Source of the DNA: Singulisphaera sp. GP187
GTDB lineage: Bacteria > Planctomycetota > Phycisphaerae > Phycisphaerales > SM1A02
Reading direction: 5' to 3'
Assembly: GCA_945869475.1 (NCBI GenBank)
Contig: CAMBOV010000001.1
Location: 186,001 to 250,000, forward strand
Length of the DNA: 64,000 nt
Made by a program: the position numbers and the translations under genes. Of the stretch, positions 1 through 64,000 are shown piece by piece. The notes beneath the pieces were generated by a model, which made no database searches, was not told where the DNA came from, and saw only the letters and a program-made list of their open reading frames with translations. Positions within the stretch are counted from its first letter, which is position 1. Each line of letters starts with the position of its first letter.

Positions 1-2411
1 AATCCTTGCCGGAGCACGCCATTAAATGAGAGGTTTCCGTTGCGACCGAGGCCATACTGGTAGAGCGATGGAACGATGTCGCTGAGAATGAAGTTCGTAT
101 CGGTTGGATCGGGTCCAAGATCGGTCGTTTCAATCGTCGCGAAGTACTCAGGAAAGTCAGGATCGGTCAGGCGAATCTGAGCAAGTGCGACTGCAGAGAC
201 CTTGGCAATAGGCAGTGCGCCATCGTGCGTTCCGAGAGCGATCGTCTCAAAATTTTCACGAAAGAGCAGGCTTTGATCTTCGCACTCATCGGGAATGCTG
301 TTCGAATTGATGTCTTGACTCTCACCGTTTGCGATGTCACACGCATCTGGAATCTGATTCTGATTGCAGTCGATGGGGCTTGGAATTCCAGGATCTTCCT
401 GGGCAGTTTCGCACTCGTCCGGAATGCCGTTGGCATCGCAATCATCATTGGTGCCATCGAGCGCTTCGACAAAGTCGTCGATGAGATTGTTGTTGCAGTC
501 ATTGACGGGAAAGATGCTGCAGCGAAAGCGGGCGAAGTCGAACTTGACTTGAGAGATCGAGCGGGAGTTGTTCGCGCTGTCTTGCCCCGCATCGTCGATG
601 GTGACATCCGACGCGACCACCATCGCTGCAGGCGAACTCGGATCGTCATCTGCCTCTTGATCGCAGTCGCCCGGACCAACGCCACTTCCCGGAACGTATT
701 GAGCATCGGTGCCCAGACCATCTGGAGAAATCGCACTGCAGTCAAAGTCGAATTCGAGACCGGCTGGAGTGTCGTCGTCGTCCGGTCCCTCGTAGTCCGC
801 CCACGTCTTCTCAGGGTTCGAGAATCCAGGCAAACGCGCGTTACCTCCAGCTGCATAGGCCATCACGGTTCGAAAGTTGTCGTCGCCGAATCCGAACGAA
901 TCGGGAAAGAGTGCATCCTGTGGCGCAGCGCTTGGCGCATCATGATCGTGTTGGCAACCAAAGTTGTGACCGAGTTCATGCGCATAGACGAGGTCGCCCA
1001 GAATCGTCTGATCGAGCAGGCAATAGGGCGACTCTGAAAACGCGCGCAGCGTCGAGACGTTCGATGGACCCAACGCGCCCGCGGTCGTATCGACAATGGG
1101 ATGAGGATTCGCTGGAATCGAAAGCCCAGCCATTGCTTGTGCGCCGTTGTTCGCATCATTCATGACGCTTGCGAGTCCGACGAACGCGCTATCTGAGCCG
1201 TAGTCCATGCCGACGAGAGCGACCGAGTCTGCGCCGAGGGCGTCACGCCACGTCTGCACGTAGTCGAGGATTCCATCGTTGTAGTTCTGGAGACGGGACA
1301 GATCGACTCCTTGTCCAGTGCTCACGAATGGTTCTTCTTGACCGAAGAAACCGTCCGCGACGAGTGCGCCGACGAGTCGAAGGCGCGGCGTGCAGACGTC
1401 CGTTTCGGCTGGGGTCACACCGGCGCGTGCTTCATGCGCTGAGGCTGTCGGTGGAGGATCGAGCCCGTCGCCACAGGAAACCGGGCTTGTAAAGGGAATC
1501 GTCAATGCTGCAGTGCCGGGCGCGGGGTACTCGCCGTAGCCGCACTGGGTGTTGAGTTGGTTGTCTGCATCCTGTCCGTTGAAGGATGTCGCTCCCTGAC
1601 CTGCCGAGTTCTTCAGCGCGAGGTTCGCTTGAGCAACCGTCAGCACCGCTTGGTCGTAGGCCGTTGAACCAGAGGCCACGATCGCCTCATTCGCATCGAC
1701 CGAGAAGACAAAGAGCACATCGATGATGATTCCGCCGTCCTTCACGAGACCAGGTGGAATCTCGAAGGGAATCACTTCGGGTGGGCAGGGAGTGAGTGTG
1801 CCGGCGATGCCGCCCTCGACGAGCAGAGGTTCACGGGTCGAATTGGGGTTCTCAGAGCGCACGCGACCCACACCACATTCAAGCGCTCCGTAGTTCGGGC
1901 GTACGGTCAGTTTGTAGCCACCCAGCGCCATCGCCGAGAGCGCGTACGCGACGCCATCACGTCGGAGGAAATAGCCTGTGAGGCGCGGTCCAACCTGCGA
2001 GATGACGCCGTAGAGGGCGTTTCGACTCTCACCACTTGTGAAGTAGATTTGTTTTTCGTCCGCGCCAGTCCATCCACGTCGCGAGACAACGAGGTCGAGC
2101 GCACTGCCATCGGGGGTCGTGAAGAGCATCGGATCGCCGACTTTGAGCGATCGAATGGTCTCGGCCGTGACGTTTGGTGAGGCGGCACCTGCTCGACCGA
2201 GCGCCGAGAGGTCAGCGCGGCTGACGCCAAGTTGCGGCAGCACTCTCGCCTCACTCGACTCAGTCTGCGTTGCCGCACCCTTGGGCGCTGCAACGGTGAT
2301 TGTGGTTGCAGGGGTGCGCTTCGCAACCTTGCCGCCTTCGGTCGTCGCAATTGAAAGTGAAGTGACAGTCAGACAAGCCAAAGCGATCATGGAATAGGTG
2401 GCAGTTTTCAT
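1..2411 (-). CDS. Secreted M12-like zinc metalloprotease, 3' end beyond window
   Basis: The frame opens with ATG at 2411 and stays open to base 1, so at least 803 residues are visible and the C-terminus lies outside. Residues 1-22 look like a signal peptide. The zinc site HELGHNFGCQHD is at residues 478-489 (H478, E479, H482, H488), followed about 30 residues later by VMAYAAG, a plausible Met-turn; together these indicate a reprolysin/metzincin-type endopeptidase (M12 group). After the catalytic domain, about residues 635-710 hold four calcium-loop-like repeats of the form DCNNNLIDD, DCDANGIPDEC, DCNQNQIPDAC, DINSNSIPDEC, similar to thrombospondin type 3 repeats common in planctomycete exported proteins. 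The start has only a weak GAGA-like ribosome site. It shares strand with the subtilisin-like protease just upstream. Family is well supported; substrate unknown. Confidence 0.85.
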   Translation of the reverse strand, partial: MKTATYSMIALACLTVTSLSIATTEGGKVAKRTPATTITVAAPKGAATQTESSEARVLPQLGVSRADLSALGRAGAASPNVTAETIRSLKVGDPMLFTTPDGSALDLVVSRRGWTGADEKQIYFTSGESRNALYGVISQVGPRLTGYFLRRDGVAYALSAMALGGYKLTVRPNYGALECGVGRVRSENPNSTREPLLVEGGIAGTLTPCPPEVIPFEIPPGLVKDGGIIIDVLFVFSVDANEAIVASGSTAYDQAVLTVAQANLALKNSAGQGATSFNGQDADNQLNTQCGYGEYPAPGTAALTIPFTSPVSCGDGLDPPPTASAHEARAGVTPAETDVCTPRLRLVGALVADGFFGQEEPFVSTGQGVDLSRLQNYNDGILDYVQTWRDALGADSVALVGMDYGSDSAFVGLASVMNDANNGAQAMAGLSIPANPHPIVDTTAGALGPSNVSTLRAFSESPYCLLDQTILGDLVYAHELGHNFGCQHDHDAPSAAPQDALFPDSFGFGDDNFRTVMAYAAGGNARLPGFSNPEKTWADYEGPDDDDTPAGLEFDFDCSAISPDGLGTDAQYVPGSGVGPGDCDQEADDDPSSPAAMVVASDVTIDDAGQDSANNSRSISQVKFDFARFRCSIFPVNDCNNNLIDDFVEALDGTNDDCDANGIPDECETAQEDPGIPSPIDCNQNQIPDACDIANGESQDINSNSIPDECEDQSLLFRENFETIALGTHDGALPIAKVSAVALAQIRLTDPDFPEYFATIETTDLGPDPTDTNFILSDIVPSLYQYGLGRNGNLSFNGVLRQG

Positions 2412-2626
2412 GAAATGTTCTCAATGAGCTCTGAAACGGGTTTCTGCGAGGGGCGAATCATGTTGAAATGATTGGGAAGTTGCCAACCCAATGACTCTCA
2501 CGATCCTGCGACGCCCCGCAGGCTAATGAAAGCAACATAGGGTCGGAATTGCGAAAGTCAAACGAAAGCGAGAGAAACGAATGGATTTGTAGATGTGTGT
2601 TGATAGGGCGCTTTGAAGGAACGGGT

Positions 2627-5593
2627 TTATGGGCAGGGCGGAGGCACCGCGATGAGCGGTGAGTTGTAATTGATAAGCACTTGATCGAGCCAGATCTGAG
2701 TCTGCCCAAGTCCGCCGATCGGAAACACAACGACGCGGGCAGCGAGCTGCACTCCCGCACCATTGTTGAATGCATAACTTGCTGGGTTGGCGCAGGCTCC
2801 GAGAGTGAATTGCGGAAGCGTCTGATTGACGGTCGTGAATGTGGCGAGGTACGGCGGAAGGAAGTTCCAGCGATTCATCGACCCGTCGTACAAGAACACC
2901 ATCACGAATGCGCTTCCAACGCTCGACGCGCGACCGGTCACAGAGACAGAGACTCGTTCGAGATCGACTGGAGCTGCCAAGTCGGTGGTGCGAATCACCT
3001 GGACGTCCAAGATGCGTTTCGACGGCGGGTACATGAGCGGAGGTCCGAGCCCAGACGCTGAACTGCCTGGTCGAGCCGTGCGAGCCTTGACAAACTTGTT
3101 GTCAGCCTCGCGGATGCTGAATGGAGTTCCTGAGACGAGCGAACCGCAGACGATCTTGAAGGTCGACTGATTTCCATCGTAAAAATCACCGTTGATTGTT
3201 GAAACGCCAAGCCGTCGCATGTTGGGGAAGCCAGCGACTGCTCCCGCCTCACCGCCACCCGCGCCCACGGTGTCTCCGTAGGCGGCGTCGACCCAGTTTG
3301 TGATCTGCGGTTGACCGCATTGTGGATAGAGGTTTTCGTTGTCCTGGAAGAGTTCGACCATGTTCTCGGGACTGAAGGGCTGACCCTCATAGACCTGCTT
3401 CGCGAGCGCCTGGATGAGTCCGACCACTCCGCCAATCTGAGCAGTCGCGGCGCTGGTGCCGCCCCATGCCGCTGTGTACGAGCGAAGTCGATTGATCTCA
3501 TACTCAGCAGTTGCAGGATTCGTCGAGACTGGATCGCTCGTTCCGCAGAAGAGGTCGCCGTATCCAAGAGTGCAGACTCCCGATCCCCATGCTGAGACGG
3601 TCACCGTGCCCGCACCCGAGAAGTTGCTTGTTCCAGTGCGGCAGTAGTTGAGTCCTGGGTAGACCGTCGCTCCGACTGGAGCCACGATCGCTTGAAAGCC
3701 CGGCCAGACGCCACCGACCACGATTGCAGACTCAGTGCCTTCGAGTGGGATGTTCACCTCTTGGGCGCCATTTCCTGCCGCAAGCACGAAGTTCACACCG
3801 AGTCCGAGTCCGGTCGTGATGATCGCTGCGCGCGATGCGATCGTGTTGAGCGGCTGATTCAACTCAGCAATTGGCATCACGATGATGTTGCCTGGATTGG
3901 GGTCAGCCGTCGTAATCGTTGAGAGGAGGCTGACGGCGTTGAGCATCGCAGTCAGCGTTCGTCCTTGTTCTTCGAACGATTCCGTTGGGAAGAAATACGC
4001 CTGAGAACTTGGGACGATTCCCGTGGTACCGATGCTGTTCTCGTTGGCAAAGAGCACGCCAAGTGAGGCGGTGCCGTGGGCTGGAGCCGTGCTAAACGCG
4101 CCAGAGAATGTCGGCGGTGGACTCGACTGATCATTGATGATCAGCGGAGTCTGACCCGGTTCCACAGTGATCTTTGTGATTCCTGTGATTGGGTCAATGA
4201 GATCCTCGTGATTGACGAGCGCTGATGGCTCGATCAAAGCGATCTTGATGTTTCGCAATTGAGGGCCATCGGTGCCAGGGAACTGCTCGAGCAGGGCTCC
4301 GATTGCGTCGATGTCGATGCCTCCGCCGCGGAAGCCGCTTACGTTTGCGAAGGTCGTGAATGGACCGAAATCTGGAAGAGGTGGATTTGGACCCGTGTAT
4401 GGATCGGGTGCTCGCTGAGCGGTTGTGTACACCGCGAGAGGAGCACTGCCTGGCGCGGCCTCTGGCGGCGGTGGATTCTCGAGCATCGTTGCATCGAAGA
4501 GTGGTGAAGGCTCTTGCGGGTTGGGAGTGATGGGATTCCCGCTCCCGCCAGGAACGGTGTATCCGACCGTCGAATAGCAGTCATCGTAGAACCCGATGGC
4601 GAGAGCGGCACAGTCAACATCCCACGAGATTGTGCAGCAGGTGACGTCTTCAAAGCACACGGTGCGACAACATGCATAGTTAATCGAACCTGGGATCGAA
4701 TGCGCGATGAATGGCGATGTCTGAAGGAGGAGTGACTCTTCGGTCGGCGACCACGGGGCGGCAAATGGCGGCGGTGGAACTGGCTGCGGCTGAAGGCATG
4801 TGTCGTATGGACCAGCACCACCAAAGGCCGACGGACCAACCAGAAGCGCGAGCGTCGCGCAGACTTCGTCCCACGAGATAGTGCATATCGGCCGCAGCGC
4901 AGTCACAGTTCCACAGGTCACAGCGTCTGAACAGTATCCAACGGGATTCCCTTGATCGTCTGTGGTTCCAGGATGTGGATAATCGCATGGAAGCGCCGTG
5001 CAGGTTCCATCCGATGGACCGCACTGGCCGCACGCGTTGCCTCCCATCGGAGCCATCATGAGTTCAGTCTTCGCCTCGATTTCAACCCACACGACTTCGG
5101 GTAGGGCGAGAAAATCACGCGCAGCGCCGAGCAATTGGCTCGGGGCGATCCCTTCGAGGTACATCATCGACGCAAGGTCGGGCATCGCCCTTCCGCTGCG
5201 GATTTCCGCGCGACTGCGCAAGTCATCGAGCATCAGCGGGTCGTTGTTGATTGCTTGGCGGATGGTGGCGCCGTACTTCGCGAGCAATCCGGTTGGTTGG
5301 GCGAGATCAGCTCCCTTGAGAGTGAACAGTTCTGTGTTCGCGGTCCGTGGAGCTCGCACGAGCAGATTCGGGTCGAACATCACGATGAGGCGTCCCGTGT
5401 ACAGAGCGGTTGCGCGCGTGGGATCCACTGGTAGAACGAGTTTGCTGAAGTCTTTGGTCGCGATCTTGGTCTGAAGTGGCGCGCGCACAACCGGTTTGTT
5501 CGCGCGTTGTGCAACCTTCTGAGCCGCGGCGTTTCCTTCCGAATGAACTGCAATGAGACCGAGGGTCAAGATCAGCGTGAGAAGTAGGCGCAT
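2627..5593 (-). CDS. Secreted subtilisin-like (S8) protease with cysteine-rich insert
   Basis: The ATG at 5593 is preferred over the upstream extension because it begins a clear signal peptide (MRLLLTLILTLGLIAVHS); product 988 residues. Residues about 60-180 resemble a protease propeptide. Residues about 183-340 contain two cysteine-rich units with TISWDEVC and TISWDVDC cores, the same repeat that fills the large protein at 55756-59724. The S8 domain follows: HGTASLG with H506, the oxyanion region AAGNG with N608, and GGTSAAT with catalytic S714. The position normally held by the catalytic Asp reads IALIEPSALVNHEDL, so it is Glu455 here. The C-terminal 200 residues look beta-rich. Expected to be exported and to cleave proteins outside the cytoplasm, though the Asp-to-Glu change leaves activity uncertain. 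Confidence 0.85.
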   Translation of the reverse strand: MRLLLTLILTLGLIAVHSEGNAAAQKVAQRANKPVVRAPLQTKIATKDFSKLVLPVDPTRATALYTGRLIVMFDPNLLVRAPRTANTELFTLKGADLAQPTGLLAKYGATIRQAINNDPLMLDDLRSRAEIRSGRAMPDLASMMYLEGIAPSQLLGAARDFLALPEVVWVEIEAKTELMMAPMGGNACGQCGPSDGTCTALPCDYPHPGTTDDQGNPVGYCSDAVTCGTVTALRPICTISWDEVCATLALLVGPSAFGGAGPYDTCLQPQPVPPPPFAAPWSPTEESLLLQTSPFIAHSIPGSINYACCRTVCFEDVTCCTISWDVDCAALAIGFYDDCYSTVGYTVPGGSGNPITPNPQEPSPLFDATMLENPPPPEAAPGSAPLAVYTTAQRAPDPYTGPNPPLPDFGPFTTFANVSGFRGGGIDIDAIGALLEQFPGTDGPQLRNIKIALIEPSALVNHEDLIDPITGITKITVEPGQTPLIINDQSSPPPTFSGAFSTAPAHGTASLGVLFANENSIGTTGIVPSSQAYFFPTESFEEQGRTLTAMLNAVSLLSTITTADPNPGNIIVMPIAELNQPLNTIASRAAIITTGLGLGVNFVLAAGNGAQEVNIPLEGTESAIVVGGVWPGFQAIVAPVGATVYPGLNYCRTGTSNFSGAGTVTVSAWGSGVCTLGYGDLFCGTSDPVSTNPATAEYEINRLRSYTAAWGGTSAATAQIGGVVGLIQALAKQVYEGQPFSPENMVELFQDNENLYPQCGQPQITNWVDAAYGDTVGAGGGEAGAVAGFPNMRRLGVSTINGDFYDGNQSTFKIVCGSLVSGTPFSIREADNKFVKARTARPGSSASGLGPPLMYPPSKRILDVQVIRTTDLAAPVDLERVSVSVTGRASSVGSAFVMVFLYDGSMNRWNFLPPYLATFTTVNQTLPQFTLGACANPASYAFNNGAGVQLAARVVVFPIGGLGQTQIWLDQVLINYNSPLIAVPPPCP

Positions 5594-5792
5594 GAGAAAT
5601 TGCAACTCCAAGAAGTCGTCACCGTGGTGAGCACAGAGACGTGTCGTGTTTCGAGACGGGGGCGATTCAAAACTCAAAACCAAATTGAGTTCGGCGAGTG
5701 TAGCACTTGGTATTACGCAAGGAAAGGCAGTGTCGATTCGAACACTTGCGATGTTTGAGACTTGGGAGGCACCCCGCTGAACGGTCGAGGTG

Positions 5793-7130
5793 TCACCCAG
5801 AGATTTGGCGTTGGCGTAAGACGCGAAAGCCAATGTCTCGTCGATGAAAAGCTCCCTGAAACTCGATCGACTGAGCACTCGCCGTCGCCTGTTTGGCGGC
5901 GGCTTCGAGGTCATCCCCCAGGCTTGTCACGCCGACAACTCTGCCTCCGTTCGTGACAGTTTCACCCTTTTTGGCAGCTTTCGTCGCGCCGTGAAACATC
6001 ATCGCGACGCCCGAGTCTGCGGTCGCGCGGTCGAGCGGGATGAGTCCCTTGATCAATTGCCCCTTGGTGGTCGCGCCGGGGTACCCATGCGCGCAGACAA
6101 CCACACAGCAGGCAGTCCGAGGATCAAACGAGAATTCAACTTCGTCGAGTCGGCCCTGCGCGGTGAGCCAGAGAGTTCGCAAGAGGTCTCCCCGAAATCG
6201 AGCCATCAGCACTTGCGTTTCAGGATCGCCAAATCTGCAGTTGAACTCGAGCACCTTGGGACCCGCGGGTGTGAGCATGAGTCCTGCGAAGAGCACTCCC
6301 CGAAACTCGATTCCTTGGCGGCGAAGTCCATCGATCGCTGGCACGAAGACATCGCGCGCGATCGACTGAAGATCTTGATCAGTGAGCAAGGGAGTCGGAC
6401 AGAATGCGCCCATTCCGCCCGTGTTGGGTCCTGTGTCACCTTCGCCAACCTGCTTGTGATCTTGGACGGTGTCGAGCAGTGTGATGGTTCGTCCGTCAAC
6501 GAGCGCGAGCACCGAAACTTCTTGCCCTTCGAGCCGCTCTTCGATGACGATCGAATCGCCGGCCGCACCGAACTCGCGTTGTTCCATGCACCGTTTCACC
6601 GCAGCAATTGCCTCGTCCTTGTTCTTGCAGACTGCAACGCCCTTGCCGGCGCAGAGTCCGGTCGCTTTCACGACGCAGGGTTCGTCACGCTCGGTGACGT
6701 ACGCGAGTGCCGCAGTCAGAGTCGTACAGACGCGACCCTCAGCCGTCGGAATCGACGTTTGCCGCATGATCGTCTTTGCGTACGCCTTGTCCCATTCGAG
6801 ACGCGCGGCTGCGCGAGTGGGACCGAAGATCGCACGATCGGGCGACGCAAGTGCGTCGACCATTCCCTCGCTGAGCGGACCTTCAGGACCGATGATGATG
6901 AATCCGATCTTTTCTTGAACGAGCCACCGTTCGAGGTAATACTTTCGCTTCAGCGAAAACTCTTCGGGACACGCTGTTCCAAGTTCAAGCAACCCAGCAT
7001 TCGCGCTCGACTCAACCCAGAGTTTTCCGAGGTGGGGAGATTGAGTCAGGCGCCACGCCAATGCGTGCTCGCGCCCGCCCGTTCCAACGAGCAGCACATT
7101 CAACTTTTCTGGGATCGGTTCGGAGGTCAT
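5793..7130 (-). CDS. purD: Phosphoribosylamine-glycine ligase
   Basis: Second step of purine synthesis: joins 5-phosphoribosylamine and glycine with ATP to give glycinamide ribonucleotide, in the cytosol. The 445 residues are close to the usual family length. The N-terminal GTGGREHA motif is at residues 16-23, the ATP-grasp domain includes GPNTGGMGAF (234-243), and the metal/nucleotide-binding EFNCRFGDPETQ lies at 295-306. A C-terminal domain with the typical NGGRVVGVT segment follows. Starts at ATG 7130. It stands alone, 97 bp from the divergent unknown gene at 7228 and 199 bp from the S8 protease gene; no other purine gene is adjacent (purA is at 59742). Confidence 0.97.
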   Translation of the reverse strand: MTSEPIPEKLNVLLVGTGGREHALAWRLTQSPHLGKLWVESSANAGLLELGTACPEEFSLKRKYYLERWLVQEKIGFIIIGPEGPLSEGMVDALASPDRAIFGPTRAAARLEWDKAYAKTIMRQTSIPTAEGRVCTTLTAALAYVTERDEPCVVKATGLCAGKGVAVCKNKDEAIAAVKRCMEQREFGAAGDSIVIEERLEGQEVSVLALVDGRTITLLDTVQDHKQVGEGDTGPNTGGMGAFCPTPLLTDQDLQSIARDVFVPAIDGLRRQGIEFRGVLFAGLMLTPAGPKVLEFNCRFGDPETQVLMARFRGDLLRTLWLTAQGRLDEVEFSFDPRTACCVVVCAHGYPGATTKGQLIKGLIPLDRATADSGVAMMFHGATKAAKKGETVTNGGRVVGVTSLGDDLEAAAKQATASAQSIEFQGAFHRRDIGFRVLRQRQISG

Positions 7131-7227
7131 TGAATTCGGATTTCAGTAGTGCGATGAGCGAGTCGTGACGAAACGGCGAGTGTAACGAAGCAAGAGTTGA
7201 ATTCGGTCTGCTAGCCTTGACTTTCTC

Positions 7228-8700
7228 ATGAACGTGCTCCTCTCTCGCATCGGATTCCCAATTCTGCTCCTCGCATCGACCGCGGTGACATCCACCAGTG
7301 GGTGGTCGCAAGACGCCGCCGTGCTCTCCGTGCTCAACAAGCCACTGAAGGACGTGAGTGAGAAGAACAAGAGCGCAACCGCAATCGTCACTGCGTACTT
7401 GAAGTTGACCCCTCCTCCCATTGAATTCGGGGATGGTTTCAACCAGGCGAGCGTCTGGCCAAAGATGGAGCGATGGGCTGAGGTCTCGCGGTGGGCGAAG
7501 GCAAACGCTCCGATGGGTGAGGCGCTCGTCGCTGCGCAGTTCTCATCGATCTTCGGATTGCCATACGGCACCGCGGGGGTCGATCCCGCGTGGGTGAAGG
7601 CTGGCGTTTCGATCTCGATGGCGCAGAGTGCGGAGCTCGGTCGAGTGCAGTATGGGTACTTCACCGCCGTTCGCGCAATCGGCGCATACGCAACCGCTGA
7701 GATGTATCGACGGGGAGAGGCTGGAGAGTTTCAAGAAGCATTCGCAGTCGGCATCGCCTACAGCCGACTTCTGCGCCAACTCTGCGAGCAATCGATGCTC
7801 GAAGAGAAACTCTTCGCGCTCGAAAATCTCGCTGAAAGCCTCTCCGTTCAGCGAGACTTCATCTGGTCTTTTCTCGACAAGATTCCCGTGGCCGTGCTTC
7901 AGAATGTCGCGTTGAAGGAATACTCATTTCTCAAGCCATCTGACAACGAGAAGTTGCGCCGCTTGCAGATGCCCGAAGGGGATCGCATCGTGGCGGAGGC
8001 GGTTCTTCGAAAGGCGTTGACTCTGAACGCTGGTGACACGGCACTTGACCCTGAAAAGTTCGCTGGAGTGGTCGGGTCGCAAGCATCTGAAGAGGGGGCG
8101 CTCCAACGGTTCAATACACAAGAGATGTGGCGCCGCATCTCAGCGGTCCATGGATCGCTCGAAGCGAGCAACGACAAACTTGCCGACGTCTATGACGATT
8201 GGTGGCGACGATGGAGAGTGCGCCCATTCACCACGCTTCACCAGATGGCGACCGAGTTGTCGAGAACGAATCCAATCAAGTATGCGGCAGTTGTGTCGAT
8301 GGTGCGCGACTTGGAGAAGGCGTTTGTCTGGCGTAACGTTGTGATCGCTGAAGTGAACGGAACAATCATGGCTGCGGGGCTCGCCGGCTACTACGGTGAA
8401 TTCAAACAGACATGGCCCAAGGATCGGGAACGCGCGTACGCAGTGTTCTTTCAGAAGAAATTCGACTTCGACCCGTATGATAAGAAGTATGGTCGATTGC
8501 AATTCAAACAACTGCGCGACCGACAGGCGATCGAGACGCCGCTGGGACGAGTCTGGGCCACCGGCTGTCTGGTCTGGGCCCTCGGCGGAAATCATGAAGA
8601 TGATGATGGCTCGCAGCACTCGACCGACGGCATCGTTGGCGACCTCGTCATCTGGCCGCCGATTCGAGCGCTCGCGCGTGAGCAGGGGCTCATGAAATGA
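7228..8700 (+). CDS. Exported protein of unknown function, coupled to trxB
   Basis: A 490-residue protein I cannot assign to a family. Residues 1-27 look like a signal peptide (hydrophobic PILLLASTAVTS, then GWSQD), with no lipobox and no later membrane helix, so the mature form is probably periplasmic or exported. The body is mostly helical in character and rich in Trp, Arg and Lys. There is no recognisable catalytic motif; a HEDDDGSQHS stretch near the C-terminus (about residue 455) could bind metal but this is speculation. Its stop codon overlaps the trxB start (ATGA at 8697), so the two are probably translated together. The length without internal stops and codon use like the neighbours support a real gene. 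Confidence 0.75.
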   Translation: MNVLLSRIGFPILLLASTAVTSTSGWSQDAAVLSVLNKPLKDVSEKNKSATAIVTAYLKLTPPPIEFGDGFNQASVWPKMERWAEVSRWAKANAPMGEALVAAQFSSIFGLPYGTAGVDPAWVKAGVSISMAQSAELGRVQYGYFTAVRAIGAYATAEMYRRGEAGEFQEAFAVGIAYSRLLRQLCEQSMLEEKLFALENLAESLSVQRDFIWSFLDKIPVAVLQNVALKEYSFLKPSDNEKLRRLQMPEGDRIVAEAVLRKALTLNAGDTALDPEKFAGVVGSQASEEGALQRFNTQEMWRRISAVHGSLEASNDKLADVYDDWWRRWRVRPFTTLHQMATELSRTNPIKYAAVVSMVRDLEKAFVWRNVVIAEVNGTIMAAGLAGYYGEFKQTWPKDRERAYAVFFQKKFDFDPYDKKYGRLQFKQLRDRQAIETPLGRVWATGCLVWALGGNHEDDDGSQHSTDGIVGDLVIWPPIRALAREQGLMK

Positions 8701-9680
8701 CAGTGAGTTCATCGGTTGAGCGAGTGGTGATTATTGGATCTGGACCCGCAGGATGGACGGCCGCGATCTACTGTGCGCGGGCGAATCTCGCTCCACTCTG
8801 TGTCATCGGTGTGCCGCGCTCGGACCCAGCACCGGTGCTTCCGGGCGGTCAGCTGATGTTGACGACAGAGGTCGAAAACTATCCAGGTTTTCCAACGGGC
8901 GTCACCGGTCCTGAGTTGATGGAGCACTTTCAACGACAGGCGAAGCGATTTGGAACGCGCATCTGCGATGATGACGTTGTCTCGTGCGATTTTCAGTCGC
9001 GACCCTTTGTGCTCACGCTCGCAAGCGGTCAGTCGATTCGCGCGTCGAGCGTGATCATCGCAACGGGTGCGACCGCGAACTGGGTGGGGGCGACCAACGA
9101 ACTTCGACTCGCCACTTCAGGGGGTGGAGTCAGCGCATGTGCGGTGTGTGACGGCGCGCTCCCGGTCTACCGCGGCAAAGAACTCGCCGTGATCGGTGGC
9201 GGAGACACCGCGATGGAAGAGGCGACCTATCTCACGAAGTTCGCGTCGAAAGTGTACGTGATTCATCGACGCGACTCGTTTCGCGCATCGAAAGTAATGC
9301 AGGACCGACTCTTCGCCTCGCCCAACGCCGTGGCAGTGTGGAACAAGCGGCTCGTCAACGTCGTCGGCGACGAACGAATCGAAGCGGTTGAACTCGAGGA
9401 CACGGTGAGTGGAGCGCGATCAACGCTGCGCGTTGACGGGCTCTTCGTCGCCATCGGTCACTCGCCGGCCACTCGATTTCTCACTGGCAGCGGAGTTTCG
9501 CTCGACGAAGCGGGATACGTCGCGCTCTCGACGCGATCCTCAGCGACGAATATCGACGGAGTCTTTGCGGCGGGAGACGTTGCCGATGCGCACTACCGAC
9601 AAGCGGTGACCGCCGCAGGCATGGGATGCCAAGCGGCACTCGAATGCGAGCGGTGGCTTGCCGCCAAGGGCATTCACTAG
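8697..9680 (+). CDS. trxB: Thioredoxin reductase (FAD/NAD(P)H-dependent)
   Basis: Flavoprotein that passes electrons from NADPH to thioredoxin through a redox dithiol in the cytosol. The 327 residues match low-molecular-weight bacterial TrxB. The FAD site GSGPAG is at residues 14-19, the redox-active CAVC at 148-151, the NADPH site GGGDTA at 167-172 followed by HRRDSFRAS (190-198), which fits NADP(H) binding, and GVFAAGDVAD near the C-terminus is the second FAD contact. An insertion near residues 40-48 (RSDPAPVLP) is slightly unusual. Translationally coupled to the upstream exported protein by a 4-base overlap; whether that protein is a redox partner is unknown. Confidence 0.93.
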   Translation: MTVSSSVERVVIIGSGPAGWTAAIYCARANLAPLCVIGVPRSDPAPVLPGGQLMLTTEVENYPGFPTGVTGPELMEHFQRQAKRFGTRICDDDVVSCDFQSRPFVLTLASGQSIRASSVIIATGATANWVGATNELRLATSGGGVSACAVCDGALPVYRGKELAVIGGGDTAMEEATYLTKFASKVYVIHRRDSFRASKVMQDRLFASPNAVAVWNKRLVNVVGDERIEAVELEDTVSGARSTLRVDGLFVAIGHSPATRFLTGSGVSLDEAGYVALSTRSSATNIDGVFAAGDVADAHYRQAVTAAGMGCQAALECERWLAAKGIH

Positions 9681-9765
9681 AACGTCGATCGCGCCGCCGC
9701 AACGTAGATCGCGCCGCCGCAACGTAGGTCGCGCCGCCGCAACGTAGATCGCGCCGCCGCAACTT
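9681..9765. repeat. 20-bp tandem repeat, about 4.2 copies
   Basis: Head-to-tail copies of aacgtagatcgcgccgccgc start one base after the trxB stop: 9681-9700 (one change), 9701-9720, 9721-9740 (one change), 9741-9760, and a partial copy that runs into the aspS stop codon (TTA at 9764-9766 on the plus strand). It fills the whole convergent trxB/aspS gap. No spacers, so not CRISPR. No clear terminator hairpin is formed by the unit itself. Confidence 0.95.
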
Positions 9766-11548
9766 AGATCGTGTTCTTGACGTTGAGTTCGCGCAACTGC
9801 TCGGGACTGATTGCGCTTGGCGCATCGATCATCAGGTCGCCGCCGGACTGAGTCTTTGGAAACGCAATCACATCGCGAATGTTGTCCGTGCCAACGACGT
9901 GCATCACGAGGCGGTCGAGCCCGAACGCGATCCCACCATGCGGCGGTGCGCCGTGCTTGAGTGCAGAAAGTAAGAACCCAAACTTCGCGGTGGCCTCTTC
10001 TTGGCTGAGTCCGATCAGTTCGAAAACGCGCTGCTGTACATCAGGTCGGTGCATACGGATTGATCCACCCGCAATCTCGCTGCCGTTCAGCACGAGGTCA
10101 TACCCAGCCGAAAGACATGCGCCAGGATCGCTCGCAAGAATGTCGAATTGATCTGGATTCGGGCTTGTAAATGGATGGTGAAGGGCAACCCAGCGCTTGC
10201 CTTCGTCGTCCCATTCAAACATTGGAAAGTCGATGACCCAGACGAAGTTCCACTTGCCTTGCGGAATGAGGTCGAGGTCTCGTGCGACGCGCAGTCGCAG
10301 TTCGCCCATCACCTTGGTTGCGATCTCCCATGTATCTGCCGCGAACAAGACCGTGTCGCCAGGTTCAAGTTTGAGGCGCGCCTTGAGTTCGTCTGCGATG
10401 GGACCGATGAATTTCGCGATGCCCGATTCGAATCCCGCGGCTGTGTACTTCACGACCGGCACGCCGCCAGCGCGAAAGGTCTTGACCCATTCGCCGTAGC
10501 CGTCGGTGATCTTTCGCGTGAGTTTCTCTGCACCGCCAGGAATGCGCAGGCACTTTACGACGCCAGGCTTGCCAGTGGGACTGCGCTTGGCGAGCGCCCC
10601 AGCGAAGACCTGAAAGTCGCTCTTTGCAGCGATGTCCGAAATATCGCTGACGAACAAGTCAAAGCGCGTGTCGGGCCGATCGATCCCATATCGCTCCATT
10701 GCATCTGCCCAGGTGATGCGTGGAAGAACTCCGACGTCATACGAGAAGAGTTCGTTCCAGAGTCCGCTGACGAATCCGCTCATCATGTCCATGATGTCCG
10801 TCCGCTCGACGAAACTCATTTCAAGATCGATCTGACTGAATTCTGCCTGGCGATCAGCGCGCGGATCTTCATCGCGAAGGCAACGGCAGATCTGCAAGTA
10901 GCGATCGCAGCCAGCGACCATGAGAATCTGCTTGAAGAGTTGAGGACTCTGCGGCAACGCGTACCACTGCCCTGGATGGAGTCGACTTGGAACGACGAAA
11001 TCGCGCGCTCCCTCGGGGGTGCTCTTGATCAGAAGCGGTGTCTCGATCTCGAGAAAGTTGTGCTTTGCGAAATAGTCGCGGGTGAACTGCGTGATGCGCG
11101 ATCTCGTCTTGAGGATGTGCTGCATCCGCGGGCGCCGCAGGTCGATGTAGCGGTATTTGAGCCTTGTTTCTTCGTTGATCTTGTCGGCGTCGTGTTCATC
11201 GGGCAGAATCGGTGGGTTCTCTGCCTTGTTGAAAATCTCAATGGATTCGGCCACGAGTTCAACTTCGCCGCTCGCGAGTTTCGGGTTCGCTCCACCCGTG
11301 CGAAGCCGCACCGTGCCGCGAACTCCAATGACATCTTCACGGCGGAGCGTTCGCGCACTCTCGATCAGCGCGGCATCGCTCGATTCGGTGCCGAAGACAA
11401 CTTGCGCCAGCCCTTCTTTGTCGCGAAGATCGATGAAGAACAACCCCTTGCCTTGTTCGCGGTAGGTGTTGATCCATCCGCAGAGGGTGACGGTTTGTCC
11501 AGCGTGCGCGGGTCGAAGGTGACCACAATAGAGAGTTCGTTTCAGCAT
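9764..11548 (-). CDS. aspS: Aspartyl-tRNA synthetase
   Basis: Class II synthetase that charges tRNA-Asp (in some bacteria also tRNA-Asn). The 594 residues are typical of the bacterial type with the extra GAD domain. The N-terminal OB-fold anticodon-binding domain begins with TVTLCGWINTYREQG; the class II core shows the motif-2 region RCLRDEDPRADRQAEFSQID and motif 3 GGIAFGLDRLVM near the C-terminus. ATG 11548 is chosen; an in-frame TTG three bases earlier is less likely. The last codons fall into the 20-bp tandem repeat next door. Divergent from lpxB across 70 bp. Confidence 0.97.
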   Translation of the reverse strand: MLKRTLYCGHLRPAHAGQTVTLCGWINTYREQGKGLFFIDLRDKEGLAQVVFGTESSDAALIESARTLRREDVIGVRGTVRLRTGGANPKLASGEVELVAESIEIFNKAENPPILPDEHDADKINEETRLKYRYIDLRRPRMQHILKTRSRITQFTRDYFAKHNFLEIETPLLIKSTPEGARDFVVPSRLHPGQWYALPQSPQLFKQILMVAGCDRYLQICRCLRDEDPRADRQAEFSQIDLEMSFVERTDIMDMMSGFVSGLWNELFSYDVGVLPRITWADAMERYGIDRPDTRFDLFVSDISDIAAKSDFQVFAGALAKRSPTGKPGVVKCLRIPGGAEKLTRKITDGYGEWVKTFRAGGVPVVKYTAAGFESGIAKFIGPIADELKARLKLEPGDTVLFAADTWEIATKVMGELRLRVARDLDLIPQGKWNFVWVIDFPMFEWDDEGKRWVALHHPFTSPNPDQFDILASDPGACLSAGYDLVLNGSEIAGGSIRMHRPDVQQRVFELIGLSQEEATAKFGFLLSALKHGAPPHGGIAFGLDRLVMHVVGTDNIRDVIAFPKTQSGGDLMIDAPSAISPEQLRELNVKNTI

Positions 11549-11618
11549 CAAGTATCTCGTTCGAAGCGGGGCGCGATGGTAGCGAGACGATGTGATGCAG
11601 TGCGACTAGTCTGCACGA

Positions 11619-12764
11619 ATGAGCGGATCGAAGTCGGTGATTTTGTTCACAGCATTCGAACCCTCGGGGGACGCCCACGCAGCACCGGTCATCGTGGCTC
11701 TGCTTCGACGAGATCCGAAGTTGCGCATTGTCGCATGGGGAGGACCACGGATGGAGGCAGCGGGTGCAGAGATGATGGGGCGAACGGCTGACGACGGCGA
11801 GATGGGAATTCCTGCGCTTCGCAAAGTGCTTGCGATTCGAAAAGTCGCGCAGGAGATCAGCCGGTGGGCAGATCACAATGCGGTGGCGGTGCACGTGCCA
11901 GTCGATTCACCCGCTGCAAATTTTCCGATGTGCGCTCGGATGAAAAAGCGTGGCGCGCGTGTGGTGCATCTCGTCGCGCCTCAGATCTGGGCGTGGGGCC
12001 CGTGGCGCATCCGAAAATTGAGACGGCTGACCGACCACGTGATCTGCCTGCTGCCATTTGAAGAAGCGTGGTTTCGACAGCGGGGCGTTGCAGCGACTTT
12101 CGTTGGCCATCCCGTTATCAATGATCCACACGATGTTGACGCGGCGAGCCTGGGATGGATCGAACCGGTGGCGGGCGAACCACGACTCTTGCTCTTGCCA
12201 GGTTCGCGCACGATTGAGGTCGACCGCAACGCACGAGTCTTGATGGAGGTTGCGGCGGCGGTGCGGGCACGCTTTCCTGACTCGTCAACGCTTATCGCGG
12301 CGGCCAATGCGAACATCGCACGAAGATTCGAGCAAGTGGTGGGAAACCTCCCACCTCGCACGAGCCTGCTCACCGGTGTGATCGACCGCGCTGCCGCGTG
12401 GTGTGACTTCGGCGTCGCAGTCTCCGGAACCGTCTCGCTCGACCTAGCGCGCGCGCACAAGCCAGTCATCGGGGTCTACAAGACTCGACGGATCGCCGCA
12501 TTCGCTGCGAACATCGTGCTGCGATCTCCCTGGCGGTTGCTGCCCAACATTCTTGCGCGTCGAAAGCTCGTGCCCGAGTTTGTGCCATGGGCTGGTTCGT
12601 CCGCTCCCATCATCGACGCGGCATTGCAGCTCGCATCAGACACGCAACTCCGCGCGCAGATCAGCGATGGCATGCGCTCGATCACCGCAACATTCGCTGG
12701 ACATGATCCCGGCGAAGAGTCCGCATCGGTCATCCTGTCGATGCTGCATCACGCCTCACATTGA
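11619..12764 (+). CDS. lpxB: Lipid-A-disaccharide synthase
   Basis: Condenses UDP-2,3-diacylglucosamine with 2,3-diacylglucosamine-1-phosphate to make the lipid A disaccharide at the inner membrane face. Length of 381 residues fits the family. Diagnostic stretches are EPSGD (14-18, usual EASGD), VHLVAPQIWAWGPWR in the middle of the N-terminal half, VGHPV, the LLLPGSRTIEV glycosyltransferase motif, and SGTVSLDLA near residue 270. The usual NYPDFN stretch is replaced by a divergent SPAANFPMCARM. Its presence argues for lipid A and an outer membrane. No other lpx gene is in the window; the next gene downstream starts an ABC transporter operon. Confidence 0.9.
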   Translation: MSGSKSVILFTAFEPSGDAHAAPVIVALLRRDPKLRIVAWGGPRMEAAGAEMMGRTADDGEMGIPALRKVLAIRKVAQEISRWADHNAVAVHVPVDSPAANFPMCARMKKRGARVVHLVAPQIWAWGPWRIRKLRRLTDHVICLLPFEEAWFRQRGVAATFVGHPVINDPHDVDAASLGWIEPVAGEPRLLLLPGSRTIEVDRNARVLMEVAAAVRARFPDSSTLIAAANANIARRFEQVVGNLPPRTSLLTGVIDRAAAWCDFGVAVSGTVSLDLARAHKPVIGVYKTRRIAAFAANIVLRSPWRLLPNILARRKLVPEFVPWAGSSAPIIDAALQLASDTQLRAQISDGMRSITATFAGHDPGEESASVILSMLHHASH

Positions 12765-12824
12765 AGTGCCGCAGGCTTGCTGAAACTCGCTAGGATTTCG
12801 CTCACGCGCTCGCCGAGAAACCCC

Positions 12825-14033
12825 ATGAAAAAACCATCACTCTTCGCATTCACGCTCGTTGTCACCTCTTCGCTCGCGAGCACGCTCGCGGCGCAGTCCA
12901 CTGAGTCGAAGGGAACGCTCACGATTCTCTCGAGCCTTCCGCGCACTGGAAGCGCCAACGCGCAGACGACAACCATCGTCAATGGAATCAAACTCGCGTT
13001 GAGCGAAGTGAACGGCCAAGTTGATGGATGGACCATCGAGTACAAAGATCTTGACGACGCGAGTCCGCAGCGTGGAAACTGGGACCCAGCAGTTGAGGCG
13101 CAGAACGCCAATTCTGCGACCAAAGATGCGACCTGTGTCGGTTACATCGGCACCTTCAATTCTGGCGCGGCGAAGGTTGCGATGCCAATCCTCAATCGCG
13201 CCGGCATCGCGATGGTGAGTCCTGCCAATACCTATCCCGGACTGACAAAGCCTGGAAAGGGAGAGAAAAATGAACCGATGGTCTATCGGCCAACGGGCAC
13301 GATCAACTATTTTCGAATCGTCCCGACGGACGACTTGCAGGGAGTTGTGGCCGCCGACTGGGCCAAACAACTTGGGGTGAAAAAAGTGTTCATCTTGAAC
13401 GATCGAGAGCTCTACGGTAAGGGAATCGCCGAGGTCTTTCGCGATCAGTCCACATCCATCGGAATCGAAGTTGTTGGCTACGAGGGGACCGACTCGAAGG
13501 CTGCGAACTACCGCTCGCTCGTGACCAAACTCAAAGCGGTTTCGCCAGACTTGGTCTATTTCGGCGGCACGACACAGACTAACGCTGGCCAGATCGCGAA
13601 GGATCTTCGCGCGGGCGGATATGAAGGGATGTACATGGTGCCCGATGGCTGCTTCGAGCAGGCATTTATCGAAGCGGCAGGCGATTCGAATCTCAACGGC
13701 AAAACCTTCATCACCTTCGGCGGACTCCCTCCCGATCAACTCACCGGAACCGGTGCGAAATTTCGGGATGCATATCGCTTGAAGTACGGGAGCGAAATGG
13801 AGGCGTACGCCGCGTATGGCTACGAAGCAGCGCGTGTGATCTTGCAGGCGATCGCCACTGCGAAGACCAAGGACCGCGCGGGAGTACTTGCTGCGGTCGC
13901 TGCGACGAAGGACTTCGATGGCGTGCTCGGCAAGTGGTCGTTCGATAGCAACGGCGACACGTCAAGCCGCGTCTTGAGCGGGCAGACTGTGACGGACGGC
14001 AAGTTCGCATTCGTCAAAGTGCTCGGGGGCTGA
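12825..14033 (+). CDS. livK: Branched-chain amino-acid type ABC transporter, substrate-binding protein
   Basis: Periplasmic binding protein of the Leu/Ile/Val-binding family (Peripla_BP_6 type). ATG 12825 is preferred over an in-frame start 48 bases upstream because it begins a signal peptide (MKKPSLFAFTLVVTSSLAS, then LAAQS); 402 residues. The mature N-terminus GTLTILSSLPRTGS and a core with YIGTFNSGAAKVAMPILNRAGIAMVSPANTYPGL are typical of the fold. First gene of livKHMGF, 26 bp before livH. No lipobox, so it is probably soluble. The ligand cannot be told from sequence; amino acids, amides or urea are all possible in this family. Confidence 0.92.
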   Translation: MKKPSLFAFTLVVTSSLASTLAAQSTESKGTLTILSSLPRTGSANAQTTTIVNGIKLALSEVNGQVDGWTIEYKDLDDASPQRGNWDPAVEAQNANSATKDATCVGYIGTFNSGAAKVAMPILNRAGIAMVSPANTYPGLTKPGKGEKNEPMVYRPTGTINYFRIVPTDDLQGVVAADWAKQLGVKKVFILNDRELYGKGIAEVFRDQSTSIGIEVVGYEGTDSKAANYRSLVTKLKAVSPDLVYFGGTTQTNAGQIAKDLRAGGYEGMYMVPDGCFEQAFIEAAGDSNLNGKTFITFGGLPPDQLTGTGAKFRDAYRLKYGSEMEAYAAYGYEAARVILQAIATAKTKDRAGVLAAVAATKDFDGVLGKWSFDSNGDTSSRVLSGQTVTDGKFAFVKVLGG

Positions 14034-14059
14034 GTTGCCCTGATTCACGGACTTTCAGC

Positions 14060-15016
14060 ATGGAGCCATACGAGGTCTTCCTCCAACAACTTGTGACGGG
14101 GCTTTCCAACGGGATGATCATCGCGTTGATCGCGCTTGGGTACACGATGGTGTACGGCATCATCGAGTTGATCAACTTTGCGCACGGCGATGTTTTCATG
14201 TTGGGCGCATTTCTCGCACTCACATTGCTTGGGGCTCTTGGGATGGAAGCGTGGGCTCCTGGATGGCAACTCGCCGGCGTCGTACTGATGCTTGTCTCGA
14301 GCGCCGCATTTTGCGGTTCGTTCAACTGGTCGCTTGACCGCCTTGCCTATCGGCCACTGCGCCGCGCATCGAAACTCTCGCTGTTGGTCTCGGCGATCGG
14401 TTGTTCGTTTATCTGCACAAATCTCGGACTGTTCTGGGGTGGAGCGCCGATGGAAGTCTTCGCCGGTGGCGTCGCCGCGGCTGCTCCCAAAGACTTCCCG
14501 CAGTTGATCCCTCAGTACAACTTGCTTGGCGAGAGCGCGATTCGCATCGTTCCGGCCGATGTCGCTGTGCTCGCGGTGACGCTGCCACTGATGATCGCAC
14601 TGGTCTACCTGGTGAAGCGCACACGACTCGGTCGCGCGATGCGCGCGGTCGCACAAGACTCCACCGCCGCAGCACTGATGGGAATCCCAGTCGACCGAGT
14701 GATCGGAACGACCTTCTTCATCGGCGGTGCGCTCGGCGGATTCGCGAGTGTGGTCTACGCGCTCTACAACAACACCATCGGATTCCAGATGGGATACCGC
14801 GCTGGTATGGACGCATTCACTGCGGCGGTCTTGGGCGGCATCGGCAGCCTTCCTGGCGCAGTGCTCGGCGGACTTCTCATCGGCTGCGTTCGCTCGATGA
14901 GCGATCAGTATGTCGAACTGCGCTGGACCAACACAATCGTTTTTGGAATCCTCGTCTTGATTTTGATCTTTCGCCCCAGCGGTCTCTTGGGGTCGACACG
15001 ACGGGAGAAGGTCTAG
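14060..15016 (+). CDS. livH: ABC transporter permease LivH
   Basis: One of two inner-membrane permeases of the transporter. The 318 residues contain about eight hydrophobic helices. Family signatures are GLSNGMIIALIALGYTMVYG with INFAHGD close to the N-terminus (residues about 15-45), the RPLRRASKLSLLVSAIG segment after the third helix, and AAVLGGIGSLPGAVLGG, the cytoplasmic coupling loop that docks on the ATPases. Stop codon at 15014-15016 lies two bases before the livM start, so the two are read from the same message. Confidence 0.95.
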   Translation: MEPYEVFLQQLVTGLSNGMIIALIALGYTMVYGIIELINFAHGDVFMLGAFLALTLLGALGMEAWAPGWQLAGVVLMLVSSAAFCGSFNWSLDRLAYRPLRRASKLSLLVSAIGCSFICTNLGLFWGGAPMEVFAGGVAAAAPKDFPQLIPQYNLLGESAIRIVPADVAVLAVTLPLMIALVYLVKRTRLGRAMRAVAQDSTAAALMGIPVDRVIGTTFFIGGALGGFASVVYALYNNTIGFQMGYRAGMDAFTAAVLGGIGSLPGAVLGGLLIGCVRSMSDQYVELRWTNTIVFGILVLILIFRPSGLLGSTRREKV

Positions 15017-15018
15017 CG

Positions 15019-16035
15019 ATGCGTTGGCGACCTGGACCGATCGTCTGCATCGTTGGAATCGCCGCGATCCTGCCGCTCGTTGAGTTGGTGCTTCCGCCAG
15101 CGGCGCATGTCAGCGAGGCGGTGCGCGGGGTCTTCTTGTACGCAATTCTTGCGCTCGGTCTCAATATCGTCACGGGCTACGCGGGATTGCTCAATCTTGG
15201 CATCGCAGCATTCATGGCGATCGGCGCCTATGGATTCGCGATCCTGACCTGCGAGATCTACCCATTTCAGGTTGGATTCTGGCCTGGCATCTTGCTGACA
15301 CTTCCAATCGGCGCGCTCGCAGGCTTTCTGCTGGGAGCTCCGACGCTGCGTTTGCGCGGCGATTATCTCGCGATCGTCACACTTGGATTCGGAGAGATCG
15401 TGCAAGATGTGTTGAAGAATCTCGAAGTCGTCACGAAAGGGACGCAGGGGATCAACCCTGTCCCAGCGCCCGCTATCGGAGGCACGATGTGGACGGCCGA
15501 CGATGAGTACAAGTGGTACTACCTCTTTCTCGCGCTGCTCGTCGTGGTCATCGTGGCCATTCGAAATCTCGAGCGCTCTCGACTCGGTCGCGCGTGGTTC
15601 AGCATTCGTGAAGATGAGTTGGCCTCGCGTGCGATGGGAATTCGCGTCGAGCGAATCAAGATGCTTGCGTTTTCTGCTGCTGCCGCGCTCGCCGCATTTG
15701 CCGGCGGGCTCTCAGCGAGCGTGCTGAGTTCAACAGGCGAGCCGAGCAACTACGATTTTCAAGTCTCGATTCTCGCACTCTGCATCGTCATCGTTGGCGG
15801 CATTGGAAGCATCGCTGGTGTGCTCGTTGGTGCGCTCGTCATGATCGGTCTGAATTCGATCGTGCTCGTCAAGGCGACGGCCGCGCTTGAAGCACTTGGG
15901 ATCGGTGGATCGGCCAATGTGCTGCTCTCTCCCAACAACTGGAAATATCTGATTTTCGGCTTGGCTCTTGTGCTCGCCGTGCGCCTCAAGCCCAACGGTC
16001 TTGTTCCTCCGCGCATCGAACGGAGAGCGACATGA
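15019..16035 (+). CDS. livM: ABC transporter permease LivM
   Basis: Second permease of the liv transporter, 338 residues from ATG 15019. The frame is open further upstream, inside livH, but only this start gives a normal N-terminus. Markers include LNIVTGYAGLLNLGIAAFMAIGAYG (the LivM-type G-Y-A-G-x-x-x-L-G motif), APTLRLRGDYLAIVTLGFGEI, and VGGIGSIAGVLVGAL, the ATPase-docking loop. A moderately long loop of about 35 residues (GINPVPAPAIGG to the DDEYKWYYL segment) faces outward by the usual topology. Its stop overlaps the livG start by four bases (ATGA at 16032). Confidence 0.95.
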   Translation: MRWRPGPIVCIVGIAAILPLVELVLPPAAHVSEAVRGVFLYAILALGLNIVTGYAGLLNLGIAAFMAIGAYGFAILTCEIYPFQVGFWPGILLTLPIGALAGFLLGAPTLRLRGDYLAIVTLGFGEIVQDVLKNLEVVTKGTQGINPVPAPAIGGTMWTADDEYKWYYLFLALLVVVIVAIRNLERSRLGRAWFSIREDELASRAMGIRVERIKMLAFSAAAALAAFAGGLSASVLSSTGEPSNYDFQVSILALCIVIVGGIGSIAGVLVGALVMIGLNSIVLVKATAALEALGIGGSANVLLSPNNWKYLIFGLALVLAVRLKPNGLVPPRIERRAT

Positions 16036-17066
16036 CTGCACTCTCCGCGCAGCGAATCACGATGCGATTCGGCGGTCTCGTCGCCGTGCAAGACGTCTCA
16101 TTCGAGGTTGAACGGCATCAGATCTACGCAGTGATCGGTCCAAACGGTGCCGGAAAGACCACGCTCTTCAACGCGATTACCGGAATCTATGAACCGACAT
16201 CTGGAGTTGTTCGATTTGCCGATCGCGTCGTGTGCGCGAAATTCTCTTCGAGGGTCGCGCTGCGAATGTGTGTGGCGACGATTCTGTGCGCTCTCTCGAC
16301 GGTGTTCGCCGTGAACATCCAAGAGTTGTGGCAACTCGCGATCGTAGACAACTACGTCTACGCGCAACCATTTCCGTGGAGCGAAGGCGTGAGCGACTTT
16401 GTGCGAGCCTTCGCTGATCTCTTTGGAACATCGGGAGTGATCACTGCACTCGCCGGTGCACTCGCAGGCGGAGGCGCCGCTGGGGTGCTCTGGTGGCGAT
16501 CACGACGAACGCCCGACCTCATCGCCCGCTCGGGAGTCGCTCGAACCTTTCAGAACATTCGCCTCTTCAACGAGCTGAGCCTCGTGCAGAATGTGTTGGT
16601 CGGGATGGATCACCGAATGCGCGCCGGATTTTGGAGCGCGCTCTTTCGACTGCCTCGATTTCACGCCGAACGAAAGCACTTTCACGCCGAGGCCATGGAA
16701 CTGCTCGAGTTCGTGGGATTGGCGGATCGTGTGCACGAAGCCGCAGGAAGTTTGCCCTACGGCTTTCGGAGACGACTCGAGATCGCGCGCGCTCTCGCAG
16801 GAAAGCCAGCGCTTCTCTTGCTTGATGAGCCGGCGGCTGGAATGAATCCATCCGAAATCGTCGGTCTCATGACACTCATTCGTCGTGTGCGTGACGCTGG
16901 CACAACGGTCGTGCTCATCGAACACCACATGCGACTTGTCATGGGTGTTTCAGATCGAATTCTTGTTTTACAATACGGACGGCAGATCGCCGAGGGAACG
17001 CCAGCCGAGATCCGAGCGAACCCCGCATGTGTCGAGGCCTATCTGGGTACGGAGACTCACGGATGA
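16032..17066 (+). CDS. livG: ABC transporter ATPase LivG with a membrane-helix insertion
   Basis: ATP-binding subunit of the transporter. Walker A GPNGAGKTT is at residues 36-44, the Q-loop RTFQNIRLF at 171-179, Walker B LLLLDEP at 261-267, and the switch His in LIEHHM. The protein is 344 residues, about 90 more than usual LivG, because about residues 68-160 are an extra segment placed between Walker A and the Q-loop. That segment holds two strongly hydrophobic stretches (about 75-95 and 134-154) separated by a 38-residue polar/aromatic loop and ended by WWRSRR. Two crossings would return the chain to the cytoplasm, so the fold can stay intact. The signature reads LPYGFRRRLEIARAL where LPYGQQRRLEIARAL is usual. 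Coupled to livM and livF by ATGA overlaps. Confidence 0.92.
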   Translation: MTALSAQRITMRFGGLVAVQDVSFEVERHQIYAVIGPNGAGKTTLFNAITGIYEPTSGVVRFADRVVCAKFSSRVALRMCVATILCALSTVFAVNIQELWQLAIVDNYVYAQPFPWSEGVSDFVRAFADLFGTSGVITALAGALAGGGAAGVLWWRSRRTPDLIARSGVARTFQNIRLFNELSLVQNVLVGMDHRMRAGFWSALFRLPRFHAERKHFHAEAMELLEFVGLADRVHEAAGSLPYGFRRRLEIARALAGKPALLLLDEPAAGMNPSEIVGLMTLIRRVRDAGTTVVLIEHHMRLVMGVSDRILVLQYGRQIAEGTPAEIRANPACVEAYLGTETHG

Positions 17067-17779
17067 CCACGGCGATGCTCGAGGTCACAGATATGCATGC
17101 CGCGTATGGCGCCATTGAGGTGTTGCGCGGAGTCTCGCTGCGCGTCGAGCGTGGAGAGATCGTCGCGTTGATCGGCTCGAATGGCGCGGGCAAGAGCACC
17201 TCACTCTTGTCGATCAGTCAGATCATCACGCCGCGCAGTGGCGATGTTCGTTTTCTCGGCGAGTCACTGATCGGTCTTCGCGGCGATGAGGTGATCGCTC
17301 GAGGGCTCGTGCAAGTGCCTGAAGGACGACGGGTCTTTTCGCGCATGAGCATTGACGAGAATCTGCAACTCGGAGCGTATTTGCGAAAGGACATCAGCGG
17401 CATCGCGAGCGACTTGCGACATGTGCACGAACTCTTTCCAGTCTTGAAGGAGCGGGGGGGACAACTCGCGGGCACGCTCTCGGGGGGAGAACAACAAATG
17501 CTCGCGATTGGTCGCGCGTTGATGAGTCGTCCCACGCTGCTGATGATGGATGAACCATCGATGGGCATTGCGCCACTTCTGGTGACGCGTATTTTTTCGG
17601 CGATTCGAGAGCTGAATCGCGGTGGATTGACGGTGCTGCTCGTTGAGCAAAACGCGCGTGGCGCGCTGGGGCTTTCGTCGCGCGGCTATGTGCTCGAGAC
17701 CGGAAAGGTCACGATCGGCGGCGACGCACAAGACCTTCTCAAAGACGATCGCATTCGCAGTGCATATCTCGGCGAGTGA
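17063..17779 (+). CDS. livF: ABC transporter ATPase LivF
   Basis: Second ATPase of the liv transporter. ATG 17063 overlaps the livG stop (ATGA), giving 238 residues, the normal LivF length; an upstream in-frame start would reach deep into livG. Walker A GSNGAGKST is near residue 38, RVFSRMSIDENL marks the region after the Q-loop, the signature is LSGGEQQMLAIGRAL and Walker B is LLMMDEPSMG. Unlike its partner LivG it has no insertion. It ends the operon; the convergent gene at 17791-18753 stops 11 bp away with no obvious terminator hairpin between them. Confidence 0.96.
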   Translation: MTTAMLEVTDMHAAYGAIEVLRGVSLRVERGEIVALIGSNGAGKSTSLLSISQIITPRSGDVRFLGESLIGLRGDEVIARGLVQVPEGRRVFSRMSIDENLQLGAYLRKDISGIASDLRHVHELFPVLKERGGQLAGTLSGGEQQMLAIGRALMSRPTLLMMDEPSMGIAPLLVTRIFSAIRELNRGGLTVLLVEQNARGALGLSSRGYVLETGKVTIGGDAQDLLKDDRIRSAYLGE

Positions 17780-17790
17780 TGCGTCGCAGT

Positions 17791-18753
17791 TCACCACTCG
17801 TCGATCGCGGTCATGTGCACTTCAGCCGTGAGTCGGCGCAGCGTGAGATCGCTTAGCTCTTCAGGTCGCTCGTCGAACGCAACACGATCGACCGAGAAAA
17901 ACCCTTCGAAACTCCACTCTGGCAAGTGTTTTTCTACGTGATCGTTGACGAGGCTTTCCATCTCAGCGAGGCTGCCGGCGGTGGCCCAGACGGTCACGTA
18001 GCCACCCTTGCCGTTGCGGTCCTCGCGAACAGCCAGAATAATTGCGTGCCAGAGAACCATCCCGAGTCGCCGTCCATTCTCGTCGACATTCACTTCAGGA
18101 TCGACATCGAGCTCGAGTCCCCACGCCTCGCGCAATTGAAGCAGGATCTCGTCGAGGTCTGGACTTTGGTCGTCATCGGTGCGCAAAACCTCGCGCAGTT
18201 GCGAGGGAGGATCGTGTGCGTTGTCGAGATCGTGGGGCCATGTTTCGAGCACTTCGCGCAGCCCATGTCGCGCGAGAATCCCCTCGACCTCGCGGCGCAT
18301 CGCAATGGGCACGTTGATGAGGAGACCCTTCCAGGTGTCGAGAAAGACTTCGATGAATGGATGGTCAGCGTTCGCTCCCGCGCCGATCGATCCATCTTCG
18401 AGCAACAGCGGTTCGAACTGTTCCCAGACCTTGAGGAACTCTTTCACTGGGATCGCCTCACCGCCGAGGTAGACATCAAGCGCGCGATACGCGTCGCGCG
18501 ATCCGATCTCCACGATGGGAATGACTTCCTCCGGGAGCAGATCAAATGCATCAGAGATCACCGCTCCGAGTCGATCGTGACTTAACACAATATGAAAGGC
18601 GTAGGTGTCGGGGTCGCCATCTTCGCCAGGCGTGTACTCGAGTGTGTATCCCTGCTTTGGCGCGGGCAGCGAGAGCGGTTCGATCCCGAGGGGAAACTTG
18701 TAGCCCTCCACTTCGGCCCGTTCGATGTCGCGGCGCAGTTCGTAATCACGCAT
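17791..18753 (-). CDS. Conserved-looking cytosolic protein of unknown function
   Basis: A 320-residue acidic protein without signal peptide or membrane helix; I do not recognise the family. The N-terminal half (up to about 200) is rich in Asp/Glu/Pro and includes LLPEEVIPIVEIGSRDAYRALDVYLGGE; the C-terminal half contains KGGYVTVWATAGSLAEMESLVNDHVEKHL, which reads like a small alpha/beta domain. It is the last gene of a same-strand run after rpoC and the two YkgJ-like genes, 9 bp downstream of the nearer one, so it is probably co-transcribed with them. Function is open. Confidence 0.75.
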   Translation of the reverse strand: MRDYELRRDIERAEVEGYKFPLGIEPLSLPAPKQGYTLEYTPGEDGDPDTYAFHIVLSHDRLGAVISDAFDLLPEEVIPIVEIGSRDAYRALDVYLGGEAIPVKEFLKVWEQFEPLLLEDGSIGAGANADHPFIEVFLDTWKGLLINVPIAMRREVEGILARHGLREVLETWPHDLDNAHDPPSQLREVLRTDDDQSPDLDEILLQLREAWGLELDVDPEVNVDENGRRLGMVLWHAIILAVREDRNGKGGYVTVWATAGSLAEMESLVNDHVEKHLPEWSFEGFFSVDRVAFDERPEELSDLTLRRLTAEVHMTAIDEW

Positions 18754-18762
18754 GTCAAGATC

Positions 18763-19296
18763 TTACGAGGTGACAGCCTCAGAAAAAACCCCTCGCTCAT
18801 CGGCCTGGGCAATCTGGGCCACCAGCCACGTCCACTCGGCGTAGAGGTAGGGGATGTTGCGCTCAGCGTGCAACTGAGTGATCGACTCGTGCATCCGCTC
18901 GCTCAAGGTGGATTGCCAGATTCCATCCCCGCGATCACAAAAATACGATCGGCACCCCGTGGGTCGCGACGCATGAATCGAGCAGAGCGAGCCCTTGAGA
19001 AATGCGCAGGTTCCCGCAGCCTGCGCTGTCTGGGCGTGACTGCGCCGCAACGACGAATGGGCGTGTCGCCAGACCCAAAGCGCTTCAAGCGCAGTGACGA
19101 CCAAGATGTGTCCGTGCGCATGAAAGTTGCAGCACTTGCCTGAAGCAAGACACACAGGACGCTGCTCATCGACGACATGTTGCGAGTACTCGTGGAGCGC
19201 TCCAAAGCACTCAACGACCGACGCATTCGAAGCCTCAGTCCACCACACCCGCAAGGTCGCGTCGGAGGGGGGAGTCGCAGGAATGAAGGGATTCAC
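18763..19296 (-). CDS. YkgJ-family cysteine-cluster protein (second of pair)
   Basis: A 177-residue protein of the YkgJ / zinc- or iron-chelating cysteine-cluster type (Pfam CxxCxxCC group). The cluster is spread as CLASGKCCNFH, then CAFLKGSLCSIHASRPTGCRSYFCD about residues 95-122, the spacing expected for metal binding. Start is GTG at 19296, 15 bp after the stop of the upstream homologue. The family has no firmly known biochemical role; it is often guessed to bind Fe-S or zinc. The pairing with a second, differently built copy is notable. Confidence 0.8.
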   Translation of the reverse strand: MNPFIPATPPSDATLRVWWTEASNASVVECFGALHEYSQHVVDEQRPVCLASGKCCNFHAHGHILVVTALEALWVWRHAHSSLRRSHAQTAQAAGTCAFLKGSLCSIHASRPTGCRSYFCDRGDGIWQSTLSERMHESITQLHAERNIPYLYAEWTWLVAQIAQADERGVFSEAVTS

Positions 19297-19311
19297 AGTG
19301 CAGCGGCGCTC

Positions 19312-19788
19312 TCACCACGGCGCTGAGTCATTGTCGACGCGATCACGCTCGCGCAAGATCCCGATCTGGTCGGATGGGATGAGTGGTCCGGTGTCCATTC
19401 CTGGGCAGGGGGTGCGCGCCTTCGCAGCCTTCCATGCGCGTTCAGAAGTGAGATTGTCAGGCCAGAACGGCCAGGTGCCGCACTGGGATGGTCTGGTCTT
19501 GTAGATCTTGCACAGTGCGACACCTTGTCTGCTCTCGCGGTCGAGGAAGACACAGTCAAAGCCGTTGGGCGTCTCCCGCTCGTTGAGCGAGCGTCGTTCG
19601 CCAATGGCTCGGGTGTAGAGAGCGGTGAACTCTTCTTCGGTGATTCCCAAGGTCGCCGCCATCTCGCGACCCTCGTGCGGTGTGTACCAGACCGCTCCGG
19701 GTCCTCCGGTGCAACAGTTCCCGCACTGTGTGCATGAAAAACGAAGCCCGTCTTTGAACCAAGGTTCGCTCGCAGGGATCTTCGACAT
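19312..19788 (-). CDS. YkgJ-family cysteine-cluster protein (first of pair)
   Basis: A 158-residue YkgJ-type protein. The N-terminal FSCTQCGNCCTGGPG (C19, C22, C25, C26 region) followed by CVFLDRE, CKIYKTRPSQCGTWPFWP and a final CPGMD is the classic cluster layout, more canonical than in the neighbouring copy. The ATG at 19788 is 60 bp downstream of the rpoC stop, so it may be reached by readthrough from the polymerase operon. Sequence similarity to the next gene is limited to the cysteine framework, so an old duplication or independent recruitment are both possible. Role unknown; metal binding is likely. Confidence 0.85.
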   Translation of the reverse strand: MSKIPASEPWFKDGLRFSCTQCGNCCTGGPGAVWYTPHEGREMAATLGITEEEFTALYTRAIGERRSLNERETPNGFDCVFLDRESRQGVALCKIYKTRPSQCGTWPFWPDNLTSERAWKAAKARTPCPGMDTGPLIPSDQIGILRERDRVDNDSAPW

Positions 19789-19826
19789 GGGATTGCAGTC
19801 TCGAAAAAGTTTCGATCGTTTCTAAG

Positions 19827-19842
19827 ATCGTCAGTTGACGAT
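19827..19842 (-). terminator. Possible rpoC 3' hairpin
   Basis: ATCGTCA and TGACGAT form perfect 7-bp arms around a 2-base centre, 6 bases past the rpoC stop. A short T-rich stretch (CTTTTT) follows about 20 bases further on the minus strand. The tight loop and the distance to the T-run make it a weak terminator at best; it could also be a protein-binding palindrome. Confidence 0.3.
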
Positions 19843-19848
19843 GACGGG

Positions 19849-22800
19849 TTATCCGTCAGACTCACTTCCGTCGAACGACGACGACTCTCCTGAACCGAGG
19901 ACGAGTTCCTTCTCGGGTGTGACTGCAGCAAGATCCTTGATCGTTGCCGCACTCCCAACCCGATCCGCGCCAAGTGCTTCAGCAGCCATCGCTGCAGCTT
20001 GCATCTCGGCTGCTTCGCCGAACTCTTCATCCGCGGTCTCAACGAGATACTTCATCGTCAGATTGGTGTAGACCTCGAAGCCCGTGCCTGCTGGGATGAG
20101 ATGTCCAAGCAGCACGTTTTCCTTCAATCCAACCAATGTGTCGACGGCGCCCTTCAGCGCTGCTTCGGTGAGCACCTTGGTGGTCTCCTGGAAGCTCGCG
20201 CCCGAGAGGAAACTCTCAGCTTGAAGCGACGCTTTTGTGATCCCCAAGAGAAGTGTTCGTCCGCGTGCAGGCTTCGCGCGTCGCGTCTTCGCTGGCTGCT
20301 TGCCAGCGAGCTCAGCTTCTGCGTTCGCTTGCTTCACTTCATCTTTCGCGAACAGCACACCCTTGACGAGCGTGGTGCCACCGGCATCCTCAACCTTCAG
20401 CATGCTGGCGAGGGCCTCGTTCATTTCGCGGAAGACATAGCGCTCAATGACGTCGTTTGGAAGGATGGTTGTGTCACCAACTTCAACGACCTTGACCTTG
20501 CTGAGCATCTGCCGCAGGACGACTTCGATGTGCTTGTCCGAGATCGGAACGCCCTGCGCGCGATACACATTCTGCACTTCCGTGAGCATGTATCGATACA
20601 ACTCATCCTCTCCCTTGATGGCGAGGATTTCAGAGGGCGTCAATGCACCTTCCGTGAGAGGATCGCCTGCTTCGACGACGTCTGCCGAATGCACGAGGAG
20701 TCGCTTGCCTTGCAGCACGTAATGGTCTTCAGCGAGTTCTTCCTTACCGCCGTCGGCATGCACACGAATGGTCATCTTTCCGCGACGTTCGTTTGGCAAG
20801 AGTTCGACGCGTCCAGAGATGCGAGCGAGGACCGCGGGGTCGCGTGGAATGCGCGCCTCGAAGATCTCGGTCACGCGGGGAAGACCGCCGACGATGTCTG
20901 CCGAGCGGGCTGTTCCCTTTGGTGTGAATGCGATGCGCTGACCTGCTTGGATGACTTGACCATCCTTGGCTTCGATGTGCGCCTTCGCAGGAAGATGGTG
21001 CAAATCGAGCACCTTTCCAGAGGCGTCTTCGATCGTGAGCCGAGGATGCTTCTCACCCTTGTGCTCAATGACGACCATTTCATCTTTACTGGCCTTGCGC
21101 TCGACGCGGACGGTCTCGCCCTCTTCGATGTCGCGGAACCGAATCGTTCCAGACTTTTCGGCAAGAATCGGAGAAACGTGCACGTCCCACTCCAAGACCG
21201 AAAGTCCCTTCTTGACCTGGTCGCCGGCTGATGCCAAGAGCAGTCCACCGTAAGGCACCTTGTACTTCTCGAGCTCGCGACCCTTTGAGTCGAGAACGCG
21301 AACTTCACCCGTCTTACGCAGGGCAATTCGGTGCGACTTCTCGCCGTCAATGACGGTGACTTCGCCGCAATCGACGTACTCGATGGTTCCAGACTGCGTG
21401 ACCTTCCACTGGTTCTCGGTTGTCGCACTCACGGCGATACCACCTGTGTGGAAGGTGCGCATTGTGAGCTGCGTTCCAGGTTCGCCGATCGACTGCGCCG
21501 CGATGATGCCAACGGCCAAACCCTCTTCGACGAGCTTGCCAGTGGACATGTCCATTCCGTAACAGGTTGCGCAGACTCCGCGCGAGGTCTGGCACGTGAG
21601 CGGGCTTCGAACGAACACAGTGCGAACACCGAGCTCTTCGACCGCGCGCGCCTTTTCAGCAGTGATGATCTCGTTGCGCGCAACGATCGAGCGATCTGTG
21701 CGTGGGTCAACGATGTGTTCACAGCTCGTGCGTCCCTTGATGACATCACGCAGTGGCACGTCGACTTCTTCACCCTTGTAGACGGCTTCCTTTGCGATTC
21801 CACGGGTTTGGCCACAGTCGTGTTCGATCACCACAACAGATTGTGCGACGTCGCACAACTTGCGCGTGAGGTATCCCGAATCTGCAGTCTTGAGCGCAGT
21901 ATCCGAGAGACCCTTGCGTGCTCCGTGGGTTGATGAGAAGTACTCGATGACTGAGAGACCTTCACGGAAGTTCGACTTGATCGGGGTCTCGATGACTTCG
22001 CCGCTTGGCTTAGCCATCAGACCGCGCATGCCGGCGAGCTGCTGCATCTGTGTCTTGTTTCCTCGGGCTCCCGAATCCATGAACAGATAGACGGGGTTGA
22101 GGTAGCGCGCCGAGGGACTTGGTTTGCTTGGCAAACCACCGACGTTGCCCGCGATTACGGGTGATCCAGCAGCGGTGTTCTTGCGATCGTTCTTCAACGT
22201 CTCGAGCAATATCGCGGAAAGTCCGTCACGACACTGCGCCCACGCGTCGAGCACGCGATTGCGGCGCTCGTCGTCGGTGATGTTGCCGTCGTCGTAGTTC
22301 TGCTGCGCCTTATCAACCTTCTTCTGGGTGTCGGTGATCAGCTTCTCCTTGTTCTCAGGGATGTGAAGATCGGTGATGCCGAAAGAGAGACCGCTCGTGG
22401 TGCTCGCCTTGAATCCAGTCTCTTTGAGTGCATCGAGCAACTCGATTGTTGCAGCCTTTCCGCTGCGAGCGAATGTGTCATCGATGACCCGCGCGGACCC
22501 CTTCTTACCGAGAGCGCAGTTGTAGAAGGGCATTCCAGTGGCAAGGATTTCAGAGAAGAGCACGCGGCCGGCCGTCGTGCGAATGCGTCGATGGGCAGGG
22601 GTCGCTACCGGCGAGTCTGTCTGTGCATTGATGACTTCGGTGAATCGGTCGAGTCGGATATCGATCCACTCATGCACACCGATCTTGCGCAGGTCGTACG
22701 CCAAGAGCAGTTCATGAACGGAGCCGAAAGTCGGAATCGATGACCGTTTCCCAACGACGTCGACGGGCATGTCGATGGGAGCAACGGTGAGGAAGTACAC

Positions 22801-24327
22801 ACCCATCACGATGTCCTGCGATGGACTCACGATTGGATTTCCGTTGGCCGGGCTAAAGATGTTGTGGGTGCTCATCATGAGCACGTGCGCTTCAACTTGT
22901 GCCTCGAGCGAGAGTGGGAGATGCACTGCCATCTGATCGCCGTCGAAGTCTGCGTTGTAGCCCGCACAGACCAGCGGATGAATCTTGATCGCGTTGCCTT
23001 CAACAAGCACAGGTTCGAACGCCTGAATACCCATTCGATGAAGGGTCGGTGCGCGATTCAGAAGCACAGGATGGTTCTTCGTGACCTGCTCGAGGATGTC
23101 CCACACCTCGGGAGCCCGTCGCTCAAGCATGCGCTTGGCGCTCTTGATTGTGTCTGCGAGACCGTGCTCCTTGAGCTTTCGGATGATGAAAGGCTGGAAG
23201 AGTTCGAGCGCGATCTTCTTTGGAAGTCCGCACTGCCAGAGTTTCAATTCAGGACCAACCACGATGACCGAACGAGCCGAGTAGTCAACGCGCTTGCCGA
23301 GCAAGTTCTCGCGAAAGCGACCCTGCTTGCCCTTGATCATGTCGGTGATCGACTTAAGTGGGCGATTGCTCGATCCGAGAACTGGACGGCGGCAGCGACC
23401 GTTGTCGAACAATGCGTCGACGGCCTGCTGCAACATGCGCTTCTCATTTCGGATGATGACCTCAGGGGCGTTGAGGTCCATGAGCTTCTTGAGTCGGTTG
23501 TTTCGATTGATAATGCGGCGGTAGAGATCGTTCAGATCGCTCGTCGCAAAATTGCCGCTCTGCAAGAGCACGAGAGGGCGCAGGTCGGGTGGGATCACCG
23601 GAACAACATCGAGGACCATCCATTGTGGATCATTGGGCGATGCACGAATTTGCTCAACAAGTTTGAGCCGCTTCGAGAGATCCTTTGCCTTCTGCTTGCT
23701 CTTGGTGTCGCGCAATTCGTCGCGAATTTCGGCTGCTGCCTTGTTCAAGTCGAGCATGTCCGCAGAGAGCAATTCGCGAATGGCTTCGGCGCCCATCATC
23801 GCAGTGAAGTTGCTCCCGTGTTTCGCGACCTGCTCGCGATACTCGTCGTCTGTCAAGACTTGTTTGAATTCGAGATCGGTTGACCCCGGATTCGTGACGA
23901 CGTAATCCTGAAAGTACACAACCTTTTCAATGTCGCCGGTGCGCATGCCAAGCAGTGTTCCGAGTCGGCTCGGCAATGCCTTGAAGAACCAAATGTGAAC
24001 AGCGGGGGCGGCGAGGTTGATGTGTCCCATGCGCTTGCGACGCACGCGAGAGTGGGTGACCTTGACGCCACAACGATCGCAGATGATGCCTTTGTACTTC
24101 GTTCCTTTGTACTTGCCGCAGGCGCACTCGTAGTCGCGCTCTGGACCGAAAATCCGCTCGCAGAAGAGTCCATCGCGCTCCGGCCGATAGGTGCGATAGT
24201 TGATCGTTTCAGGTTTCTTGACTTCACCGAAGCTCCAGCTTCGGATGTCGTTGGGGCTCGCGAGTTGAATGCGAACCGCGCCGTAGTCATTCACACGATC
24301 GAAAACGCTTTCTGCCATGCTGTTCAT
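19849..24327 (-). CDS. rpoC: RNA polymerase beta' subunit
   Basis: Large catalytic subunit of RNA polymerase, 1492 residues. The N-terminal zinc ribbon has C68, C70, C83 and C86 (ECACGKYKG, then IICDRCGV). The active-site loop [12 protein letters not shown], whose three Asp hold the catalytic magnesium, starts at N458. The second zinc site includes TSCEHIVDP and [13 protein letters not shown]. The trigger-loop/bridge-helix region has [22 protein letters not shown] 24327 is used; an ATG three codons later is also possible. It lies 57 bp downstream of rpoB in the usual order. The C-terminal tail after [13 protein letters not shown] is acidic and Ser-rich. Confidence 0.99.
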
Positions 24328-24384
24328 ATGTGGATCTTTCGCAAATGAATCAAATTTCGGAACGAATCAATCAAGAAACGAGAG

Positions 24385-27300
24385 TTAGATGACCGGAGCC
24401 GCCGCTTCGCCGCCAACTTTTTCAAGTTGAATGTTGAGGCAGAGACCCTTGATTTCTTGGCACAACACATCGAACACGACAGGCATTCCAGCCTGCAGTG
24501 TGTTGTCGCCCTTCACCATCGACTCGTAAATCTTCTGGCGACCTTCGATGTCGTCACTCTTCACCGTGAGAAGTTCTTGCAGCACATACGCAGCGCCGTA
24601 CGCTTCGAGTGCCCACACTTCCATCTCACCGAATCGCTGGCCTCCAGTGCGCGCCTTTCCACCGAGTGGTTGCTGGGTGATGAGGCTGTATGGCCCTGTC
24701 GATCGCGCGTGAATCTTGTCGTCGACCAAGTGATGCAACTTCAGGATGTACATGTAACCAATCGAGGTGCGTTGATTGAACGCCTCTCCCGTGCGGCCGT
24801 CGTACAGCTGAACCTTGCCATCCTCTGGCATAAGCGCAAGCAATTCACGAGCGCCTCCTGGTTCTTTTCCAGTGGATTCGAACGACGAAACACGCTGATT
24901 GACGCGCGCATTCGCTTCACGAATCGCATCGAAGATTTCAGCCTCTTTCGCGCCATCGAAGACGGGGGTCACGGCTTGGAATCCGAGCACCTTTGCCGCC
25001 CACCCGAGATGGGTTTCCAGAATCTGTCCGACGTTCATACGACTCGGAACGCCGAGCGGATTGAGGAGCACTTCGACTGGAGTGCCGTCCTCAAGGAATG
25101 GCATGTCTGCTTCGGGAACGATTCGAGCGATGACGCCCTTGTTGCCGTGCCGACCTGCCATCTTGTCGCCGACCGAGAGCTGTCGCTTAGTTGCGAGGTA
25201 GACCTTGACCATCTCAAGAACGCCCGACGGTAGTTCGTCGCCGCGTTTCATGTGATTGACGCGTCGTTCCTTCTCGCGAAGCAACTTCTGGATCCGCGGC
25301 CAGAACTGACCGTGAGTCACGAGCGCTTGTTCGCGCGTCTCTTTCGAGCCCTTGATCCACTTCTCGCTAAAGCCATCGATCTGTTCGAGGATGACGTCAG
25401 GAATGTCGCTTGCACCGATGCGCTGGCGCGTCGATGGATCAACCATCTCCGTGCCGATGATGCGATTGACTTCAGTCGCCATCTGGCGGAAGAGTTGGAT
25501 GCACTTGCCATCCATCAATTGTTCGTACGCGCTGATGTCCTTCTTCAACTGTCGCTTCTGCTCATCGTTCTGGTGTTGACGACGGCTGAACCGCTTGGCG
25601 CCGATGACAACACCTTCGGTGCCAGCAGGCACTTCGAGGGAGTCGTTCTTGACGTCCTCGCCTGCGCGACCAAAGATCGCGTGAAGCAACTTCTCTTCAG
25701 GGGAGAGTTCGCTCTTGGACTTTGGACTGACCTTGCCGACCAAGATGTCGCCCGGCGAGACGCGTGCACCCACGCGAATCACGCCATGATCATCGAGGTT
25801 TCGCAACATCTGCTCAGAGACGTTTGGGATATCCGCCGTGAACTCCTGACGGCCAAGTTTCGTTTCACGCACTTCCACGTCGAACGATTCGATGTGGATC
25901 GAGGTGAACGTGTCATCTTTGACGAGGCGCTCGCTAATCACGATCGCATCTTCAAAGTTGTATCCGTCGAAGGTGTTGAAAGCCACCAAGACGTTCTTGC
26001 CAATCGCCAACTCGCCTTGCGACGTGCTCGCACCGTCGGCGAGAATCTCGCCAGTCTTCACACGTTGTCCGAGTCGCACGATTGGCTTCTGATTCTGGCA
26101 GGTCTTCTCGTTCAGTCCGACGAACTTGCGAAGGAGATACTCATCCGCGTTGTCGATGATGACGCGCTCGGCATCGACCATCGTGACGATTCCGCCACGC
26201 TCAGCGCGCACGATCATGCCGCTGTACTTGCCCACGATCATTTCCATGCCCGTCGAAACGAGCGGTGGATCGACCTTGATCAACGGGACCGCCTGGCGCT
26301 GCATATTCGAACCCATGAGGGCGCGATTCGCATCGTCATGTTCCAAGAACGGGATGAGCGCCGCAGAGACTCCGACGGTCTGCTTGGGGCTGATGTCGAC
26401 GAATTGCACCTCGATCGATTCAGCAAGGACGAGATCGCCACCCTTGCGAACTAGGACTGAGTCATCCGCGATGTTGCCCGTTGTGTCGAGTGTTTCGCTC
26501 GGCGCGAGGACACTCTTCAGTTCTTCATCCGCGCGAAGGCTGATGGTCTTTCCAGTCGCTTTGCGTGATTTGATTTCGCGATAGGGGGTGAGCAGAAATC
26601 CATAGTCATCAACTCCAGCATAGATGCCGAGGCTCGCGATGAGTCCGATGTTCGCACCTTCGGGGGTCTCGATCGGGCAGATGCGACCATAGTGCGAGAT
26701 ATGCACGTCGCGCACTTCGAATCCTGCACGCTTTCGATTCAACCCACCAGGTCCGAGCGCCGAGAGGCGCCGTTCATGTACGAGCATTGAGAGCGGATTG
26801 GTCTGATCGACGACTTGTGAGAGCTCGCTTCGACCAAAGAAGAATTCAATGGCGCTCGAGATCGACTTCGAATTAACGAGGTCAGCGATCTTGTACGAGG
26901 TGTCGGTTGGATCTTTCACGCTCATGCGCTCTTGCACCGTGCGCTTGAGCTTGAGGAAACCCTTGCGCATCTCTTCGGTCGAGAGTTCGTCGAGGGTTCG
27001 AAGTCGGCGATTGCCCAAGTGATCGATGTCATCGATGTGCGCGCGTGAACGACGATTCGGATCGGCGGGGCGGCGGAGCTCCATGATGTAGCGGATGACC
27101 GCGAGGAAGTCTTCGGCGCGCAGATGCTGTGCGGTTTCGCTGACTTGCTTGTAGTTCGCATCATCGGCGAATTTGCGGTTGACGCGAAAGCGTCCCACGC
27201 GACCGAGCCGGTAGCGATTCGTATCGAGGAACTTCTCGAGGAAGAGGTCCTTCGCCTTGTCGATCTGTGGAGGGTTCCCTGGTCGCAGACGAGCGTAGAG

Positions 27301-28209
27301 ACGCAAAAGCGCAGCCTCGTGTTCCGTTGCTTCGGCGAGGAAGTCCAACTTCTCTTCGGCAATTGTGTTCAAGATCAGCGGATCGCCTGGATTGCAGATC
27401 GCGCGCACCGACTTCAGAGCGCTGGCCTGAATCGTTGCCACCTTGTCGCCAAAGGGCAAGCCGATCTTGCACAACTCTTCGCCGGTGTCCTGATCGATGA
27501 TGAGTTCGGCCGAATAGTGTTCTGCCTTGAGTTTCTCGACGCGGACTTCTTCGACGTCGTAAAAAAGTTCGAGGATCTTCTCGGTGTCCGAGAATTTCTC
27601 GTCCATTGCACGAAGGAAGGTCGTTGCCGCCAGTTTCGTGGACTGGTCGATGCGCATCGCAAGGACGTCCTTCTTGGTCACTTCAAGTTCGATCCACGAT
27701 CCGCGCTCAGGGATGATGCGTGCGCTGTGCAGTGGTCGGTCGCCAAAGCTCGATGCGATCGAGAAGTCGACACCAGGCGAGCGATGCAGCTGACTCACGA
27801 TGACTCGCTCGGAACCGTTGACGATGAACTCACCGCCGCCGAGCAGAATCGGAATGTCTCCGAGATAGATGTCTTCTTCGAGCACGTCGGTCGAGCCTTC
27901 GCGCTTGAGGCGCATCTTGACGCGCCAGGGATAGCCGTAGGTCAAGCGAAGTTCGCGGCACTCGGCTTCGGTGTGCTGAGGTTCGCCGAAGGAGTACGAG
28001 ATGAACTCGAGTTTCATCTGTCCGTCGTAACTCTCGACGGGAAAGATTTCTCGCAGGAGCGATTGAAGCCCGAGGTGCTCCTTGCGATCGCCAGCTGCAA
28101 GATCCTTTTGCAGGAAGCGCTCGTATGCAGCTTGCTGCACGCGGGTCAGGTTCGGAACAGGAATCGCGTCTCCGCGCTTCGAATAGTCACGGACGTTTCT
28201 CGTGGTCAT
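24385..28209 (-). CDS. rpoB: RNA polymerase beta subunit
   Basis: Forms the catalytic cleft with beta'. ATG 28209 is preceded by AGAGGTGA, a good ribosome site, and is preferred over an in-frame TTG 27 bases upstream; product 1274 residues. Clear markers are [11 protein letters not shown] (fork/rifampicin region start), [18 protein letters not shown] and [22 protein letters not shown] (rifampicin cluster), [31 protein letters not shown], and the C-terminal [27 protein letters not shown]-type region that contacts beta'. Rifampicin-region residues look like the sensitive form (SQVVDQ, H/R-type positions KRA). Separated from rplL by 310 bp containing hairpins and a terminator. Confidence 0.99.
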
Positions 28210-28407
28210 GGTCACCTCTGAAAATTCTCGTTCCAACCAAATGCGCCCTCATGCGTCGTCAGCAGAACTGCCAGCGATGTGACTCGTTGCAGCCGATGAT
28301 TCATGAGTTTCCGGACAAATGCGGGGGCGCGCGCCAAGTCCCGAAGTCTAGCAACCCCCCTCGAGTTTGCGCAAGGGCAGGATGTGAGCAATCTAATTTT
28401 TTTTATG

Positions 28408-28434
28408 AAAAAACCCCGCCTTGTCGGGCGGGGC
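28408..28434 (-). terminator. Intrinsic terminator between rplL and rpoB
   Basis: On the minus strand a 7-bp all-GC stem (CCCCGCC with GGCGGGG, loop of 6) is followed directly by TTTTTT. This is a standard rho-independent terminator, placed 86 bp after the rplL stop. Since rpoB has its start 200 bp later on the same strand, the structure probably acts as an attenuator or as the end of the ribosomal-protein transcript. Confidence 0.85.
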
Positions 28435-28459
28435 TTTGGGTTCTCGGTGTGAAGGAACG

Positions 28460-28515
28460 ACCGGGGGGGTGCCCGGTGGATGGTCAAGCAGACTCGGGGT
28501 CAGTTCCGAGTCTGC
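28460..28515 (-). promoter_or_regulatory. Two hairpins downstream of rplL
   Basis: Perfect 10-bp arms GCAGACTCGG (28488-28497) and CCGAGTCTGC (28506-28515) flank an 8-base loop, starting 4 bases after the rplL stop; no T-run follows. A second inverted repeat, ACCGGG (28460-28465) with CCCGGT (28472-28477), lies just beyond. They may be RNA-processing or stabilising structures ahead of the terminator. Confidence 0.6.
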
Positions 28516-28519
28516 GGAA

Positions 28520-28918
28520 TCACTTGAGGGTGACTTTTCCGCCAGCCGCCTCGAGCGCAGCCTTGAGCTTGTCGGCGTCTTCCTTGCTGATGTTCTCCTT
28601 GATGGCCTTTGGAGCAGCGTCGACGAGGTCCTTGGCTTCCTTGAGTCCAAGTCCAGTTGCTTCGCGGACGACCTTGATCACATTGATCTTGGTCGCGCCA
28701 GAATTCTCGAGGATCACCGAGAACTCGGACTGTTCGACAGCCGCTGGAGCAGCGTTGCCGCCATCGCCTGCAACCATGACTGCGCCTGCAGCGGCGGGCT
28801 CGATGCCGTAGGTCTCCTTCATGTACTCGGCCAATTCGACTGCCTGCTTGAGAGTCAGCGAGGCGATCGAGTCACCCATGGTTGAAATTTTTGCGTCAAA
28901 GGTTTTTGCGTCAGACAT
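28520..28918 (-). CDS. rplL: Ribosomal protein bL12 (L7/L12)
   Basis: Stalk protein of the large ribosomal subunit that recruits translation factors. ATG 28918 is chosen because AAGGAGT (28925-28931) stands 7-8 bases upstream; earlier in-frame ATGs lack this. Product 132 residues. The N-terminal dimerisation helix ([18 protein letters not shown]) is followed by an Ala-rich hinge and the C-terminal factor-binding domain with [24 protein letters not shown] and the end GGKVTLK. Fourth gene of rplK-rplA-rplJ-rplL, 96 bp after rplJ. Confidence 0.98.
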
Positions 28919-28952
28919 AGTGAAACTCCTTACAAGATTGCGTTCCATAGGC

Positions 28953-28985
28953 GATGCCACAAGGCATCATTTCATCCCCGAGGGG
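28953..28985 (-). promoter_or_regulatory. Hairpins in the rplJ-rplL gap
   Basis: Two short inverted repeats stand between rplJ and rplL: GATGCC/GGCATC around ACAA (28953-28968) and CCCC/GGGG around GA (28976-28985). Neither has a T-run, so termination is unlikely. They could shape the relative output of L10 and L7/L12, but this is only a guess from position. Confidence 0.3.
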
Positions 28986-29014
28986 ACCAGTGGTTCGCGG
29001 TTCAGAAACAGTGT

Positions 29015-29563
29015 TTAGTTCGCTTTCGCAGAAATGGTCTCGCCCTTTTCGAGGCGAGTTTGAATTTCCTTGACAACTCCGAGCAGTCGTGCGCCTGGCG
29101 CTTTGACGACAGACATCGTCGTTCGTGCGGGAGAGAGAATCAGTGTGATCAACTGCGACTGTGCTTCTTCGCGGGTTGGATACTTGCTCAGTCGCACAAC
29201 GCCCTCTTTGCCGTCGAACCACGAGCCGTCGATGCACGCGCCCATGAGTCCGAGTTTGTCGTTCTCTTTCGCACTCTTCACGAGTTGGCGGGCGATTGTG
29301 ACAACGCTGGTCTTGCCATACACAATTGCGCGTGGTCCTTTGAGACCAGGTGCGAGTGATGCGAGAGGGGTGCCTTGAAACGCGCGTTGCGCGAGTGTGT
29401 TCTTGAGAACGGTCACACTAACGTCGGTCGCGCGCAATTGTGCGCGGAGTTGAGTTGTCGCCTTCGCGGGCATACCGCGAATCTCGATCAGCACAGCTCC
29501 TTCAACATCGGCGAAGCGCTTCTTGTATTCGCCGACGATCATGTTCTTGATTGGTTTGCTCAT
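29015..29563 (-). CDS. rplJ: Ribosomal protein uL10
   Basis: Base of the ribosomal stalk, binding 23S rRNA and the L7/L12 dimers through its C-terminal helix. 182 residues from ATG 29563, with GAAGGTGA just upstream as ribosome site. The family pattern is visible in GAVLIEIRGMPAKATTQLRAQLR, VLKNTLAQRAFQGT and the GPRAIVYG segment. Slightly longer than the usual 165-175 residues, with a Lys-rich end. Placed 30 bp after rplA and 96 bp before rplL, the standard order. In many bacteria L10 represses its own operon by binding the leader; no such leader is obvious here. Confidence 0.97.
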   Translation of the reverse strand: MSKPIKNMIVGEYKKRFADVEGAVLIEIRGMPAKATTQLRAQLRATDVSVTVLKNTLAQRAFQGTPLASLAPGLKGPRAIVYGKTSVVTIARQLVKSAKENDKLGLMGACIDGSWFDGKEGVVRLSKYPTREEAQSQLITLILSPARTTMSVVKAPGARLLGVVKEIQTRLEKGETISAKAN

Positions 29564-29593
29564 AGGTTCACCTTCGTAAAAACGGGCTCTGGA

Positions 29594-30292
29594 TCAGACG
29601 GCGATTTGAACGCTGGGGCTCATGGATGCGCTGATGACGCACTTGCGGATGTAGAGACCCTTGGATGATGAAGGCTTGACCTTGTTGATCACGCCAATGA
29701 AGTGTTCGAGATTGGTCACGAGGTCGTCGTCGCTGAACGACAACTTGCCGATGAGACAGTGGACATTTCCACCATCGTCATTTCGGTACTCGACCTTTCC
29801 AGCGACGTATTCACGAACGGCGGTGGCGACATCTGGTGTGACGGTTCCGGCTTTGGGGGATGGCATCAGTCCCTTTGGACCGAGCACCTTTCCAAGGCGG
29901 CTCACGATGCGCATCATGTCGGGGCTGGCGACGGCGACATCAAAGTCCATCCATCCACCTTCGATTTTTGCGACGAGATCTTCTGCGCCGACTTCAACAG
30001 CGCCAGCACCTTTTGCTGCAGCAGCCTTGTCGCTGTTGCAGAAGCAGATGACGCGTGAGGTTTTTCCAACGCCCTTGGGAAATGAAATCGCTCCGCGCAA
30101 TGCCTGATCGGCAACCTTGGGATCGATGCCAAGATGCACAACGACGTTGACCGTTTGGTCAAACTTCGTGGCCTTGAACTTGCGGAGGGCTTTGATGCCG
30201 TCTGCTGGTGAACTGATCGTTTTCGCGATGAACGCTTGGTTGGCGCGCACGCGTTTGCTGTGACCGATGACGACTGTTGCTTTCACTGCCAT
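29594..30292 (-). CDS. rplA: Ribosomal protein uL1
   Basis: Large-subunit protein of the mobile L1 stalk near the E site. 232 residues, the usual length, from ATG 30292. GGAGG, located inside the last codons of rplK, is its ribosome site and only 4 bases separate the two genes. The family motifs LRKFKATKFDQTVNVVVHLGIDPKVADQALRG (N-terminal RNA-binding part), LGKVLGPKGLMPSPKAGTVTPD and the C-terminal SSSKGLYIRKCVISASMSP are all present. Expected to be co-translated with L11. Confidence 0.98.
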   Translation of the reverse strand: MAVKATVVIGHSKRVRANQAFIAKTISSPADGIKALRKFKATKFDQTVNVVVHLGIDPKVADQALRGAISFPKGVGKTSRVICFCNSDKAAAAKGAGAVEVGAEDLVAKIEGGWMDFDVAVASPDMMRIVSRLGKVLGPKGLMPSPKAGTVTPDVATAVREYVAGKVEYRNDDGGNVHCLIGKLSFSDDDLVTNLEHFIGVINKVKPSSSKGLYIRKCVISASMSPSVQIAV

Positions 30293-30296
30293 GGGA

Positions 30297-30722
30297 TTAT
30301 GCCTCCACCGTGACGCCCATTGAGCGTGCGGTTCCTGCGATCACTCGCATTGCGGCATCAAGACTGCCTGCATTGAGATCTTTCATCTTGTCCTCTGCGA
30401 TCTTGCGCAGTTGTGCCTGAGAGAGCACGCCGACCTTGTCTGTATTTGGCTTGCCAGATCCCTTTTCGATCTTGAGCGCGGTTGCGATCAAGACGGAGGA
30501 GGGCGAACTCTTGATCTCGAGATCAAACGTTCGATCGGCGTAGACCGTGACGATGCAACCGACAACGCGTCCATTGAGTTCGCGTGTTGCTTCGTTGAAT
30601 TTCGAGATGAACTGTCCCGGATTGACGCCGTTGGCGCCGAGGACAGGCCCCAGTGGTGGTGCGGGCGTCGCCTTGCCGCCGGGGGCAAGGATCTTGAACT
30701 GTTTCGTTATTTTCTTGGCCAT
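30297..30722 (-). CDS. rplK: Ribosomal protein uL11
   Basis: Part of the GTPase-associated centre of the large subunit. ATG 30722 has a strong ribosome site AGGAGGT (30731-30737) at proper spacing; an in-frame start seven codons upstream would include that site in the coding region. 141 residues. Markers: PAPPLGPVLGANGVNPGQFISKFNEAT (methylation-region N-terminal domain) and the C-terminal GSLDAAMRVIAGTARSMGVTVE. First gene of this cluster. nusG, secE and a tRNA gene, which often precede rplK, are not upstream; a divergent tyrS is instead, 215 bp away. Confidence 0.98.
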   Translation of the reverse strand: MAKKITKQFKILAPGGKATPAPPLGPVLGANGVNPGQFISKFNEATRELNGRVVGCIVTVYADRTFDLEIKSSPSSVLIATALKIEKGSGKPNTDKVGVLSQAQLRKIAEDKMKDLNAGSLDAAMRVIAGTARSMGVTVEA

Positions 30723-30937
30723 GGTTTTGAACCTCCTACCCAAATGTCCCCAACGAGGGGAGGTGCCGGCTCAGCCAAGATCCGGCGCATTCAAGTAGTT
30801 CGTGCGGTCTGAGATTGAAGAGTCGAGGAAGGTAGCGCGTTCGTTGTGATTGCGCAACCCCTTGAAGAGAAGTTCTCTCGCGACCGTTCAGGCCGACCCA
30901 TGAGCGGATGACCCAATCTCTTCTATAGGATCGAGCG

Positions 30938-32218
30938 ATGACGAGCGGATTCATCGCTGACCTGACCTGGCGCGGTTTGTTGCACCAAACGACCTCGGAG
31001 CAGCTCTCAAACCATCTCGAGACTCCAGGAAGGCTTGCCTACTGTGGATTCGATCCCACAAGCGACAGCCTTACCGTGGGAAACCTGCTCCCCATCACAG
31101 TGCTCGCCCGCTGGCAGCAAGCGGGACATCGGCCTCTCGTCCTCATGGGCGGAGCGACTGGACTGATCGGCGACCCCAGCGGAAAGAGCAGCGAGCGGCA
31201 ACTCATCGACGCCGAACAAGTGCGGCACAACATCGCAAGGCAGCGTCCAATATTTGCTCGAATTCTTGACTTCTCGGGTCACCACGCGGCGAGCATCGTC
31301 GACAACGCCGATTGGCTGCTGCGCTTGGGTTTCATCGAAGTCTTGCGCGATGTTGGAAAGCATTTCTCGGTCAATCAGATGGTTGCGCGGGATTCGGTGG
31401 CGAGTCGGTTGACACAGCGTGAGCAGGGAATTTCCTACACCGAGTTCAGTTACATGATTTTGCAGGCGTATGACTTTCTGCACCTGTATCGAACGGCGGG
31501 GTGCACGGTGCAACTCGGCGGTGCAGATCAATGGGGAAACATTTGCTCGGGCATCGATCTGGTTCGACGCATCGCGTCGGGCGACGCCTTTGGTGTGACG
31601 AATCAACTTGTGACGAAGTCCGACGGCACCAAGATTGGAAAATCGGAGGCGGGAGCGATCTACTTGAATGCGGATCGCACGAGTCCCTATCGCTTTCACC
31701 AATACTGGCTCAACTCTGCGGATGAAGACGCGCTGAAATTTCTCAAGTGGTTCACCTTTCTCTCACAATCGCGCGTGGCGGAGATTGCGACGGAACAGGC
31801 GAGAGATCCAGCGGCGCGATCGGCGCAGAAGACGCTGGCGGATGAGATGACGACGCTCGTGCACGGAGAATCGGAATCGCGCCGCGCTGCACTCTGCGCA
31901 ACCGCACTGTTCGGTGGTGACCTTCGATCGCTCGATGAACAGTCCGCGAGAGATGTCGCGGCAGATCTCCCCGGTTGCATGCTCGCGCGCGACGCCCTTG
32001 GGGTAAACGCGAAGCCACTCCTCGAACTTCTCGTCGAGACCGGACTCGCCGCGAGCAAGCGTGAGGCACGCGAGTTTCTCGAATCGGGAGCGGTGCAAGT
32101 GAATGGCGAGCGAGTCGCGCTCGAAGCGACGCTGACCAACGCGTCGTTTCTTCACGGACGGTTTGCGTTCATCCGCAGAGGAAAACGAAACTGGGCGGTT
32201 GCGCAATTGAGTCCATGA
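30938..32218 (+). CDS. tyrS: Tyrosyl-tRNA synthetase
   Basis: Class I synthetase charging tRNA-Tyr. 426 residues, standard for the bacterial form. The HIGH-like region is PTSDSLTVGNL, the tyrosine pocket includes YTEFSYMILQAYD and QLGGADQWGNI, and the KMSKS-like loop is KIGKS at 232-236. The C-terminal S4-like RNA-binding domain starts near residue 360 (LLVETGLAASKREAREFLESGAVQVNG). ATG 30938 follows a short TATAGGAT stretch 11 bases upstream that might be a promoter element, though unsupported by a clear second box. Divergent from rplK. Confidence 0.97.
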   Translation: MTSGFIADLTWRGLLHQTTSEQLSNHLETPGRLAYCGFDPTSDSLTVGNLLPITVLARWQQAGHRPLVLMGGATGLIGDPSGKSSERQLIDAEQVRHNIARQRPIFARILDFSGHHAASIVDNADWLLRLGFIEVLRDVGKHFSVNQMVARDSVASRLTQREQGISYTEFSYMILQAYDFLHLYRTAGCTVQLGGADQWGNICSGIDLVRRIASGDAFGVTNQLVTKSDGTKIGKSEAGAIYLNADRTSPYRFHQYWLNSADEDALKFLKWFTFLSQSRVAEIATEQARDPAARSAQKTLADEMTTLVHGESESRRAALCATALFGGDLRSLDEQSARDVAADLPGCMLARDALGVNAKPLLELLVETGLAASKREAREFLESGAVQVNGERVALEATLTNASFLHGRFAFIRRGKRNWAVAQLSP

Positions 32219-32238
32219 GTTGGCGCTAGGATCCGACG

Positions 32239-32769
32239 ATGACAGGCGCCGCTGGAACGTATGAACTTGGGAGATTTTCAGGGGTCTGTGCGATCTCGCA
32301 GCAACCCATCCTCGCCTCTCAAGAATTCGTTGCCGCACTCGTCGACGCACTCGATGAGGAGGGGCGCCCTCTGTTGCGCCGGCTCGATATCGCCGCAGCG
32401 CGGTGGGATCAGGGTGCTCGACCGGATGCGCTCGTCTGCTTCTGGCGTTCGCTCGCGCCCGCGCCAGGAGATCGAAAACAGACCTTTGTTGATGACGAGA
32501 CGCTGCTCGAGATGGTGCAGCGGATGGAAGATGAAACCGACGCACGGCGACGGGGCTTTCGGTGGATTCTCGCGCTCGTCTTGCTGCGACGCAAGATCAT
32601 CCGCCTCGATGGGATCGTTCATGAGGATGGCACCGAGTACTGGGCCTTTCGCCCTCGGGGATCCGATCCCGAATCACTGCCGATTCGCATCGCGAATCCC
32701 GGCGTCCGGGCGGATGAGATGCGGGAACTCGCCGAGCAACTCGGCGAGGTCATTCGCGCCGACGCATGA
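32239..32769 (+). CDS. Conserved hypothetical protein, likely planctomycete-specific family
   Basis: A 176-residue soluble protein with no signal peptide. The order GVCAISQQPILASQEFVAAL, a middle part ending in ALVCFWRS, then FVDDETLLEMVQRMEDETDARRRGFRWILALVLLRRKIIRLDG looks like a family I associate with planctomycetes and relatives, where it has no known function; this recollection was not checked. Only one Cys (C17) is in the opening motif, so a zinc ribbon is doubtful. Followed by a lipoprotein gene with ATGA overlap, so the two are coupled. tyrS ends 20 bp upstream. Confidence 0.75.
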   Translation: MTGAAGTYELGRFSGVCAISQQPILASQEFVAALVDALDEEGRPLLRRLDIAAARWDQGARPDALVCFWRSLAPAPGDRKQTFVDDETLLEMVQRMEDETDARRRGFRWILALVLLRRKIIRLDGIVHEDGTEYWAFRPRGSDPESLPIRIANPGVRADEMRELAEQLGEVIRADA

Positions 32770-33662
32770 ACCCGTTGCGCGCATTGGTGGTGCTGGTTGT
32801 GTGCATCGCTTGCGTGCAGGGTTGTTGCGAGAAGTCACTGCGCATCCTTGCCCCAGAGGGACCCGCGCCAACCGCCGAACAGTTTGCGCAGGCGCAATCG
32901 AAGCGACTCGACGCACTCTCGTCTCTCGCGCTGCGCGGTCACGCCGAACTTCGTTGGCGCGACGCGTCTGGTGGTCACTTCGATGATGGCGATTTTGATT
33001 TGCTCGTCAGGCCACCACGCGAGATGAGCCTGCGACTGAGCAAACTCGGCGAGAAGATTCTCTGGGTCGGTGCGGGTGATGGCCAGTGGTGGATCGTCTT
33101 TCCACGCGACCGACCGTCGCGAGCGATCCTGCAACCGTGGACGGCGGACGGTTCGCCTCGCGCGCGACAATCCGCAGTGGACGAGAAGGGGCTGAGTCAG
33201 TTGCTCGTACCAACTCGACTGCTTGAGGCGCTCGGACTGAGTGGCGTGCGTGCGCTGGATGTTCGTTCAGTCTCCTGGGATGAGATGCGCGCAGCGTGGG
33301 TTTTCACACTTGCAGATCGTCGGGTTTTCGCGCGCGGCGAGAGCCTTCTACCGATCGGGTGCGAGTGGCTCGACGCGACCGGAGCCGTCGTCGCCTCGTG
33401 CACTCTCGATGGTTTCGAGTGGGTCCGTGGCGAGCGGGCGCTCCCAGCTGGATCGCACTCTTCGCAGCAATTGGTCGCGACACGAATCGAGTTTTCAGTC
33501 TGGTCGAATGGGAGAACCTCTGCTGACGGTCAGTCGGATGCCACGTGCGCGCTCGCGGCGGAGGTTCCTTCGTATGGAGTTGATCGACTCAAACCACAAC
33601 TCTTCAATTGGCCCGATGTAGCCGCAGCACTCCGTCCCGAACTCGTTGAGACGGGTCGTTGA
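32766..33662 (+). CDS. Putative lipoprotein with LolB/DUF4292-like character
   Basis: 298 residues. The N-terminus (MNPLRALVVLVVCIACVQGCCEKS) is a signal peptide ending in a possible lipobox VQGC with lipid-modified C20. The following part, LSSLALRGHAELRWRDASGG then DFDLLVRPPREMSLRLSKLGEKILWVGAGDGQWWIVFP, is the pattern of the LolA/LolB-like fold that binds acyl chains in a half-barrel. That assignment rests on pattern only. Coupled on both sides: ATGA overlap with the upstream unknown gene and TGATG with the RDD protein downstream. Possibly outer-membrane located. Confidence 0.75.
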   Translation: MNPLRALVVLVVCIACVQGCCEKSLRILAPEGPAPTAEQFAQAQSKRLDALSSLALRGHAELRWRDASGGHFDDGDFDLLVRPPREMSLRLSKLGEKILWVGAGDGQWWIVFPRDRPSRAILQPWTADGSPRARQSAVDEKGLSQLLVPTRLLEALGLSGVRALDVRSVSWDEMRAAWVFTLADRRVFARGESLLPIGCEWLDATGAVVASCTLDGFEWVRGERALPAGSHSSQQLVATRIEFSVWSNGRTSADGQSDATCALAAEVPSYGVDRLKPQLFNWPDVAAALRPELVETGR

Positions 33663-35158
33663 TGCGGTGGAGTCTCACCTGCGCTTTGTGCCTGCTGCTC
33701 GCGTGGTCGGTCGCGTTCACGCAGCGCGCGAGCGCGTGGGCTCGCCCGAGTGACCACACGCCCTCTCTTCGCGCGGTGAGTTCTGGCAACCATCTCTGGA
33801 TCGCTCTGCCAACAGAGAGTGGCTGCACCATTCTCCACCACTCTTCTGAAATGAACGGCGCATTTTTCAAAGAGGTCCGGTCGCTGCCGGCACTGCCCGC
33901 AGCACTTGCAGCCCGCGAGAATCATCTGTGGATCGTGGCCGCGCCAGTCGGTAGCGGTACTGGGGGCGCCGTGTACGGTCTCTCGACGATTCGCGATCCC
34001 GCAACCGGATCGTTTTCCTACCAACCGACCGGTCGGCTTGATGTCTTGCCGAGTCTTCCCGCGAGTGCTCGCTTCTGTGGAATCGCGCCACAAGAGGACG
34101 GACCTGTCGTGCTCGTCGCCCAACCCGACTTCGCGCTGCTCGCCTCGGCGCCGATGGGATGGCACGAGATCGCACTGAGTGGCGATGCTGTGAACTCGCC
34201 GATGCTCGTCGCGTGGGCCGGAGCGGCTGCGTCGCCGTGGGCGATCGTGAACGTCGATGGAGTTGACCTCATCTCATGGACTCGCAGCGGTGCAGCGAAT
34301 TCGTCACCGTGGGAGCGTCAATGCTGGAGCGGCGCGGGCGACGGATTCGAGATGATGATTACCGGCAGTGTGCGACCCGCGACGCTTGCGCGCTTCGACG
34401 GCGCGAGTGGCGCATCGTTTCTTCTGCAGTACATCACACCGTCGGGACCACGCAAGCTCACCGTGATCACCCCGCCGCAGGGGAGCTGGACTGTGACTGG
34501 ATTCGGTGAGGGATTTCGGTTGATCTCAGTCGGCGCAGGTGGCGACGTGCAGCTCAGCGCGATCGACGCGGTGACAGGCAGTGTCACCCCGAGCACTCCG
34601 CTGACTCCTCAACCGAGCACAACAAGCGAGTGGATTCACCTTCCGCTGCTTGGAGCACTCACCATTGGCATGCTCTTGGCGGGATTCATCATTCATCCAC
34701 CGGCTGATCCGCCACCCGTGCTGTGCGCAGAGTGGGTCGCGCTGCCGCTGCCACGCAGACTCATTGCGCTGGCGATCGACATGGTGCCTGGAGCAGTGAT
34801 CGCAGTGCTCGTGACAGGTGCAAATCTCGATGAACTTCTCGCGATGCCGTCGTGGACTCCAGACTTGGCGCGGTCGACTCCCTCGTCGATCATGCTTGGA
34901 ATCACTGGAGTCTGGTGTTTGCTCTTTGAACTCTCCCTTCGGGCGTCTCCGGGAAAGTTCTTGGTTGGTGGTCGCATCGTGCGCGAGCCCGTGGCATCAG
35001 GTGACCCGCGCGCGGGTCTGTGGCGCTCAGGAGGTCGCGCACTCCTCAAGACGGCCGTGCTTTTCGCCCCAGCGCTTGGATTTCTCGCGTTCGTCCATCC
35101 ACTGCATCAGGGACTTCCTGAAACGATCACCAAGACCGTCGTCGCGCGACGGCGGTGA
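33662..35158 (+). CDS. Membrane protein with extracytoplasmic beta domain and C-terminal RDD domain
   Basis: 498 residues from ATG 33662, which shares one base with the previous stop. Signal peptide at 1-25, then about 300 residues of repeated short strands with Trp (HLWIALP, HLWIVAAP) that read like a beta-propeller or similar sensor domain outside the membrane. A first helix at about 322-340 is followed by an RDD-type domain: RRLIALAIDMVPGAVIAVLV, a helix near 415-430 and RASPGKFLVGGRIV. RDD proteins are poorly understood; transport or ion-related roles have been proposed. Ends 12 bp from the convergent zwf stop. Confidence 0.75.
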   Translation: MRWSLTCALCLLLAWSVAFTQRASAWARPSDHTPSLRAVSSGNHLWIALPTESGCTILHHSSEMNGAFFKEVRSLPALPAALAARENHLWIVAAPVGSGTGGAVYGLSTIRDPATGSFSYQPTGRLDVLPSLPASARFCGIAPQEDGPVVLVAQPDFALLASAPMGWHEIALSGDAVNSPMLVAWAGAAASPWAIVNVDGVDLISWTRSGAANSSPWERQCWSGAGDGFEMMITGSVRPATLARFDGASGASFLLQYITPSGPRKLTVITPPQGSWTVTGFGEGFRLISVGAGGDVQLSAIDAVTGSVTPSTPLTPQPSTTSEWIHLPLLGALTIGMLLAGFIIHPPADPPPVLCAEWVALPLPRRLIALAIDMVPGAVIAVLVTGANLDELLAMPSWTPDLARSTPSSIMLGITGVWCLLFELSLRASPGKFLVGGRIVREPVASGDPRAGLWRSGGRALLKTAVLFAPALGFLAFVHPLHQGLPETITKTVVARRR

Positions 35159-35170
35159 GAATCGCAGCGA

Positions 35171-36559
35171 TTACTTCGCAGAAACCTTTGGGGAATGCCA
35201 TCCACCAGGTGGGAGAAGCCAATCGTTTGCAGCTTCAGGACCCCACGTTCCAGGTTCATACTCGTAGGCAGGCACCATCGAGCCGAGGACGCCGTCAACG
35301 ATGCGCCAGCATTCGTCGACGCTGTCTTGTCGCGCAAAGAGTGTGCCGTCGCCGCGAAGGGCGTCGCCGAGCAATCGCTCGTAGGGTGTCATCTCATCGG
35401 ACTGCTGATCGATCGCGAGAAGTTCGACCTGCTCGCCAACCATCCGCTCGCCATCGACTTTGACCTGCGCATTGAGGCCGATCTCGATACGCGGATTGAT
35501 TTGCAATCGAAGGAAGTTATGGCTCGGCGGCAGCGGTTCGTGAAAGACAACCGGTGGCGGACGGTGGAACTCGACGCGCACCTCGGTTGCCGAGAGTGGC
35601 ATGTGCTTGCCCGCGCGCAAATAAATCGGCACCCCCGACCAACGCCAGTTTTCAATGTTGAGGCGAATTGCGGCGTAGGTCTCGGTGGTTGACTCTGGAT
35701 GGACCCCTGGTTCTTGCAGGTATCCGCGAAATTGACCACGCACGATGTCGGTGGGCTGCAGACTTCGAACAGCGCGAAAGAGTTTGACTTGTTCGTCGCG
35801 CGTGCGTTCCGTGTCATCCCAGTTTGGAGCTTCCATGCAGAGGAATCCGAGCACCTGCATGAGGTGGTTCTGAATCACATCACGCAGCGTTCCCGTTTCG
35901 TCGTAGAACGCGCCCCGGCCCTCGACTCCGAACGACTCTGCCATGGTGATCTGAATCTGTCGCACGTGTGTGCGATTCCAGAGCGGTTCGAGAATCGTGT
36001 TTGCAAAGCGAAAGTACAGCGTGTTCTGAACGGCTTCTTTGCCGAGATAGTGATCAATTCGAAAAATCGCCGACTCATCGAAGACCGCATGAAGCAGGGC
36101 GTTGAGCGCCGTGGCGGTCTCGCGATTGCGACCGAAGGGCTTCTCAACCACCACGCGTGCTCCGGCTGCACATCCCGAGGTTCCAAGATGCGATGAGACT
36201 GGTCCAAAGAGAACTGGCGGGATCGCCAAATAATGCAGCGGTCGCACACTCGCGCCAAGTTCCTCTCGCACTCGCTCGAAGGTCTTGGGATCGGCGTAGT
36301 CGCCGTCGACGTAGCGCAACAATCCGCACAACGTGGCGAATGCCTTCTCGTCGACTCCGCCACCGAACTTCTCGATGCCATCGCGCGCGCGTGCCTTGAG
36401 TTGATCAAGTGTCATGCCGCTCTTGGCGACAGCGATCACAGGAACATTCAAGATGCCTCGTCGAACGAGCGCTTGCAGCGCTGCGAAGGTCTTCTTGTGC
36501 GCAAGGTCGCCCGTTGCGCCGAAAAAAACCATCGCATCCGCTGGAGTGTGGTTTGCCAT
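35171..36559 (-). CDS. zwf: Glucose-6-phosphate 1-dehydrogenase
   Basis: Oxidises glucose 6-phosphate to 6-phosphogluconolactone with NAD(P)+, first step of the oxidative pentose phosphate pathway. 462 residues. The dinucleotide motif [10 protein letters not shown] is at residues 14-23, the substrate/active-site signature RIDHYLGKE at about 165-173, and the later EKPFGRN and RAGKHMPL segments are typical. Start ATG 36559 lies 5 bp after gnd, so the two enzymes are made from one transcript. pgl, the lactonase, is not in this window. Confidence 0.97.
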
Positions 36560-36564
36560 TGTGA

Positions 36565-37587
<1,023 letters not shown>

Positions 37588-37731
37588 AGTGTCGAGCCTT
37601 TCGAGTGAGTGAGAGTGCCAGGTGCCAGAAGGGTGACGAAGGTAGCAGATGTCCAATCCACCTTGGTGGTCAATCGCTACGCCTTGCTACTATTTCGGTT
37701 CGTCCGATTTTTTCACACCACGGAGTAGCGA

Positions 37732-39504
37732 GTGGCTCGTAAGGAACGCAAGAAAATAGGTGAACTTCTCGTTGAGGCGGGTGTTGCAAAACCAGAGCAG
37801 GTCGAGCAGGCTGTCGCAACTGCGAAGAGCTCACGCAAGCGAACGGGCGAAGTGTTGGTTGAGATGCAGGCGTGTAGCGAGGAAGATGTTGCACGCGGAC
37901 TCGGTCGTCAATTCGGGATGGAATTCGTCAACCTCGATCGACTCGACGGGGCGAATCGAATCAATCGAAAACTTCTCGCTGAAGACATCATTAAGAAGTA
38001 TCTGATTCTGCCGCTCGATGAGAAGACGGGGAACACCCTGAAGATTCTGGTGCACGATCCGATGGATCTTGATGCGCTCTCGGCTCTTCAGTTTCGCCTG
38101 AATTGCCAGTTCGTGACGCTGATCGCTTCGCGCGGTCAGATTCGTCGCTTCATCGAGGGCGAGAAGCGCGATGAGAGTCTCCTCAATCGCAAGAGCCTCG
38201 TCACCGCATCGATCAATATTTCCACTGACAAGTCGCGTGATTCGAGCCAAGACGCGAGCGTTGACAAATCGACTTCATCCGTCGACGGCGACGGCAAGGA
38301 TGGCGCAAAGCAGGCCTCCGCCAAAGAGGTCGGTGCAGCCACGAAGCTGGTCGATCGAATCATCGTCGATGCCGTTCAACGCCGTGCGAGCGATATTCAC
38401 ATCGAGCCAATGACTGATTGCGTGCGCGTGCGGTATCGAATCGACGGTTCATGCATCGAGATGGAGCGGATCCCGAAGATCTTGCAGAGTTCGATTCTTG
38501 CGAAGATCAAACTCATGGCGGGAGTGAACATCGCTGAACGACGCATTCCACAAGACGGCCGCATCAAATACACCGTCGACGGCTCGGCGATCGACTTTCG
38601 TGTGAGTGCCTGCCCCGCGTACTGGGGAGAGAGCATCGTCATGCGTATCTTGCGTCCAGAATCTGCGCGAATCGGTCTGCTGAATCTCGGACTTCAGCAG
38701 GACACACTTGACACTTTTAACAAGATGATCCGGCGTCCAAATGGGATCTTCTTGGTCACCGGTCCCACAGGATCTGGAAAGACGACGACGCTGTATTCGG
38801 CGCTGAACGACCTCAATCGGCCCGATCGAAAGATCATCACCGCCGAAGACCCAGTGGAGTTTTCGTTCGAAGGGATCAATCAAGTGCAGGTGCGCGAAAA
38901 GATTGGGTTGACCTTTCCAGTCATTCTCAAGTCGATGCTGCGTCAGGCACCCAACATCATTCTCGTTGGTGAGATTCGAGATCGCGAAGTTGCAGATATC
39001 GCGATTCAGGCTGCACTCACAGGCCACTTGGTCTTCTCGACGCTGCATACGAACGATGCACCGAGCGCGATCACTCGTCTCATCGACATGGGGGTGAAAC
39101 CATTCCTCGTCGCGAGCTCGATCCAAGCCGTGCTCGCGCAGCGCCTCGCACGAATCCTCTGCCCGGAATGCAAGGTTCGAGACGATGCCCCCGACCCGCA
39201 CTGGATGCGGATTGCAGGCATTTCAGCCGCCGAGATCGCCAACAGCAACATGATGAAGGCCGTCGGTTGCCCCAAGTGCGACAATTGCGGCTATCGCGGT
39301 CGACGGGGGGTGTATGAGATGATGGTGATGAACGCGGAGATTCGTGATCTCGCATTTCAGCGTTCGACCGTTTCGAAACTGCGGGCCGCGGCGGTGCGTT
39401 CAGGCATGCGAACGTTGCTGGGCGATGGCAAGATCAAAGTACTTAATGGAATGACGACAGCCCAAGAAGTCGCAACGTTTGCGCAGGCTGAGATCGTCGG
39501 TTGA
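37732..39504 (+). CDS. Type IV pilus / type II secretion assembly ATPase (PilB/GspE), copy 1
   Basis: Hexameric ATPase that drives pilin polymerisation. 590 residues from GTG 37732, preceded by GGAG at 37722-37725. Residues 1-150 form an MshEN-type N-terminal domain (two GELLVEAG/GEVLVEMQ units). Residues about 165-200 are a Ser/Asp/Lys-rich linker. The core has SDIHIEP, Walker A GPTGSGKTT from G344, the Asp box ITAEDPVE, Walker B ILVGEIRD and the His box GHLVFSTLHTND. A zinc site has C477, C480, C513 and C516/C519. Transcribed toward pilT. A second, similar ATPase is encoded at 40848, so one may serve pili and one a pseudopilus. Confidence 0.93.
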   Translation: MARKERKKIGELLVEAGVAKPEQVEQAVATAKSSRKRTGEVLVEMQACSEEDVARGLGRQFGMEFVNLDRLDGANRINRKLLAEDIIKKYLILPLDEKTGNTLKILVHDPMDLDALSALQFRLNCQFVTLIASRGQIRRFIEGEKRDESLLNRKSLVTASINISTDKSRDSSQDASVDKSTSSVDGDGKDGAKQASAKEVGAATKLVDRIIVDAVQRRASDIHIEPMTDCVRVRYRIDGSCIEMERIPKILQSSILAKIKLMAGVNIAERRIPQDGRIKYTVDGSAIDFRVSACPAYWGESIVMRILRPESARIGLLNLGLQQDTLDTFNKMIRRPNGIFLVTGPTGSGKTTTLYSALNDLNRPDRKIITAEDPVEFSFEGINQVQVREKIGLTFPVILKSMLRQAPNIILVGEIRDREVADIAIQAALTGHLVFSTLHTNDAPSAITRLIDMGVKPFLVASSIQAVLAQRLARILCPECKVRDDAPDPHWMRIAGISAAEIANSNMMKAVGCPKCDNCGYRGRRGVYEMMVMNAEIRDLAFQRSTVSKLRAAAVRSGMRTLLGDGKIKVLNGMTTAQEVATFAQAEIVG

Positions 39505-39547
39505 TCGGGTCACACGAGTTCCAAGACGACTGAAGGAGTCCGTTTCA

Positions 39548-40702
39548 ATGGCAGCCGAAGAAACACCAAGCACACGGGTCGAAGCGAGTTCGATGCAGAT
39601 GGATCGACTGCTCGACACAGTCGTTCGGCAGGGGGCATCCGATTTGCACGTCACGGTCGGCCGCCCTCCAACACTTCGCTTGAATGGTCGCCTTCGATCG
39701 CTGGCCACGAAAGTGCTCACGCCCGAGGACACGATGTCGCTGATGAAGCAGATCGCTCCTGAAAAGAACCAACAAGATCTCCACGAACACGGAGGGTCGG
39801 ACTTCGGAATCGCCTTCGGAACAGCGGCGCGTTTTCGTTGTTCGATCTTCAAGCAACGCGGGGCAGTCGCGGTTGTGATGCGTCAGATTCCAAACCGGCT
39901 CATGACCTTCGCCGAAATCGGCTTGCCCGATATCTGCCTCGATCTCATTCGCCGACCTCGAGGCCTCATGCTCGTCACCGGTCCCACAGGCAGCGGAAAG
40001 TCGACCTCGCTGGCGACGATGATTGACTACATCAACCAGAGTTTCGAGCGCCACATTGTGACGGTCGAAGATCCCATCGAGTTTTATCACCAGCACAAGA
40101 AATCAATCGTGAACCAGCGCGAGGTGGGGGACGATGTTCCCTCGTTCACCGAAGCACTCAAACGCGTGCTGCGGCAAGATCCCGACGTGATTTTGGTGGG
40201 TGAGATGCGAGATCTCGAAACGATCGAAGCTGCGATCCGCGCCGCCGAGACGGGCCATTTGGTCTTCGGAACGCTTCACACCACCGGTGCGGCAGGAACG
40301 ATCAATCGAATCATCGACGCCTTTCCAACGAATCAGCAAGAGCAGATTCGTGTGCAGCTCTCCGTGAGCTTGATCGCGGTGCTGAGTCAGGTGTTGCTTG
40401 TGAGGAATGACAAGCCCGGGCGGTTGGCTGCCTACGAGTTCCTGATGGTGACCCCCGCAATCGCCAACCTCATCCGAGAGAACAAGACCTTTCGAATCGA
40501 CTCAGCGATCCAGACAGGAAAAAAGTTCGGCATGCAGTTGCTCGATGACCATCTCTGGCGGATGTACTCCGAGGGTCGAATCGACGCCGAGGAAATGGTT
40601 GATAAGGCCAAGGACGCGGCGGCCCTGAGAGATAAGGTGCACCGCGCGGGCGGAAAGATCGGTCGACCAGAGTGGGATGAAGAGGATGTAAAGGGCGGTT
40701 GA
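39548..40702 (+). CDS. pilT: Type IV pilus retraction ATPase PilT
   Basis: Hexameric motor that disassembles pili. 384 residues from ATG 39548, with AAGGAG about 10 bases upstream. It lacks the long N-terminal domain of PilB. SDLHVTVGRPPTLRLNG opens the PAS-like domain; Walker A is GPTGSGKST, the Asp box VTVEDPIEF, Walker B VILVGEMRD, and His box GHLVFGTLHTTGAAGTINRIID. The AIRAAETGHL stretch, RNDKPGRLAAYE and GMQLLDDHLWRMY near the end are PilT-like. The AGLI-type retraction motif is replaced by a divergent AIANLIRE. Sits between the two assembly ATPases. Confidence 0.92.
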   Translation: MAAEETPSTRVEASSMQMDRLLDTVVRQGASDLHVTVGRPPTLRLNGRLRSLATKVLTPEDTMSLMKQIAPEKNQQDLHEHGGSDFGIAFGTAARFRCSIFKQRGAVAVVMRQIPNRLMTFAEIGLPDICLDLIRRPRGLMLVTGPTGSGKSTSLATMIDYINQSFERHIVTVEDPIEFYHQHKKSIVNQREVGDDVPSFTEALKRVLRQDPDVILVGEMRDLETIEAAIRAAETGHLVFGTLHTTGAAGTINRIIDAFPTNQQEQIRVQLSVSLIAVLSQVLLVRNDKPGRLAAYEFLMVTPAIANLIRENKTFRIDSAIQTGKKFGMQLLDDHLWRMYSEGRIDAEEMVDKAKDAAALRDKVHRAGGKIGRPEWDEEDVKGG

Positions 40703-40847
40703 CCGAAGAACGCGCGGCATCGAACAACAGCCTTGGCGATAAATCAGACTACTCGATAACCAAGTGTCATATCAAAAACATGATTCTTTCGATTTTTAAG
40801 CGGTCGAACCAATTGCTCATCGTATAACGTCCGAAGCGGTTTATCAC
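40703..40847 (+). other. AT-rich gap between pilT and second assembly ATPase
   Basis: 145 bp, AT-richer than its surroundings over about 40738-40830. A TATAAC hexamer lies about 25 bases before the next start, so a promoter for the gspE-pilC-pseudopilin run could be here, but no convincing partner box is seen and no ribosome site is obvious. Confidence 0.3.
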
Positions 40848-42611
40848 ATGACAACAGCGATGATTCAGCTTGATCCCTCGGAGATGAAAAACCGCAAGCT
40901 CGGTCGCATTCTCACCAAGCTCGGGAGGATTACCCGAGAGCAGGTTCACGCGGCCATTGAGTTGCGGGCAACCGATCCGACGAAATCCAAAATGAAGCTC
41001 GGGGAACTCCTGATAGAGATGGGGCTTATCTCTGCGAACGATCTCGCGGTCGCGCTCGCAGGACAGAAGGGATACCGATTTCAGAACATCGCTCTGCTCG
41101 AAGTCGCGCCCGAAGTCTTTCGCTCGCTCACACCTGAAACGGCCAATGTGCTGAAGGTTGTGCCGATCGCGTTCGACCGCGCGGCCAAGAGTGTCACGAT
41201 CGCGATGGCACGGTCGGATAATTTTCAGGCGGTCGACAACCTCAAGATGAACGTCTACCAGGGGCACGTCGTGACCGTGGTCATTGCACCGGCGAGCGAA
41301 GTCGACGAGGTGATCAAGCGCGAGTACGCGCGCGCAGTGGACACCACCGAACTCTACGCAGAGGTCGCGCGATCGGATGCGGTGAAGAATCTTGAAGGTC
41401 GAGGTGACTCGATCGATGTCGGCAGCCTTCAAGAGGCTGCGAGCGACAACGCTGTGGTCAGCCTGGTGAACAGCATGCTCATGCAGGCCATCGCTGGTCG
41501 GGCATCCGACATTCACCTCGAGCCCTTCGAAGGCAAGTTCAAGGTTCGTTATCGCATCGACGGTGTGCTCTACGACATGAAGTCGCCCGATCCAAAAATT
41601 GCCATGGCGATCGTGAGCCGAGTCAAAATTCTGGCAAAGTTGAACATCGCTGAGCGTCGATTGCCGCAGGACGGCCGCATTAGTTACGCAGGCGTCACCA
41701 AAGAACCGATCGACTTGCGCGTTGCAGTCTTGCCGACGATGTACGGCGAATCGGTGGTGCTTCGAATTCTCGATCGTTCGGCAGTGCAACTTGAACTTGA
41801 CCTGATCGGTTTGCGTGAAGATGAACTCGCAAAGATGCGCCTCATCATCAATAAGCCAAACGGCATCGTGCTCGTGACGGGTCCCACGGGATCGGGCAAG
41901 ACGACAACTCTCTACGCGGCGCTGCGAGAACTCAATCAGATCGACACGAAGATTCTCACCGCCGAAGATCCTGTCGAATATGACATCGATGGGATGATCC
42001 AGTGTCAGGTGAACGCCGATCAAGAGTTGACCTTCGCGAAACTGCTTCGGTCGTTCCTTCGTCAAGACCCAGACATCATCCTCGTGGGTGAAATTCGCGA
42101 TCTTGAGACCGCCCAGATTGCGATCCAAGCGAGCCTCACAGGCCACTTGGTCTTCGCGACGTTGCACACCAACGATGCGCCGAGCACGATTCTGCGACTT
42201 CTCGATCTCGGAGTGGAATCGTTTCTGCTCACGGCGACGATCGAAGCCGTTGTTGCGCAGCGGCTCGTTCGCAAGATTTGCACCAAGTGCAAAGAAGAGT
42301 TTGTGCCATCCGAAGAGCATCTGATGGAATTGAATCTCCGCATGTCGGATGTGCAGGGACGCACCCTCTATCGCGGCCGTGGTTGCGAGGCCTGCACTGG
42401 ATCGGGATACAAGGGTCGAATGGCAATCTTCGAGATCATGCTGCTCGACGATGAACTGCGCGAGCTCGTCATGCAGCAAGCGTCGACATCGGTGTTGCAA
42501 ACAGAGTCGCGCAAGCGCGGGATGCGCACCTTGCGCGAGGCTGGGTTGCTCGCGCTCTATGAAGGTCAAACAACAATCGACGAGGTGGTACGAGAGACCA
42601 TTTCTGAGTGA
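40848..42611 (+). CDS. Type II secretion / type IV pilus assembly ATPase (GspE/PilB), copy 2
   Basis: 587 residues. N-terminal MshEN-like region (LGRILTKLGRITREQV and MKLGELLIEMGLISANDLAVAL) without the Ser/Asp-rich linker of copy 1. Core motifs: SDIHLEPFEGKFKVRYRIDG, AERRLPQDGRI, Walker A GPTGSGKTT from about residue 345, LTAEDPVEYDIDG, Walker B IILVGEIRD, and GHLVFATLHTNDAP. A tetracysteine zinc site is formed by C478, C481, C513 and C516 (CTKC, CEAC). Located 29 bp before pilC and the pseudopilins, so it is the better candidate for powering that assembly. Strong similarity to copy 1 in the core suggests duplication. Confidence 0.94.
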   Translation: MTTAMIQLDPSEMKNRKLGRILTKLGRITREQVHAAIELRATDPTKSKMKLGELLIEMGLISANDLAVALAGQKGYRFQNIALLEVAPEVFRSLTPETANVLKVVPIAFDRAAKSVTIAMARSDNFQAVDNLKMNVYQGHVVTVVIAPASEVDEVIKREYARAVDTTELYAEVARSDAVKNLEGRGDSIDVGSLQEAASDNAVVSLVNSMLMQAIAGRASDIHLEPFEGKFKVRYRIDGVLYDMKSPDPKIAMAIVSRVKILAKLNIAERRLPQDGRISYAGVTKEPIDLRVAVLPTMYGESVVLRILDRSAVQLELDLIGLREDELAKMRLIINKPNGIVLVTGPTGSGKTTTLYAALRELNQIDTKILTAEDPVEYDIDGMIQCQVNADQELTFAKLLRSFLRQDPDIILVGEIRDLETAQIAIQASLTGHLVFATLHTNDAPSTILRLLDLGVESFLLTATIEAVVAQRLVRKICTKCKEEFVPSEEHLMELNLRMSDVQGRTLYRGRGCEACTGSGYKGRMAIFEIMLLDDELRELVMQQASTSVLQTESRKRGMRTLREAGLLALYEGQTTIDEVVRETISE

Positions 42612-42640
42612 GAAGTCTGAGTTAACAAGGACGAACTGAC

Positions 42641-43927
42641 ATGCCAACATTTGCCTACGTCGCAGCCAATTCAGCAGGGTCAACCCAAAAGGGGACGATC
42701 GAAGCCGCAAGTGGCGAAGAAGCGGTGCAGAAGATCAAGTCGCAAGGACTCTTCCCGACCTCAGTGCTCGAGCAGCGCAAGGGGGGCGAGAAGAAAAAGG
42801 CGATCAAGAATCAGGACAAGAAAAAGAAGAAGGGGTTCGCACTCTCGATTGGTGGAGTGAGCACCAAGATGCTGACAACCTTCACGCGGCAGATGTCGAC
42901 ACTGCAAGACGCAGGTCTACCGCTCTTGCGATCTCTTCAGATTCTGGAAGATCAGCAGAAGCCTGGCAAATTGAAAACCGTCCTCGGCGAAGTCTGCGAG
43001 TCGGTCAGTGGTGGATCAACACTCTCAGATGCGTTCGCGCAACATCCCAAGGTCTTCGAGACCCTCTACGTCAAGATGGTCGCCGCAGGCGAAATCGGTG
43101 GAGTTCTCGACGTCATCATGCAACGACTCGCGGAGTTCATGGAGAAGGGGCAACGACTGAAGCGCCGCATCATTGGAGCGATGATCTACCCCGCGGTGGT
43201 CATTTCGATCGCGGTATTGATCGTGACAGGAATCATGTACTTCGTGATTCCGAAGTTTCAGGAGATTTTCAACGACTTCGACGTCGAGCTTCCCGGGCTG
43301 ACGGTGTGGCTGATCGATGCGAGCAAGTGGGTCGCAGGGCAGCAACCCGATCAAAAGGTGCCAGGCGCGCTCTGGGTGCTCGCTTCTCCCTTCATCCTGT
43401 TCTTTGGCATGAAGCTCATTCGCAAGACTGACTTCGGTCGCGCCGCTACCGATGTGATCCGGACAAAAATTCCCGTCATCGGAGTGCTGATCAAGAAGAC
43501 CGCCATTGCGCGGTTTACGCGAACGCTCGGAACATTAGTTGCCGCAGGTGTGCCGATCCTCGAAGCGATCTTGATTACTCGCGACACCTCGGGAAACTAC
43601 GTCTTTGAGAAGGCGCTGACGAAGGTGCATGATTCCGTGCGCGAAGGAGAGTCGTTTTCAAAGCCTCTGCGTGACAGCAAGGTCTGCGACGCGCTCGTTG
43701 TCAACATGATCGACGTCGGTGAAGAAACGGGTGATCTCGATGCGATGCTGATGAAGATCGCGGATAACTATGAAGAAGAAGTCGACGTCGCTGTGGCGAG
43801 TTTGCTCTCACTGCTCGAACCATTCATGGTCGTCATCCTCGGCGGAATCGTAGGAACGATTGTTCTGGCGCTCTTTTTGCCGCTCGTGGCGATGATTGAG
43901 AGTGTTTCTGGTGGAGGCGGAAAGTAA
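42641..43927 (+). CDS. pilC: Inner-membrane platform protein PilC/GspF
   Basis: Polytopic platform on which the pilus or pseudopilus is assembled. 428 residues; AAGGA about 9 bases before ATG 42641. N-terminal MPTFAYVAANSAGSTQKGTIEA followed by EEAVQKIKSQGLFPTSV is the family start. A Lys-rich stretch (about 50-65) precedes the first T2SF domain TFTRQMSTLQDAGLPLLRSLQIL; the second repeat reads FTRTLGTLVAAGVPILEAI. Three membrane helices: about 183-208, 245-262, and 397-420. The end VVAMIES-type sequence plus GGGGK is short. Followed 5 bp later by the first pseudopilin. Confidence 0.95.
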   Translation: MPTFAYVAANSAGSTQKGTIEAASGEEAVQKIKSQGLFPTSVLEQRKGGEKKKAIKNQDKKKKKGFALSIGGVSTKMLTTFTRQMSTLQDAGLPLLRSLQILEDQQKPGKLKTVLGEVCESVSGGSTLSDAFAQHPKVFETLYVKMVAAGEIGGVLDVIMQRLAEFMEKGQRLKRRIIGAMIYPAVVISIAVLIVTGIMYFVIPKFQEIFNDFDVELPGLTVWLIDASKWVAGQQPDQKVPGALWVLASPFILFFGMKLIRKTDFGRAATDVIRTKIPVIGVLIKKTAIARFTRTLGTLVAAGVPILEAILITRDTSGNYVFEKALTKVHDSVREGESFSKPLRDSKVCDALVVNMIDVGEETGDLDAMLMKIADNYEEEVDVAVASLLSLLEPFMVVILGGIVGTIVLALFLPLVAMIESVSGGGGK

Positions 43928-43931
43928 CGAG

Positions 43932-44984
43932 ATGCTTCGACGCCGCGCATTCACGATCGTTGAACTGCTCACAGTTGTTGCCGTGATTGTGCTGCTCGTT
44001 GGCTTGCTCGTCGTCGTGCTCTCATCGTCTGCGAAGGCTGCTCAAACGGCGAGCACTCGAAGTTTGATGGGCACGTTGACCAACGCGATCACGCAGTTTA
44101 AGGCCGATCTTGGGTATCTGCCGCCGATCTTAGGAGCAGCGCCATCGGGTGGCAGCCTGCCAAATTCGAGGGGATATCTGCGCGACTTGCTCATTCCTCA
44201 GTCGTCGATCGGCCCCGCGTTGCCGCAGCAGGTGCCTGCGCAACAGTACGTCTCGATGACCTCACTCGTCGAGTATCTGACCGGCCCTGGTGGGCGCAAC
44301 GAAGATGGATTCGGCGGAGTTGGTACTCCGGCGGCAAACTCAGCCGGCTCGAAAGAATTGCCTGCTGTTGGTATTCGAAGTCCGCTCAAAGACGGTGCGT
44401 GGGGTGCGTATGTCACTCCGCTCAACTCGACGCAGCCGCTTGGCACCTTTGCGCAGCGCAATCTTCCGCCCAACACCCCAGACCCCAACATTTCGACGGC
44501 GCCAAATGTCTCGGGTCGTTCGTTCGGTCCCTATCTCGAATTGAAAGAGGGGACGATCTTCGGCGCCATCGTCGGCACACTTCCAAATGGCGCTCCGATT
44601 GTCGCGCGCCCTGGAGACAACAATTGGGATCCACTTTCTCCAAAGTGCATCGTTGATTACTGGGGTCAGCCGATTCGCTACTACCGCCGCGGCTATTTCA
44701 ATGGCGATCCTCGGTTGACCGCGGGTCGCAGCAGTGGAGGATCTGGCGGCGCCGGAATGGGATGGGATCTCTCAGACATCTTCGTGCTTCGCCCGCAGTC
44801 GTTCGTCACAGGAACGGAAGTGGATGGACTCGCCGATGGCAACAACGACCCGACGTCATCGCGCGCACTGCAAGGAGCAGACTTCGCGTTGATGTCTATG
44901 GGTCCTGACCGGAGTGCCGATTTCGGTCGCCGAGTCGATGAGGCGGGGTTCAACGCGGACAACGTTGTGGAGGTGAGCAAGTGA
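43932..44984 (+). CDS. Pseudopilin 1 (GspG-like prepilin)
   Basis: 350 residues from ATG 43932. The leader MLRRRA is followed by FTIVELLTVVAVIVLLVGLLVVVL, the prepilin peptidase site with Glu at +5 and an N-terminal helix; the residue before the cut is Ala rather than Gly. The rest contains a GspG-like stretch TRSLMGTLTNAITQFKADLGYLPP and a long Gly/Pro/Ser-rich globular part, larger than the usual 140-residue GspG. Late in the chain DIFVLRPQSF and FALMSMGPDRSADFGRRVDEAGFNADN resemble the calcium-loop end of GspG. Stop overlaps the next GTG. Confidence 0.85.
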   Translation: MLRRRAFTIVELLTVVAVIVLLVGLLVVVLSSSAKAAQTASTRSLMGTLTNAITQFKADLGYLPPILGAAPSGGSLPNSRGYLRDLLIPQSSIGPALPQQVPAQQYVSMTSLVEYLTGPGGRNEDGFGGVGTPAANSAGSKELPAVGIRSPLKDGAWGAYVTPLNSTQPLGTFAQRNLPPNTPDPNISTAPNVSGRSFGPYLELKEGTIFGAIVGTLPNGAPIVARPGDNNWDPLSPKCIVDYWGQPIRYYRRGYFNGDPRLTAGRSSGGSGGAGMGWDLSDIFVLRPQSFVTGTEVDGLADGNNDPTSSRALQGADFALMSMGPDRSADFGRRVDEAGFNADNVVEVSK

Positions 44985-45769
44985 GAGTTCGAAACCACCG
45001 TCGCGCCTTCACACTGCTCGAGTTGGTGATCGTGATCGGAATCATCCTGATTCTCATGGGACTTGCGCTCGCGGTTACAAGTTCGGTGCTCGCGTCGAAC
45101 GACCGACGCACGGTCGAAAACACCTTCAAGATGCTCGACCAAGCACTCGACTCGTGGCAGGCACAGATGGGACGCGAACTGACCTTTGGTCGCCGCGTCG
45201 TGCCTGGCGGTGGCACACCACCAATCGTCGCTGATTTCACGCTCGGCGCGAGTGGTCCGACCGCGAGTTATGACATTTATGAAGAGGATTTTCCGACGAC
45301 CTACGCGATCTGCGTGATGCTCGAGAAGCTCAGTGCGAGCCCCGACGCGATGGATGTCTTGTCACGAATTCCTGGAACGTCACTGCGCACGGTTCCAGTG
45401 AACGGAGTCACGATCCTGGGCGAACCCGTTCCTGCGACATGGTCTTCGACGTCGGCGCAGACCGATCCAAACCAGATGCCATTCCCCACTGTGGCGAATC
45501 CAAATGCGCTGCGAGAGATCGTCGATCCTTGGGGTCGGCGCATTGGGATCGCATTCGCTGGGCGGCGCGCGACGAAGGCTGAACTCTCTTCGACAGTGAC
45601 GCCGGCGCCACCTGTCGATGTTGAAGACGGATCGGTTCGCACGAGCGATGAGCAGTCCTTGGGTGTCTGCCGAAATCGCCGCAACTATTTTATGTCGGCC
45701 GGTCCCGATGGCGATTTCGGGACGACTGCAGACAACATCTACTCCTACGAACCGAAGCCACGCCCATGA
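44981..45769 (+). CDS. Pseudopilin 2
   Basis: 262 residues from GTG 44981 (GTGA overlap). Leader MRVRNHRRA, then FTLLELVIVIGIILILMGLALAVTSS with Glu at +5 and Ala before the cut. The middle contains TVENTFKMLDQALDSWQAQMGREL, a helix typical of GspG-like pilins. The C-terminus NYFMSAGPDGDFGTTADNIYSYEP matches the GspG calcium-binding ending S-x-G-P-D-G-x-x-G-T-x-D-D-I. This makes it the clearest major-pseudopilin relative in the operon. Couples onward through ATGA to pseudopilin 3. Confidence 0.85.
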   Translation: MRVRNHRRAFTLLELVIVIGIILILMGLALAVTSSVLASNDRRTVENTFKMLDQALDSWQAQMGRELTFGRRVVPGGGTPPIVADFTLGASGPTASYDIYEEDFPTTYAICVMLEKLSASPDAMDVLSRIPGTSLRTVPVNGVTILGEPVPATWSSTSAQTDPNQMPFPTVANPNALREIVDPWGRRIGIAFAGRRATKAELSSTVTPAPPVDVEDGSVRTSDEQSLGVCRNRRNYFMSAGPDGDFGTTADNIYSYEPKPRP

Positions 45770-46728
45770 TGCGCACTCGCTCACTCAGTCGTGGATTCAC
45801 ACTTGCCGAGTTGCTCGCGGTGATTGGAGTGATCGCTGTGCTCGCAGTGGTTGTGAGCATGAGTGCGCAGCGCATTTCAAAGGATGCCAAAATCTCGAGC
45901 GCGACGAATCAGGTCATCGCAGCACTCGGACAGGCTCGGGCGATCGCGATTCGCGATCATGCCGCCGTGCTCGTTGGATTTCGAGTTCGTCGTCCGACCT
46001 ATCGACTGAGCGATGGCACCGAGGTGATCGTCGAGTCATCGAAGCAGCAGACTGAGATCGTCATTGCGAAGGCAACGGGCAGAGTTGGCTTTCCTGGTGC
46101 GACAGTTGGGATTGGCAGTTACACGATCGTTTTTCCGTTCGCAGCGATCGATGACTTGCTGATCGAAGAGTTTGAACCCGTTGAAGGGTTGCCACCCAAG
46201 TTGTTGCCGGTGGGCACGAAAGTCGCCGGTTCTGGATCGGACTTGCCAGCGTTCCTCTTTTTGCCGAGTCCTGACCTGTTCTGGCTCTCCCAACCGCGCA
46301 TCAAGAGCAGCACGAATGCTGCACTCAACATCATCGGCAGCATGATTGTTGTCCGCTTTGCGCCGGATGGTTCGATCCAGACCCGCAACCCAACGTTGAG
46401 TGCGAATGCGACTTCTACACTGGGCAACACATCGTCCGTTGCCCCATACATCGATTTTAATCGCAATAACCGTATGGATATTGGAACGACAAACTCTGGA
46501 ACATCCAACACTATGTTCTTTAGCTTTGACGAATCAAACGATGAGCCGTTGGGGCAAAACGCGATGTTCCTCGCTGTGTTTGACGATGATCTCTTTGCGG
46601 AAATCGAAACCTTGGATGGGCTGAATTGGCAGGACGTCATCCGACGGCGCACGCCATTCGTGGATCAGTTTGCAGACCGCATTCACTTCAATCGATTTAC
46701 CGGCGTTGCTGAGGTCGTCCCACGATGA
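45766..46728 (+). CDS. Pseudopilin 3 (GspH-like)
   Basis: 320 residues; ATG 45766 (overlap ATGA) or ATG 45769. Leader ends SRG before FTLAELLAVIGVIAVLAVVVSMSAQ. The stretch SSATNQVIAALGQARAIAIRDHAAVLVGFRV is GspH/FimT-like: a second helix with a conserved ARxxAI and then beta strands. The remainder is a beta-rich globular domain with low similarity to any family I can name. Position fits an initiating minor pilin. Confidence 0.82.
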   Translation: MMRTRSLSRGFTLAELLAVIGVIAVLAVVVSMSAQRISKDAKISSATNQVIAALGQARAIAIRDHAAVLVGFRVRRPTYRLSDGTEVIVESSKQQTEIVIAKATGRVGFPGATVGIGSYTIVFPFAAIDDLLIEEFEPVEGLPPKLLPVGTKVAGSGSDLPAFLFLPSPDLFWLSQPRIKSSTNAALNIIGSMIVVRFAPDGSIQTRNPTLSANATSTLGNTSSVAPYIDFNRNNRMDIGTTNSGTSNTMFFSFDESNDEPLGQNAMFLAVFDDDLFAEIETLDGLNWQDVIRRRTPFVDQFADRIHFNRFTGVAEVVPR

Positions 46729-47933
46729 ACCGGCGCATCAACATCTGCTGCGGACGGCGCCGCGGTTTTTCGCTGGTCGAATTGCTGCTGGCCGTCTTCA
46801 TTCTTGCCATCGGCATCATCGGTATCTCTGCGCTCTTTCCAGCGGGAATCGCGCAGCAGCGACAGGCAACCGATGACACCATGGGTCCCGTCGTTGCAGA
46901 TAACGCGATGGCGATCCTGCGAACCAAATTGAAGCCAGAGTGGTTTGGAAGTTGCGACGAATTCTTTCAGCCATCCGATCGTGCCTATCCAAATGGCTTT
47001 GCACCGGCCGGGCTCGGGAACACAATCCCAGGTGATTGGCGGTGGAAGCGCCCAGGATTTCTCTTCGCAAACAACACCAACACTGCGATCAATGAACTCG
47101 GTGCGATCGATATTTTCAGTGCGCTCTACACAAGCAACATGCTTGGAGGGGCACTCGGTTCGGCACTCAACCCCTCACTCGCGGCGACTGAAGATTCCGA
47201 CGGGGGTGATCCCGTCGCCGCACCGCTCTTTGGGATTCCGTTCAACCGCGCGATGTTCGATCCGCAGTATCAGCCGTGGCCGAGTGTCACGGTGCGCGCA
47301 GATACCGCGCCATTGGTGATTGTGACGCAGCAAGAGCGCTCCTATCCGATGTCGGGAAGTGCGGGCAGCGGCACCAAGCGTCCACAGTATTTCTGGGAGT
47401 GCATGTTTCGAAAGTTTGAGGGGCGCGTGCAGGTTGCAGTCTTTGTCTTTCGAGTCTCCGATTCAGGCGGTGAACCTCGCGCGTACACGGTGGCGCAGTC
47501 TCTTGCCGCGCAGGGTGCGCTGGTGCCTCCACTGCCGATGGTTGCAAACCTCTCCACAACTCCATGGAGAGTGGGCGGACTCGACGGGATTGCCGTGACG
47601 ATCTCAGATAACTCGACTCTTCTCAGCGTGGCACCCGCGGCGACCCCAGCCTCGCTGCAAGTCGAACAGAGTTGGCAATCCCCTGGACAGTGGATCATCG
47701 ATGAATTCAATAGTGTGCACCGGGTGCTGATGGGGCGACGCACCACGAAGGATTCACTCGTCACGCTGACTCGTCCACTGCCAGATCAGACGCGAATTCC
47801 AGCGTTCTTTGGCAACGCGAACACTGGAGCGGTCGGTGCGAATCCTGGGATTCGCGCGCCCGCATTCATCCCCACCACGGACGCACGCAACTTCACGCTC
47901 GTTCCAATCTACGCAACGGTGCAGGAGCTCTGA
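46725..47933 (+). CDS. Pseudopilin 4 (PilV/GspI-like)
   Basis: 402 residues from ATG 46725 (ATGA overlap). Leader MNRRINICCGRRRG, then FSLVELLLAVFILAIGIIGISALFPAG, the longer hydrophobic helix and AIGI pattern seen in PilV/GspI minor pilins. The following TDDTMGPVVADNAMAILRTKL helix fits. The C-terminal three quarters are a globular domain with no clear family. The stop shares one base with the next start (TGATG). The leader with a CC pair is unusual and may allow disulfide or lipid contact, unproven. Confidence 0.82.
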   Translation: MNRRINICCGRRRGFSLVELLLAVFILAIGIIGISALFPAGIAQQRQATDDTMGPVVADNAMAILRTKLKPEWFGSCDEFFQPSDRAYPNGFAPAGLGNTIPGDWRWKRPGFLFANNTNTAINELGAIDIFSALYTSNMLGGALGSALNPSLAATEDSDGGDPVAAPLFGIPFNRAMFDPQYQPWPSVTVRADTAPLVIVTQQERSYPMSGSAGSGTKRPQYFWECMFRKFEGRVQVAVFVFRVSDSGGEPRAYTVAQSLAAQGALVPPLPMVANLSTTPWRVGGLDGIAVTISDNSTLLSVAPAATPASLQVEQSWQSPGQWIIDEFNSVHRVLMGRRTTKDSLVTLTRPLPDQTRIPAFFGNANTGAVGANPGIRAPAFIPTTDARNFTLVPIYATVQEL

Positions 47934-49468
47934 TGCGACGCGCATTCACAATGGTCGAGTTGATGGTGGCGGTCAGCCTGTTGGTTGTCGTGATCGCCGC
48001 GACGAGTCGAATCTTCAGCACCGCGAGTCGCGTCGCAGGATTGGGAGAAGCGAACACAAACATCTTGCAAGAGACCGCTGCGATCGAACGACAGATTCGT
48101 GGAGATATCGCACGGCTCGACACCGATGGAGTCTTTGTGATTCAGTGTGTCGCCGTTGGAAACAACGTCAACCAAACGGCAAATCCCTCGGCACCATTGA
48201 TTGACCCGTCGCGACCGCCGAACGCGATCATTCGAGCAGACCAATTGTTGTTCTTCGCCAAGGGAACGCAGGATTCCGCACGTTTTCTCGGTGCGCAGGA
48301 ACTTGGCGCCGTGGGCGGCCTCGCCCGAAGCGCCGTCTCGCGAGTGCTCTACGGCCATGGCGTGCAATTGCCTGATCTGATTCCAGTCGGTGGACTGCGA
48401 CCCGATCCAATCGGCTTTGATGATGGTCCACTTGTTCCGTGGAGCTTCGACTCGCTCAGCGATGGTGCGAGTTTGGACTATCAGTACTGGATCGGCGGCG
48501 GAGCAGGTCGCACCAATGGAACTCAACCAGAGGCGCGCGATTGGACACTCGCGCGACAAGCGGTGCTGCTCGCCGATGATGGCAACATCAAGACACTCTT
48601 TCAGAGCAATGCGACATACGGTCCGAACTCTGCGGTGAGCCTCTTCAACCAGGCGAATCTCTACACGCCACTGTTGGACGCGGCGCTCTCACCCAATCCA
48701 GACGTCGTGAACGCGCGCGTTGACGTTGCGGCATCCAATCTTGACGACATTCGCCGCATTCTCGCTCCCGCTGGGAACGCAAATTGGCGAACGCGCATCA
48801 TCAACGGATTCTTCGGAGCCTTCGGTGACTATGGGCAACTCGGTGGATATGTTCGCAGCGAAAAACGCGCGCCGAGTATGGACCGCCAGGATGTGATGCT
48901 CACCACTTCGACGCTCGCATCCAATTGTTCGACCTTCATGGTCGACTGGACATGGGCGCGGGGAGTGGGATCAACCGTTGTTCCGACCGCGCCCGTTCAA
49001 ACCATGCTGCTAGGGTTTACTCCCTCGGGTCTCTTTCCAACGCCGTGGTTTGGCTTTCCAGACCAGTTGGTCGCAAACGTTGATGAGCAGCGGGGGGTGA
49101 CGACATTGATCGACTATCAGCGCGATTACGTCTCGGGCGGAACTTCACTCTTCGTGCAAGCGCCGATCGTGCCAGCCGCGATCGAAGGATCCTTCGGCAG
49201 CGGTGTCACACCCGTTGCGCGACCCTTCGGCGCAGGGGTGCCCATCTCGGTCTATACGGCAGTCTTCGGATTCAACGGCGACAAGGCGTATTTTCAATCG
49301 TTCGCAACTTCAGGTTCGCAGTTCGCTCCGTTTGTCACGCGCTCTGACTTCACACCGTGGCCGACTGCGATTCGAATCACGATGACACTCAACGATCCAC
49401 AGAAAAAACTTGAGCAGGGAAAAACTGTTCAGCTTGTCATCGAACTTCCGCAACGTCCAGTGTCGTAA
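47933..49468 (+). CDS. Pseudopilin 5 (PilW/GspJ-like)
   Basis: 511 residues from ATG 47933. Very short leader MRRA, then FTMVELMVAVSLLVVVIAATSRIFSTASRV. The next helix TNILQETAAIERQIRGDIARLD matches the PilW/GspJ pattern (E-x-x-A-x-x-R-Q-I-R-x-D-I-x-R-L). The rest is an unusually large globular domain rich in Asn, Gly and aromatic residues and ending LVIELPQRPVS, typical of a beta-strand end in GspJ-like proteins. Separated from the giant GspK-like gene by 16 bp. Confidence 0.82.
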   Translation: MRRAFTMVELMVAVSLLVVVIAATSRIFSTASRVAGLGEANTNILQETAAIERQIRGDIARLDTDGVFVIQCVAVGNNVNQTANPSAPLIDPSRPPNAIIRADQLLFFAKGTQDSARFLGAQELGAVGGLARSAVSRVLYGHGVQLPDLIPVGGLRPDPIGFDDGPLVPWSFDSLSDGASLDYQYWIGGGAGRTNGTQPEARDWTLARQAVLLADDGNIKTLFQSNATYGPNSAVSLFNQANLYTPLLDAALSPNPDVVNARVDVAASNLDDIRRILAPAGNANWRTRIINGFFGAFGDYGQLGGYVRSEKRAPSMDRQDVMLTTSTLASNCSTFMVDWTWARGVGSTVVPTAPVQTMLLGFTPSGLFPTPWFGFPDQLVANVDEQRGVTTLIDYQRDYVSGGTSLFVQAPIVPAAIEGSFGSGVTPVARPFGAGVPISVYTAVFGFNGDKAYFQSFATSGSQFAPFVTRSDFTPWPTAIRITMTLNDPQKKLEQGKTVQLVIELPQRPVS

Positions 49469-49484
49469 GAGGCGAGAGCAGCAC

Positions 49485-52400
49485 ATGAACATTCGACCAT
49501 CCATGCCAGCCAGCACAGTGAAACGCCGTGGAAGCACGATGATCTTGGTCGTCTCGATCTTGGTGTTGCTCGTGATCATCGCATCGGCATTCGTGAGTCG
49601 CACGCAGGCTGGACGAATGACCGCGAGTGCGCAGCAGCAAACCGCGGCACAGAGCGACCGTGTCGGTCCCATTGCAGACGCGGTCACGAAAGAGATTTCG
49701 CAGAGCCTGTTCGCACAGCCCGTGAATATCAATGATGCAGCGCTGGCGCTCGTGGGCCCTGCGGGAACGATTCCAGCCGCGTCAAGCTCGATGCCTCGCC
49801 TCGCGCCCAACAACTCGCAGACTCGATTTTCGATCGACCCACTTGATCAACTCAACAATTCGACGCTCGCCCCGATGCCCGCAGGGGATGGCATCATCGA
49901 CGGATACAACTTTGCTCCCTTCGAGGTGCGTCCGTGGACCAACTGGCCTGACATCTACAACTTCTCGCCCGCTGGGGACATTCGCCTCGACGAGGGAAAT
50001 CCAGTGGGTAATCCCGGCTTCGGCGATACTCGGTGGTTGCGTAGTACTGAACCGGTGCGTGTTGTGTACAGCGGTCAACCGGCCTTCTCGCACTGGTCAC
50101 ATCTTTCGTGGATTCCAACGGCGAACAATGGATGGCGCCTCGTCACAGACATTTCGAACATCGCATCGAACACGCTGACTGCCGTTCCACCGGGACTGCT
50201 GCCTGCGCAGTTTTTTCCGAATGTTCCACTGCGATACGCGCTCGACATTCCGTACGAACAGTGGTTGCCATCGGTGCCGCCTGATCCGAATTTGTGGATT
50301 CCAACGATGATCGGGGTGATTCCGCCAGCGCCGGTGGGACCCTTTCCAAATGCAAGCATCCCACAGGGTGATGCAGCGCTGACCTTTCAGCAATTGGCGT
50401 TCGGTGGAGCGCCCGTTCCTGCACCAGGTCCTGCGCCGACAGGCGGATGGTTTTCGAGCGCGCATCCATCGATGATGTCGGAAATGGATTCAGCCCTGCC
50501 GAACTTCTTGCGCCTGAAATGGTTCGGTCCCAAGTACGACGAGTTTGTGCTCGACAGTCCTCGCAACATCATCACGCGCACCCTGTGCGACACGGATGGC
50601 GATGGATTCACCGACAGTTTTTGGTTTCTCGCGCCCTCGTCGCTTGACCGATCGATTCGCCACGTCGTTGGAGTCTCAGTCGTCGACAACTCAGCGCTCT
50701 TGAACGTCAACATCGCATCGCGATTTGACCTTGCGACGACGGGGGGTAAGACTCCGTCCGACCTTGCGCTTGTGGGACGTTTGAATGAGCCGGCAGCAGT
50801 GGCGATCGCGAGCGGTCGCGAAGTCGGCTACCTCAGCTCGCAACTGAATACTGCAGCGGCGAATGCGTACAGCGGTGTCACGGTTCAATTCGACCCAACG
50901 AAGTTCGGATCACCCACGACGGTGAATGGAATGATTGCGCCCAATGAGAACGACCCAACATTTCTCGCAGAACTCGGTGTTGTGAAGGAGCGGGCAGGCA
51001 CTGGGACCGCGCCTGTTCCCGCGATTGCGAGCGCGGCGTTTCCAAATTTTCTCAAGTCAGATCTCGAGCGCACGAACTACTTCAAGGCGATGAGTCAGGG
51101 TGGTGAAGTCGAGGGATATTTCGACACAACGGGCGCCGCAGTCATTCGCATCAACGGCATGGCGCAAGAAGTGCTCGAGCCATTCACGATGGCCGATGAG
51201 TTCGAACTTCGTGCCTATACGGGACACAACAACCCCTATCTGCGCAGTCGCCTCGAACGGGCGCTCGAGACTGAGGTCACGTCGGCCGGCGCGGTCAGCA
51301 CCGCGAGTCAGTTTCTGCGCTCAGCGATGACACGCGAAGAGACGAGCGAGTACTTCGATCAACTCGATGCGCGTCAGTTGCTCTTTGACAATCGCCGCAA
51401 GCTCACCACGGCAAGTGGCGCGCGCAATGAGTTGATGCCGCCGTGGCTCTGGACACTTCCTCCAATTCCAGTGGCACCTGTAGGCGGCGGCACGTGGCCA
51501 CCGAACTCGCAGCGAAGTTGGAAGCCGCTCTATGAGGTGGGGTATGGAGCCTTGGATGTCACGGCACCGCGAAGCGTTCCGCCGCAGGGCGCGCCTGATC
51601 TCGGGCTGCAGTTTCCAGCGCAACCTGGCGCAGCAATCGGCGATGCGAATTGTGATGGATTCGTTGATCAGCGAGATGTGGAGATCGCGCGAGAGCAGTT
51701 TCTTCGGTGGAACCGCAAGGTCGACATCAACCGAGAGTTGTTTGTCGACAACGCGAGCGCGGTTCAACTCAACGACGCGCAGCACGATTTCGCCCGCGAC
51801 ATCATGAAGGTCTTGCAGCGCAGTTTGCTCGACGTCGACACGCGAACGAGTGTTTTTGGAAGTGATCCAGAAGATCTCGACAAAGCGCGCCGAGCTGCGG
51901 CGAGTTGGACTGCAAACCTCATCGCGGCGCGTGATGGGCCACGCCTCGGTAGTTCGACTATCAACATCCCAACCGATCCGCCGCTCCATCCAGATCATGG
52001 GATCATTTTGGATGAAACGCCACCACTGAGTTTCATCGGACAAGAGAAACACCCCTTCATCGTGCAGGCTTTTTTCGCCGTGGTGTATCCAAAGACCGGC
52101 GTCGTGCCCGCGGATGTTCCTGGCGCGGGCAATTCGTATGTCTGCTATGACCAAACCAACAACGACCCAGCGCGAATTGTGCTCGCTGTTCAGATCGCCA
52201 ATCCATACAACGAACCGATCTCACTCTGGCCATTTCAGTTGCGGGCGTTCGGCCAGCCGTTTCAGTTTCTTCAACCACCCACTGGCACCGATGGCAAGTG
52301 GGGATATGGAGTCGACCCGATCCTTGGACCGGCAACCGAAGAGGGTCCACGAACGGCTGTGATCTTCGCGATTCCCAAGGAACTCGGCGGCGACGCAAAA

Positions 52401-54977
52401 TTTCGCGCGCGCATGATGAACGCTCTCGATCTCACCCACCCGTGGCTTCGTGCGAGTGGAGTGCCTTCTGGGGCAATCGCTCCAAAGACCTTGCAGACCG
52501 AAGTCGGATTGCTGCCCGCCTCGGAAGTCTTTCCTGGCAGCGGTGGGAACGGCTACGACCTCTTCGAAGACAACGCAACCTTGTACGCCGATTCGATGCT
52601 CTTCAACGCGTCCAAGCCAACAGGTGCCGAAGTTGCAGCGGAAGCAGGGTCGGATCGCTGGGACCTTCATCCCAAGTTCTATTACGACAAAGTTGACTCG
52701 TCGAACCCGCTCGATAGCGAGATCGCAATCGTCCGGCTCGTCGGCAATCCGTTGAATCTAGCGGCCAGCGCGACGATCGTCGTCGACCGACTCGAGAATG
52801 AATACGCCTTCGCGTCGAGCGCGGGTGCGACGAGTGAAGCGAATCGTCCGTGGCGAGAGGCACTCAAGCGATTGTTGACCCCGCCGTCGTCGAGTGGCAG
52901 CGGTGCAGGTGGCGGCATGAGCGGTGGTGGTGGCGGCGTTGGGGGTGGAGCGTCAGGTAACTCGCCTGACATGGTTCCACCGAAGTATGTCGCGCCAGAT
53001 CCGGGCAGTGCGACCCAGCAGTTCGAGCACATCGATATCGGCGACAACGAGTTCTTGATGACCTGGGCGCGCATAAGCCGTCCATGGGTGATGGACGTCG
53101 ATGGCAACATGGCGATCACCAGCGACGAGCGATCGCCGCGCTATGTCTTTGCGATGAACAGTGCACCAGTACTCTCGAAAACGAGTACGGGCATCCCAAC
53201 ATTCATTGGATTGACGCAAGGCAACGAGTCTGATTTCGCGGGAGCTGTCTTTACGAAAGATGATCTCAAGACAAAGCCAGACACCCTTCTCATGCGCACG
53301 GTGCGAGGCCCATTCGCCGGAAATGTGCGCGGAAAGCCGACGAATTTCACCTTGCGCACGGTGTTGAATGGGGCGGACCGAATCTATCCCTCGTTCAATG
53401 ATCCAGTCACCGGAACAGCGTGGCCTGGCACGCCAGGGCTTGCGACGGCTCCCACGGTGATCTTTGGCGATACCGGCGCGACCATTCCAAAGCCAGCGCT
53501 CGATTTCTACCGCCATCCGCTTCGCATGAGTCAGCGCGATGGGCCCTTTGAGCAGATTGCTGAAGTGCTCGACGTTCCGGTGTGGGGTCCAGTGATGCAG
53601 CAGGATGCATCGGGCGGTGGGTGGTCATCGCTCGCAACGTATGGAGAAATGATGGTCGGTGCGCGCGACTTCACAAGCGGCAAGCGAGTTGTCAATCAGT
53701 CGCAAGTGGACTTTCCAACATTCGCGCCCGTCCGCGCCGATGCAACGCCTGTTGTTGGTGACGAACGTGAGACGATGCGATTTCTCTTCGACCGCGCGCG
53801 CCCCGCGGTGCTCAGTGTCGTTGGTTTCGTTCCGCCGCTTCCAGCAGGCTCGTCGATCTTGGATGGATTCACCCTCGACGGCGCAGGCTTGCCACTCATC
53901 GATACGAACCGCGACGCGAGTTACACCGCGGCTGAGCGACTCTCAGCAGAGCAACGCCGACTTCGCCTCGCAGCGGGCTTCAACGGCGGCTCGACGCAAG
54001 GATTAATCAATGTCAATACCGCTCCACTCGAAGTGCTTCGCGCGCTGCCTCAGATGCAGCAGCTCTCGTACAACAATGAGGCACCAGGAGTCGACGCTGA
54101 TCTTCCGTGGGCTCCAACGGGTCAGAATGGCGACAAACAGTACTTCGTGCGCGTTCCTGAGTCGATCATCAATTATCGCGAGCGCTTTCCCGCTGAGAAC
54201 GGATTCATGGATGGACCCAAGTATGTTGATCGCGGCTTTGTGCAAACTGCACCTGACCCGGAGCTCTATCCATTTCATCCTGGGATGCGCAGCGAGCGTG
54301 GAATCGTCTCTGTCGGCGAACTCGCGCTGGTTGACCGTGAGTACAGACCATCCGCTGCGAGCGCTGAGCAAGAGGCGTTGGAGCCTGATCCTGAGCGGGA
54401 CCCCTATCCCAGTGAACTGGGCGAGCTCTTGGGGGGAGGAGTCACAAACTGGACGAGAAACAAGTCATGGGGAATTCATTTCGCCGGGCGCGATCCCTAC
54501 CGATGGGTCGAATATCCGCTACAGCCAGCGGGTGGGGGTCTCCCACCGGCAGGAGCCGGGTTGCCAGCGTCAGACAAAGGGAAGGGTTGGCGTGCGTCGA
54601 TGGCCGTGGGAGACCAGAGTTTCTCGAGCCAGCTCTCGACCGATCGACTCGCGCACACGCTTGTGCAGACTGATTTCCTGCTCACTCCTGTTATCGAGCC
54701 CACGCTCGCCACCACCACGATCAACGCTGGCGATCAAACCGAACGCAATTCGCTGCTCAAAGGGATCGCCAACCTCGTGACGACGCGAAGCGATGTTTTC
54801 ACCGTCTATTTGAAGGTGCGATCGGTCTCGCAGGATCCTGCAACCGGCATCTGGGATGCCACAAATCCTGCGACACTTGTTGAAGAGTCACGCTACCTTT
54901 TGGTGGTCGACCGTTCAAAGGTCGAACGTCCTGGCGACCAGCCAAAGATCTTGATGTTCGAGAAGATTGTTGAGTGA
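49485..54977 (+). CDS. Giant GspK-like minor pseudopilin, 1830 residues
   Basis: ATG 49485 is used, since an earlier start lies inside the previous gene. N-terminus KRRG then STMILVVSILVLLVIIASAF: a prepilin site without Glu at +5, as in GspK. Near the C-terminus INVNTAPLEVLRALP (from I1508) is the GspK helix-hairpin motif. Between them are about 1,400 residues not in ordinary 300-residue GspK. Visible inside are two calcium-loop-like sequences, DTDGDGFTD (369-377) and DANCDGFVDQRD (720-731, dockerin-like), and a Gly/Ser linker at about 1137-1160. Stop overlaps the uppS GTG. Expected to cap the pseudopilus tip with a very large exposed domain. Confidence 0.85.
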   Translation: MNIRPSMPASTVKRRGSTMILVVSILVLLVIIASAFVSRTQAGRMTASAQQQTAAQSDRVGPIADAVTKEISQSLFAQPVNINDAALALVGPAGTIPAASSSMPRLAPNNSQTRFSIDPLDQLNNSTLAPMPAGDGIIDGYNFAPFEVRPWTNWPDIYNFSPAGDIRLDEGNPVGNPGFGDTRWLRSTEPVRVVYSGQPAFSHWSHLSWIPTANNGWRLVTDISNIASNTLTAVPPGLLPAQFFPNVPLRYALDIPYEQWLPSVPPDPNLWIPTMIGVIPPAPVGPFPNASIPQGDAALTFQQLAFGGAPVPAPGPAPTGGWFSSAHPSMMSEMDSALPNFLRLKWFGPKYDEFVLDSPRNIITRTLCDTDGDGFTDSFWFLAPSSLDRSIRHVVGVSVVDNSALLNVNIASRFDLATTGGKTPSDLALVGRLNEPAAVAIASGREVGYLSSQLNTAAANAYSGVTVQFDPTKFGSPTTVNGMIAPNENDPTFLAELGVVKERAGTGTAPVPAIASAAFPNFLKSDLERTNYFKAMSQGGEVEGYFDTTGAAVIRINGMAQEVLEPFTMADEFELRAYTGHNNPYLRSRLERALETEVTSAGAVSTASQFLRSAMTREETSEYFDQLDARQLLFDNRRKLTTASGARNELMPPWLWTLPPIPVAPVGGGTWPPNSQRSWKPLYEVGYGALDVTAPRSVPPQGAPDLGLQFPAQPGAAIGDANCDGFVDQRDVEIAREQFLRWNRKVDINRELFVDNASAVQLNDAQHDFARDIMKVLQRSLLDVDTRTSVFGSDPEDLDKARRAAASWTANLIAARDGPRLGSSTINIPTDPPLHPDHGIILDETPPLSFIGQEKHPFIVQAFFAVVYPKTGVVPADVPGAGNSYVCYDQTNNDPARIVLAVQIANPYNEPISLWPFQLRAFGQPFQFLQPPTGTDGKWGYGVDPILGPATEEGPRTAVIFAIPKELGGDAKFRARMMNALDLTHPWLRASGVPSGAIAPKTLQTEVGLLPASEVFPGSGGNGYDLFEDNATLYADSMLFNASKPTGAEVAAEAGSDRWDLHPKFYYDKVDSSNPLDSEIAIVRLVGNPLNLAASATIVVDRLENEYAFASSAGATSEANRPWREALKRLLTPPSSSGSGAGGGMSGGGGGVGGGASGNSPDMVPPKYVAPDPGSATQQFEHIDIGDNEFLMTWARISRPWVMDVDGNMAITSDERSPRYVFAMNSAPVLSKTSTGIPTFIGLTQGNESDFAGAVFTKDDLKTKPDTLLMRTVRGPFAGNVRGKPTNFTLRTVLNGADRIYPSFNDPVTGTAWPGTPGLATAPTVIFGDTGATIPKPALDFYRHPLRMSQRDGPFEQIAEVLDVPVWGPVMQQDASGGGWSSLATYGEMMVGARDFTSGKRVVNQSQVDFPTFAPVRADATPVVGDERETMRFLFDRARPAVLSVVGFVPPLPAGSSILDGFTLDGAGLPLIDTNRDASYTAAERLSAEQRRLRLAAGFNGGSTQGLINVNTAPLEVLRALPQMQQLSYNNEAPGVDADLPWAPTGQNGDKQYFVRVPESIINYRERFPAENGFMDGPKYVDRGFVQTAPDPELYPFHPGMRSERGIVSVGELALVDREYRPSAASAEQEALEPDPERDPYPSELGELLGGGVTNWTRNKSWGIHFAGRDPYRWVEYPLQPAGGGLPPAGAGLPASDKGKGWRASMAVGDQSFSSQLSTDRLAHTLVQTDFLLTPVIEPTLATTTINAGDQTERNSLLKGIANLVTTRSDVFTVYLKVRSVSQDPATGIWDATNPATLVEESRYLLVVDRSKVERPGDQPKILMFEKIVE

Positions 54978-55759
54978 ACACCGCCGTGACCGCCTCTGAA
55001 GTACCACAACACATCGCCATCATCATGGATGGCAACGGCCGCTGGGCGCAGTCTCGTGGACTGCCGCGGGTGGTCGGTCATCGTGCTGGTGCAGGGGCGA
55101 TTCGTCCCGTACTCGAGCGGGCCGAGCAACTCGGCGTCAAGGTGCTCACCCTCTATTCATTTTCGAGCGAGAATTGGAACCGCCCCACAGCTGAAGTCGA
55201 TGCGTTGATGGCTCTCTGCTGCGAGAAGCTCGCTCAGGAGCGCGCCGGCCTCATCGAATCGGGCATTCGCCTACGCCGCATCGGCAGTCGCGCGGGACTT
55301 CCTGCTGAAGTCTTGCGCGAACTCGATCTCACCGAGGCGGCGACGGCGGGGGGCACAAAGATCACGCTCGCGCTCGCTCTGAATTATGGATCGCGCGGCG
55401 AGATCGTCGACGCCGTGCGAACACTCTCAGCGCGCGTGGCAGTAGGCGAACTCACCCCATCGCAGATCACTGAAGAATTGATTTCCAAGACCCTCTACAC
55501 GAGTGACCTGCCAGACCCTGACCTGCTGATTCGAACGGGAGGGCAGATGCGGCTCTCGAACTATCTCTTGTGGCAACTCAGCTACTCAGAAATCCTCTTT
55601 TCGAACACGCTGTGGCCAGACTTCTTGCCAGAGGATCTTTGCGCTGCCGTCGACGAGTTTGCACATCGCAAGCGCACCTTTGGAGGGATCGCCACAGAAA
55701 CATCAGCGCAGAGCATCCCGGTGGGAAGCCACTACGTAGAGCAAGGTGGTCTGTCATGA
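54974..55759 (+). CDS. uppS: Isoprenyl (undecaprenyl) diphosphate synthase
   Basis: cis-Prenyltransferase that makes the polyprenyl diphosphate carrier used for cell-wall and surface sugars. 261 residues. Catalytic region HIAIIMDGNGRWA with D19, then the YSFSSENWNRP motif, and DLLIRTGGQMRLSNYLLWQ with WPDF close to the end: all hallmarks of UppS. GTG 54974 overlaps the pseudopilin stop (GTGA), and its own stop overlaps the next ATG, so this enzyme is sandwiched in a chain of overlapping genes with no functional relation that I know of. Confidence 0.95.
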   Translation: MNTAVTASEVPQHIAIIMDGNGRWAQSRGLPRVVGHRAGAGAIRPVLERAEQLGVKVLTLYSFSSENWNRPTAEVDALMALCCEKLAQERAGLIESGIRLRRIGSRAGLPAEVLRELDLTEAATAGGTKITLALALNYGSRGEIVDAVRTLSARVAVGELTPSQITEELISKTLYTSDLPDPDLLIRTGGQMRLSNYLLWQLSYSEILFSNTLWPDFLPEDLCAAVDEFAHRKRTFGGIATETSAQSIPVGSHYVEQGGLS

Positions 55760-58700
55760 GGTCACTTTGTCTGCAATTTCTCGCACTCTGTTGCGTCGTG
55801 GCAACGGTCGCGACGCGCGCGAGCGGTCAGTACTGCGCCCCTGCAGTTTTCTTGGGTGACCTGAACGAAGACAATTTGGTCAATGACACCGACCGATTCT
55901 TCTGGCAGAACCTCTTTAACACGAATCAGTATCTGCCCTGCGCAGATCTCAATCGAAACGGTGTTCTTGACTATGAAGACAAGGTGATGTTGGCGCGCGC
56001 CGCGAAGTTCGCCCAAGTTGGCGGGGGTGGTCTCGGCTTGCAAGGTCGACTGCCGACATTCACGATTTCTGAGTTGCGCTGGGCGCGGGTGAATCCCGCC
56101 GACCCTCAGCAGCGGTACGTCGAGTTTCGTGTGCCAGCGAATCTTCCGGCGAACTACAACTTCTCTCGTCAGTTCGACGCGGGCTATTACTTGGTGCTCG
56201 TCTCGCGCAATAACGGCACGAGCGTGAACAATGGCGTGATTCGTCGAGTCATCAACCTGCAAGGGCTGCCATTTGCAGGTGGAGCGGGGACCTCGTCGGC
56301 TCTCGGCTTGCTCATCGATTCGAGTTTCTCACTCCCGTTGCCAGCAGGATTCGTTGATTTCCAAACGCCAGACGGTCAGCCGATCACCTTCACAAGCCAG
56401 ACTGATTTGAATACGACGTGGTTGCTTGTCTATCGCAGACCGAGTGGTCCTGGGTACAACGCTTCGGCCGCACTGCCAGTTGTCGGGCAGATCATCGATC
56501 GCAATCAGGATTGCATGATCGACAATCGATTCTTGCCGACCTTTCCGAGCCCGCCTCCGCCGTATGCACTGCCGCCGTGGGATCTGATCCTCGATGCGAT
56601 TGCCGTCGATCGCTCGCTCGTGACGACTGCGCCCGGTGGGCGTGGCTGCATCTATGCGCATGGTCCACTCTTTGAAGTCGCACCGGTTGAGTCGGCACTG
56701 GGCACGCTCGAAGCTGCGTATCACGTCTATCGAAATGCAGACAACAAACTTTTGAGCGCAGTCTTTCAAGAGGTCACCACCGGAATTGACACTCCTGGAA
56801 AGATCAACGCGACGAGCGCCGAGAGTGTCTTTTGTGGCTCGGACACTGCTGGATCGTGCACCGTCGAACGGACAACACCATTCTGCAGCGACCGCGAGTG
56901 TTGTCAATTCGTCTGCAATAGCGACCCATTCTGCTGTGAGATTCAATGGGACGACGTCTGCGTTGCCTCTGCTGGGGTCAATTGCGGCGCGTGCGGCCTG
57001 CCTGGCACTGGCGGGTGCTTCACTCCGCACGCCTCGCCCAATTGCTCGTCGCCAACCTGCTGTGTAAATGTCTGTGCCGAGTTGCCGCTCTGCTGCACGC
57101 TGACGTGGGACGAAGCGTGCGCATTGAAGGCACTCGAAGTCTGCCTGCAGTGCGGAGAAGTCGCACTCACGAGCTGCTTCCAAGTCGGATTGACTCCCTT
57201 CTGCAATGACGCCGCCTGCTGCACGACTGTCTGCCAAGTCGATCCAGCGTGCTGCGAGTTTGTCTGGGATGCATCCTGTGTCTCGCACGCGTCTTTGCTC
57301 TGCCAAGAGTTAGCGTGTGGAAGCATGAGCAGTGGCGATTGCTGCCTCTCACATGGCACACCCTTCTGCTCAGACTTTCTGTGCTGCGAGAGTGTCTGCA
57401 CGCTCGACCCATACTGCTGTGAGTTTGTCTGGGACGTCCAGTGCGTGACCGAAGCGCTGCAATTCTGCACGACCGTCTCATGCCCCTGCGGTGGTGGCGG
57501 AGCCGATGCAAAATGCTTCGTCGTGCATGAGTCTCCTGGATGCTCGTCGGTGACCTGCTGCAATTCAGTCTGCAACAGCGATCCATTCTGTTGTGGAATC
57601 ACTTGGGATGCTTCGTGCGTCGCCGCCGCCGAAGCACTCTGCGCGGCGAATCCGCTCTGCGAGGGGGCGCTCGGTGGCTGCTTCGTCGAACACCCATCGG
57701 TCGGTTGTTCAGACCCCGCATGCTGCACAAATGTCTGCGCCGAAGATCCAAACTGTTGCACGATCGAATGGGATGCCGCCTGCGTTGCGCTCGTGGCAGT
57801 CGTCTGCCAAGGATGTGGCGATGTCTTTGCGGGGAGCTGCTCTGTCGCGCACAAGACTCCGTCTTGCGACGACAGCCCCTGTTGCTTGCTGGTCTGCGAG
57901 AACGATCCTTTCTGCTGCGAAACAGTCTGGGACGTCGCGTGCGCTGATCAAGCGATCGCGACGTGCGCTCCGAAGTTGACGGGTTGCGGCAACGACGGTG
58001 GACGCAGTTGCTTCGTGGCGAGTTTTCTCAAAGGATGTTCGGATCCACTCTGTTGCGCTGCGATCTGCGGAACCGAAGTGAGTGGATACGCAGTCGACGA
58101 TTACTGCTGCACCGTGCAGTGGGATGCAATCTGCGTCGGCGAGGCATTGACCTTCGCGCGCCTTGGACTCGGATGTCAACTCCCAACCGGATCGGCCGGG
58201 CGGGGAGATTGTCTCGTGGCCCATCCTGAGAAGGGATGCGCCGATATCGAGTGTTCAGCGGCAGTCTGCAGCATCGTGCCAACGTGTTGCACGATTGCGT
58301 GGGATGCCCAGTGCGCCGATTTTGCGCCCTACGTCTGCATCACCACAGGCGGATGCCCTGGCACTGGGTCATCATTCGCGGTTCACGCGACGCCAGGGTC
58401 GATCGATCCGTCGTGCTGTCAGGGAGTCTGCGTGGTGCGTCCTGAATGCTGCTCGATTGCATGGGATTCGCAGTGTGTGTTGATCGCGAATCAGCGCTGC
58501 CGTCCGGATGGCGATTGGAATCTGCCGTGCACTGGATCGTGCATCGAGGCGCATGACAATCCAGGATGCGAAGATGTCTCATGCGCAAGCGTCGTCTGCT
58601 ACGTCGATGCGCTCTGCTGCACCGCGGCATGGGATCTAGACTGCGCCTCGCTCGCACGCGGATTGTGCTGTGGATTCCCCGGATGCGGCAACTCGTGCAA

Positions 58701-59724
58701 CGGCGGATGTCTCGTGCCACACGAAAGCCCATACTGCAGCGATCCGTATTGTTGCGCCGCGGTCTGCGCGCAAGATCCATACTGCTGCGAGACCGTCTGG
58801 GACTCGGGCTGCGTGAAGTTTGCCTTTCAACGCTGCGCGCGCGGATGTGGCAACAGTGAGGCGGGAAGTTGTCTCAGCGGTCACGGAACGCCAGGCTGCG
58901 ACGACGCCGTCTGCTGCACCAAGATTTGCACGACCGATCCATTCTGTTGCGACACCTCTTGGGACAGCGCCTGCGGTCAAGCGGCTCAGGACGAAGAGCT
59001 CTGCGGCACACTGCTCGAGTGTGGAAGCGAACTCTCGCAGGATTGCTGCTCGGAGCACATGGGCTCGCCAACATGCCGCAATGCGTCCTGCTGCGACGCA
59101 GTCTGCGCGGCCGATCCAATCTGCTGCGAACTTGGATGGGACGGCGCATGCGTCGCTGCGGCACGGGCGCTCGACTCGTGCGATTGCATCCGACCCTGCG
59201 GTGACCTCTGTGCGGGTGATTGCTGCTCTGAGCATCCCAACCCAAGTTGCCGCGACCTCACCTGTTGCACGCTCGTGTGTGCTCAAGATCCATACTGCTG
59301 CGACTCGGCGTGGGACGTGACCTGCGCATCGATGGCTCGAACATTGTGCGCGACCGGACCCGACAGCGCATGCCCCCGACCAGAGTGCGGCGATCGAGAT
59401 GCAGGTCAATGTTGCTTACCCCACTTGACGCCAGCTTGCAGCGACGCGAAGTGCTGCGAGAGTGTCTGCGCGCTTGAACCACTCTGTTGCAGCGTGACCT
59501 GGGATAGCACCTGCGCTCAACTTGCCGGCACAGAATGCACGATCTGCGATGGACCAAACTGCGGATCACCCGAGACGGGTTCGTGTTTCTCGCCGCACAT
59601 CACCCCCTTCTGTAGTCAGGCGAGCTGCTGCGGACTCATCTGCGGCAAGGTGCAGCCAGAGTGCTGCTCGATCGCATGGGATGAATCGTGCGTCGCGATC
59701 GCGCTGATCTTTTGTAATCCGTAA
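55756..59724 (+). CDS. Secreted multidomain protein with 17 cysteine-rich WD repeats
   Basis: 1322 residues from ATG 55756. Signal peptide 1-24 ends in RASGQ. Residues about 34-85 form a dockerin-like pair of calcium loops (GDLNEDNLVNDTD and ADLNRNGVLDYED). Residues about 100-345 are a beta-rich part that starts ISELRWARVNPADPQQRYVEF and recalls lamin-tail-type domains, low confidence. From residue 366 to the end come 17 repeats of 45-60 residues, each with CC-x3-C, another CC and a WDxxC core, about 10 Cys per repeat, over 160 Cys in total. No catalytic motif. Probably a disulfide-rich surface or matrix protein that folds outside the cytoplasm. Function unknown. Confidence 0.85.
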   Translation: MRSLCLQFLALCCVVATVATRASGQYCAPAVFLGDLNEDNLVNDTDRFFWQNLFNTNQYLPCADLNRNGVLDYEDKVMLARAAKFAQVGGGGLGLQGRLPTFTISELRWARVNPADPQQRYVEFRVPANLPANYNFSRQFDAGYYLVLVSRNNGTSVNNGVIRRVINLQGLPFAGGAGTSSALGLLIDSSFSLPLPAGFVDFQTPDGQPITFTSQTDLNTTWLLVYRRPSGPGYNASAALPVVGQIIDRNQDCMIDNRFLPTFPSPPPPYALPPWDLILDAIAVDRSLVTTAPGGRGCIYAHGPLFEVAPVESALGTLEAAYHVYRNADNKLLSAVFQEVTTGIDTPGKINATSAESVFCGSDTAGSCTVERTTPFCSDRECCQFVCNSDPFCCEIQWDDVCVASAGVNCGACGLPGTGGCFTPHASPNCSSPTCCVNVCAELPLCCTLTWDEACALKALEVCLQCGEVALTSCFQVGLTPFCNDAACCTTVCQVDPACCEFVWDASCVSHASLLCQELACGSMSSGDCCLSHGTPFCSDFLCCESVCTLDPYCCEFVWDVQCVTEALQFCTTVSCPCGGGGADAKCFVVHESPGCSSVTCCNSVCNSDPFCCGITWDASCVAAAEALCAANPLCEGALGGCFVEHPSVGCSDPACCTNVCAEDPNCCTIEWDAACVALVAVVCQGCGDVFAGSCSVAHKTPSCDDSPCCLLVCENDPFCCETVWDVACADQAIATCAPKLTGCGNDGGRSCFVASFLKGCSDPLCCAAICGTEVSGYAVDDYCCTVQWDAICVGEALTFARLGLGCQLPTGSAGRGDCLVAHPEKGCADIECSAAVCSIVPTCCTIAWDAQCADFAPYVCITTGGCPGTGSSFAVHATPGSIDPSCCQGVCVVRPECCSIAWDSQCVLIANQRCRPDGDWNLPCTGSCIEAHDNPGCEDVSCASVVCYVDALCCTAAWDLDCASLARGLCCGFPGCGNSCNGGCLVPHESPYCSDPYCCAAVCAQDPYCCETVWDSGCVKFAFQRCARGCGNSEAGSCLSGHGTPGCDDAVCCTKICTTDPFCCDTSWDSACGQAAQDEELCGTLLECGSELSQDCCSEHMGSPTCRNASCCDAVCAADPICCELGWDGACVAAARALDSCDCIRPCGDLCAGDCCSEHPNPSCRDLTCCTLVCAQDPYCCDSAWDVTCASMARTLCATGPDSACPRPECGDRDAGQCCLPHLTPACSDAKCCESVCALEPLCCSVTWDSTCAQLAGTECTICDGPNCGSPETGSCFSPHITPFCSQASCCGLICGKVQPECCSIAWDESCVAIALIFCNP
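56851..59721 (+). repeat. Coding array of 17 cysteine-rich repeats
   Basis: Consensus by eye: G-x-C-x5-8-P-x-C-x-D-x-x-C-C-x-x-V-C-x-x-D-P-x-C-C-x3-W-D-x-x-C-x-x-x-A-x3-x-x-C. WD and the Cys three residues later are present in all 17 copies. Copies 9 and 11 lack the second Cys of the first CC pair; copy 10 lacks both of the first two single Cys; copy 8 has a short insertion before the second CC. The diversity at protein level argues for an old array, not recent copying. Confidence 0.9.
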
Positions 59725-59741
59725 CAGCGAATGCGCGGCGT

Positions 59742-62381
<2,640 letters not shown>

Positions 62382-62403
62382 AAAGTGTCGCGAGGGAGAA
62401 GCC

Positions 62404-63357
62404 TTGACCGATAAACATTCCATGCCAGCCCTTCTGCGCCTGCTGAGACCAGGCGACTGGATCAAGAACATTTTCGTCTTGCTGCCGTTGATTTTCTGGC
62501 TGCCTGGTGCTGGGCGGGGAATCGACGCGCCCACAACAACCGCCAAGCTCACAGTCGCTGCGCTCGCGTTCGTGGCCTTCTGTCTCGCCTCGAGTGGTTG
62601 GTACGCGGTGAACGATGTGCTCGACTCGCGCGAAGATCGAATGCATCCAGTCAAGCAGCGGCGTCCGGTTGCGTCTGGTCAGGTTTCAGTCGTCTCAGCG
62701 ATCGCCGTTGGAGTTGGGTGCATGGTCGCGGCACTCATCGCGGCTCGCGCGGTGAATGAAGCGACACTCTGGATCGTTGTGGCGTACCTCGTTCTGCAGG
62801 GGTTCTACAACCTTGGGCTCAAACGCCTGATCTTCATCGACACCGCCACCATCGCGAGCGGTTTCTGTCTGCGCGCGATCTGTGGCGCGATGGCAATCGC
62901 GGTGCCGGTTTCGATTTGGCTGGTGCTCTGCGTCTTTTTCTTGACGCTCTATCTTGCATTTATCAAGCGCGCCTGCGATCTCACCTCAGCGAATCGAACG
63001 CCGTTATCAATGTGGAAACAGCGCGCTCAATACGGTGATTGGACCGAACTCAACTGGCTCTTGAGTGTCAGCGGGGGACTGACCGTGCTGATGTATCTCA
63101 TGTACACGTTGAGTTCTCACGCGCAAGGAATCTTTGGTGGACGCGCTCTTGGACTCGCCCTGCTGACGCCCATTGTGCTCATCGTCGTTCACCGCTTCTA
63201 TCGACGCGCGATGCATGGACTCAGCGACTCGCCACTCGATGCGATCCGAACCGATCCGATTGTTGCCGCATCGCTCGCGCTCTTCGGATTTGGTGTGTAT
63301 GTCATCTTGTACGTCCCTGGAGTTGAAGCCGTCCTTCGCCAAGCGATCTTGATCTGA
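62404..63357 (+). CDS. UbiA-family polyprenyl-phosphate phosphoribosyltransferase (DPPR synthase-like)
   Basis: Integral membrane prenyltransferase. RPGDWIKNIFVLLPLIFW at the N-terminus and NDVLDSREDRMHPVKQRRPVASG are the pattern of decaprenyl-phosphate phosphoribosyltransferase (UbiA superfamily; NDxxDxxxDxxHP aspartate site). About eight membrane helices. Likely reaction: transfer of 5-phosphoribose from PRPP to a polyprenyl phosphate. TTG 62404, with GGGAGAAG upstream, is used; ATG 62422 is also possible. The next gene, coupled by TGATG, is a GT-C-type membrane glycosyltransferase that may use such lipid-linked sugar. Confidence 0.85.
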   Translation: MTDKHSMPALLRLLRPGDWIKNIFVLLPLIFWLPGAGRGIDAPTTTAKLTVAALAFVAFCLASSGWYAVNDVLDSREDRMHPVKQRRPVASGQVSVVSAIAVGVGCMVAALIAARAVNEATLWIVVAYLVLQGFYNLGLKRLIFIDTATIASGFCLRAICGAMAIAVPVSIWLVLCVFFLTLYLAFIKRACDLTSANRTPLSMWKQRAQYGDWTELNWLLSVSGGLTVLMYLMYTLSSHAQGIFGGRALGLALLTPIVLIVVHRFYRRAMHGLSDSPLDAIRTDPIVAASLALFGFGVYVILYVPGVEAVLRQAILI

Positions 63358-64000
63358 TGAGTCGTTCGATGCACCAGGCTGATGTCACTGCTGGCGACAC
63401 GCGCGGGGCTCGCGCATGGATTGTGCTCGTGTGCGCGTTCATCCTGCTCGTCGTGCCGGTGATTCTCTTTGGGATCGACAACACCAGTGAGTCGGATGAT
63501 CAGAACTTTCACCATCTGCTCGTCGTTCGACAGGCAACCGAATCGATCATTGGCGTGGGTGACGCGCCGTCGCTGGTCGCATTCTTGAAAAACTATCCGT
63601 CGGCGACGAGTCCGGGCTATCACCTGGCTCTTGCACTGGCCGAGACGTGCGGTCTGGGCAGCACGACACTTCTGCGGATGATTTCAAGCCTTTTTGGGCT
63701 CGCGTTGGTGCTTTCGCTTTGGAAAATTCTATCAACGCGCCTCGATGGATGGCTCGCCTTCGCGCTCACGCTCCCGCTGTTTTGCTCACCGTATTTTCTC
63801 TCAGGCAGCATGTGGCTGACCACCGACGTCGCCGCAGTCTTGTTCATCGTCTTGACACTCGGTTCGCTCCTCGCCGTGCCGATGACGCCGACACATCTCC
63901 TGCGCGGCGGACTCTGTGCGGCGCTCGCTGTTGTCGTGCGTCAACCCACAATCTGGCTCATCGCTCCTTTGTATCTCGCTGTCTGGCTCTCGCGGAAGAC
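63357..64000 (+). CDS. GT-C-type membrane glycosyltransferase, 3' end beyond window
   Basis: Open from ATG 63357 to the last base, at least 214 residues. Residues about 21-41 form the first membrane helix; DNTSESDDQNFHHLLVVRQ follows, then FLKNYPSATSPGYHLALALAE, several hydrophobic helices, and VVVRQPTIWLIAPLYLA. An acidic residue pair after helix 1, a P-x-A-T-x-P-G-Y-H stretch and a late RQ-x-x-x-W are the layout of the DIE2/ALG10-like GT-C family that transfers sugars from lipid-linked donors. That specific assignment rests on pattern only. Shares one base with the preceding stop. Confidence 0.75.
   Translation, partial: MSRSMHQADVTAGDTRGARAWIVLVCAFILLVVPVILFGIDNTSESDDQNFHHLLVVRQATESIIGVGDAPSLVAFLKNYPSATSPGYHLALALAETCGLGSTTLLRMISSLFGLALVLSLWKILSTRLDGWLAFALTLPLFCSPYFLSGSMWLTTDVAAVLFIVLTLGSLLAVPMTPTHLLRGGLCAALAVVVRQPTIWLIAPLYLAVWLSRK

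Follow-up and report, generated by a model that had tools for sequence, protein, structure and literature searches.

Which cysteine-rich proteins shape planctomycete envelopes is an old question, and the locus described here offers a candidate answer. The window, by which we mean the whole stretch of 64,000 nucleotides that was analysed, contains a gene whose product ends in a long run of cysteine-rich units built around the motif W-D-x-x-C. What are these units, and what might a chain of them do? We infer, with the balance about even, that the array is a surface scaffold of fixed length stapled by disulfides.

A seventeen-unit array in one protein

The open reading frame runs from an ATG at 55756 to a stop at 59724 on the forward strand, and its translation contains 183 cysteines. 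The array takes up residues 360-1320 (56833-59715 of the window), comprises 17 units of 51-63 residues and holds 176 of the cysteines. The gene is divided as follows.

55756..59724, + strand: array gene, 1322-residue putative secreted protein (translation, sequence)
55756..55830, + strand: putative signal peptide, about residues 1-25, judged by eye, with similar stretches in orthologues
55852..55998, + strand: dockerin-like EF-hand pair, residues 33-81 (PF00404, E 0.027, below the Pfam cut-off)
55999..56832, + strand: N-terminal domain, residues 82-359, no Pfam match
56833..56985, + strand: unit 1
56986..57144, + strand: unit 2
57145..57303, + strand: unit 3
57304..57468, + strand: unit 4, extra Cys (C10)
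57469..57642, + strand: unit 5
57643..57807, + strand: unit 6
57808..57966, + strand: unit 7
57967..58155, + strand: unit 8, 7-residue insert
58156..58338, + strand: unit 9, lacks both C1 and C24
58339..58500, + strand: unit 10, lacks both C9 and C18
58501..58668, + strand: unit 11, lacks C24
58669..58836, + strand: unit 12
58837..59004, + strand: unit 13
59005..59181, + strand: unit 14, extra C10
59182..59349, + strand: unit 15, extra C10
59350..59538, + strand: unit 16, extra C10
59539..59715, + strand: unit 17

The first-pass annotation of this DNA had described 17 WDxxC units. All 17 are found, and seven columns are invariant in 17/17 units (C23, C28, C34, C35, W39, D40 and C43). The array it outlined is real, but begins at 56833, slightly before the 56851 it gave, and its unit lengths of 45-60 residues were too short. 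Its estimates of about ten cysteines per unit and more than 160 in all agree with our counts: most units have ten framework cysteines, the number being lower in units 9-11 and higher by one in units 4, 14, 15 and 16. All 17 W-D-x-x-C sites lie within the array; the protein has an eighteenth WD at residue 275, ahead of the array. A consensus drawn from 505 units with less than 80 % identity reads C9, C18, C23, C24, C28, D-P-x-C-C, W-D-x-x-C, A, C51.

A profile search of the own genome recovers the 17 units at E 3e-16 to 3e-21, the profile having been built from these same units. Units that did not go into the profile turn up in seven further proteins of this genome and outside it in others, and coincidence can be dismissed as an explanation.

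Ahead of the array, residues 33-81 score 15.1 bits against PF00404 (cut-off 22.9), and this Dockerin_1 match is the only one that Pfam returns for the whole protein. The orthologue L187 scores higher (E 0.0008, 20.0 bits), also under the cut-off. The N-terminal region is 52-96 % identical in nine genus members, and the N-terminal domain, which may resemble a lamin-tail-like domain, is missing from L204 and L090.

Predicted fold and cysteine pairing

AlphaFold predicts a small all-helical domain. The two-unit model has a pLDDT of 91.1 and a pTM of 0.61, the four-unit model 89.8 and 0.66, and the pTM values suggest that the orientation between units is partly defined. In a unit of about 51 residues the prediction places three helices, the first of ten residues, the second short and the third of ten or eleven. 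The invariant Trp probably lies in the core. Asp 20, 31 and 40, all conserved, fall at predicted helix starts and probably act as helix caps.

We computed the joint loss of cysteines over the 505 units and found correlations (phi) of 0.86 for C9-C18, 0.70 for C28-C35 and 0.50 for C1-C24. Loss of C23/C26 goes with loss of C51 (Fisher p 0.0016, five cases only). This pattern suggests that each unit may be stapled by five disulfides, C1-C24, C9-C18, C23-C51, C28-C35 and C34-C43, the last assigned by elimination, and lends support to the first-pass estimate of about five per unit. At least two linker cysteines are present in 107 of the 118 units with C10 and in 39 of the 254 without it, and an optional sixth disulfide may join C10 to the extra Cys in the next linker. 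There are counter-cases: C24 is missing in 73 of 428 units that have C1, and unit 14 of five arrays keeps C28 without C35. The mature cysteine total is odd in 5 of 10 genus members, as counted by hand with signal peptides placed by eye. Full pairing inside one chain is thus impossible for those proteins, and parity is ruled out as proof of complete pairing.

One alternative is that the cysteine clusters bind metal instead of forming disulfides. It would fit the very acidic array (net charge -87 by residue count) and the own genome (96.7 % complete), in which no family match to the oxidation proteins DsbA, Thioredoxin_4, DsbB or VKOR was found. Three or four ligands are the norm for a metal site, while the cysteines of the unit are gained and lost mostly in twos with fixed partners, as for disulfides, and the protein has a signal peptide, judged by eye. 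We regard metal binding as very unlikely. The metal or glycan binding proposed at first pass finds no support, the conserved Asp being read as helix caps and the cysteines being lost in pairs.

Searches for relatives returned no known family. None of the 17 units matches any Pfam model at E 1, which rules out EGF, TIL, granulin and similar modules. NCBIfam gives no match to the 1322-residue protein at E 1, PHROGs has no entry matching the unit, and VIA-align finds no match to it. Among PDB sequences, hmmsearch returned 0 rows with profile A1 and two rows at E 0.6, chance level, with profile A2; the best phmmer hit of the whole protein (E 0.13) is likewise at chance level. Foldseek against the PDB gave a best E of 8.1 for the two-unit model and no match for the four-unit model, a miss that does not prove a new fold. 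The literature searched holds no account of the unit, which is weak evidence of absence as subscription papers were mostly outside coverage. The unit had been proposed to be undescribed, and this holds for Pfam, NCBIfam, PHROGs and the PDB (sequence and Foldseek); the profile comparison suggested at first pass, run against Pfam, NCBIfam and the PDB, placed it in no characterised family. A profile is now available for a secreted module absent from Pfam and NCBIfam.

Conservation and spread of the units

In long tandem arrays the number of units commonly shifts through gain and loss. We compared 27 arrays and found exactly 17 units in 21 of them and 18-20 in the other six. The seventeen-unit arrays keep unit order, spacing and odd cysteines across seven genera. 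The extra C10 is present in units 4, 15 and 16 in 21/21 of them and in unit 14 in 17/21; none of the 21 has it in units 1-3 or 5-13. Among seven representative arrays, shift 0 gives the best alignment in 21/21 pairs; for the weakest pair, the window array and L204, the score was reached by 258 of 5000 permutations. The 17 copies are position-specific: number, order and spacing were kept while the sequences diverged between genera. Within the window array the units share a mean identity of 43 %, the highest being 57 %, and this low mean together with the cross-genus orthology of units rules out a recently duplicated or freely expanding repeat here. The dN/dS of the array is 0.113, 0.105 and 0.086 in three pairs. 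Taken together, the prevailing count of 17 (21 of 27 arrays) and the fixed order across seven genera indicate selection on both the length and the identity of the units, an unusual situation and a testable one. The length of the array and the place of each unit would then matter, as they do in a rod, a ruler or a docking backbone.

The unit is also found away from the array. It is present in 88 of 101 genomes of the planctomycete family and in some Myxococcota (Paraliomyxa miuraensis and Sorangium cellulosum So0157-2 among the named carriers) and Bacteroidota-like contigs. One further carrier lies in the window.

2630..5926, - strand: S8 subtilase with two divergent copies of the array unit

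The unit serves as a common module in the make-up of secreted proteins. A scan of 68 host proteins shows a dockerin in 10, a subtilase domain in 8, a C-type lectin domain in 3 and FG-GAP or Kelch repeats in others. Such company would suit an adhesin or enzyme-docking backbone whose units bind partners or polymers, the module serving as a recognition domain in other secreted proteins, and position-specific units could take different partners. However, beyond the Cys, Trp, cap and core residues few positions are strongly conserved between units (H13 at 60 % and P16 at 69 % are exceptions), giving little sign of a single shared binding site, and we consider this reading rather unlikely.

Annotated phages and plasmids gave no match to the first six units, and the viral contigs searched with the 1322-residue protein gave no relative. 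A phage origin, raised by pattern matches in IMG/VR, is unlikely: three of the four host proteins tested end in Por_Secre_tail and the fourth has a dockerin match. For a pattern match in Nocardia, the profile finds no unit.

Genomic setting, possible role and known systems

The array gene lies downstream of a secretion cluster and of uppS, with whose stop codon its ATG overlaps as ATGA.

40848..54977, + strand: type II secretion / pseudopilin cluster (Pfam; adjacency in relatives)
40848-42611, + strand: T2SSE (Pfam)
42641-43927, + strand: T2SSF (Pfam)
43896-44984, + strand: open reading frame, no Pfam match
44981-49468, + strand: four genes with an N-methylation motif
49482-54977, + strand: giant GspK-like gene, named by eye, no Pfam match
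54974..55759, + strand: uppS, undecaprenyl diphosphate synthase (PF01255, E 4.4e-78)

Synteny shows that uppS adjoins the array or stays near it in most relatives. In six genera the last gene of the secretion cluster lies near the array, and three arrangements of the two are seen; in eight array-bearing genomes the stretch examined does not contain the cluster. Export may begin with the Sec pathway, the type II machine encoded just upstream being a possible second step. Of the 101 family genomes 89 have a GspK-like gene, and 11 of these belong to the 13 that lack the unit altogether, which weakens the idea of a dedicated machine and suggests that it does not serve the array alone. The first-pass annotation, whose reading is supported in part, had missed this neighbourhood, the modular spread and the cross-genus seventeen-unit array.

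On the scaffold reading that we favour, the chain would be acidic, protease-resistant and of fixed length, and would sit at or outside the cell surface. The stiff fibre or matrix suggested at first pass remains a plausible candidate.

Alternatively the array may be a disulfide-linked envelope protein whose cross-linked chains form a protein wall, as has been proposed for the cysteine-rich YTV-domain proteins of Planctomycetales. Planctomycete walls have been characterised as disulfide-bonded protein sacculi (PMC2754498). The cysteine-rich YTV wall proteins are reported in Planctomycetales only (PMC8567305), and we reason that another lineage would need another protein. The neighbouring uppS is an envelope gene, and the odd cysteine totals would permit links between chains. 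Against this, peptidoglycan genes are reported to follow a pattern converse to that of YTV genes (PMC8567305), so that YTV-free lineages may have peptidoglycan instead of a protein wall. The string YTV is absent from the 1322-residue protein, and a bulk polymer would need less than a fixed unit order. We judge a protein wall unlikely. Doubtful to a greater degree is a count-locked ruler or wall rod, in which 17 non-interchangeable stapled domains of an undescribed fold would form part of the cell surface throughout a large planctomycete family, exported by the adjacent pseudopilin machine and standing in the place of the YTV proteins.

The array protein and the YTV-domain proteins are alike as cysteine-rich planctomycete proteins, the latter found in wall preparations according to PMC8567305; they differ in the restriction of YTV to Planctomycetales reported there and in the missing YTV, judged from a plain string search and not a domain model. 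Dockerin type I resembles the EF-hand-like segment at residues 33-81, at a score under the cut-off, and is a domain separate from the array unit. TIGR02232 (myxo_disulf_rpt) and PF13948 (DUF4215) are likewise cysteine-rich repeats of secreted bacterial proteins; neither matches the 17 units or the 1322-residue protein, and each is matched somewhere in 2 of the 68 host proteins. EGF, TIL, granulin and the other disulfide modules of Pfam share with the array the form of short extracellular disulfide-rich units in tandem, whereas the array unit, which has no significant match in the PDB, is predicted to be all-helical.

Architecture of the array protein and its unit

The gene of the 1322-residue array protein (P0001) and the encoded parts are as follows.
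55756-59724, + strand: gene from ATG to stop, its start ATG overlapping the uppS stop codon (ATGA)
N-terminus: putative signal peptide, recognized by eye
Residues 33-81: dockerin-like EF-hand pair, Pfam match under cut-off
From the EF-hand pair to residue 359: domain without library match, possibly lamin-tail-like (a candidate likeness)
Residues 360-1320: array of 17 units of 51-63 residues, W-D-x-x-C in every unit

The first-pass annotation had described 17 W-D-x-x-C units of 45-60 residues starting at 56851. The motif is present in 17 of 17 units and the array is thus borne out, while the start coordinate and the unit length needed small corrections. The array holds 176 of the 183 Cys of the protein. 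We derived a consensus on a 51-column profile frame from 505 units below 80 % identity: C1-G-x6-C9-(C10)-x2-H-x2-P-G-C18-x-D20-x2-C23-C24-x2-V-C28, continuing x2-D31-P-x-C34-C35-x3-W39-D40-x2-C43-x3-A-x3-C51, where C34, W39 and C43 are invariant or almost so.

The suspicion that the unit belongs to no known disulfide module holds for Pfam, where none of the 17 units is matched by a model at E 1. PHROGs gave no match to P0001 and PDB sequence searches returned chance-level rows only. A further scan covered 68 host proteins, 290-1450 residues long, taken from the window, the own-genome loci L051-L053 and the named loci L069-L148 (without loci L149-L185, and with P0001 in a separate scan). The top Pfam family, Dockerin_1, matched only 10 of the 68, so the unit common to all is not accounted for by a Pfam family; the most frequent NCBIfam matches were found in 3.

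Compared with the relative L186, the N-terminal part (55756-56832) has a synonymous difference of 0.145 and the array 0.575, as if the N-terminal half had recently been exchanged. Six orthologues (L188, L192, L197, L198, L199, L204) carry a tail rich in proline and lysine/arginine behind the array that is missing from others such as P0001.

Disulfide map and predicted fold

Disulfides in the unit can be inferred from the joint loss of cysteines across the 505 units, in figures that overstate independence because the units are kin by descent: C9 and C18 (443 units with both, 2 and 11 with one, 42 with neither; phi 0.86), C28 and C35 (492, 2, 4, 7; phi 0.70) and, more loosely, C1 and C24 (355, 73, 13, 55; phi 0.50). 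C51 is absent from 3 of 5 units that lack the helix Cys (C23, or C26 in its stead), compared to 25 of 484 that have it (Fisher p 0.0016); one of the two exceptions, that in L090, counts the first Cys of the next unit. By elimination, C34 would pair with C43. The optional C10 predicts an extra Cys in the downstream linker: of 118 units having C10, 107 show at least two linker Cys, compared to 39 of 254 lacking it. In all 11 exceptions the next unit has no C24, leaving the single linker Cys free for C10. Against perfect pairing, C35 is lost and C28 kept in unit 14 of five arrays. The mature Cys total, counted with signal peptides cut by eye, is even in five of ten genus members and odd in the other five.

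AlphaFold2 predicts a helical fold, with pLDDT 91.1 and pTM 0.61 for units 1-2 (85-row alignment) and pLDDT 89.8 and pTM 0.66 for units 1-4 (67 rows). Helices are predicted in unit 1 at residues 21-30, 33-36 and 41-51, the last of them ending at 50 when four units are modelled. D20 and D40 immediately precede helices and D31, followed by P32, lies two residues ahead of one; because of this placement in the models we read the three aspartates as probable helix caps rather than as a metal site. A Foldseek search of the PDB returned one row for the two-unit model (E 8.1) and none for the four-unit model, and a viral structure library gave two rows (E 3.4 and 3.9). Small disulfide-rich folds can escape Foldseek, and a new fold is therefore a candidate, not proven.

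Conservation of the array and spread of the unit

The array is kept as a block across relatives in the number, order and spacing of its units, and is under selection. We fetched regions from 29 family genomes, dropped L205, L340, L341 and L343 (3-6 units each) and added L090, a named record, and the window, giving 27 arrays. The number of units is 17 in 21 arrays, 18 in three, 19 in one and 20 in two; genomes were chosen for strong matches in long frames, a bias toward large arrays but not toward the number 17. The 21 seventeen-unit arrays come from the window, each of the nine genus members that were fetched, L090 and six other genera; nine more genomes of the genus, several of which are fragmentary, lie outside the set.

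Among seven representative arrays, aligning unit i with unit i is the best shift within -4 to +4 in 21 of 21 pairs, one of them within a genus and L090 possibly kin to L204. Diagonal z lies between 1.7 and 13, and its value for the weakest pair, window versus L204, is equalled or beaten in 258 of 5000 permutations. The spacing of units is correlated between representatives (r 0.50-0.98), the observed r being reached in up to 140 of 5000 permutations for pairs that include the window and in no more than 1 of 5000 for the remaining pairs. The extra C10 occurs in units 4, 15 and 16 of 21/21 arrays, in unit 14 of 17 arrays, in unit 17 of four arrays and in no other unit. For three close pairs, array dN/dS is 0.113, 0.105 and 0.086, at synonymous differences near saturation (0.58-0.70), with 176/177, 180/180 and 173/177 Cys sites kept.

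The unit itself is spread more widely. The own genome has 28 matches, 17 in the P0001 array and 11 in seven other proteins. One of these seven, an S8 subtilase (2630-5926, - strand), bears two divergent units, and judged by eye, proteins in L080, L087, L093, L094 and L100 are similar to it in length, in where the units lie and at the C-terminus. The unit was found in 19 of 19 genomes searched in the genus, 88 of 101 in the family, 13 of 150 in the class (4 in the own family) and 2 of 294 in the phylum (both own family). A pattern scan of named genomes gave at least 117 stretches, the profile confirming the unit in 102 of the 117 listed, whose record titles (hand count) include 58 planctomycete, 33 myxobacterial, 13 other Deltaproteobacteria, 3 Bacteroidota, 1 Neomarinimicrobiota and 1 Nocardia. 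Whole-genome profile search of 16 of these genomes found units in 15; examples are Paraliomyxa miuraensis with 54 matches, Sorangium cellulosum So0157-2 with 5, a Phycisphaerae MAG with 109 and a Flavobacteriales MAG with 18, while the Nocardia record has none. Paraliomyxa (G536:C72:465638-467746) has six matches in 330-base steps, five of which score equally, followed 324 bases on by a seventh, a run that is probably a young expansion, unlike the conserved 17-unit array.

In IMG/VR, a separate pattern scan found a short version of the unit in at least 119 stretches (119 of 120 among the matches listed), which keeps C23, C34, C35, W39 and C43 and has C18, C24 and C28 replaced. Three of four host proteins tested finish in a Por_Secre_tail domain (one under its cut-off), which makes these unit genes look like Bacteroidota genes. 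The loci, filed as viral (L206-L325), encode secreted proteins in which a repeat of GC-x-D type occurs (in 114 of 119 unit ORFs among the matches listed), and the short unit often precedes a secretion tail.

Gene context and possible surface role

The neighborhood of the array gene comprises:
40848-54977, + strand: type II secretion/pseudopilin cluster, the last gene of which is giant and encodes an 1831-aa protein read by eye as GspK-like
Upstream of the array gene, + strand: T2SSE, T2SSF, one gene without assignment, four N-methylation-motif genes (one just under cut-off), the giant GspK-like gene, uppS
Downstream of the array gene: purA and hemW, named by eye

Several upstream genes overlap by start and stop. 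The GspK-like protein has no Pfam match. Its gene is near the array or its neighbor uppS in the window, seven genus members with contigs reaching it and five other genera, either on the same strand with uppS in between, convergent (two genera, about 35 bases and 2.4 kb apart) or immediately ahead of the array (one genus); it lies outside the fetched stretch in eight array-bearing genomes. The gene is matched in 89 of the 101 genomes of the family, 11 of the 13 without units among them, which indicates that the machine is general and the array at most one of its clients. Searches for the DsbA, Thioredoxin_4, DsbB and VKOR disulfide-oxidation families gave no match in the own genome (G000, 96.7 % complete), which encodes many-Cys proteins; these searches did match in 3 to 9 of 14 control genomes.

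For the export route and surface role we infer that P0001 would be secreted as an acidic chain of fixed length, stapled by disulfides, which may serve as a scaffold or rod on the cell surface with its own place for each unit. Planctomycete walls are described in PMC2754498 as protein with disulfide bonds. A link of the array to such walls would be attractive because the cysteine-rich YTV wall proteins are reported in PMC8567305 from Planctomycetales only. According to PMC8567305, peptidoglycan genes show the converse pattern to the YTV genes; this argues against a wall of protein here and slightly lowers the odds that the array belongs to one.
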